Shown here: positions 1-25,464 of the stretch, piece after piece
Position numbering within the stretch: the first letter of the stretch is position 1
Layout of the letters: the number at the start of each line of letters is the position of its first letter
IMG/VR virus record: IMGVR_UViG_3300034146_000024
Location: 1 to 25,464 of that record
DNA from: a virus
Length of the DNA: 25,464 bases
Reading direction: 5' to 3' (one strand)
Translations under genes and position numbers: made by a program
Notes under the pieces: generated by a model
Told to the model about the DNA's origin: nothing
Database searches by the model: none
The model's input: only the letters and a program-made list of their open reading frames with translations

Positions 1-2
1 TG

Positions 3-98
3 GCCAACGCCATCGCCATGTGCGCGGCGTGGCAGGCGCTCACCCGCTACCGCCGCCTTCGCCGCACCGGCCTTCCCTGTAGCGGGCCAAAAATTTAG
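3..98 (+). CDS. 3' end of an unidentified rightward gene
   Basis: An open frame enters from the left edge and stops at TAG 96-98, giving 31 residues. The visible tail has an alanine-rich helix-like stretch (ANAIAMCAAWQALTRYRRL) followed by arginines and a short end. I do not recognise the family. It converges on the leftward late operon across a 230-bp gap. It could be the last gene of a rightward phage operon or a host gene next to the prophage end. The other two frames over this stretch are proline- or arginine-rich and look less like protein. Confidence 0.4.
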   Translation, partial: ANAIAMCAAWQALTRYRRLRRTGLPCSGPKI

Positions 99-133
99 GC
101 CAAAAACTCTCGGGTGAGCGGCGGGCCGAAAAG
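84..133. repeat. Three short GGCC(A/G)AAAA repeats in 13-bp phase
   Basis: GGGCCAAAAAT begins at 84, AGGCCAAAAAC at 97 and GGGCCGAAAAG at 123. The starts are 13 and 26 bp apart, so all share a 13-bp period. The first two overlap the end of the left-edge gene. They might be protein-binding sites, for example at a phage end or a control region, or a chance A-tract cluster. No function is shown. Confidence 0.35.
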
Positions 134-233
134 GGTGGGGGGAAGGCTGCGAGCGCCGGGACCTTACCGGCTCACCCTCCCCCCTTCGAGCCATCCATGC
201 GGTCTCCGGATTACGGCCCTGACGTTCCCCGCC

Positions 234-326
234 AGCCGCCGCCCGGTGGCGGCTCGAATTCAACCTACGATGCCAAAGAGCCATCCCCATTTCTGGGGAT
301 TGACGGGTCGTTGCAGCGGCCCGTCA
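234..326 (-). terminator. Three tandem hairpins after the lysis genes, possible end of the late operon
   Basis: In the gap after the outer spanin gene there are three perfect inverted repeats. TGACGGG (301-307) pairs with CCCGTCA (320-326). ATCCCC (283-288) pairs with GGGGAT (295-300). AGCCGCC (234-240) pairs with GGCGGCT (248-254). None is followed by a good U-run on the leftward transcript; the best is CUCUUU after the second hairpin. They may end or protect the late transcript. I see no gene in the rest of 99-328. Confidence 0.4.
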
Positions 327-328
327 GC

Positions 329-667
329 CTAGTTGAAAAGGCCCCCGAGGAAGCCGCGGCTGGCGCGCTTCACCGCCCGCTTGTCCCTCTCCTCGCAGCG
401 CTCGACGATGCCGATCGCGTCCTTGGTGCGGCCGTTCGCCTGGTCGAGTCGGCCCGTCTGCGCGTCGGCGAAGGCAACCCAGTCGCCGACCGTGTTGCCG
501 TCATTCTGAAGGTCGGCGCTCTCCACCCCCTGCTTCCACTCCTGCGGCACCAGGCCCGAGCAGCCCACGGCACTCTGGCTTGTGACGATGGCTGGCGCGC
601 CGACACAGGCTGCGACGGCCAGCGTCGCGCACGCCAGGCTTAACGACCTCAGAAGCCCCGTCCGCAT
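329..667 (-). CDS. Outer-membrane spanin subunit (Rz1-like lipoprotein)
   Basis: This 112-aa lipoprotein probably links the outer membrane to the inner spanin in the last step of lysis. The start ATG at 667 follows a clear ribosome site, GAGGAG, 7 nt upstream. The N-terminus is a lipoprotein signal (MRTGLLRSLSLACATLAVAAC) with lipobox VAAC and acylated Cys21. The mature part is short and charged (VESADLQNDGNTVGDWVAFA, then a Lys/Arg-rich end). Its first half lies in another frame inside the inner spanin gene, the usual Rz/Rz1 arrangement. The open frame continues upstream of 667, but that part is arginine-rich noise. It is the last gene of the leftward late operon. Confidence 0.75.
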   Translation of the reverse strand: MRTGLLRSLSLACATLAVAACVGAPAIVTSQSAVGCSGLVPQEWKQGVESADLQNDGNTVGDWVAFADAQTGRLDQANGRTKDAIGIVERCEERDKRAVKRASRGFLGGLFN

Positions 668-914
668 TCCTGATCTCCTCTTCGTTGGTGCGGGAAAGTT
701 CTTCGCTGGCGCGCTCCCGGTCGCCCGCGGCGCCCTGGGTAGCGATGGCGTCCTTGGCGCTGTTGCCGAGGGCCTCGATCTGCTCGCCCTGAAGGCGAAC
801 CTGCGCGCCCTTGGAGCGGATCGCATTGCAGGCCGCCGGCCCGACGAGGAGGAGGACGAGGATTACGATGGCAGCGGCGATGCCGAGGGTGACGCCGCGG
901 GAAAGTCCAAACAT
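501..914 (-). CDS. Inner-membrane spanin subunit (Rz-like)
   Basis: This 137-aa protein has one N-terminal membrane span (about residues 9-28, AAAIVILVLLLVGPAACNAI). A charged, probably coiled-coil periplasmic segment (about 33-80) follows, rich in Glu, Gln, Arg and Ala. That is the i-spanin layout. ATG 914 has AGGAG 5 nt upstream. The 3' part (501-667) overlaps the outer spanin gene in a different frame, so its last 55 or so residues are shaped by two coding constraints and look less ordered. The gene begins 2 nt after the upstream stop. The call rests on topology and position, not on a recognised sequence family. Confidence 0.65.
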   Translation of the reverse strand: MFGLSRGVTLGIAAAIVILVLLLVGPAACNAIRSKGAQVRLQGEQIEALGNSAKDAIATQGAAGDRERASEELSRTNEEEIRNADGASEVVKPGVRDAGRRSLCRRASHRHKPECRGLLGPGAAGVEAGGGERRPSE

Positions 915-916
915 GG

Positions 917-1585
917 CTACTCCTTCTCCGGCAAGATGCTGGCGGCTCGCGTGAGGAGGCCGAGCTGGGCGTGGAAGCCGAAGCGGCCGCCTTGGCTAAC
1001 GAGGGTCCGTGAGGTCCCCGGCCGCGGCGAGGTTCCGACGACGACGATCAGATGCTCTGCCTCGAAGTCGGCGGCGTCGATACCGCGCAACGCGCCGATC
1101 AGGACATCGCGCGGCGTGAGGTCAGCGGCATCCTGGGTGCGGCTGGCGCGCAGCTTAGAGACGCTCTCCGGATGGTCGGCGAAGCTCGACACCGGCGGCG
1201 TTGCGCCGACCAGCAGCTCCACGATACGGTCACTGTCAACGCCGCCGGTCGCACGAGCGAAGCTGGCGCGAATATCGAGTGCGAGCGTGGAGTGGCCGGC
1301 CGCCTCGAAGCCAGCGACAAGGTGATCGAGGACATCGAACGCCGAAGGAGCGTGCGCGGAGCCCCGGAAGGTGTCGAGCGCGTCCTGGATCATCCTCTCA
1401 GCCCAGTGGCTATCGGGAACCGACCCATCCTCGTGCGCCACCCCCCAGACCACGTCGACCAGATGACGGAGGAACGCGGTGTCGGCGCTCAAGCCGTGTC
1501 GGGCGCAGCCGTCTTCGATCGGGCCCCGCGCGGCCCCTGGGTGGAGCTGCGGGGGGACCACGCTGAGGCCGTCCGCGCTGCTCAT
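917..1585 (-). CDS. Unknown protein in the lysis cassette
   Basis: This 222-aa protein is not one I recognise. It has no signal peptide or membrane span. The first half is rich in His, Asp and Ala and probably helical (ADTAFLRHLVDVVWGVAHED). The second half carries a beta-like stretch (AEHLIVVVGTSPRPG). Its ATG overlaps the endolysin stop (ATGA at 1582-1585) and it ends 2 nt before the inner spanin start, so it is translated together with the lysis genes. A role in lysis control is possible from position only. It could equally be a cargo gene inserted in the cassette. Confidence 0.6.
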   Translation of the reverse strand: MSSADGLSVVPPQLHPGAARGPIEDGCARHGLSADTAFLRHLVDVVWGVAHEDGSVPDSHWAERMIQDALDTFRGSAHAPSAFDVLDHLVAGFEAAGHSTLALDIRASFARATGGVDSDRIVELLVGATPPVSSFADHPESVSKLRASRTQDAADLTPRDVLIGALRGIDAADFEAEHLIVVVGTSPRPGTSRTLVSQGGRFGFHAQLGLLTRAASILPEKE

Positions 1586-2850
1586 GCCGCGGCCTTCTCG
1601 AGCTTCAGCATCCGCGCCACCAGGGCGTTAAAGCGCTTCTCGCGGTCGGCGAGACCATGCGTCCCGCCGTTGATCCTCTTGCTCTCGTCCGCGACGCCGG
1701 GCGTGTCGGCGAGGCGGTTGATGTCGTTCGCCTCCCAGAACCAGGCGGCGGCCATGATGCCTCCAGCGACGGTCCGCGCATAGACGATCGCCTCGGCCAG
1801 CTTCATCTTCATGGCCTTGGCGAAGCCCTTCAAGTTGTCGGTCCCGGTGACCTGGAGCGGCCCCGCACCACGGGTGCGCCAGCCGTCGCCGCTCTCCTCG
1901 GGGCCGTTGCCCATGCGATTGGCGTAAACCTTATTCGCCAGCTTCTCGGGGTTGTTGGCGTAGGGTTTGGCGGCCTCAAGAGTGGGGAAGCGGTTCGGCC
2001 ACACCTGCGTCAGGCGCTTGGCGGAATAATTGAGATTTTCCTCGAGCCTGGTGAAGCCGTCGCTCTCGTGGGCCATCTGGGCGATGAAGGCGGCGACGCG
2101 GCGGGTGGTATTGATCTCGAAGCGCAGGCAGGCTTCGCGGATCGGCTCCACGAACGGCGTGAGGACGACAGCCGGCGTCGTGGGGCAGGCGACCCGAAGC
2201 AGCTCCACCGAGATCATGGCGATCGGCTTTGGCAGCGGCCCAGCCGGCGCCTCAGCCGCAGCGGCGGCGGGCGGAGCTGATTCAGCGCCCGGCGAAGGCG
2301 CAGAGGCCGCCGGAGCGGGCGAGGGGGCCTGAGCAGGCGCCGGAGCGGGCGGAGCGGCCTCAGCGGGCGGCGGTGGGGCCGGAGCGGCAGGCTGGGCGGG
2401 GGCGGCGGCGGGCCCAGCCGTCGAGGAGGCCTCGGCGCGGGAGCTGGGCGTGACGACGGCGGAGCGGGAGGTGAAGACGGCTCCGCCCTTGATGGCGGAG
2501 GCCGTGGCCAGCATCTTCGTCGCCTGCTCGGCCGAGGGCGCGATCAGGTAGAGGACGAGGTTCAACCCGACCAGCATGACCAGCCAGAAGCCGAGATTGT
2601 AGAGCGCCTCCACGGAGTGAAGCGTGATCTGGGCGCCGTTCACGGTGTCGGCGAGGGCGAGCGCGGTGACGGCGATCTTGTAGAGGATGCCAAGGATGAG
2701 CCCGAGGCCGATCGCGCAGAGGGCGCAGCCGATGAAGACGAGCAGGCGCCGGTAGAACCAATTGCTCTCCGGAAGCGGATCCTGCGGGTCGGCCGAAGTC
2801 TGCGGAGGCCGCGCGGTTACAGCCGCACTGTTGGTGTTCTCGTCACCCAT
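1582..2850 (-). CDS. Membrane-anchored GH19 endolysin with holin-like N-terminus
   Basis: The 422-aa product has three parts. Residues 33-57 and 83-103 are two membrane spans, followed by LYLIAPSAEQATKML, a pattern I associate with small membrane proteins beside endolysins in alphaproteobacterial phages. Residues 125-208 are an Ala/Pro linker. Residues 211-418 are a GH19 chitinase-like muramidase domain: FIAQMAHESDGFTRLEENLN carries the likely catalytic Glu262 and Glu270 or Glu271, and RGAGPLQVTG is the substrate-cleft motif. It would cut peptidoglycan at lysis. ATG 2850 has GGAGG 9 nt upstream. A GTG at 2949 overlapping the previous stop would add 33 Arg-rich residues and is less likely. The frame is unbroken, so the fusion appears real. 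Confidence 0.85.
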   Translation of the reverse strand: MGDENTNSAAVTARPPQTSADPQDPLPESNWFYRRLLVFIGCALCAIGLGLILGILYKIAVTALALADTVNGAQITLHSVEALYNLGFWLVMLVGLNLVLYLIAPSAEQATKMLATASAIKGGAVFTSRSAVVTPSSRAEASSTAGPAAAPAQPAAPAPPPPAEAAPPAPAPAQAPSPAPAASAPSPGAESAPPAAAAAEAPAGPLPKPIAMISVELLRVACPTTPAVVLTPFVEPIREACLRFEINTTRRVAAFIAQMAHESDGFTRLEENLNYSAKRLTQVWPNRFPTLEAAKPYANNPEKLANKVYANRMGNGPEESGDGWRTRGAGPLQVTGTDNLKGFAKAMKMKLAEAIVYARTVAGGIMAAAWFWEANDINRLADTPGVADESKRINGGTHGLADREKRFNALVARMLKLEKAAA

Positions 2851-2945
2851 GTCTCGGGCCTCCGCCGACCGTAGAAGGGCGAAGTGCCGCCCGCCGGACG
2901 ACATTGCCGCCGATCGCGCGCGGGGGAGGGCGTCCGCCGGCGTAC

Positions 2946-3719
2946 TCACACCCCCTGGACCACCGAGAGGCTCCAGCGGTGCTTGCCGGGATCGGCGCGC
3001 TCGTAATGCTCGAAGCGCTGGAAGAGGCCATAGTGAATGCGTTCGTTGAGGCCCGGCGTCAAATCCGGATCCTCGACCACCAGGACCGGCCGCGTCTCGC
3101 CCCGATCGAGAGCGAGATCGAAGAGCTGGTCCAGCTCCTCGTCGTCGAGATCCCCGAAGACCCAGCGGAAGCCAGGCTTGCGCGTGCCCGCGCCGATGCC
3201 GTAGCCGCCGCCGGGGAGCTGCTCGATCGAGCCGGTGTCGATGATCGTGCGCCCGCCGCCCTTCTCCCGGTTCCAGGTCGGCTGGAAGGACTTGCCGATC
3301 GAGACGATGCCGATCGCCGCCTGCGCGGCGCTGAAGGTGTTGACGGTGAAGCGGACGAACTGCGCGTTCACCGGTGCCGCCAGCTTGACCAGGGCATGCC
3401 GGCGCAGCGGGCTGGCGACGGCGGAGGGCGCGTTGATGCTTCCGGCGAAATTGGCATCGTAAAAGGCCGCGTCGGCATAGCCGGCCGCGCCGCCGGTGAT
3501 CGAGACGAGGCGACCGGCGGCAGGGAAGGTGTGGAAGCCGAGGTGGAAGGTATCGAGCGGCATCACCGCGCCAAGGTTGAAGTCCAGGTTCACGGCGCCG
3601 GCGCCGCCGCCGACCCAGACCTCCTTGGGATCCGGCGTCAGTAGGTTTGCGCCGCCCGTCCCCTGGCTCACGGCGACGGCCGACGGGGTAAGCGGCTTCA
3701 GGATGATCATCGTGCTCAA
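2946..3719 (-). CDS. Minor tail protein, beta-rich
   Basis: This 257-aa protein follows the tail tip genes. The N-terminal two thirds are rich in Gly, Ala, Val and Phe with short beta-like strands (LVKLAAPVNAQFVRFTVNTF), resembling a discoidin-type jelly roll. The C-terminal part has an acidic helix (FGDLDDEELDQLFDLALDRG) and ends with NERIHYGLFQRFEHYERADP. I recall this kind of end in tail-associated proteins of alphaproteobacterial prophages, but cannot name the family. The TTG at 3719 overlaps the previous stop (TTGA) and has AGGA 7 nt upstream. ATG 3710 is the alternative start. Confidence 0.6.
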   Translation of the reverse strand: MSTMIILKPLTPSAVAVSQGTGGANLLTPDPKEVWVGGGAGAVNLDFNLGAVMPLDTFHLGFHTFPAAGRLVSITGGAAGYADAAFYDANFAGSINAPSAVASPLRRHALVKLAAPVNAQFVRFTVNTFSAAQAAIGIVSIGKSFQPTWNREKGGGRTIIDTGSIEQLPGGGYGIGAGTRKPGFRWVFGDLDDEELDQLFDLALDRGETRPVLVVEDPDLTPGLNERIHYGLFQRFEHYERADPGKHRWSLSVVQGV

Positions 3720-4081
3720 ATCAGCTTCCTCAGGACGACGAGCGTGGTCAGCTCCACCGCGTCATGCTCCTCGACCCCCAGGACGAAGACGGAGGGAGAA
3801 GCCTCGTAGCCGAGCCGGTCTCCGGTCAGTGTCACCGGACAGCCGATGAGGTCGATCCGAAGCCCCTTCACCACCACCACCTCGAGGACGAGAGGACCGG
3901 CAAGGAAGGCGAGCTGGCGAGCCGCCTCGGCGTCGGCGCCGGCGGCCAGGGCGAGGGGGCTCATCACCTCCGTCACGCGCGCCAGGGCGCCGAAGATCGC
4001 CGCTATCGCGGCGTCGTCGGCCGCGGCGTAGACGGCGCCCTCCTTCAGCCAGCGGGCGAATTCCGGATCCACCGCCGCCAT
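3716..4081 (-). CDS. Small tail-region protein, unknown
   Basis: This 121-aa protein starts at ATG 4081, which shares one base with the previous stop (TGATG), so it is translationally coupled. The N-terminal half is alanine-rich and helical (MAAVDPEFARWLKEGAVYAA). The second half is hydrophobic and beta-like (LAGPLVLEVVVVKGLRIDLI). There is no signal peptide or known catalytic motif. It sits between two tail-associated genes and is likely a structural or assembly factor. The open frame continues upstream of 4081 only as Arg/Gly-rich noise over the neighbouring gene. Confidence 0.55.
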   Translation of the reverse strand: MAAVDPEFARWLKEGAVYAAADDAAIAAIFGALARVTEVMSPLALAAGADAEAARQLAFLAGPLVLEVVVVKGLRIDLIGCPVTLTGDRLGYEASPSVFVLGVEEHDAVELTTLVVLRKLI

Positions 4082-4632
4082 CAGCTCCCGCTCCCTTCGG
4101 CAGCGGCCAGAACGGCTTCCCAGTCGATCTCGGCCGCGGCGAGCTTCGACGGCATGTCCGGAGCTTCGAGGACGGCGCGCTTCGCCCGCATGCGCACGCC
4201 CTCGATCGCGCTGCCGATCCGCTCCCAGCGCGCCGACGCGGCGAGCACCCTGGCGGCCACGGCGGCCATGTCGATGCCCATCGCCTCGGCCTCGGCCGCC
4301 ATCATCGGGAAGGAGGCCGGGTCGGCGTCCGGCGCCCAGGCCTTCGCCTCGGCATCCTTGCGGAGGTAGGTCATTTCCTGACCCGGAGAGACGGTGATGA
4401 AGCGGCAGCGCACGGCGCCGGCCGAGGCGTCGACCTGGGCGTGGAGCCGATCGTGGAGCGGCTGCCAGTCCTCCTCCCAGTGGCCCTCCGCCCACCGCCG
4501 GGGCGCGTCCCAGAACCCCTCCGGAAGAACCGCCACCAGCTCCGGCTCATAGCCTTCGGCGCCGAAGACGAACTGCTCCGGCCGGCCGTCGCTCCCGAAG
4601 ACGACGTGCGTGGGGTTCTCGGAGCCCGTCAT
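4081..4632 (-). CDS. Tail-fibre-associated protein, possible assembly factor
   Basis: This 183-aa protein starts at ATG 4632, coupled to the receptor-binding gene by TGATG. It contains FITVSPGQEMTYLRKDAEAK at about residues 78-97. This resembles the core of small proteins encoded directly after phage tail fibres, where a T-Y-x-x-K-x-x-E-A pattern recurs. The rest is Ala- and Trp-rich helix. From position and motif a role in fibre folding or attachment is likely. It has no transmembrane or enzymatic features. The family name is not certain. Confidence 0.55.
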   Translation of the reverse strand: MTGSENPTHVVFGSDGRPEQFVFGAEGYEPELVAVLPEGFWDAPRRWAEGHWEEDWQPLHDRLHAQVDASAGAVRCRFITVSPGQEMTYLRKDAEAKAWAPDADPASFPMMAAEAEAMGIDMAAVAARVLAASARWERIGSAIEGVRMRAKRAVLEAPDMPSKLAAAEIDWEAVLAAAEGSGS

Positions 4633-7600
4633 CAGATCTTCGCCTCGATCGATGCCGTTCCGCTGAAGGTGACGTTGCGGCCGGTGCCGCTGACCAGGCC
4701 GACCAGCCGGACGTCGTAGGTGCCAGCGCCGGGCGTCGCCTTGGACTGGCTGAAGGCGCCGAAGCCCGCCACCGGATCGGCAACCTCCGGCTCCCACACC
4801 GGGCCGGTCTGCGATGCCGCCTTGGCGACGCTGCCGGTGACGGAAGAGGCCGAGAAGTCGCTCCAGCTGTTCGCGCCGGTCGGCGTATATTGCCATTTGG
4901 CGGTTGCGCTCCGCTGCGCGCCGTCGCTGCCGGCAACATAATAGTTGAGCGGCGCCACGCCGTAGAGGCTCTCCCCGGCGGCGACGGAGACCGTCATCAA
5001 GGCCGAAGTGAGCTGGGCGAAGGTGGTCGTGCTGAGCGCGTTGAACCCGCTGAGGTTCGCCGTCTTCGATCCGCTGCCGGTGTTGACCGGCGCCGTCGCC
5101 GTGCCCTTGCGAAGCTCGACGCGCACCGGCGCCTGCGCCTTTCCGTTGTAGGAGACGGTCAGCTCCGCCCAGCCCGTCAGGCCCGGCATGGTGTCGATCG
5201 AGAAGTCGCCCTTGGACGCATGGCCGGCGGTGTTGTTGAGGGTGCCGGTGACGCCGCTCACGGCAAGGGCGTAGGACGTCAGCGGATCCGTCTTGATGCT
5301 GACGCCGCCGCGGCGGACGCGGGGCGAGAGGGTGTAGGGGAGCTGGTCCGCAGGGGTGAGCGCACCCTGATAGTCAGCAGCAAAGGTGACGAGGGGCGGA
5401 AGCTCGATCGAGACCGTGACGTCGGCGTTCGTCTCCGGCAGGCCCTCGCCGATCTGGGCGTCCCATTCCCGCGCGCGCGCCGCGTTGGCGGCGTGCAGCG
5501 CGGAGATCCCGCCTTGGTACGCGGTGACCTTGCTCCGGATCGTGCCCCGGGCCACCGGCGTTGGCAGAGCCGTATTGTTCCATGCCGGCGCGAGGCCGGC
5601 GAGATAGGCCTCGAAGTCGAGGGCGGCGGCGATGGCGGCGCCGCGCTCGCCGGTCGGCAGGAACCAGCCCAATGGCGCGAGCGACTGCTTCACCTTCGAG
5701 CCGAGCGTGTTGAACGCGGTGTCGCCGTACATCGGCGCCGCGTCCACGGCGCTGACGGCCGTGTACATGACGGCGGCCGTGTGCGCGGTGGGACCCTTGC
5801 GGAAGGTGACGCGGGTGACGCCGGCGATCGTCTCCCGCACGATCCAGTAGCGGTCTCCCGGCAGATAGGTGCCCATGATCGAGGCCCTCGAAACGCCGTT
5901 CTCATAGGCTTCAATGAGGGTCGGCGAGGATCCGGCGCTGAAGACGAGGATCCCGTAGCGCAGGCTCGCGAAGCCGGTGTCGGCATTGGCGGCGCTCCGG
6001 ACGCCGGCGACATAATAGTGGGCCGTGCCGGTCGGCTCGACGAGCAGGGCGAAGTCGCCGGCAACCGCGGCCTGGGTGACCGCGTCGGCGTTGAAGGCGC
6101 CGCTCACCCCGGCCGTCTTCTCGTTCTGGAATACGCCGCCGCCGACGTCCGTGGCGGCGGTGCCGGTGCCGGCGCCGAACGGGTGGTCGACGACTCTGTC
6201 GAACCTGACCTCCGCCGATCCGCCCGCCGCGCGGTGGATCACCTGGGCGACGAGCGGCGTCCCGGCCGGAACCGCCCTGGCGCGGAGGAGGGCGGAGCCG
6301 GCGAGAGTTGCGCCGCGGCGATATTCGAGGGCGGCGCCCCTTCGGACGATCCAGAAGACGTCGCCGGCGGCGCGCGCGGTCGAGTTGACCATCAGCGCGC
6401 CGTTCTCGATGACCTGGAAGCTGTTGTTGAAGAAGTAGAAGGCGAAGTCGAGGCTCTGCCACGAGGTGCCGACCAGCAGCGGGTCGAGGCCGGCGAAAAT
6501 GTCCTTGTCGGTCTGCTTCGGCTCCACCCGCAGGACGATGTCTCCGCCGATCGCGCTGCTCACGCTCATGGCGTCGTCTGTGCCGGCAACGCCCCCGGTC
6601 TTTGCCGAGAGGTAGGCCCCCCCCGCCTGCGCCGTCACCGTCGCGTTCGCATTGCCAGCGGCGAGCGTGGCGGGGAGGGCCTTGGGCGCGTTGGTGCCCA
6701 TCCCCACCGCCTTCGCGTCCGCCGCGGCCAGCTCGGCCGCCTTGTCGCTGACGAACGGGATCAGCTTGCGGATCTTCTCGTCCGTCGTGATGACGGCATC
6801 GTCGCCAAGGCCCGCCACGGCCGCCGTCGCGGCGTCCAGTGCCGCCGCGGCCACCGGGTCGATCGTCGCCAGCGCGGCCGAGATCTCGCCGTCGTTGTGG
6901 ATGCGGTGCGCCTTGCGGTAGCCGACGCGGCGGGTCTTCACAGGAGCGAAGCTGCGCTGGCGGGTGACCGGCTGCAGTATCCGGAGCGTCTCCACCGGGG
7001 CTGCGAAGCTCCACTCGCGAAGCCGGATCGTCCCGGCCGGCTGGAGCACCCAGCTGAGCGACACGCCGAGGAAGAGCCGATCGAGCGCCTGGGCGAACGT
7101 CTCGCTGTCGTCCCCGATGTGGAGCCCGGCCGCGCCGCCGCGCAGGGCGGCCATTGTGGCGGCATTGGCGATCCCCGGCCCTCCGGCCGCCGCCGAGACC
7201 CGCGCCGCGATCTCGGGCACCGTCTCGACATAGCCGGTGCCGATCTCGCCGCGCACGTCGGCCGACAGCGGGCCGTGCGGCTGCGTCCACCATTTCGCGC
7301 AGCAGATGGACGGCGCCACTACGCCGCTTCCCTGGGCCGGCACGGACGAGACGAGCGCGGCCAGAGTCGCGGCGGCGCTTCCCTGCCAGGCAATGGTCGC
7401 GAGGGCCGGAGAGGCGTCCCGGCCCATGTCGCGCAGCGCGTCCCACTGCTGCCAGGGGAAGGCGGGATCGCCGAACTCGTAGATGTTGTTGGCCTTGTCG
7501 AGGATCCGCCCCTCGATGTTGAACGCCCGGCCCCAGCTGCGCCGCTTGACGCGGCCCTTCGCCTCGCTGCCGCCCTCGATGCCGCCGGTGCCGGCGAAGC

Positions 7601-8027
7601 GGGCGGTGATCACCGGCTTGTCGAGCGACCGGGAGAGGTCGGCGATGGTGAGGACGAGCGCGTGGTTGTCGATCGCCGCATCGTCCACGGCGCCGGTGAG
7701 GATCACCGTCCACGGCCCGCCCTCCGGCCCCGCCTCGACGACGATCGGCGCGTCCTTCCAGTGGAGCGCCGCCAGCTGGTTGAGAAGCGCCAGCTCCGCG
7801 GGCTTGAAGACGAGATTGGCGGTCGTGGGGACGGTCCCTCCGGTCCACCCGTTCTCGTCGAAGCCGAGCGCCGCCCTGAACCGGGGGCGGCCGGCGACGC
7901 CGGCGCGGAAGTGCTGCCCGTCCCGGTAATAGGGCTGGGCCTCGCCGCCGCCGGCGAGACGGACCGGCGCGACGGCACCGGTCGAGACGATCCGCGGCGA
8001 GGCGGTGATCCAGACGACGTCCGTCAC
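4632..8027 (-). CDS. Large tail tip and receptor-binding protein
   Basis: This 1131-aa protein directly follows the tape measure gene (ATGA overlap at 8024-8027). Residues 1 to about 380 look like a tail-tip or hub domain, with a conserved-looking stretch at 245-275 (GPLSADVRGEIGTGYVETVP). Residues 380-480 are an Ala-rich helical region. Residues 495-612 and 655-775 are two related beta modules (see the separate entry). Residues 880-1131 are Thr/Ser/Gly-rich, fibre-like beta repeats ending in GTGRNVTFSGTASIEAKI. The order hub, modules, fibre suggests it links the tail tube to the host receptor. There is no lytic-enzyme motif. It probably decides host range. Confidence 0.65.
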   Translation of the reverse strand: MTDVVWITASPRIVSTGAVAPVRLAGGGEAQPYYRDGQHFRAGVAGRPRFRAALGFDENGWTGGTVPTTANLVFKPAELALLNQLAALHWKDAPIVVEAGPEGGPWTVILTGAVDDAAIDNHALVLTIADLSRSLDKPVITARFAGTGGIEGGSEAKGRVKRRSWGRAFNIEGRILDKANNIYEFGDPAFPWQQWDALRDMGRDASPALATIAWQGSAAATLAALVSSVPAQGSGVVAPSICCAKWWTQPHGPLSADVRGEIGTGYVETVPEIAARVSAAAGGPGIANAATMAALRGGAAGLHIGDDSETFAQALDRLFLGVSLSWVLQPAGTIRLREWSFAAPVETLRILQPVTRQRSFAPVKTRRVGYRKAHRIHNDGEISAALATIDPVAAAALDAATAAVAGLGDDAVITTDEKIRKLIPFVSDKAAELAAADAKAVGMGTNAPKALPATLAAGNANATVTAQAGGAYLSAKTGGVAGTDDAMSVSSAIGGDIVLRVEPKQTDKDIFAGLDPLLVGTSWQSLDFAFYFFNNSFQVIENGALMVNSTARAAGDVFWIVRRGAALEYRRGATLAGSALLRARAVPAGTPLVAQVIHRAAGGSAEVRFDRVVDHPFGAGTGTAATDVGGGVFQNEKTAGVSGAFNADAVTQAAVAGDFALLVEPTGTAHYYVAGVRSAANADTGFASLRYGILVFSAGSSPTLIEAYENGVSRASIMGTYLPGDRYWIVRETIAGVTRVTFRKGPTAHTAAVMYTAVSAVDAAPMYGDTAFNTLGSKVKQSLAPLGWFLPTGERGAAIAAALDFEAYLAGLAPAWNNTALPTPVARGTIRSKVTAYQGGISALHAANAARAREWDAQIGEGLPETNADVTVSIELPPLVTFAADYQGALTPADQLPYTLSPRVRRGGVSIKTDPLTSYALAVSGVTGTLNNTAGHASKGDFSIDTMPGLTGWAELTVSYNGKAQAPVRVELRKGTATAPVNTGSGSKTANLSGFNALSTTTFAQLTSALMTVSVAAGESLYGVAPLNYYVAGSDGAQRSATAKWQYTPTGANSWSDFSASSVTGSVAKAASQTGPVWEPEVADPVAGFGAFSQSKATPGAGTYDVRLVGLVSGTGRNVTFSGTASIEAKI
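5703..6545 (-). repeat. Two diverged copies of a lectin-like module inside the tail tip gene
   Basis: Copy 1 is residues 495-612 (6192-6545) and copy 2 is residues 655-775 (5703-6065). Shared landmarks in order are a strand with LRVEP or LLVEP, an aromatic strand (FAFYFF or YGILVF), a V/A-x-ENG turn, A-G-D or P-G-D followed by a WIVR strand, and a RRGA or RKG turn. The ENG, then GD, then WIVR series recalls concanavalin-like sugar-binding domains. The DNA is not obviously repetitive, so the duplication is old. Confidence 0.55.
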
Positions 8028-11000
8028 AGCGCCCTCTGCCCCATCATGTCGACGAGGCGGGACGTGGAGCCCCCCGAGCCGCCGGAGGCGGGCGGCGGGG
8101 AGGAGCCTCCCCCGAATATGGACGCGAGCAGCTCCCGCGTCGCCCGCGTGACGCTCACCACCTCGGACAGCAGCTGGTTCGTCTCCTCGGCGAGGTCGTT
8201 GCCCTGGTCCAGCTTCGCGTTGGCGGCGAGCTGCGCATCGTGGGCGGCCTTCACCCGCTCGTTCTCGAGGCGGATCAGCTCCTCGGCCGCGCTCCGGGTG
8301 GAGCTCCGGTCGGCCGCATATTCCTCGCCGGCGGTGCCGAACGCTTCGCGGCTCAGCTCGAGGAGGCGGCGCCGAAGCGAGGCGACCTTGTCGCCCGCCC
8401 CTTCGACGCCCGCCCTGGTGTCGGCCTCCGCCTGGGCGATCTCGAGCAGAAGCTTCTGGCGCTGCTCGGCCGCGGAGCCCTCGAAGAGGTCGCCGAAATC
8501 CATGTCCTGGAGCAGCTGCTGGATGGCGCCGACGTTGCGCTTGATCAGATCCTCGAAGATCTTGGCGCGCTCGCGGGCGTTGACCTCCTCGAGCTTGACG
8601 AGGTCGAAGCCGTATTTCTCGGCAATGCGCTTCCGCTCGGCGGCCTGGCGCTCGAACGCCTTGAAGGTCTTCGCCAGCTCGGCATCGACGCCGCCGAGCA
8701 GCGTCTCCAGCTCGTCCACCTTCAGCGCCTCCTTCAGCGCCTTCTGGAGGTCGTCGGAGCCGGTGAGGGCCTTGCGGACGGCAGCGGAAAGGCCGGTGAC
8801 GGCGCCGTCGCGCAGGGCATCGAGCGCGGCATAGGCCTCGGCCGCCGCCTGGTCCTCGCCGAAATCGACCGCACCCTTCTTCTTCCTGGTGTTGCCCCGG
8901 CCGGTGGGGTCGACCCGATAATTGCCGTCGCGGATCCCGATCGAGACCTTCGGCGAGCCGGTGAGGCTGCCGCCGAACTGGGCCGCGATCTGCTCGAGCA
9001 CGCCCACGACGCTGTCGCCCATGCCCGAGGCGGCCGTCCGGTACTTGGACGAGTTACCGCTGGTGCCGGTGACACCCATCTGCCCGTCGACCATGCCAAT
9101 CGACGCGCTCCCGGTCTTGTGGCCGCGGATCGCGCCGCCGATCAGGCCGCCGACAAGGCTGCCCACCACCGCCCCGATGGGCCCCGCCGCGCTGCCGAGC
9201 GCCTTGCCGAAGACGCCGGTGATCCCCTCCTTCAGCGCTTCGCCTGCGACGTTGCCGAGCGCGCCGCCGACCATCGACCCGGTGGTGGAGGTCCGCATCC
9301 CCAGCGCCTTGGTGACGCCGCCGACCATCGAGCCGATCGCGGCGCCCTCGATCGCTTGGCCGGCGATGCGGCCGAACGCCTCGCCGACCCGCTTCCCCAG
9401 CAGACCTTCGAGCAGCTCGGTGACGATGTGCTTCACGAACTCGGCAGGGTCCTTCGGGTAGCGGGACGCGGTGATGACGACGTCGTCGCCGTCCCCAGCC
9501 GGGGGAGCCTCTCCGCCCTCCTGAGGAGGCAGGGGCTCGCCCCGCACCTCGGCCTCGGCCTCGCGCAGTGACCGGCCGAAGGATTTCAGATCCTTTGCGA
9601 CGCTGTCGACGGCGGCGGCCATTCGGACCGACGCATCCTTGACGATGTTGGTCCCGCTGACCTGGTCCTTGAGCTTGCGGAATGCGTCTCCGAACAGCCT
9701 CTCGAAGAGAACCTTGGCGCTGAGCTGCTTGAAGCTTTCGATGAGGCGCTTGGGCGTGTCGAGGATCGCCTTGATGTCGCCCGAGAGGATGTCGGTGATG
9801 ATGTCCCGGAAGTCCTCGAGCGAGTCGAGATAGGCCTGCTGCTTCTCCTGCAGGATCTCCATCTCCCGCGCCTCCGCGCGGCGCGCCTGCACCGAGGCGA
9901 GGATCGCCTCCTTCCGCTTCTCGTCCAGTGGCCCCATCTGCTGCTGGAGCTGGAGGATGATCTGCAACGCCTCGGCTTCGTCGTCGCGCCCCTGGTTGAC
10001 CAGGCGCTGGATCTGCAGGCTCTCCTGCTGGTCCCGCATGAACTCGGCGAACGGCCGGTTGAGGCCGTCCTGAACCTTCTGCCGCGCCTCGTCGATCTGA
10101 TCGAGGAAACCCTCCCAGCCAGGCGGCTTCTTCGCCGTGAAGTCGTCCGCGACCTGGCCGAGCGCGCTCATCGCCTCGCGGGCGCGATCGACGAGCTGCT
10201 TCTGCTTCTCGAACGGTTCGGCGAGGCCGCGGATCAGGCCCTCGCGGACCGTGGTCTTCGCCTCCTCCGCGTCGGCGAGCAGCTCGTCCAGGTTGAGCGG
10301 CTTCTTGCGCCGGATGTCGTCGACCAGGTCGTCGATCTCGTCCAGCGCCCGGCGCGCCTGCTCGAAGGCCTTGGGCTGGTCGGCGAAGCGGCCGGCGATG
10401 CCGGCGAGGCGCGACGATGCGTCCTCGCCGAACTCCTCGAGGCGTTCGGCGCCGTTGTCGGCGCGCGGCCTCCTTTCGCGCACCTTCGGCCCCGGCTTGG
10501 CGAGGCGCGGGTCGAGCCCCTTGCCGTCGAGGGCGTCGATGACGGCCTGTTGCGCCTGCTGGTCGTTCCGGGCGACACCCAGCTCCAGGAACTTCGGGAG
10601 GAGATCGGTGAGGCTCTGGCCCCCAGTCTTCTTCGACGAAACGAGAGCTTCCAGCTCCCTGCGCACCTGCTCGATGCCGCCTGCGACGCGGTTCTCCGCA
10701 TAGCGCTCAGCCAGGCTCCTCAGCTCGGACGTAAGGTTGCCGCCTCCGGCAACCCGGCCCGGGGCCGTGACGCCGCCGGTGCTACCCGGCGTCATCATGG
10801 GCATCGAGGGCGTGTAGCTCGACTGGAGCAGGCCCTCTCGCGCTTCGCTTTCGGCCTTCTGCGCCTTCTGGAGGCCGGCGAGGGCAGTCAGCCGGATATA
10901 CTCGCGCAGGACCTCGTTCTGGTTCGTGATCTTGCCCGTCGTCAGGTCCATGACCTGTCCGAGGAGGCTCTGGGCCGCACCAAAAGAGTCGGCGCCGCGG

Positions 11001-11698
11001 GCGGCATCCTCGAGCTTCTCCTCGGCTTGCCCTGCGCTCATCGCGAGCATGCCGAGGACGGTCACGGCGGCCAGCACCATCGACCCGAACGGGCCCGCGA
11101 AGAAGCCGGCAACGCCGGCCCCCTTGCCGCCCATCATCTGCAGCGCGCTCGCGGTCTGACCGCCCTGCTGCGCCAGAACGATGAGCGGGTTCACGCCCAA
11201 AGCGAGCTGCTGGGTGATGTCCTGGACCTGGAAGCCCAGTTGCTGGTAGCCGACCTTCTGCTCGCCCAGAGAACGCACCTGCTCCCGGCCAGCGCGCTTC
11301 ATCTTGTCGGACGCCGCCGTGTAGGCGCTGCCGGCGCGTTCGGTGAACATCGCGGCATGCTCGGCGTCGATGACGCCGGCCTTCTGGAGCCGGCTGATGT
11401 CGGCCAAGTCCTGCATGTAGCGCCGCATCGGCGCTCCCGCTTGGTCGTAGGTCTTCTCAAGGCGGGAAAGGATCGCCTCGAGTTGACCGGCAGCGCGGCC
11501 CTCCCCGTCGAGCGCCGCTGCCGTCTGGCGCGCCGCCTGCCCCGCCTGGGCGCTGGCGCCGGCGAGCTGGGCTGAAGCCTGACCGGCGGCCAGAGCCTCC
11601 TGCTTGACGTCGCGGAGAGCCGCCGTTGCCGGCGCGACCTGGCCGACGAGGCCGCTGCCGTCCGCGGTGATGCGGACGCCGATGACGAGATCGGTCAT
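8024..11698 (-). CDS. Tail tape measure protein
   Basis: This 1224-aa protein sets tail length and is ejected during infection. Residues 151-186 carry the family signature (YQQLGFQVQDITQQLALGVN, then PLIVLAQQGGQTASAL) of the prophage tape measure type (TMP_2-like). A hydrophobic segment lies at about 196-222 (GFFAGPFGSMVLAAVTVLGM). Long Glu/Arg/Lys coiled-coil stretches fill about 400-720. A Gly-rich membrane-active zone (GSAAGPIGAVVGSLVGGLIG) lies in the C-terminal half. The start ATG 11698 overlaps the stop of the GT chaperone frame (ATGA). It is the longest gene in the window and its place after G/GT is canonical. Confidence 0.92.
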   Translation of the reverse strand: MTDLVIGVRITADGSGLVGQVAPATAALRDVKQEALAAGQASAQLAGASAQAGQAARQTAAALDGEGRAAGQLEAILSRLEKTYDQAGAPMRRYMQDLADISRLQKAGVIDAEHAAMFTERAGSAYTAASDKMKRAGREQVRSLGEQKVGYQQLGFQVQDITQQLALGVNPLIVLAQQGGQTASALQMMGGKGAGVAGFFAGPFGSMVLAAVTVLGMLAMSAGQAEEKLEDAARGADSFGAAQSLLGQVMDLTTGKITNQNEVLREYIRLTALAGLQKAQKAESEAREGLLQSSYTPSMPMMTPGSTGGVTAPGRVAGGGNLTSELRSLAERYAENRVAGGIEQVRRELEALVSSKKTGGQSLTDLLPKFLELGVARNDQQAQQAVIDALDGKGLDPRLAKPGPKVRERRPRADNGAERLEEFGEDASSRLAGIAGRFADQPKAFEQARRALDEIDDLVDDIRRKKPLNLDELLADAEEAKTTVREGLIRGLAEPFEKQKQLVDRAREAMSALGQVADDFTAKKPPGWEGFLDQIDEARQKVQDGLNRPFAEFMRDQQESLQIQRLVNQGRDDEAEALQIILQLQQQMGPLDEKRKEAILASVQARRAEAREMEILQEKQQAYLDSLEDFRDIITDILSGDIKAILDTPKRLIESFKQLSAKVLFERLFGDAFRKLKDQVSGTNIVKDASVRMAAAVDSVAKDLKSFGRSLREAEAEVRGEPLPPQEGGEAPPAGDGDDVVITASRYPKDPAEFVKHIVTELLEGLLGKRVGEAFGRIAGQAIEGAAIGSMVGGVTKALGMRTSTTGSMVGGALGNVAGEALKEGITGVFGKALGSAAGPIGAVVGSLVGGLIGGAIRGHKTGSASIGMVDGQMGVTGTSGNSSKYRTAASGMGDSVVGVLEQIAAQFGGSLTGSPKVSIGIRDGNYRVDPTGRGNTRKKKGAVDFGEDQAAAEAYAALDALRDGAVTGLSAAVRKALTGSDDLQKALKEALKVDELETLLGGVDAELAKTFKAFERQAAERKRIAEKYGFDLVKLEEVNARERAKIFEDLIKRNVGAIQQLLQDMDFGDLFEGSAAEQRQKLLLEIAQAEADTRAGVEGAGDKVASLRRRLLELSREAFGTAGEEYAADRSSTRSAAEELIRLENERVKAAHDAQLAANAKLDQGNDLAEETNQLLSEVVSVTRATRELLASIFGGGSSPPPASGGSGGSTSRLVDMMGQRAL

Positions 11699-12030
11699 GC
11701 CCGCGCCGCCATCGTCTCGATCGCCGCCAGCTCCATGGTTCTGACATCGGTGAGCAGTTGCGGCTTCATCTCGATCCCAAGCATGCGCGCGGTCGGCTCG
11801 ATCGCGGCGTAGTCAATGCCCAGGCGGGTCCCCGTCATCGCGTGGTACCGCCACTGGGTGTCCAGCGCGAAGAAAAGGCCGACCGCGTCCGCCTCGCTGG
11901 CGGTGACCTCGACCTCCTCCTCACTGGCCGGCCGGCGCCGGGGCAGCTGCGCCGCCCTGGTCAGCTCGTCGTCGGCCGCAGCTTCGGATCCGCCGCGCCC
12001 GCCGGCCCAGCGGCGCGCGACGGCCTTCAG
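11695..12030 (-). CDS. T part of the G-T tail assembly chaperone, made by -1 frameshift (DUF1799-like)
   Basis: These 111 codons lie in the -1 frame relative to the G-like gene and open directly at the slippery site, reading LKAVARRWAGG. The C-terminal part, DAVGLFFALDTQWRYHAMTG followed by TRLGIDYAAI, fits DUF1799, the usual T partner. There is no ATG, GTG or TTG with a ribosome site at its beginning; the first in-frame ATG is deep inside the conserved motif. It is therefore expected only as a fusion to G. In lambda, GT binds the tape measure and recruits tube subunits. The open frame reaches further upstream only as Arg-rich shadow. Confidence 0.8.
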   Translation of the reverse strand: MKAVARRWAGGRGGSEAAADDELTRAAQLPRRRPASEEEVEVTASEADAVGLFFALDTQWRYHAMTGTRLGIDYAAIEPTARMLGIEMKPQLLTDVRTMELAAIETMAARA

Positions 12031-12467
12031 TTTCCCGACCGCACGTCCTTTTCTCCGGCGCGGCAGGCGACATAGGCCCTGACACAGGCCTGGAAGATCC
12101 CGCCGGGCTGGTTCATCAGCAGGCGGATATTCTCCGGCTCCCATTTGAGCGTGTCGCCGTTCTCCGCCGCGACGCCCCGCCAGTCGACGGCGAGGCGCTG
12201 GACGAAGTCGGCGTAGAAGCCGGAAAGCATCGTCCGCTCCAGTTCCTTGCGTTTTTCGTCCGTCTCCGCCTTCGCAGCATCGGCGGCCTGACGCGCCTTC
12301 TCCGGCAGCGCGGCCGCCTCGGTGAGGAGGGCGACATGCTCGTCCTCGGTGTGGAGCTGGAAGCGAAGCTCGATCTTGTTGGTGACGACCTCGCCCTCCT
12401 CGGTGACGCCGGGGAAGGTGACCGGCCACCAGGCGCGGGCGTTTGGAACGATACGGTAGCCGGTCAA
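12027..12467 (-). CDS. Tail assembly chaperone, G-like
   Basis: This 146-aa protein lies between the tail tube and tape measure genes, the position of lambda gpG. It begins with a beta-like part (VTNKIELRFQLHTEDEHVAL). A helical Lys/Glu/Ala region follows (ARQAADAAKAETDEKRKELE), then KWEPENIRLLMNQPGGIFQA. The stop TGA follows directly on the heptamer GGGAAAC. The start is TTG 12467, with AAGGGGA about 6 nt upstream; no better start is near. It is expected to coat the tape measure protein before tube assembly, together with its frameshifted longer form. Confidence 0.8.
   Translation of the reverse strand: MTGYRIVPNARAWWPVTFPGVTEEGEVVTNKIELRFQLHTEDEHVALLTEAAALPEKARQAADAAKAETDEKRKELERTMLSGFYADFVQRLAVDWRGVAAENGDTLKWEPENIRLLMNQPGGIFQACVRAYVACRAGEKDVRSGN
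12030..12036 (-). promoter_or_regulatory. Programmed -1 ribosomal frameshift site GGGAAAC
   Basis: On the coding strand the zero-frame codons are TCG GGA AAC TGA, so the heptamer G GGA AAC has the X-XXY-YYZ form in the correct frame, next to the stop. A -1 slip re-pairs both tRNAs as GGG AAA and continues with CTG AAG into the T frame (11695-12030). Lambda uses GGGAAAG at the same gene junction. Confidence 0.85.
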
Positions 12468-12478
12468 AGGAGGTCCCC

Positions 12479-13411
12479 TTACTTGGCGGTGATGAGCAGG
12501 TCGTCCTGCCCGGTGCGGATGTTGAAGCCGACAGTCATGTCGAGCATGATCTTGTCGTCCTCGACGCTGCGGACGATCTTCAGGATCTCGAGATAGCTGG
12601 CGTCGACCTGGACGATCTTGCCCGCGCCGACGCCGTGGATCAGCTGCACCACCACTTCGGCGCCCACGTCGAGGGTCGTGAAGTAGTTCTTGGTGCCGAC
12701 GAGCGGCGCCTCTCCGACGATCCGGCCCGTCATCGCGTGGTCGCCCCGCTGTATGTAATTGGCACCGACCAGGTTGCGGTACTTGACCTCGGCGTTCGCC
12801 TCTGCGGTGAACTGCTTCAGCACAAGGGCATGGCCGTCGAGCGTGAAGGCCGTGTTGGCGGTGGTGACTTCGAGCGGGTCCTTCCAGCGGGTGAGGTCCG
12901 GGACCCCTCCGACCGCGGTATTGTCGACGACGGGGGAGGCCGGCACGAGCCCCTGCATGTCGAACTTGAAGACGCCGTACTGGCCGGCAGTGAAGTCGAA
13001 GCCGAAGGTGCCGCGGCAGCCGAAGGCGCGGGAGCGCTGGTCGCCGAGCCAGTCATATTCGGTGAGGGAGGAGAGCGCCGCGCCTTCCGCAGCGAAGCGC
13101 TGCTCGGCGCGCGTGGCGGCGGTGATGGTGGGCGCGGCCATGCCGCAGGCCTCAAGGATCTCCATCCAGCCCGGCGCCGTGCCGGCCGCGCCGGACCCCG
13201 CTGCCTCGACCTCGAAGCTGAAGGTGGTTCGGCGGGCACTGTTCGCCGTCTTGACGCGGCCGCGGGTGGGGAGATCGAGATTGCGCTCGAGCTTGTCGAC
13301 CACCAACGGTTCGCGGCTGAAGTTGCGGGTGAGCACCGCGTTCGCGGCGATCGTGGGGGCGGCGTCGGTGCCGTAGACGCCCTCCTTCTTGAGCAGGATG
13401 ACCTTCTGCAT
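12479..13411 (-). CDS. Major tail tube protein
   Basis: This 310-aa protein is placed between a tail terminator and the G-like chaperone. It starts MQKVILLKKEGVYGTDAAPT, a common opening of siphophage tube subunits (KKE..YGTDA.PT). The body is beta-rich with Thr, Val and Phe strands (TTFSFEVEAAGSG; FGFDFTAGQYGVFKFDMQGL) and ends in a strand-rich domain with VDASYLEILKIVRSVEDDKI. It should polymerise into the tube through which DNA passes. ATG 13411 has AGGAG 9 nt upstream, overlapping the previous stop. No sheath gene accompanies it, which points to a non-contractile tail. Confidence 0.8.
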   Translation of the reverse strand: MQKVILLKKEGVYGTDAAPTIAANAVLTRNFSREPLVVDKLERNLDLPTRGRVKTANSARRTTFSFEVEAAGSGAAGTAPGWMEILEACGMAAPTITAATRAEQRFAAEGAALSSLTEYDWLGDQRSRAFGCRGTFGFDFTAGQYGVFKFDMQGLVPASPVVDNTAVGGVPDLTRWKDPLEVTTANTAFTLDGHALVLKQFTAEANAEVKYRNLVGANYIQRGDHAMTGRIVGEAPLVGTKNYFTTLDVGAEVVVQLIHGVGAGKIVQVDASYLEILKIVRSVEDDKIMLDMTVGFNIRTGQDDLLITAK

Positions 13412-13417
13412 GTGCGT

Positions 13418-13741
13418 TTACTCCTGGTCGCCGGAGGGGGCGTCGGCCCAGTCCTCGGGATGGTCGCGGGGATCCCGCTTTTTGAGCTTCTCCAGCTCGG
13501 CCGCGCGGAAGGGACCGCTGAGCGGAAGCCCCCACTGGTCGATCTGGCGTCCGGCTTCGTCGGTCGGGATCGGCCGCGTCGGGAGCTCCTGCGTCGTGGT
13601 GCCCCGCCTCTCGATCTCGGCGAGGATCATTTCGCCGATCGTCGCGTTGGTCGCGCCCTCCGGGACGACGATCTGGAGTTCGCCCGCCATCGCCAGCAGG
13701 TCCGCCTTCGTCGTCGGGAGCCTCTGCGGGGTGTCGCTCAT
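13418..13741 (-). CDS. Small protein with SAP/HeH-like helices, between tail terminator and tube
   Basis: This 107-aa protein starts at ATG 13741, with AGGAAGG about 9 nt upstream. Residues 10-45 (TKADLLAMAGELQIVVPEGA, then NATIGEMILAEIERR) look like the helix-extended-loop-helix fold of SAP/HeH/LEM or Rho-N domains, often found in small phage head-tail proteins. The rest is Pro- and Asp-rich, perhaps flexible (KKRDPRDHPEDWADAPSGDQ). The role is unknown. The gene at 15754-16065 ends in a similar motif. Confidence 0.55.
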   Translation of the reverse strand: MSDTPQRLPTTKADLLAMAGELQIVVPEGATNATIGEMILAEIERRGTTTQELPTRPIPTDEAGRQIDQWGLPLSGPFRAAELEKLKKRDPRDHPEDWADAPSGDQE

Positions 13742-13742
13742 T

Positions 13743-14156
13743 CTAGCTTGCCTTCCTGATATGCCGGCCGGTCCTAAAGGCGACCGCCCAGCTGAGAGTG
13801 GTTCCGTTGACGGACAGGAGGCGGCCGGACACCGCCTCGCACGCGCGCGAGCAGTCGGGATGAATCCAGCCGACCAGCACTTCGAGGATGGCTCGCTCCT
13901 CCTCGTGCAGGTCGTCGGACACCTGCTTCTCGTTGCGGGCGGTGCCCTCAAGGAGGGAGACGACGAGGAACGTCTCGGTCTGGTTCTGGTCGTGCGCTCC
14001 GACGAGACTGTTGCCGCCGGCCGACCATCCTTCGGGAATGACGAAGCGCTGCGGGAGCCGCCCCGGCTGCGCCTGCAGCCCGGCCAGCTCGAGCGCGCCG
14101 TAGACGCGCTCCAGGCCTGCCTTCTTCAGCCGCTCGACGATCGGCGCGATCCTCAT
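13743..14156 (-). CDS. Tail terminator protein
   Basis: This 137-aa protein follows the gpG-like gene with an ATGA overlap (14153-14156). It begins MRIAPIVERLKKAGLERVYG and carries GAHDQNQTETFLVVSLLEGT and VGWIHPDCSRACEAVSGRLL, ending with TLSWAVAFRTG. This matches my memory of the phage tail terminator family of alphaproteobacterial prophages, lambda gpU-like in role. It is expected to form a ring that stops tube growth and joins the head. Its place just before the tube genes supports this. Confidence 0.7.
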   Translation of the reverse strand: MRIAPIVERLKKAGLERVYGALELAGLQAQPGRLPQRFVIPEGWSAGGNSLVGAHDQNQTETFLVVSLLEGTARNEKQVSDDLHEEERAILEVLVGWIHPDCSRACEAVSGRLLSVNGTTLSWAVAFRTGRHIRKAS

Positions 14157-14662
14157 GCCGCGGCCCCTCCGCCGAATGCGCCCCGCAGGTGGCGGATCAG
14201 GATTCCCGCGATTTCCTGCGGATCGTCCGCCTCGAAGCCGAGATACGGCCGGGCAGGGATGAGAACCTTGGCGAGGATGCGTCCGCCGAAGCTGAGCGCC
14301 TTCTTCACCCGCGGGACGATGGTCCCGCCGAACTGGTGGATCTTCGCATAGATGGCGGCGCCGCCGGACCGCTCCGGGCCAGCCGCGGCGAAGTCTGCGC
14401 CCCAGTCCGGCCGGATCGAATTCCTGAGGTCGCCACGCATCGTCAGCGTCTGCCCGCCCTCGCTGCGGGCGCGCTCGGAGGGCTTCCAGGGCTTGCCGCC
14501 GGGGCCGGTCTCCGTCTCGAAGCGCAGGCTGGTCTGCGTCGCGAGGAAGCTGGCGATCTCCTTCATCGCCGGCGTCAGGTCCGCGCCCGCGGCGACGCCG
14601 CGCGCCAGCGCCTCCGAGACGTTCTCCTCGAGCGCGATGTTGAGGGTGAGCCCGTCCGACAT
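14153..14662 (-). CDS. Virion morphogenesis protein (Mu gpG-like, Phage_tail_S family)
   Basis: This 169-aa protein starts at ATG 14662, coupled by TGATG to the DUF1320-like gene. Family landmarks are a helical N-terminus, SLRFETETGPGGKPWKPSER (the F-x-x-E/S-x-x-P-x-G-x-x-W pattern), LTMRGDLRNSIR, and AAIYAKIHQFGGTIVPRVKK with the typical A-x-I-H-Q-F-G-G, then IPARPYLGF near the end. In Mu, gpG acts in head-tail completion. Here it stands among connector genes rather than before the protease as in Mu, so the order is rearranged. Confidence 0.85.
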   Translation of the reverse strand: MSDGLTLNIALEENVSEALARGVAAGADLTPAMKEIASFLATQTSLRFETETGPGGKPWKPSERARSEGGQTLTMRGDLRNSIRPDWGADFAAAGPERSGGAAIYAKIHQFGGTIVPRVKKALSFGGRILAKVLIPARPYLGFEADDPQEIAGILIRHLRGAFGGGAAA

Positions 14663-15378
14663 CAGTAGTCCGGGATGCCGGAGGGATATTGGCGACTGCC
14701 GCCGCTGATCAGGATCGGCGAGGCGCTCGGCGCCTCGGCGACCGGCGCCAGGGCGGGCAGGGGCAGCTGGCCCTTGCCGATCTGCTCTAGGATCCTCAGC
14801 CCCGCCTTGGCGGCCTCGGCGACGCCTTCCGGGGCGCCGCGGGGATAGAGCCGGCCGCGGGCCATGTCGCCGATCGCGACCTTGACGATCTCGGGGACGG
14901 TGGCGAGCGGCAGAGCGAAGCGGGCGCCGACATGGACCTCCGCCACCGCCTGGACAGCGGAGAGGGCGCTCACCAGCAGGGTGCGGTCGATCCGGCCGGA
15001 GCCGTCGTCGGTCATCCTCACGACCTCCTCCAGGCCGTGCCTGGCGACGAACTCGCCGATGCTGAGCCAGGGGGCACCGCCGTCCGGCATGACCCACGTG
15101 GCCTCGACGACCGCAACCTCCAGCTCGCCCTCGCGGATCTCGCCGGCGGCGTCCTCGACGCGGGCAGTGACCAGGTAGCGCTCGCCGTCGGTGCCGCCGG
15201 CCATGTCGATGAACAGCATTCCGGCCGTGAGGGAGCCGGCGACCGTGAGCGCGGCGCTGCCCTCGACCAGTGCTCGCCCGGCGGCCGAGACCTCCTCGAT
15301 CGCGACGATCGCGGCGGCGCCGGCGATGGGCAGCTCGCGCTTCAGCGCTTCTGCAGGCTGCTTGACGAGGATCTGCAT
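14662..15378 (-). CDS. Mu gp36-like protein (DUF1320) with an extra N-terminal beta domain
   Basis: In this 238-aa protein residues 105-210 carry the DUF1320 pattern: WLSIGEFVARHGLEEVVRMT, then IDRTLLVSALSAVQAVAEVH, and VPEIVKVAIGDMARGRLYPR. It is likely a head-tail joining factor. Residues 1-95 form an extra beta-rich domain (VEGSAALTVAGSLTAGMLFI) not present in Mu gp36, so the protein is longer than the family. ATG 15378 begins MQILVKQPAEALKREL; the open frame upstream is Arg-rich. The junction with the next gene is TGATG. Confidence 0.75.
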   Translation of the reverse strand: MQILVKQPAEALKRELPIAGAAAIVAIEEVSAAGRALVEGSAALTVAGSLTAGMLFIDMAGGTDGERYLVTARVEDAAGEIREGELEVAVVEATWVMPDGGAPWLSIGEFVARHGLEEVVRMTDDGSGRIDRTLLVSALSAVQAVAEVHVGARFALPLATVPEIVKVAIGDMARGRLYPRGAPEGVAEAAKAGLRILEQIGKGQLPLPALAPVAEAPSASPILISGGSRQYPSGIPDY

Positions 15379-15380
15379 CG

Positions 15381-15671
15381 TCAGTTCACCAGCTCGGCAA
15401 CGACGCCGGCGGCGCCGACGAGGACGGCCGCGGCGAACAGGCCGATGCTGACCCCCTCCTCGAACTTGAGGATGGGCCAGTCGGTGGGCACCAGCTCGCA
15501 GCGCCACGCGCCCGTCGCGAGCAGTGCCAGGAGGAGGGGAAGCGCGACGGTCACCGGCGCAGCCTTGCGCGGCGGTGTCGGCGACGGGCGCGTCGGCTCA
15601 TGTGAAGCCGGTTCGGGCGGAGGCGGCGCCGGTTCGGACGGCGGCGAGAGCGCCGTCCCGCCCCGCCCCAT
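15381..15671 (-). CDS. Small two-TM membrane protein, perhaps the second half of a frameshifted gene
   Basis: These 96 codons from ATG 15671 give a Pro-rich N-terminus (PPSEPAPPPPEPASHEPTRP), then two membrane spans (VTVALPLLLALLATGAW and VSIGLFAAAVLVGAAGVVAE). No ribosome site stands before 15671. The preceding 80 bases look coding only in the frame of the 15754 start, one base off. So either this gene is translated by -1 shifting from 15754, or a base has been lost or gained. Its function is unknown. It ends 2 nt before the next gene start. Confidence 0.5.
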   Translation of the reverse strand: MGRGGTALSPPSEPAPPPPEPASHEPTRPSPTPPRKAAPVTVALPLLLALLATGAWRCELVPTDWPILKFEEGVSIGLFAAAVLVGAAGVVAELVN

Positions 15672-15754
15672 TCGCCGGCGGTCGGCAGCAGCTCGACCTC
15701 CGGTATCGGTGCGGTGAAAGTCGCAGCGGCCAGGGCGAAGACGTGGCCCCACAT
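15551..15754 (-). CDS. Short ORF coupled to the previous gene, likely 5' part of a frameshifted gene
   Basis: ATG 15754 shares a base with the upstream stop (TGATG), the operon's usual coupling. The first 30 residues look like protein (MWGHVFALAAATFTAPIPEV, then ELLPTAGEWGG). After about 15670 the frame turns into an Arg-rich string, while the -1 frame becomes the Pro-rich and membrane-spanning sequence that ends at 15381. This points to one gene of about 125 codons crossing frames in the G-rich stretch near 15660-15672. I see no canonical slippery heptamer there. Confidence 0.4.
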   Translation of the reverse strand: MWGHVFALAAATFTAPIPEVELLPTAGEWGGAGRRSRRRPNRRRLRPNRLHMSRRARRRHRRARLRR

Positions 15755-16065
15755 CACGCAGCAGCCTTCACCCGGTGCGCTTCGATCGCCTCGCGAAGCT
15801 TCGCCTCGTCGTTGATCAGGCCGTAGCGCGAGACCTTTTCCGCCTTGGCCGTCGCCTTCAGCTCCTGGAGGTTCTGCTCGGCGAGCGGCTTAGGCTCGGA
15901 AGGCGGATCCGCCGCCGCGACCTTCTTCGCGACACCCGGCTTGAGCGCGCCCAGCGCGACGAGGGCATCACCCTCCTTCGCGTCCAGCTCTACGGTCTCG
16001 CCGGGCGGGACCGGCTTAGGGCCGCCGTTCCTGAGCGGCGTCACGACCTCATAGGATTTCTTCAT
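15754..16065 (-). CDS. Small head-region protein with a C-terminal SAP/HeH-like motif
   Basis: This 103-aa protein starts at ATG 16065 with GGAGA about 8 nt upstream. The N-terminal 45 residues (MKKSYEVVTPLRNGGPKPVP, then PGETVELDAKEGDALVALGA) form a small beta domain ending in a helix, seen in many phage proteins next to the capsid gene. The C-terminal 35 residues (NLQELKATAKAEKVSRYGLI) look like a helix-loop-helix of the SAP/HeH/Rho-N type, as in Mu gp35-like proteins. It is likely a minor head or connector component. It is the first gene after the capsid hairpin. Confidence 0.6.
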   Translation of the reverse strand: MKKSYEVVTPLRNGGPKPVPPGETVELDAKEGDALVALGALKPGVAKKVAAADPPSEPKPLAEQNLQELKATAKAEKVSRYGLINDEAKLREAIEAHRVKAAA

Positions 16066-16096
16066 GTCGGTCTCTCCCCAACGGGGTCAGGGACTA

Positions 16097-16131
16097 CCGG
16101 GCGGGGGCGGGGACCAACCCTCCCCGCCCGG
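16097..16131 (-). terminator. GC-rich hairpin after the major capsid gene
   Basis: CCGGGCGGGG (16097-16106) is perfectly complementary to CCCCGCCCGG (16122-16131), with a 15-nt loop that can pair further. It lies in the 90-bp gap between the capsid stop and the next start. There is no U-run, so it is more likely an RNA-stabilising or attenuating element than a full terminator. Confidence 0.5.
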
Positions 16132-16155
16132 CTTCCAGGACGCTCGGAACGGTGC

Positions 16156-17091
16156 CTAGACCGCGCCCTGGAACAGGAAGCCCGCGTCGGGGCCGACCAG
16201 CTCCGGCGACCATTCGTCGAAGACGTCGTTCAGCCAGCTCGCATAGTCGTCGTTGAACCGCGCCGGCTTGACGAACGGATGGCCGTTGAGGCGGTAGGTG
16301 TAGCCGAAGGCCGGGACCCGCATCCCCGCCTGGCCCTTGGCAGGAACATAGGCCAGGATCGCGTCGCCGCCCCAGACATCGACGGATTCGCCGGCGTCGT
16401 CGTCATAGATGGCATCGCCAACCAGCACCTGCGGGACATCGAAGAACTGCGCCAGCATGGTGTCGGTGATCACCGGCGAGGCTTCCGCCTTGGTGGCAAA
16501 GCGGCCGATGACGCGCGGATGCACCTTGAGCTTCGCAGCCACCGTGGCGCCGATCGAGAGCGTGTTCGGCCGGCGGCCGGTGCGCTTGCGGATGACTTCC
16601 TTGGCGTCGCTCACCTGCTCGTCGGGCTTCGAGTCTCCGTTCGACCACTTGTCGGCGCCGGCAAGAGCCGCCTTGTTGGTGTTGGCGTAAGTCGCCGCGT
16701 TCCGGGCGGACTCCGCCTGGCTGATCTCGCGGTCGAGCTGGACCACGTTCAGGACGGTGTTCACGTTCTCGGTGAGCAGATCGATCCCCGGGACCGCCGC
16801 AGCCTCTTCGACATGCTCGATCGGGGTGGTCGCGCCGAGCGCCCGCTGGATCAGGGCAACGGCCTTGCCCTCATATCCGACCTGGATGCGAGCGATGCCG
16901 GCGCCCGGCGCGCGGATGATCTTGTAGCGGCGGAACGACTCCCGGCCGAACTCGATGCGCTTCGCCGCCCGGGTGGGCATGTTGACGATCGGCATCAGCA
17001 GGTCGCCGATGAAGCCGGCCTGCGTGTAGCCGCGGCTGTGGTTGGTGAGGATCGGGTCGATCACCCGGGCCTGCCTGGCATTCATGTCCAT
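16156..17091 (-). CDS. Major capsid protein
   Basis: This 311-aa protein has the length and position of an HK97-fold head subunit: after the protease/scaffold and decoration genes, and isolated by hairpin-bearing gaps. It begins MDMNARQARVIDPILTNHSR, has FIGDLLMPIVNMPTRAAKRI, a central acidic helical part with KEVIRKRTGRRPNTLSIGAT, then ILAYVPAKGQAGMRVPAFGY with YTYRLNGHPF, and ends in WSPELVGPDAGFLFQGAV. The A-K-E-x-I-R-x-x-T-G-x-x-P-N-T and M-P-x-F-G-Y-x-Y landmarks are typical of this capsid group. ATG 17091 has GAGGGA about 10 nt upstream; ATG 17085 is an alternative. Whether it belongs to the Mu gpT or another capsid family I cannot say. Confidence 0.85.
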   Translation of the reverse strand: MDMNARQARVIDPILTNHSRGYTQAGFIGDLLMPIVNMPTRAAKRIEFGRESFRRYKIIRAPGAGIARIQVGYEGKAVALIQRALGATTPIEHVEEAAAVPGIDLLTENVNTVLNVVQLDREISQAESARNAATYANTNKAALAGADKWSNGDSKPDEQVSDAKEVIRKRTGRRPNTLSIGATVAAKLKVHPRVIGRFATKAEASPVITDTMLAQFFDVPQVLVGDAIYDDDAGESVDVWGGDAILAYVPAKGQAGMRVPAFGYTYRLNGHPFVKPARFNDDYASWLNDVFDEWSPELVGPDAGFLFQGAV

Positions 17092-17111
17092 CTTGGAAGT
17101 CCCTCGCTCTT

Positions 17112-17173
17112 CAGTTCACGGAGCGGTCGCCGCAGCGGCCGCTTCGGGAACTGGCGGGGCCGGAGCCCCACCA
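17112..17173 (-). repeat. Intergenic hairpin element, copy between decoration and capsid genes
   Basis: This is a near-copy of 17552-17619. It contains GGGGC (17156-17160) pairing with GCCCC (17165-17169) around a CGGA loop, extended by TGG/CCA, and AGCGG (17122-17126) pairing with CCGCT (17139-17143). Shared blocks are CAGTTC, GCGGTCGC, CGGCCGC, TCGGGAAC and GGCGGGGC. It precedes the capsid ribosome site on the leftward transcript. Confidence 0.55.
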
Positions 17174-17187
17174 GCAGCCCGCCTCAA

Positions 17188-17538
17188 TCAGAGGGCGAGC
17201 AGGATCTCGATCACCGCGCCCGCCGCGGCTGCCGGCTGGAGGGCGTAGCCGGCGATCTCGCCGTCGCCGCCGTGCGGAATGGCGGCGCCGGTCGCATCGG
17301 TCTTGAGCGGGGTGAGGCCCTTCGCGCCGAGCGGGATCGCCGCACCCGTCACCACGCGGGTGGTGCCGATCACATCCACGGCGAAAGCCGCGCCGGCGGC
17401 GTCGGCCGCGTAGGCGGAAACGCCCATGGGCTTCGCCCCCGCGGCGTCACACTGCGAGCCGTCGAAATCGACGAAACGGTTGGCCGCGACGGCGGCGGCG
17501 GCGACGCTGGTCAACGTCAGGATCACGGTCTTCTGCAT
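17188..17538 (-). CDS. Capsid decoration protein (DUF2190-like)
   Basis: This 116-aa protein lies directly before the major capsid gene. It begins MQKTVILTLTSVAAAAVAAN and continues RFVDFDGSQCDAAGAKPMGV with SAYAADAAGAAFAVDVIGT. That is the A-x-R-F-V...A-x-G-x-x-x-x-G-V-x-x...G pattern of DUF2190 cement proteins that stabilise the expanded head. ATG 17538 has GGAGG 8 nt upstream; an ATG 6 nt earlier is too close to that site. The open frame further upstream encodes PVPEAAVRDRLANWEE through the hairpin element and is probably untranslated. Low-complexity Ala/Gly content fits the family. Confidence 0.75.
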   Translation of the reverse strand: MQKTVILTLTSVAAAAVAANRFVDFDGSQCDAAGAKPMGVSAYAADAAGAAFAVDVIGTTRVVTGAAIPLGAKGLTPLKTDATGAAIPHGGDGEIAGYALQPAAAAGAVIEILLAL

Positions 17539-17551
17539 CGGCATTTCCTCC

Positions 17552-17619
17552 CAGTTCGCGAGGCGGTCGCGCACGGCCGCCTCGGGAACCGGGCGGGGCG
17601 CACGCGGCGCCCCGCCAGG
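17552..17619 (-). repeat. Intergenic hairpin element, copy between protease/scaffold and decoration genes
   Basis: This is the partner of 17112-17173. GGCGGGGCGC (17592-17601) pairs perfectly with GCGCCCCGCC (17607-17616) around a 5-nt loop, and GAGGCGG (17560-17566) pairs with CCGCCTC (17576-17582). Both copies keep two stems although the bases differ, which suggests selection for structure. Confidence 0.6.
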
Positions 17620-17625
17620 CACTCT

Positions 17626-18129
17626 TCAGCCTCCCGCCTGCTTGACGGCGTCGATGTAGGAGAGCCCAGGCGTGGCACCCTGCAGCTCCAGGGCCCGCCC
17701 ATGGATCTGGAGCGCCTTGGGATCGACCACGTAACCCTGCGGCGCCGCGAAGCTGGCGCCCGCCTTGTCCGCGTTCGGATCGGCAGGGGCTTCCTCGCCG
17801 AACGAGATCGTCGCCCTCGCGCCGTCGAAGAGCTTGCGGAAGGCGGCGTTGGGGGTGAGCTGCTGGGCGCCCTCGCCCTCGCCAAAGGCGACGGTCGCGG
17901 TCGCGTCCAGCTCGTCGAGCAGGCCGATGACGATCGGCTTCATCGCCGGCGGGAGCTTGGTCGCCGTGACCAGGCTCTCCGCGAAGGACACGTTCGAGGC
18001 GTGGAGGGCGGCCGTGGCCGCCTGCTCGCGGGTGGCGGCGTTGGTCTCGCGGTCGGCGATGTCCGCCTCGCGGCGGGCGAGGGCCGCTTCGCGCTCGGCG
18101 AAGGCGGCGTCGTTCGAGGTGTCGGTCAT
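17626..18129 (-). CDS. Scaffold protein from an internal start inside the protease gene (Mu gpZ-like)
   Basis: ATG 18129, in frame with the protease, is preceded by AGGAG with a 6-nt gap, a better ribosome site than that of the full gene. The 167-aa product begins MTDTSNDAAFAEREAALARR and is a helical coiled coil, then ends with AFRKLFDGARATISFGE and a linker. Mu gpI/gpZ and lambda C/Nu3 use the same nested scheme. Expected role: inner core around which the capsid assembles. Confidence 0.75.
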   Translation of the reverse strand: MTDTSNDAAFAEREAALARREADIADRETNAATREQAATAALHASNVSFAESLVTATKLPPAMKPIVIGLLDELDATATVAFGEGEGAQQLTPNAAFRKLFDGARATISFGEEAPADPNADKAGASFAAPQGYVVDPKALQIHGRALELQGATPGLSYIDAVKQAGG

Positions 18130-18594
18130 GCTGGTCTCCTGGGGTTGTTCGATCGTCACGTCGCCGTCGTCGCCCTCGCCGAAGGCGACGGTGCCGAGGC
18201 CCTTCACGGCCGGCGCCGCGGCGCCGAGGAAGCCGACGTGCTTGAGGTAGAAGTGGCCGGGCTTCGGGTTGCCGCGCCCGTTGGGGAAGTAGAAGCGGCC
18301 CGAGACCTTCCGGAACCGGCCCTGGCGGACGGCCTCGGCGAAGGCGGGCTCGAGCTTTTCGGGGTCAGGCTCCGCGCAGAGATGGCCGTCCTCGAACGTC
18401 ACCCGCTTGATCCAGCCATAGGCCGGGTGGTCGAGCGCGGGGTGGCCGATCACCATCGGCGCCGGATCGCTCACCGGGTCGTAGGCCTCCGCCGCGTTGC
18501 GCAGCGCCTCCTCGGTGAAGGAGACCTTCGTCCCCTCCACCGACGTGAACTCGCCGGGCGGCATGATTTTGATCAGCGGGAGCGTCCGTTCCAT
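17626..18594 (-). CDS. Prohead protease with C-terminal scaffold (Mu gpI-like)
   Basis: This 322-aa protein is the Mu-like protease. It matures the prohead by cutting the scaffold. The N-terminal 150 residues carry LPLIKIMPPGEFTSVEGTKV, PAPMVIGHPALDHPAYGWIK, the KVSGRFYFP strand with a conserved-type serine, and HFYLKHVGFLGAAAPAVKGL, whose end matches the family's L-x-x-V-x-x-L-G-x-x-x-P-A-V-x-G-L. From residue 156 on it is an Ala/Glu/Arg coiled coil, the scaffold half. I chose ATG 18594 because the upstream frame is Arg-rich; its ribosome site is weak. Terminase and portal genes are not found before it. Confidence 0.85.
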   Translation of the reverse strand: MERTLPLIKIMPPGEFTSVEGTKVSFTEEALRNAAEAYDPVSDPAPMVIGHPALDHPAYGWIKRVTFEDGHLCAEPDPEKLEPAFAEAVRQGRFRKVSGRFYFPNGRGNPKPGHFYLKHVGFLGAAAPAVKGLGTVAFGEGDDGDVTIEQPQETSMTDTSNDAAFAEREAALARREADIADRETNAATREQAATAALHASNVSFAESLVTATKLPPAMKPIVIGLLDELDATATVAFGEGEGAQQLTPNAAFRKLFDGARATISFGEEAPADPNADKAGASFAAPQGYVVDPKALQIHGRALELQGATPGLSYIDAVKQAGG

Positions 18595-18884
18595 GACGCT
18601 CTGGTAGGGGGAGAGGAGCCGCCGGACGGGCGTCCGTTGACGGACGGGGTCCCGGCGCGGTTCCCGGATCCATTTGACGCGGATCGGCGGCGAACGCAAC
18701 CGGGAGGCCGAGGGCGGAATGAAAATGCCGCTGGGAGCCCCTGTGCAGCCCGCACAGGCCTCTCGAGCCGCCTCGCGGCGGCAACGCCCGCCGAATCCGC
18801 CCGATGGCCGCCTGAGGCCGCTACGAGGCCATTCGCTACAACAGGGTCAGGATTGCTCCGGGGCGCCGGAGCTACCCGGCTCCG
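18595..18884 (-). promoter_or_regulatory. Hairpin-rich leader before the head operon
   Basis: The 290-bp gap between the accessory cassette and the protease gene holds no convincing gene. It contains several perfect inverted repeats: GCTCCGG/CCGGAGC (18855-18872), GCCGCC/GGCGGC (18767-18782), CCTGTGC/GCACAGG (18740-18758), and a three-arm set CGGACG, CGTCCG, CGGACG (18623-18646) in which the middle arm can pair with either side. I could not find a clear sigma-70 promoter on the - strand. The hairpin at 18855 may end the accessory transcript. Confidence 0.4.
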
Positions 18885-19382
18885 CTAGATTTTCACGGAA
18901 CGTTGCGCGGGCTCCCGCCGGTACGCCTCAACATCCTCGCCGTCCCTGTTCTGCACCAAGGCCCAGCGACGGCACACCAGATCGGGCGTCGCATCCCCCG
19001 GAGGGATGGTGCCCACCGATATTCGGCGCCCGCGCGAGAGGCCGGGCTGATCGGGAGAACTGACGAAGAGGATCCGGTCCCGCGAAAACAGCAGGTCGCC
19101 CGGGTCGAAAATATTGCCCCCCGCCTCGATGCTCCGGCCGTCCAGGACGAGCCGCACCTCTCCGAGAAAGGCGGCGCTGTTGATCCCGGGATCGGTCTTG
19201 AGGCTCCAGCTGTGGAACTGAAGGCCGCCTTCACCGAGAACGATCGCCCATTTGTCCTCATCTCCGACGACCCAGATCAGCGGGTTCAGGTCGGGTGCTG
19301 CATAGAGGCCTTGCGCCGAATTTCCGCTTAACCACCCCAAGCGGACCTCAGCCGCGTCCAGCCAGATCGGCTCCTCCTCCAT
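18885..19382 (-). CDS. Unknown protein, last gene of the accessory cassette
   Basis: This 165-aa protein is not one I recognise. ATG 19382 has a perfect AGGAGG 5 nt upstream and lies 8 nt after the stop of the two-TM gene, so the two are probably one transcript. It is mixed alpha/beta with many Trp and Gly residues (PLIWVVGDEDKWAIVLGEGG; NIFDPGDLLFSRDRILFVSS). It has no signal peptide or membrane span. It might be a soluble partner, regulator or sensor of the two-TM protein. This is inferred from position alone. Confidence 0.6.
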   Translation of the reverse strand: MEEEPIWLDAAEVRLGWLSGNSAQGLYAAPDLNPLIWVVGDEDKWAIVLGEGGLQFHSWSLKTDPGINSAAFLGEVRLVLDGRSIEAGGNIFDPGDLLFSRDRILFVSSPDQPGLSRGRRISVGTIPPGDATPDLVCRRWALVQNRDGEDVEAYRREPAQRSVKI

Positions 19383-19390
19383 GTATCCTC

Positions 19391-19924
19391 CTACTGCGTA
19401 AGCTTTCTGATCCGCTCGTCCTCTGCCTCCATCGCACGCTCGAAGCTGAAAAGCTGGATCAGCGCCCGGTGGTGCGACCTGAGTTTATACGGGATCGCGT
19501 CGCGTTCGAGCGCGCGCGCCGTCCTGTTGAAGCAGTCGGCCTTCAAGGCGGCGAGTTCGAGCACGCACTCGGTCTCGATCTCGTGCTGGGTCTGAACCCA
19601 AGCCGCAATCTGGTGCGGCGTGGGCTCGTCGCTCGACCGAACCTCAGCCAGAACGGCCGACCACCGCTTCAGCCATTGGCGATGTCGGGCGGCGCATGCC
19701 TCGGGCTTGTAGACGAGCTGGATCAACCCGATGGCCGTCACGACGAGGCCCGCTCCGGCGGCGTACCCATTCACGTCGGAAGCGACCGTGATGAACGTTC
19801 CCCCGCCGGCCGCAAGGAGCACGAGCGTCAGGAACAGGTCCAGCTGCTCGAGAAAGGCCGCGCGCCGGCGGTGGTAGCGGACGGACGCCTCAGCCCGGAA
19901 AAGCATTTCGGCACGATCGGCCAT
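19391..19924 (-). CDS. SLATT-like two-TM membrane protein
   Basis: This 177-aa protein has a basic, aromatic N-terminus (RYHRRRAAFLEQLDLFLTLV) leading into TM1 (about 29-49), a short loop, TM2 (about 54-73, AGLVVTAIGLIQLVYKPEAC), then a soluble helical part starting ARHRQWLKRWSAVLAEV. This matches the layout of SLATT domains (SMODS- and SLOG-associated 2TM effectors), proposed pore-formers in bacterial conflict systems. The domain match is from pattern memory, so it is tentative. It follows two tiny genes and precedes an unknown gene, all leftward and closely spaced. A plain phage membrane protein is the alternative. Confidence 0.5.
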   Translation of the reverse strand: MADRAEMLFRAEASVRYHRRRAAFLEQLDLFLTLVLLAAGGGTFITVASDVNGYAAGAGLVVTAIGLIQLVYKPEACAARHRQWLKRWSAVLAEVRSSDEPTPHQIAAWVQTQHEIETECVLELAALKADCFNRTARALERDAIPYKLRSHHRALIQLFSFERAMEAEDERIRKLTQ

Positions 19925-19930
19925 GGTCCG

Positions 19931-20086
19931 CTACTTGCCGCCCTTTTTCTCGGGAGGGATGGGGCGGTCGAACGACACGAACGTGCCGTTGCCGGGGTTC
20001 TTTCTCCCCAGTTCGGAGCTGCCAATGTCCTTCTTTTCGATCGGCTGGCGCTCGCCGCGATCACGCTTGTCCCTGTCGTCGCTCAT
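19931..20086 (-). CDS. 51-aa basic protein sharing the SFDRPIPP motif
   Basis: ATG 20086 follows GAGGA with an 8-nt gap and the frame ends at TAG 19931-19933. The protein starts MSDDRDKRDRGERQPIEKKD, is very hydrophilic, and ends with GTFVSFDRPIPPEKKGGK. This C-terminus is nearly the same as that of the gene just upstream (20098-20271), so the pair is paralogous. It starts 11 nt after that gene's stop and ends 6 nt before the start of the two-TM gene. I know no family for it. Conservation only at the C-terminus suggests a binding tail. Confidence 0.6.
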   Translation of the reverse strand: MSDDRDKRDRGERQPIEKKDIGSSELGRKNPGNGTFVSFDRPIPPEKKGGK

Positions 20087-20097
20087 TTGCTTTGTCC

Positions 20098-20271
20098 TCA
20101 CTTTTTCTTGTCGGGCGGGATCGGCCGGTCGAACGAGACGGAGGTGAACTTGCCGCTCTTAACTTCTCGGGTAAGGCTGTGCTTGTACGCCGTTTCCCGC
20201 GTGGAGGCCGTCGCCTTCCGCGCGATAACTTTCCTCGCGGATTTCGGCTTTTTCGGCTTGTCCTCGGCCAT
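20098..20271 (-). CDS. 57-aa basic protein sharing the SFDRPIPP motif
   Basis: ATG 20271 has AGGAGG 4 nt upstream. An earlier in-frame start (20298) lacks a site. The protein starts MAEDKPKKPKSARKVIARKA, has a central helix-like part (STRETAYKHSLTREVKSG) and ends KFTSVSFDRPIPPDKKK. About a third of its residues are Lys or Arg. It is first in the leftward cassette of four genes and diverges from the lipoprotein gene at 20439. The function is unknown. A small regulator, antitoxin-like partner or nucleic-acid binder would fit its size and charge. Confidence 0.6.
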   Translation of the reverse strand: MAEDKPKKPKSARKVIARKATASTRETAYKHSLTREVKSGKFTSVSFDRPIPPDKKK

Positions 20272-20438
20272 CGATCCTCCTGCCTCTCTTTGCAGCATCC
20301 GCCGCCATGGGTCGAGAGCCCGCCGGTCGCCGTTCTATCGCTTCAACGCTGCACAGGGAGGGGCAGCAACGGCTCCAAAACGGAGCGACTGCGCGGAAGC
20401 TTCTGGATCATGAGGTGGCGCGTGCTAGGCAGGCGCCC

Positions 20439-20843
20439 ATGAGGATGTTCTCCATAGCTGCGGTGGCTGCGTCGGTGACGCTCGGGTGCAGTTCGCCTCC
20501 GCCGCTGGAGCCGGCCCTGGCCGAACGGGCGAAGGCGGCGATCGCCGCGGAGGAGCCCGTCCCCGGCACCGTCAGCTTCCGGACGCTCTGGCTCGCCGAG
20601 CTGGGGGAGGCGAATGGGCTGGTCTGCGGGCGCATCGATGCGCCGGCCGTGCTGGAGAAGCCGGAGCTCAGGGTCATCTACGAGGACAAGGGTGCGTACG
20701 CCGTCGTCGAAAAGCATGAGCTGTGGGTCGGCGGCGGAGCGATGGGCCCGGCGCTGCTCGAGCAGAACCGCCAGGCGTTCAACAGGCTCTGGGAGACGGC
20801 CTGCAAACCGACCGACCCGGCGCGGTGGGCGCTATTCGGTTAG
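20439..20843 (+). CDS. Putative lipoprotein, accessory
   Basis: This 134-aa protein starts MRMFSIAAVAASVTLGCSSP, a short lipoprotein signal with Cys17 as acylation site; the lipobox TLGC is acceptable but not ideal. The mature part has an alpha-helical stretch (EPALAERAKAAIAAEEPVPG), a beta region (FRTLWLAELGEANGLVCGRI) and ends with RLWETACKPTDPARWALFG. It resembles small lipoproteins common in alphaproteobacterial genomes and prophages, but I cannot name it. It lies alone on the + strand between leftward blocks. The ribosome site before ATG 20439 is weak (AGGC). A surface or lysogenic-conversion role is possible. Confidence 0.6.
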   Translation: MRMFSIAAVAASVTLGCSSPPPLEPALAERAKAAIAAEEPVPGTVSFRTLWLAELGEANGLVCGRIDAPAVLEKPELRVIYEDKGAYAVVEKHELWVGGGAMGPALLEQNRQAFNRLWETACKPTDPARWALFG

Positions 20844-20857
20844 TTGCCGAGGCGACC

Positions 20858-22048
20858 CTAACGAGTCGCTGCCTTCCCGATCAGCGCCCCTAGAGACAGC
20901 TCGGCCGGTCCGTCCTCTTTGACGATGCCGTCGGTCGTCTGCCTGAAGAGGGCACCGAGGATGATCTGCCGGTCCGCTTCTTCGGCCGCGCGCTCCCTGG
21001 TCAGCGCTAGATAAGTGGTGGTCATCACCGCGCGCTCGCCGGCATCGTGGCGCAAGTGCCGCTCGCTGAGGTAGATCTTCGTTAGGAGGCGACCAATCCA
21101 GAAGGTCAGAGCTGCCATCGAGAGAAGGCCGCCGGATATGATCACGTAGACGGTGCTGGGAACGGCCGTCGCATTGAGCAAAATTGCGGCGGCGCCGAGA
21201 AAAGCGGTGAGAAGCAGCGCCAAGGCCGCCGGGAAGAATAGATAGAGCAGTCGCCTGGCCGTTTGCTCCGCCTTCGAATGCTCCGCCTCCTTGCCGCGCC
21301 AATATTCGACCGGCGCCTGAAGCCGCATCTGCTCCTTGAATGCCTGGTCCGTCGCGCGGATTTCCGCGACAGCATCGGTCGCGTCCGCCGTCCAAACCCC
21401 TTGGGCGTTTGTCCAGGCGTCGCGCCGCATCCGCAGCGCCCTTATCGACAGGCGGAATCCGCGCTTCAGCAGGCGCTTGAACTCAGTGCTCTGCTCCTCC
21501 CGGATCTTCTCGATCCGGTCAGCCGCCGAAATTTGCGCAGATCGATAGTTGGCCCGTTCTTTGGACAAGCGTGTTGCCAGAGCCGCAGGCTCGACAAGCC
21601 CCGGTACGATAAACAGGATCGCACCCCTCACTTGCTCCGGGTTTCCGTTGCTGAGGTTCACCGCGCCGAGGTGGTAGGCGTAGGCAAAGGCTGCGGCTGC
21701 CTCGCCGGCAGCGTCTTTTATGTCGAGTATGAGTGCGCCGACCTCTGAGGTGGACAGCCGAAGGCTCCCCGTCGAGCGAGAGAAATTCTCTTCGATCATG
21801 CTCCGCATGACATCCATGCTGTGGCCGGCGGTCCGGTAGGTCTCGATGTGACCTTCAATGCTGTCGAAGGCATTGACTACGGACGAAATCGACCCCGGGT
21901 TGTACGTTCTTTGCGTGTCCCGCAGCCATTCCCAATAGGCCCCTTCTGATCGGACCCACTTCCTTAGATGCTCCCAAGTCCGGAACTCCGTCGGCCCCGA
22001 AGGATCCCCGACCTGCACCAGAAGCTTCTTCTCTTTGTCGTCTGCCAC
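20858..22048 (-). CDS. DUF6161-like membrane protein, accessory
   Basis: This 396-aa protein has a soluble N-terminal region (1-240, helical), the stretch MRLQAPVEYWRGKEAEHSKA, two membrane spans (about 267-292 and 298-322) and a conserved-looking C-terminus (LSERHLRHDAGERAVMTTTY, then LALTRERAAEEADRQIILGA and LFRQTTDGIVKEDGPAE). The H-L-x-x-D-A-x-E-R, T-Y-L-A-L-T, A-L-F-R and D-G-I-V-K-x-D-G series fits DUF6161 as I remember it. The function is unknown. GTG 22048 is the likely start because the longer frame upstream is Arg-rich; its ribosome site is poor. It converges with the lipoprotein gene, leaving a 14-bp gap. A cargo or defence gene is a fair guess. Confidence 0.6.
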   Translation of the reverse strand: MADDKEKKLLVQVGDPSGPTEFRTWEHLRKWVRSEGAYWEWLRDTQRTYNPGSISSVVNAFDSIEGHIETYRTAGHSMDVMRSMIEENFSRSTGSLRLSTSEVGALILDIKDAAGEAAAAFAYAYHLGAVNLSNGNPEQVRGAILFIVPGLVEPAALATRLSKERANYRSAQISAADRIEKIREEQSTEFKRLLKRGFRLSIRALRMRRDAWTNAQGVWTADATDAVAEIRATDQAFKEQMRLQAPVEYWRGKEAEHSKAEQTARRLLYLFFPAALALLLTAFLGAAAILLNATAVPSTVYVIISGGLLSMAALTFWIGRLLTKIYLSERHLRHDAGERAVMTTTYLALTRERAAEEADRQIILGALFRQTTDGIVKEDGPAELSLGALIGKAATR

Positions 22049-22191
22049 TGCTGGTCCCCGCGTTGACCTCCAGCATCGGCGACGCAGGCGGCTTGCACAA
22101 GCTCCGATCCCCAGCGGTGTGGGGTGCTTCCGAGCCATTTCGGACCTAATGCCGCTCGCGCTCCTGTCCGCGGGCGCTACTTGTCGAAACC

Positions 22192-22467
22192 GTGGAAAGA
22201 GCGCGGCTCCGGCACCTCGTTCGTGGAATGGCTGCGGCGCGGCGGCGGCGCATCCCTGCCTATGTCCTTCGCAATGGCGTGGTCGTCGCCGCGATCGAAC
22301 CGCCCGACTTCCGGCTGCGGTTCTACCCGGACGGGAGAAAAATTCCACGACCGGGCGAGTCGCTCTCTTCCCCAAAGCCGGAATGGCCGATTAGCACAAA
22401 GCAGGAACACCGCACCGATTCGCCGGAGCAGGGACGTGCCGCGACCGAAGATGAAGATGGGCTTTGA
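22192..22467 (+). CDS. Small hypothetical protein
   Basis: This frame of up to 91 aa contains a protein-like stretch (IPAYVLRNGVVVAAIEPPDF, then RLRFYPDGRKIPRPGE), followed by a Glu/Pro-rich, probably disordered end. The start may be GTG 22192 or ATG 22228; neither has a strong ribosome site. It overlaps the next + gene by 17 nt, suggesting coupling. It diverges from the DUF6161-like gene across 143 bp, where promoters for both could lie, though I saw no clear -35/-10 pair. No family recognised. Confidence 0.45.
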   Translation: MERARLRHLVRGMAAARRRRIPAYVLRNGVVVAAIEPPDFRLRFYPDGRKIPRPGESLSSPKPEWPISTKQEHRTDSPEQGRAATEDEDGL

Positions 22468-22732
22468 GCCGAAGCAGGCGCCGAGGCGTGCCGCCCCGCC
22501 GATGACACGCGCCCACCGGGAGCATCTGGAGCGCAAGGGGGCGCTGGCGCCGTATCGCTATCGCGTCATGATCTTCGATCGGGCGGTGACGCCTTGGCGC
22601 TCGGACGAGCAGGAGACGCTTCGCGACGCGGTCCGCGGCGGCCACGGCACCGTCTGCGAGCAGACCGGCATCCTCTTCATGACCGTTCCGGCCTGGATCC
22701 AGTGGGAGAAGCTGGAGCGGTCACCTGCCTAA
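22451..22732 (+). CDS. Small hypothetical protein
   Basis: This 93-aa protein begins MKMGFEPKQAPRRAAPPMTR and has YRYRVMIFDRAVTPWRSDEQ and GHGTVCEQTGILFMTVPAWI, ending QWEKLERSPA. A basic N-terminus is followed by a mixed alpha/beta core. I do not recognise it. ATG 22451 or 22457 is the start. Its last 56 bases overlap, tail to tail, the leftward membrane protein gene. The longer open frame upstream (from 22124) is not protein-like. It may be a small regulator or a leftover accessory gene. Confidence 0.5.
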   Translation: MKMGFEPKQAPRRAAPPMTRAHREHLERKGALAPYRYRVMIFDRAVTPWRSDEQETLRDAVRGGHGTVCEQTGILFMTVPAWIQWEKLERSPA

Positions 22733-23342
22733 ACCGTCGTACGAGATGCAGCTTTGAGGCGTCCACCATTCTGACTCCTTCGAACGTCCACAGCGCTAGC
22801 CGCTGCGGGTCCTGAGCAATGGGAACGCCGACGAAAACGTCCTTTTCGGTGCGGTAGACGAAGCAGTGGTCATAGCACGTCTCGACCAGCGCCCGTTCGA
22901 TCGACTTCGCCTTCCATGTGCCTGTTATCTTGCCGCCGACGCCCACGGCGAACAGAAGGGTAAGGAGGGCATAGAACGGGGCAATGAAGCGCACGAAGCG
23001 GTCGTACCGAAGTAATCCGGGCGGCAATTCGCTAGGAGGCCGGCCTCTAAGAGCCTGGTGCCGGGCGTACGCGACCACGCCGACCAGAACGGTCGGAAGA
23101 ACAAGGGCTATAAGCAAAGGTTCGAAGCCCCGCGCCAGCGTCGAGTGGAACGGCTCGGTGATCGCGTCGCCCGTGAGGCCATAGCGGGTGAACACATGTT
23201 GCCGCTCGACCCATGCCGCGAAATACAACAGGGCGCTGATTGTTAGCGCCGCAGGAGCTGCGGCAGCGAGAAGGGTGCCGGCGGTGAATGCCGCCAGAGC
23301 CCCGGGCCGCGGCGGTTCTTGACGCTCCTGCTCACCGCTCAT
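22677..23342 (-). CDS. Three-TM membrane protein coupled to the repressor, possible superinfection exclusion
   Basis: This 221-aa protein has membrane spans at about 15-45, 74-93 and 116-136, separated by a loop with RQHVFTRYGLTGDAITEPFH. A soluble C-terminal domain (ALVETCYDHCFVYRTEKDVF and VGVPIAQDPQRLALWTFEGV) follows. Its ATG overlaps the repressor stop (ATGA, 23339-23342), so it is expected to be made in the lysogen whenever the repressor is. Genes in this place often give immunity or exclusion, but no known exclusion protein is recognised here. Confidence 0.6.
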   Translation of the reverse strand: MSGEQERQEPPRPGALAAFTAGTLLAAAAPAALTISALLYFAAWVERQHVFTRYGLTGDAITEPFHSTLARGFEPLLIALVLPTVLVGVVAYARHQALRGRPPSELPPGLLRYDRFVRFIAPFYALLTLLFAVGVGGKITGTWKAKSIERALVETCYDHCFVYRTEKDVFVGVPIAQDPQRLALWTFEGVRMVDASKLHLVRRFRQVTAPASPTGSRPERS

Positions 23343-24013
23343 GCCGCCACATGCACCTTACTGCTCCAGACGATGCGGCCGAGGATCTCCAGGTCCAGGC
23401 TCTCGTCCTGCCGGTCGAGGTCGATGGGCTGGTACGCGGGGTTGCTGCTGACGACCCGGATCGTCCGGCCCTGGAACTGGATCCGCTTCACCAGCAGCGC
23501 GTCGTCGAGGCGCAGGGCGTAGAGCCCGTCGCGCGGATCCCGCCGCGTCCGGTCGACCATCACCCAGTCGCCGTCGTGCAGATCCGGCACCATGCTGTCC
23601 CCCTGGACGCGGAGCAGCTCGAGCTGGTCGTCATGCCCGAATGACCGGCGCAGCCAGGCGCGCGGGAAAAGCCAGTCCGCCTGCCGCACCGCCCGCCCGG
23701 CCGCCTCGGTGCCGCCGCCTGCCGAGAGCGACGGCGTCAGCATGGGCAGGCTGACCAAATCCTCCTCCGCAGCCGGCGAGGGCGGGCCGTCGCGGCCGGT
23801 GAACAGCCAGTCCAGCGAGACGCCGAGGGCGGCGGCGATCTTCAGCCCGTTGTCGGCGGTGCGGATGCCGTCGCGGACATAGTCGCGAAGCGTGTTGTTC
23901 GGGACGCCGGACGCCTGGCTCAGCCAGGCGAGCCCCCGATCGCCCAGAGCGTCGAGAATTCGTGCGCCCACCGGATTTTCGGTTTTCGGGCGTTGACGGC
24001 CGCGGTCGGTCAC
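23339..24013 (-). CDS. Phage repressor, S24 peptidase family (LexA/CI-like)
   Basis: This 224-aa protein has an N-terminal helix-turn-helix (about 15-72: AWLSQASGVPNNTLRDYVRD, with IAAALGVSLDWLFTG) and a C-terminal S24 domain. Ser140 in RVQGDSMVPDLHDGDWVMVD and Lys176 in LLVKRIQ form the Ser-Lys dyad. Ala98-Gly99 is a candidate self-cleavage bond, so RecA-induced inactivation is possible. The start is GTG 24013, placed by the loss of protein-like sequence upstream; GGATAG is a weak ribosome site. It should hold the lysogenic state by binding the operators at 24019-24043 and near 24370, and so differs from the non-cleaved Mu c repressor. Confidence 0.88.
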   Translation of the reverse strand: MTDRGRQRPKTENPVGARILDALGDRGLAWLSQASGVPNNTLRDYVRDGIRTADNGLKIAAALGVSLDWLFTGRDGPPSPAAEEDLVSLPMLTPSLSAGGGTEAAGRAVRQADWLFPRAWLRRSFGHDDQLELLRVQGDSMVPDLHDGDWVMVDRTRRDPRDGLYALRLDDALLVKRIQFQGRTIRVVSSNPAYQPIDLDRQDESLDLEILGRIVWSSKVHVAA

Positions 24014-24021
24014 GCTATCCG
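23993..24021 (+). promoter_or_regulatory. Candidate early promoter (rightward)
   Basis: TTGACG (23993-23998) is followed after 17 bp by TATCCG (24016-24021). The -35 is good and the -10 is weak. Transcription would start near 24028 and run into the Ner-like gene and transposase. The -10 overlaps the operator dyad that begins at 24019, so repressor binding would block it. Confidence 0.45.
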
Positions 24022-24043
24022 AACTTTCGTAACGAGTTTTCGG
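24019..24043. promoter_or_regulatory. Operator dyad between repressor and early genes
   Basis: CCGAA (24019-24023) and TTCGG (24039-24043) form the outer arms, and TCGT-A-ACGA (24027-24035) the centre, giving a 25-bp imperfect palindrome just upstream of the repressor start. Part of it recurs at 24367-24387. TTTTCGG also occurs twice inside the repressor gene (23976-23989). It is the likely binding site of the repressor, the Ner-like protein or both. Confidence 0.55.
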
Positions 24044-24079
24044 ACTCTCGTGCTGAGGCCATAAGGACCGGAACCGACG

Positions 24080-24322
24080 ATGATCGTGGGGGGAATGCAC
24101 CCGGAGGATGTGAAGGCAGCGCTCCGCAAGCGGTTCCGCAGCGTCGCCGCCTTCGAACGGGCCCAAGGTCTGCCGGCGAAGTCGGTCAGCGAGATCTTCC
24201 GCGGACGTAAGAGCGCCCGGGTTTCCGGCGCCATCGAAGCTGCTCTCAACACGCCCCCCTCAAGTAGCAACGACGAAGTTTCGCACGGCGCGCCCCTCAT
24301 TACTGTCGGAGAGCGCGCGTGA
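24080..24322 (+). CDS. Ner-like DNA-binding regulator
   Basis: In this 80-aa protein the core MHPEDVKAALRKRFRSVAAF, followed by ERAQGLPAKSVSEIFRGRKS and ARVSGAIEAAL, matches the Ner/Nlp helix-turn-helix family (W/H-P-x-D-V/I-x-x-x-L-R-x-R). In Mu, Ner represses both the repressor and early promoters after induction. The start is ATG 24080 or ATG 24095; the second is where family proteins usually begin, but GGGGGGA sits very close to it. It is the first rightward early gene, 91 bp before the transposase. The last 25 residues are an unstructured tail. Confidence 0.75.
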   Translation: MIVGGMHPEDVKAALRKRFRSVAAFERAQGLPAKSVSEIFRGRKSARVSGAIEAALNTPPSSSNDEVSHGAPLITVGERA

Positions 24323-24366
24323 CCTCCGCTTACCAGAGGGCCTTGCAAGAGTCAGTCCCCGTAACT

Positions 24367-24398
24367 TGTCCGAAATCTCGGAACGGAACGTCGTTCCG
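24367..24398. promoter_or_regulatory. Second operator-like site before the transposase gene
   Basis: From 24367 the sequence repeats the first site: T-x-TCCGAA-x-T-x-TCG-x-AACG, 15 of 21 positions equal to 24017-24037. Next to it is a perfect palindrome CGGAACG-T-CGTTCCG (24384-24398). The site ends 15 bp before the transposase ATG. It may be an internal operator like those that also serve transposition in Mu. Confidence 0.5.
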
Positions 24399-24413
24399 GT
24401 ATCGGAGGCGGGG

Positions 24414-25464
24414 ATGACTGCGGACGGGGGGACACACTACAGCGCCGCTCAGCTGGCGCAGCTGACGCTGCCCGGCCTGCCGAAGAGCAAGCGCGGGATC
24501 CACATTGCCGCGGAGCGGGAGGGGTGGACCTTCGTCGAGCGACAGGGCCGCGGCGGCGGGCGCCTCTACGCCTTCGCCGACCTCCCCGAGCCCGCCCGCA
24601 AGGCGCTCGAGGAGAAGCGCGCCCGCCTCGTCCCGGCCAACCTCCGGCCGGTCGGCCGGCCCAAGGGTTCGGACTTCTTCAGCCGCCATCCCGACGTCGC
24701 CGACGCGGTGGAGGCGATCATCGCCGAGCGCCAGCTCGCCGCCCCCCGGATCCTCGAGCTGCTCGCGCAGCGGTTCGTCGCGCTTCCCTCCCGGCGGACC
24801 CTCGCCCGCTTCATCCTCAGCCTGGAGCGGCGCAAGCCGGCGCTCCTCGCGTCGGTCCGCGACCCCGACGCCTACAAGAGCCGCTACAAGCTCGCGCTGG
24901 GCCGCGCCGACGGCGCCGCCACCTACGCCCACCAGGTATGGGAGCTGGACACCACCAAGGTCGACGTCCTGACCAAGGGCGGCCGCAAGATGGTCTTCGG
25001 GGTGATCGACCGCTACTCGCGCCGCGCCCGCTTCATGGTCGGCGAGAGCGAGAGCGGCCAGGCCGTCCGCCGGCTCCTCGTCGAGACGATCCGCCTCTGG
25101 GGCGTGATGCCGGAGACGGTCGCGACCGACAACGGCTCCGGCTACATCAACAAGTCGATCGTCACCGCGCTCGAGACGCTGGGCATCAGGCACTGGCGGT
25201 GCCCGCCGGGCAGCCCCGAGAAGAAGCCCTTCGTCGAGCGCGTGTTCGGCACCTTCACCCGCGAGCGCGCCGAGCTGCTAGGCGGCTATGCCGGCCACAA
25301 CGTCGCCCAGGCCCAGCAGCTGAGGGGCAAGGCGAAGAAGGAAACCGGCCTCGCCGTCATCGTGCCGGAGCTGGACGCCGAGGAGCTTCAGCGGATCCTC
25401 GATGCCTGGGTGGACGGCGTCTACCACCACCGCGAGCATAGCGGCATCCGCACCACGCCGTTCA
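24414..25464 (+). CDS. MuA-type DDE transposase, 5' part (runs off the window)
   Basis: 350 codons are visible from ATG 24414 (GGAGG 6-10 nt upstream) to the window end, without a stop. Residues 8-55 (YSAAQLAQLTLPGLPKSKRG, then REGWTFVERQGRGGGRLYAF) are a Mu-type winged-helix DNA-binding domain that binds the phage ends or enhancer. Residues 175-300 are an RNase-H-like integrase core: Asp179 in WELDTTKVDV, Asp239 in VATDNGSGYI and Glu275 in SPEKKPFVERVFGTF. The last two are 35 residues apart, as in the classical DD35E type. The target-activator (MuB-like) gene and the rest of the early region would lie further right. Confidence 0.93.
   Translation, partial: MTADGGTHYSAAQLAQLTLPGLPKSKRGIHIAAEREGWTFVERQGRGGGRLYAFADLPEPARKALEEKRARLVPANLRPVGRPKGSDFFSRHPDVADAVEAIIAERQLAAPRILELLAQRFVALPSRRTLARFILSLERRKPALLASVRDPDAYKSRYKLALGRADGAATYAHQVWELDTTKVDVLTKGGRKMVFGVIDRYSRRARFMVGESESGQAVRRLLVETIRLWGVMPETVATDNGSGYINKSIVTALETLGIRHWRCPPGSPEKKPFVERVFGTFTRERAELLGGYAGHNVAQAQQLRGKAKKETGLAVIVPELDAEELQRILDAWVDGVYHHREHSGIRTTPF

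Follow-up and report, generated by a model that had tools for sequence, protein, structure and literature searches.

The window analysed here is the whole of a linear virus record of 25,464 bases (IMGVR_UViG_3300034146_000024), a metagenomic fragment. Its minus strand carries, in order, a tail protein gene (13411-12479), a G gene (12467-12027), a T domain (12030-11695) and a tape-measure gene (11698-8024). The tail protein is probably the major tail protein, as judged from the gene order, a match to phrog_290 (E = 4e-16, annotated 'minor tail protein') and a homologue that is 68% identical and lies at the equivalent position in the relative L003. The tape-measure protein was identified by matches to TMP_2 and to tape-measure PHROGs. 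It is the expected client of G and of a G-T fusion, and the tail protein is the expected partner of the T domain.

The G gene encodes a G-like tail assembly chaperone of 146 aa in the zero frame, from a TTG start to a TGA stop. Read directly, its 3' end is ...CGG TCG GGA AAC TGA, giving the C-terminus R-S-G-N. The match of G to Phage_TAC_4 (PF08748) was 0.1 bit short of the cut-off (21.0 versus 21.1 bits, E = 4e-4), and the same family was matched at E = 0.01 in two of 14 relatives. An AlphaFold model of G (pLDDT 90) matched the structures of phage tape-measure chaperones, among them the short and extended chaperones of Serratia phage Scapp (129 and 236 aa); comparison of the model with the PDB returned no match. 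Gene order and predicted fold agree, and both fit a protein resembling the tape-measure chaperones. By gene order, families and fold, a G-like chaperone gene is located between the tail-protein and tape-measure genes, the arrangement of the G-T kind.

The T domain lies in the -1 frame relative to G and would comprise 111 residues after a slip. The frame runs CTG AAG GCC GTC GCG (LKAVA) and then enters DUF1799 (PF08809), which was matched at E = 1.2e-10 and 41.8 bits against a curated cut-off of 26; phrog_680 was matched at E = 1e-19. No solved structure matched the AlphaFold model of T (pLDDT 80). The -1 frame is conserved with relatives, and third codon positions vary most in the comparison of T sequences. 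The stop codon of T (TGA, 11697-11695) overlaps the ATG of the tape-measure gene (11698) as ATGA. The Shine-Dalgarno match preceding this start (window 11690-11700) is weak (-4.8 kcal/mol), and the overlap with the T stop was also seen in many related loci; translation of the tape-measure gene might be coupled to ribosomes that have shifted into T.

Slippery heptamer and starts in the T frame

The heptamer G GGA AAC occupies 12030..12036 (minus strand) in the zero-frame register, and the TGA of G (12027..12029) adjoins it. A sequence-only reading had placed GGGAAAC in this register directly ahead of the stop and had the -1 frame continue at once into a DUF1799-like domain; its coordinates are right, on the minus strand, and the PF08809 match bears out the domain. 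GGGAAAC occurs twice in the window, with 2.5 occurrences expected, and the heptamer by itself is not rare. What goes beyond chance is its register, position and conservation, rather than its mere presence.

The same reading had given T no start codon of its own. This holds near the junction, where the first start codon downstream is at T residue 65, inside the domain, but not for the frame as a whole, which is open far upstream and has its nearest start codons within G (ATG 12144 and GTG 12429). The open frame and these codons would allow T to be translated independently from a start within G. Neither position is kept in relatives, however, and no obvious ribosome-binding site precedes 12144. 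In six relatives (L006, L014, L020, L021, L025 and L035) the -1 frame has a stop 2-10 codons before the heptamer and no start codon between the two. Independent translation would also leave the conservation of the heptamer unexplained, and we consider it extremely unlikely. Homologues with a separate start for T, which would have spoken against a frameshift, were looked for, and no conserved start of this kind was found among the relatives compared.

Conservation among DUF1799 loci

L003 is a distant relative, picked up by its tail protein, and shares heptamer, stop and 3' element with the window. From the heptamer on, 47 of 50 nt match between L003 and the window; protein identity is ~60% for G and ~64% for T. 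A search with a DNA pattern recovered 14 viral stretches; in 12 of them a G-like ORF ended with the heptamer in register, with the limit that the 14 contain repeats (L009 has the sequence of L003, and L016 that of L014). The other two, L013 and L017, were rejected as chance hits. Searches with only the protein sequences of the window's G and T recovered no loci in viral contigs, the exact 21-base pattern had no match in genome contigs, and a DNA similarity search against phages and plasmids had none. A looser DNA pattern and T-domain profiles did recover loci.

An unbiased set was gathered by the T domain, with the heptamer never used. Genome contigs were searched with the T profile, as were 398 genomes of one order, and PF08809 was run on 385 genomes of one class and on 398 genomes of the phylum. 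Removal of near-duplicates left 55 non-redundant DUF1799 loci. In 55/55 loci, a long zero-frame ORF carried an in-register XXXYYYZ at its end, at the G-T junction, counting any right-frame XXXYYYZ ahead of the domain, so that a few calls (e.g. L099, L108) could be chance. The heptamers were AAAAAAC (38), GGGAAAC (15), AAAAAAT (1) and AAAAAAG (1). Because a random canonical heptamer is expected at ~0.4% per codon by our own estimate, the pattern as a whole is not a product of chance. The alignment with related phages that the sequence-only reading had proposed as a check thus has its answer, since the heptamer and the frame relation were kept throughout the set.

In the named phages Medea1, Kintu, Silvergun and CUB19, the site is GGGAAAC with the stop. 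These isolates bear on whether the split is an artefact, that is, a single G/T ORF broken by an assembly error or by gene decay. The metagenomic origin of the window is compatible with such a break; it is contradicted by the recurrence of the split, the heptamer and the stop across dozens of independent genomes as well as in the isolate phages, and this explanation retains next to no probability.

In the Klebsiella, Enterobacter and Pectobacterium DUF1799 phages L019, L022, L023 and L024, the end of G reads C_CAA_AAG or T_CAA_AAG, which is not a canonical XXXYYYZ. At L026:3418-3747, the zero-frame ORF before GGGAAAC does not look like the G proteins of other loci for the most part, as though a frame break in G lay further upstream. 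The records of the named phages L019-L025 give G and T as separate genes or leave T unannotated (ATCEA23), and some of them name both 'tail length tape measure protein' (PHROG 569, 680); within the stretches examined, no record annotated a G-T fusion.

Abutting stop and 3' hairpin

The zero-frame stop adjoins the heptamer in 46 of the 55 loci (34 TGA, 8 TAA and 4 TAG). In a set of 45 loci, 41 had the abutting stop compared to 19.6 expected from the T residues and the codon use of each locus (z = 7.6); in a separate phylum-wide set it was present in 22 of 27 loci, compared to 11.0 expected (z = 5.3). An Arg at the second T position is encoded by AGG or AGA in 9 of 11 cases, whereas these two make up 8% of Arg codons elsewhere; next to an abutting TAA or TAG, Leu is encoded by the rare codon CTA. 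These comparisons lend evolutionary weight to a role for the abutting stop, which the sequence-only reading had guessed may tune the ratio of products. The absence of any distance between heptamer and stop is distinctive, because in the PRFect data sets an average of 26-36 nt separates the site from the stop downstream (PMC10885494).

The conserved CTGA also has the form of a stop-start overlap, and ribosomes might stop at the TGA and restart in the -1 frame at the overlapping CTG (C-TGA), giving free T and no fusion. CTG is a poor start codon, however, and the codon at this place is CTA, not a start codon, in 8/45 loci, while some loci are without any abutting stop. Reinitiation also gives the conserved XXXYYYZ heptamer no role, and on these grounds it is very unlikely.

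The sequence-only reading was right as to the heptamer and the stop but missed a hairpin on their 3' side. This putative stimulatory RNA hairpin (11990..12023, minus strand) has its first stem base 6 nt after the heptamer; its outer stem pairs 12023-12015 with 11998-11990, and its inner stem 12013-12008 with 12004-11999. Folding energy 3' of the heptamer was compared with that of sequences recoded synonymously to encode an identical T peptide. Because dinucleotide shuffling of a single sequence is too weak in this GC-rich DNA, synonymous shuffles were applied across many loci; by dinucleotide shuffling of the window sequence alone, the hairpin was unremarkable. Against synonymous recodings, the window hairpin had z = -2.2. 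Over the 45 loci, the mean z started at -1.8 for the first T codon and had weakened to -0.3 by codon 8; further along T and along G it was about +0.1 to -0.5. The 27 further loci had z of -0.9 to -1.1 at the junction versus -0.1 to -0.5 elsewhere. The loci in these sets are partly related, and the combined hairpin scores overstate their independence.

The stem starts mostly 3-8 nt 3' of the heptamer. In the window's own group, 95% of the cells of the outer stem are paired, with changes of C-G to A-U and of G-C to A-U, and both pairing and covariation exceed column shuffles and all slid controls. In other groups the register of the hairpin differs, which suggests that it is the structure, and not a single ancestral sequence, that has been kept. 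The comparisons point to selection for a stable structure that follows the heptamer by a few nt, though not in every homologue: several phylum-wide loci (e.g. L080-L086) show none. The hairpin is located where a -1 stimulator is expected, and its putative role is stimulatory. An Rfam search of the window returned no match. At L061:1802-1847 (-), an uninterrupted 17-bp hairpin (CCCGGCACTGGGCTGGCG...CGCCAGCCCAGTGCCGGG) begins 12 nt after GGGAAAC-TAG and lies within the T coding sequence.

The hairpin also bears on transcriptional realignment, in which RNA polymerase would slip on a run of identical bases and some mRNAs would encode the fusion. The A-rich run AAAAAAC of many relatives would suit such slippage. 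The window's GGGAAAC has runs of three only, which are far too short; the mechanism is cited for runs longer than 7 A in the GeneTack study (PMC3711429). The ribosome is indicated instead by the set spacer of the hairpin and by the in-frame XXXYYYZ, and polymerase slippage is exceedingly improbable.

Probable frameshift mechanism and known systems

Frameshifting between G and T is a textbook case. From the heptamer, its register, the stop, the hairpin and the -1 coding frame, all of them established by comparing sequences, we infer that ribosomes slip at this junction with some efficiency, that the hairpin and the stop may stimulate or tune the slip, and that G and G-T have distinct roles. It is very probable that G and T are joined by programmed -1 ribosomal frameshifting, as in the phage G-T kind. 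The lambda-like G-T interpretation of the sequence-only reading is thus supported by the comparison of DUF1799 loci, in which heptamer and frame were kept and a conserved T start was lacking. In its favor, 6-7% shifting was measured with reporters of two HK97-like tail chaperone genes (PMC3711429). Against it, AAC-ending heptamers are less shifty than AAG-ending ones in E. coli (A_AAA_AAC compared to A_AAA_AAG, in passages of PMC5009743).

Most ribosomes would read G and terminate at the TGA after GGA-AAC, producing the 146-aa chaperone. A minority would move one base back on G GGA AAC and re-pair on GGG AAA, with Gly-Asn already incorporated. They would then read CTG AAG ... and produce a 257-aa G-T fusion with the junction RSGN-LKAVARR. 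By analogy with lambda, G would bind the tape-measure protein and the rarer G-T would recruit the major tail protein. The slip is most likely a standard -1 tandem slip assisted by the hairpin, and the adjoining stop may add a pause that favors it.

Tentatively, the abutting stop could be an active part of the signal, with the ratio of G to G-T, and hence tail assembly, dependent on the release-factor activity of the host; we regard this as possible and somewhat doubtful. Once Asn had been added, the ribosome would move on to place the stop in the empty A site, with the hairpin blocking ahead, and with slow termination the tRNAs for Asn and Gly would have long enough to slip back. If true, this would be a -1 counterpart of the release-factor-sensitive RF2 frameshift. 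Alternatively, the stop that follows the heptamer may do no more than terminate G cleanly.

The predominance of AAC may have a basis in host tRNAs. A single Lys tRNA reads AAA and AAG in E. coli, according to passages of PMC5009743. A tRNA-Lys(CUU) was found in 8/8 alphaproteobacterial genomes (G001, G054, G165, G263, G383, G463, G604 and G778), and tRNA-Lys(UUU) was also matched in six of these by a strict pattern. Because a dedicated tRNA-Lys(CUU) is present, AAG may be less slippery, or not slippery, in such hosts, perhaps explaining AAC. The idea is only a lead, since phages of Pseudomonas, Xanthomonas and Acinetobacter use AAC too.

DUF1799-type proteobacterial prophages and phages, a large and diverse group, have in common a compact signal of a heptamer (almost always ending in AAC), a touching stop and, in many, a hairpin, with the stop and hairpin conserved at the nucleotide level beyond the needs of the protein. 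This offers a simple annotation rule for G-T fusions that are split or missed in databases, and a natural system for the effect of an A-site stop codon on -1 slipping.

Lambda G/GT resembles the window in gene order, in its G-like chaperone, in a -1 heptamer near the end of G and in a T ORF that overlaps the tape-measure start. Lambda T is not a DUF1799 protein, unlike the window T. The sequence-only reading had lambda use GGGAAAG at the same place; the lambda heptamer is indeed GGGAAAG, but its G stop lies 15 nt further on, and the same script found no hairpin excess there. The 2016 review counts certain tailed phages among shifts seemingly without stimulatory signals and describes the lambda shift as being without stimulators, in the passages concerned (PMC5009743).

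Pseudomonas phage D3 likewise has G and T between the tail protein and the tape measure and a hairpin after the heptamer, but the heptamer is GGGAAAG and the stop is 18 nt away. The hairpin following GGGAAAG near 4440 in D3 (L110) is stronger than that of synonymous shuffles (z = -2.6), for which reason classical G-T sites may also have 3' stimulators. The HK97 tail chaperone genes also lie between the tail protein and the tape measure; our own scan found no canonical in-register heptamer at the site in HK97 or N15. E. coli dnaX combines a heptamer with a 3' stem-loop stimulator (PMC3711429), and differs in its upstream Shine-Dalgarno-like stimulator, for which no enrichment was found among the DUF1799 loci tested.

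The pre-tape-measure chaperone genes of the Caulobacter phages Colossus and phiCbK have GGGAAAC and AAAAAAC as their respective G-T sites (PMC3556154), as do haloarchaeal HCTV-1 and HCTV-2 (PMC5009743). All four are alike in having a slippery site at the junction, and the relevant passages of these two sources do not mention an abutting stop or a 3' hairpin. GGGAAAC at a G-T junction is therefore already known from Colossus and HCTV-1. The narrow lambda-type signal consists of GGGAAAG, a distant stop and no 3' stimulator, whereas the window has GGGAAAC, an abutting stop and a hairpin. Judged by these sequence features, the window signal is one of the broad G-T frameshift kind, and not lambda's in the narrow sense.

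Follow-up and report, generated by a model that had tools for sequence, protein, structure and literature searches.

The stretch of DNA analysed here (the window, an IMG/VR record of 25,464 bases) is a fragment of the genome of a transposable (Mu-type) phage. Four leftward genes follow one another closely in it, and code for two mini-proteins, a protein of 177 residues and a protein of 165 residues (Table 1). The preliminary description had given these genes gaps of 6-11 bp, and they are indeed present with gaps of 11, 6 and 8 bases. It had also given a good ribosome site to each. Sites of the GGAGG or GAGG type do precede the genes for mini-protein 1, mini-protein 2 and the 165-residue protein, but the gene for the 177-residue protein has no clear one: the sequence before its ATG, GGCGGCAAGTAGCGGACC, holds no ribosome site worthy of the name. 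This gene starts 6 bases past the stop codon of mini-protein 2, and is probably translated by coupling to it. The third-position GC content is 0.79-0.85 across all four genes.

Table 1. Features of the cassette and of the adjoining accessory region (positions in the window)
Feature	Position	Strand	Remarks
Mini-protein 1	20098..20271	-	57 aa; net charge +11; tail VSFDRPIPPDKKK; clear GGAGG ribosome site
Mini-protein 2	19931..20086	-	51 aa; net charge +3; tail VSFDRPIPPEKKGGK; tail counterpart in L086
SLATT-type two-TM protein	19391..19924	-	177 aa; phrog_11791 family
165-aa protein, last gene of the cassette	18885..19382	-	no relatives found; module membership unsupported
Stretch between cassette and divergent lipoprotein-like gene	20272..20438	-	possible promoter site
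Lipoprotein-like gene	20439-20843	+	recognised from the sequence; no Pfam match
505-aa DUF6161 protein	20858-22375	-	matches DUF6161 and PADLOC AbiZ

Rightward from the cassette lie the lipoprotein-like gene, the DUF6161/AbiZ-like gene, a gene for a 221-residue protein with three hydrophobic segments, an S24 repressor gene (about 3 kb upstream of the cassette and on the same strand), an HTH gene that we take to be Ner-like and, at the right end of the window, the first part only of a Mu-type transposase gene. Leftward lie the genes for the head protease, the scaffold, the major head protein and the tail and, at the left extremity of the window, those for the endolysin and a spanin-like protein. 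Because an opposite-strand gene bounds it on one side and a spacing of 0.2-0.3 kb separates it from the head protease on the other (the start of the protease is not settled), the cassette looks like a unit of its own. Its promoter would sit in the stretch before mini-protein 1, where no match to the sigma-70 consensus was found; otherwise, the cassette would be read from further upstream.

The head protein is 45% identical to that of RR1-B and 44% identical to that of RcapMu. In those two phages, genes for a large terminase, a gp29-type portal and a MuF-like protein lie upstream of the protease; in the window, the accessory region occupies that place. None of the three was found among the window proteins scanned, or by tblastn with the proteins of RR1-B and YPCBV-1. 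An assembly slip is an unlikely source of this gene order, since a related phage (IMGVR_UViG_3300041964_000103, hereafter L086) has the same overall arrangement and repeats the succession of transposase, repressor, accessory genes, protease and head protein. In both phages (window, 13743-25463; L086, 1952-10689), the repressor is followed by genes for the head, the tail and lysis that all point leftward, and the transposase gene faces the opposite direction.

The two accessory regions also have smaller features in common. The lipoprotein-like gene recurs in L086 (4799-5227, minus strand; 50% identity over 121 residues), and in both phages it lies on the strand opposite the repressor. A short stretch of an uncharacterised small protein, of the form FDRxxxPWR ... 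TVPAWIQ, is common to the window (about 22556-22702, plus strand) and L086 (4069-4215, minus strand), with 41% identity over 49 residues. The DUF6161/AbiZ-like protein is a second membrane-anchored candidate defence protein close to the cassette; a limited search of the literature found no mention of DUF6161.

SLATT proteins (SMODS and SLOG-associating 2TM effectors) are, as their name and the literature have it, genomically linked with nucleotide-signal (SMODS, SLOG) genes, and are predicted to act in bacterial immunity by forming pores; the name reportedly goes back to a 2015 paper. The 177-residue protein matched no Pfam family. Over residues 4-163, it matches phrog_11791 (E 1.3e-17). Its own signals with SLATT_4 and SLATT_1 are weak (E 0.03, far below the curated cut-offs), and the assignment comes from the family as a whole: of its 26 members, 16 reach E 0.1 or better with NCBIfam SLATT_4 (best 6.9e-8), and 9 do so with NCBIfam SLATT_1 (best 5.6e-5). 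With the Pfam version of SLATT_1, just 2 of 14 members gave any match, neither of them better than E 0.06. A profile built from the other 18 sequences recovers the window protein at 105 bits.

The structure predicted from a 26-row alignment (pLDDT 94.6) has a long helix, a hairpin and a second long helix (helices at residues 4-40, 42-50, 54-72, 74-97, 103-119, 125-138, 150-154 and 162-176), and the sequence is hydrophobic in two places, around residues 30 and 53. When the model was compared with BFVD using Foldseek, no match reached E 0.001 and the top match was an unnamed Mimivirus protein; the four best named matches were all SLATT proteins, from large DNA viruses, with probabilities of 0.99-1.00 but E values of 0.02-0.06. 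A search of the PDB returned common helical bundles (Z up to 8.1), and the absence of SLATT proteins from among them is uninformative. The preliminary description had seen a SLATT-like two-TM protein here, and the family profile matches and the modelled layout bear this out, with the best named viral structural matches, short of E 0.001, pointing the same way: judged by profile and predicted layout, the protein is a divergent member of the SLATT type. Both its ends would be cytosolic, given the basic flanks and the short loop. No nucleotide-signal (SMODS, SLOG) family of Pfam was matched by 14 window proteins and 10 proteins of other loci, and no reverse transcriptase was found among the proteins scanned from the window, which is a fragment. 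A comparison of 18600-22700 with Rfam also gave nothing at E 0.1, and the idea of an RNA in place of the mini-proteins was dropped on that account.

The preliminary description had treated the four genes as one system. The 165-residue protein does not fit such a system, as we found no relative of it in phages, plasmids, viral contigs, the comparison loci or L086. Its single-sequence model is unusable (pLDDT 31.5). On present evidence, this protein appears to be a local neighbour and not a member of the module.

That the two mini-proteins are tiny, basic and alike at their ends, as first described, is confirmed by their tails (VSFDRPIPPDKK and VSFDRPIPPEKK). Over the 12 codons of the common tail, 7 differ, with six synonymous changes and one conservative replacement (pS 0.71, pN 0.036, Fisher p 9.5e-5, with rounded site counts). 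The N-terminal parts, or heads, have no visible likeness to each other. A second case of twins is found at locus L076, where two mini-proteins precede one SLATT gene and have PAPVRPD in common; 5 of these 7 codons differ, all synonymously. Between the mini-protein 2 tail and its L086 counterpart (VSFDRPTPAEREKK), compared over nine codons, pS is 0.85 and pN 0.13. Among the related mini-proteins of L061, L062 and L063, pS is 0.65-0.84 and pN 0.32-0.39 over the whole alignment, and pS is 0.67-0.96 and pN 0.11-0.20 over the last 22 columns. Since the changes in the twin tails are mostly synonymous, the tails appear to evolve as protein; on these codon comparisons, the mini-proteins are proteins whose tail is under protein-level selection. 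The window mini-proteins are charged and have no hydrophobic stretch, and should be cytosolic. What is conserved in the tail is its general character and not its exact sequence. The exact tail motif has no match in viral contigs, and three exact matches in genome contigs were set aside as chance, as their frames are unlike the mini-proteins and no family match (phrog_11791, A3) occurs in those genomes.

Relatives of the 177-residue protein were reached only through profile searches. Neither tblastn in phages and plasmids nor a single-protein scan of viral contigs found anything with the window protein, and a phrog_11791 search of 6 genomes or records gave no match. Profiles detected relatives in Pseudomonas phage TC7, in a Klebsiella plasmid (six near-identical records matched, of which one was kept), in two Rhizobiaceae plasmids and in bacterial genomes. 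The draws of genomes overlapped, and relatives came from 4 of 385 with phrog_11791 (two of them weak), from 11 of 398 (one of them weak), from 4 of 48 (no new ones), from 7 of 369, from 9 of 297 (one of them weak), from 5 of 385 (two of them weak) and from 5 of 106 (one of them weak). Weak matches (L012, L013, L032, L057, L090, L091 and L095; E 1e-5 to 7.5e-4) were excluded from the count below, and the upstream DNA of L012, L013, L032 and L057 contains no similar mini-protein gene. A partial match, covering 39% of the query, was seen in Rhizobium jaguaris (L096).

Short basic ORFs that end in proline and lysine or arginine recur before the SLATT genes of this family (SDTFPPPPPKDKDKGEKK, PVRLPEPPPPPPKPPEKKR and AEHKPPPPPPDKK are examples). 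We counted as such any ORF with at least 5 Pro and at least 2 Lys/Arg in its last 20 residues and a stop codon within -110 to +50 of the start of the SLATT model, a rule that was fixed after inspection of the 31 loci. By this rule, an ORF of this kind is found at 22 of the 31 loci; among 318 other genes taken from these loci as controls, 10 have one (Fisher p 2.5e-20). Two good loci found later both conform; for these, a fixed offset placed the SLATT start slightly differently, and with ORF ends lying 6 and 14 bases upstream of that point the outcome is unaffected. The count covers only loci of the window-type SLATT family. The nine loci that fall short include the window itself, with three prolines in the last 20 residues. 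Of the others, L019 has four prolines, L075 two prolines, L069 one arginine only, and L066 a tail that lies 128 bases upstream; L068 has a Pro-rich but acidic ORF, and at L077 the candidate is just the terminal part of a long frame. Something similar, left uncounted, is therefore present at most of these nine loci; the exceptions are L074, where the gene is truncated, and L079, where nothing was seen. The net charge is positive in all 22 mini-proteins cut from the DNA, and also in mini-protein 1.

We also compared the divergence of the mini-proteins with that of the adjoining SLATT proteins. With 22 loci, the correlation was stronger for the last 25 residues (r 0.45, p 2e-4) than for the whole mini-protein (r 0.21, p 0.03). 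Without L062 and L063, it fell to r 0.19 (p 0.03) and r 0.008 (p 0.45), respectively (n = 20), so that co-variation of tail and SLATT protein is clear only when near-duplicates are included. The preliminary description had suggested a search for the gene set elsewhere and had considered the mini-proteins as possible regulators or antitoxins. The pairing of mini-protein and SLATT gene does recur, and the co-occurrence and the selection on the tail both speak for partnership. That it turns up in phages far apart, on plasmids and in the genomes of bacteria suggests a membrane module of two parts that has gone largely unnoticed and that probably serves in phage-bacterium conflicts.

The surroundings of the pair vary. 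In phage TC7, a repressor gene lies directly upstream of the mini-protein and SLATT genes; the Pro-rich mini-protein ORF between repressor and SLATT gene (L018, 2805-2963) is unannotated in at least this public record. An S24 repressor gene is found one gene upstream of the pair in G656, and an HTH gene upstream of it in G619 (E 0.004, below the cut-off). On a Rhizobium plasmid, the pair comes directly after a caspase gene and one that is RyR-like (E 1e-4, below the cut-off). A different arrangement is seen in plasmid pAtS4b of Allorhizobium ampelinum S4 (L021, 2013-2942), in which a paralogue of ribosomal protein S2 (E 2.3e-97) carries the Pro-rich tail as a C-terminal extension directly before the SLATT gene. 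The last 130 residues of this paralogue contain no ATG, GTG or TTG codon. At L059, the tail ends a TPR frame, in which an internal start is possible; the SLATT protein of this locus shares 54% identity with the one at L060, where a similar tail belongs to a mini-protein of its own.

In L086, the SLATT protein is 45% identical to that of the window, and a trypsin-like domain (E 7.7e-8) follows it. As deposited, a single open frame of 462 codons runs from the SLATT protein into this domain, which would represent a fusion, or two adjoining genes if the contig has an indel there. The contig seems to contain errors, because the mini-protein, protease and head genes are interrupted by frameshifts. 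The same accessory region holds a gene (5199-6311, plus strand) for a protein whose N-terminal region is hydrophobic and which matches GAF weakly (E 3e-4, below the cut-off). The mini-protein and SLATT genes of L086 are encoded on the other strand from its head genes, and this argues for a movable module and not for a part of the head machinery.

We propose, with a probability of roughly 0.45, that the mini-proteins and the 177-residue protein form a prophage-borne membrane effector module, in which small cytosolic partners control the effector through their tail. The SLATT-type protein, with two predicted membrane helices and both ends presumably in the cytoplasm, would form a channel or a leaky complex once triggered. 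The Pro-rich basic C-terminal tail of the mini-protein would contact it and hold or arm it; the tight gene order and the conserved tail suggest that it is the SLATT protein that the tail meets. The differing N-terminal parts would have trigger-specific functions, and in the window two such partners would serve one SLATT protein. On infection of the lysogen by another phage, a partner could be lost or changed, the SLATT protein would open, and its putative toxicity would stop the infected cell, or the incoming phage would be blocked. The SLATT assignment, the recurrent pairing, the selection on the tail and the positive net charge argue for an effector module, as do the phage repressors close by and the caspase, RyR-like and trypsin-like neighbours. 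Counted against it are the post hoc nature of the rule and its 9 misses in 31 loci, the dependence of the co-variation on near-duplicates, and the lack of a nucleotide-signal gene adjoining the SLATT gene in the proteins scanned. A more specific, and doubtful, version is that SLATT proteins of this class are switched by short adaptors, the conserved tail acting as a plug of the channel and the exchangeable head as a sensor. The stand-alone heads, the twin heads of the window and L076, and the tails on larger proteins (the S2 paralogue and, possibly, the TPR frame of L059) would then be versions of one plug, and one channel could listen to several triggers.

The same genes might instead exclude superinfecting phages without killing the cell, with the SLATT protein altering the inner membrane so that entry of phage DNA is barred and the mini-proteins serving as assembly partners. 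Phage repressors lie close by at several loci, and the lipoprotein-like gene and the protein with three hydrophobic segments are near the cassette in the window, as in immunity regions. We nevertheless regard this as rather unlikely: the pair also occurs on plasmids and in bacterial genomes (some of which copies may be prophages), and the caspase or trypsin-like neighbours of some copies fit killing better. An unlikely alternative, in our estimate, is a toxin-antitoxin pair that stabilises prophage or plasmid, the mini-protein being the antitoxin and the SLATT protein the membrane toxin. It would explain a tight operon in which a small basic protein precedes a membrane protein, and the presence of the pair on two conjugative plasmids and one phage; it would be strange, however, for one toxin to have two antitoxins, and the cassette proteins match no toxin or antitoxin family in Pfam, PADLOC or NCBIfam (mini-protein 1 gave weak, unrelated matches only).

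Whether the product of the small ORFs matters at all bears on a further possibility, that they are leader peptides in which poly-proline pauses the ribosome before the stop codon and thereby governs translation of the SLATT gene. The tail is the extreme end of the ORF and immediately precedes the SLATT start, PPP is present in 18 of 22 mini-proteins, and the SLATT gene of the window is the one that has no clear ribosome site. Yet PPP is missing from both window mini-proteins and from those of L019, L065 and L076, and the residues that flank the prolines are maintained by synonymous change. The tail of the S2 paralogue, with no start codon near it, is also hard to read as a leader. Weakened by the synonymous evolution of the tail and by the S2 fusion, this explanation is quite improbable. 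A last possibility is that these are structural, lysis or packaging genes of the phage, a holin for instance; a structural or packaging role had been named at the outset as an outcome that would speak against an accessory cassette. Two membrane segments and, in the window, the same direction as the head genes would suit it, but the orientation in L086, the relatives on plasmids and in bacterial genomes, and the position of the endolysin and spanin-like genes do not; it is largely refuted, and we consider it highly improbable.

None of the described systems that we compared with the module combines the same parts. The window protein matches phrog_11791, but that library gives no function for the family, and describes single proteins and no upstream mini-protein. 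AbiZ/DUF6161 is represented by a neighbouring gene of the window, separated from the cassette by the lipoprotein-like gene on the opposite strand; a common origin of DUF6161 and the window SLATT family was considered and rejected, as the two have no profile similarity. A limited search of the literature, including the accessible portions of PMC7159879, PMC12632851, PMC12483538 and PMC9122126, found no joint description of a SLATT protein and a Pro-rich mini-protein.

SLATT proteins have been predicted to be signal-responsive, pore-forming effectors, and the systems outlined in the accessible part of that work include caspase and trypsin effectors (PMC7159879). Like these effectors, the window family has a layout of helix, two TM segments and long helix, along with SLATT profile matches in most members; SLATT proteins are the best named structural matches of the window protein, at E values short of 0.001, and trypsin and caspase neighbours occur in two copies of the pair. 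It differs from them in its pairing with a short Pro-rich protein, with no nucleotide-signal enzyme or reverse transcriptase seen adjoining. As far as the available text of these sources goes, some SLATT genes are tied to systems other than nucleotide-signal ones, so that the nucleotide-signal link does not strictly define the superfamily. In DRT10, a SLATT protein is required for defence and its partner may neutralise it until infection (PMC12632851, in part), an idea from which we derive the logic of a protein partner for the window SLATT protein. DRT10 and DRT9 (PMC12632851, PMC12483538) thus resemble the proposed module in that a SLATT protein is proposed to act as a membrane effector that an operon partner either restrains or triggers. 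The partner proposed there, as far as the accessible parts of the two papers describe it, is cDNA from a reverse transcriptase and an ncRNA, neither of which was found in the parts of the window searched. The controls proposed for SLATT proteins in this literature, so far as accessible, are nucleotide signals or cDNA, whereas the pairing with a mini-protein would be a purely protein-based switch, and one small enough to dissect, with a tail of about 12 residues set against a membrane protein of 177.
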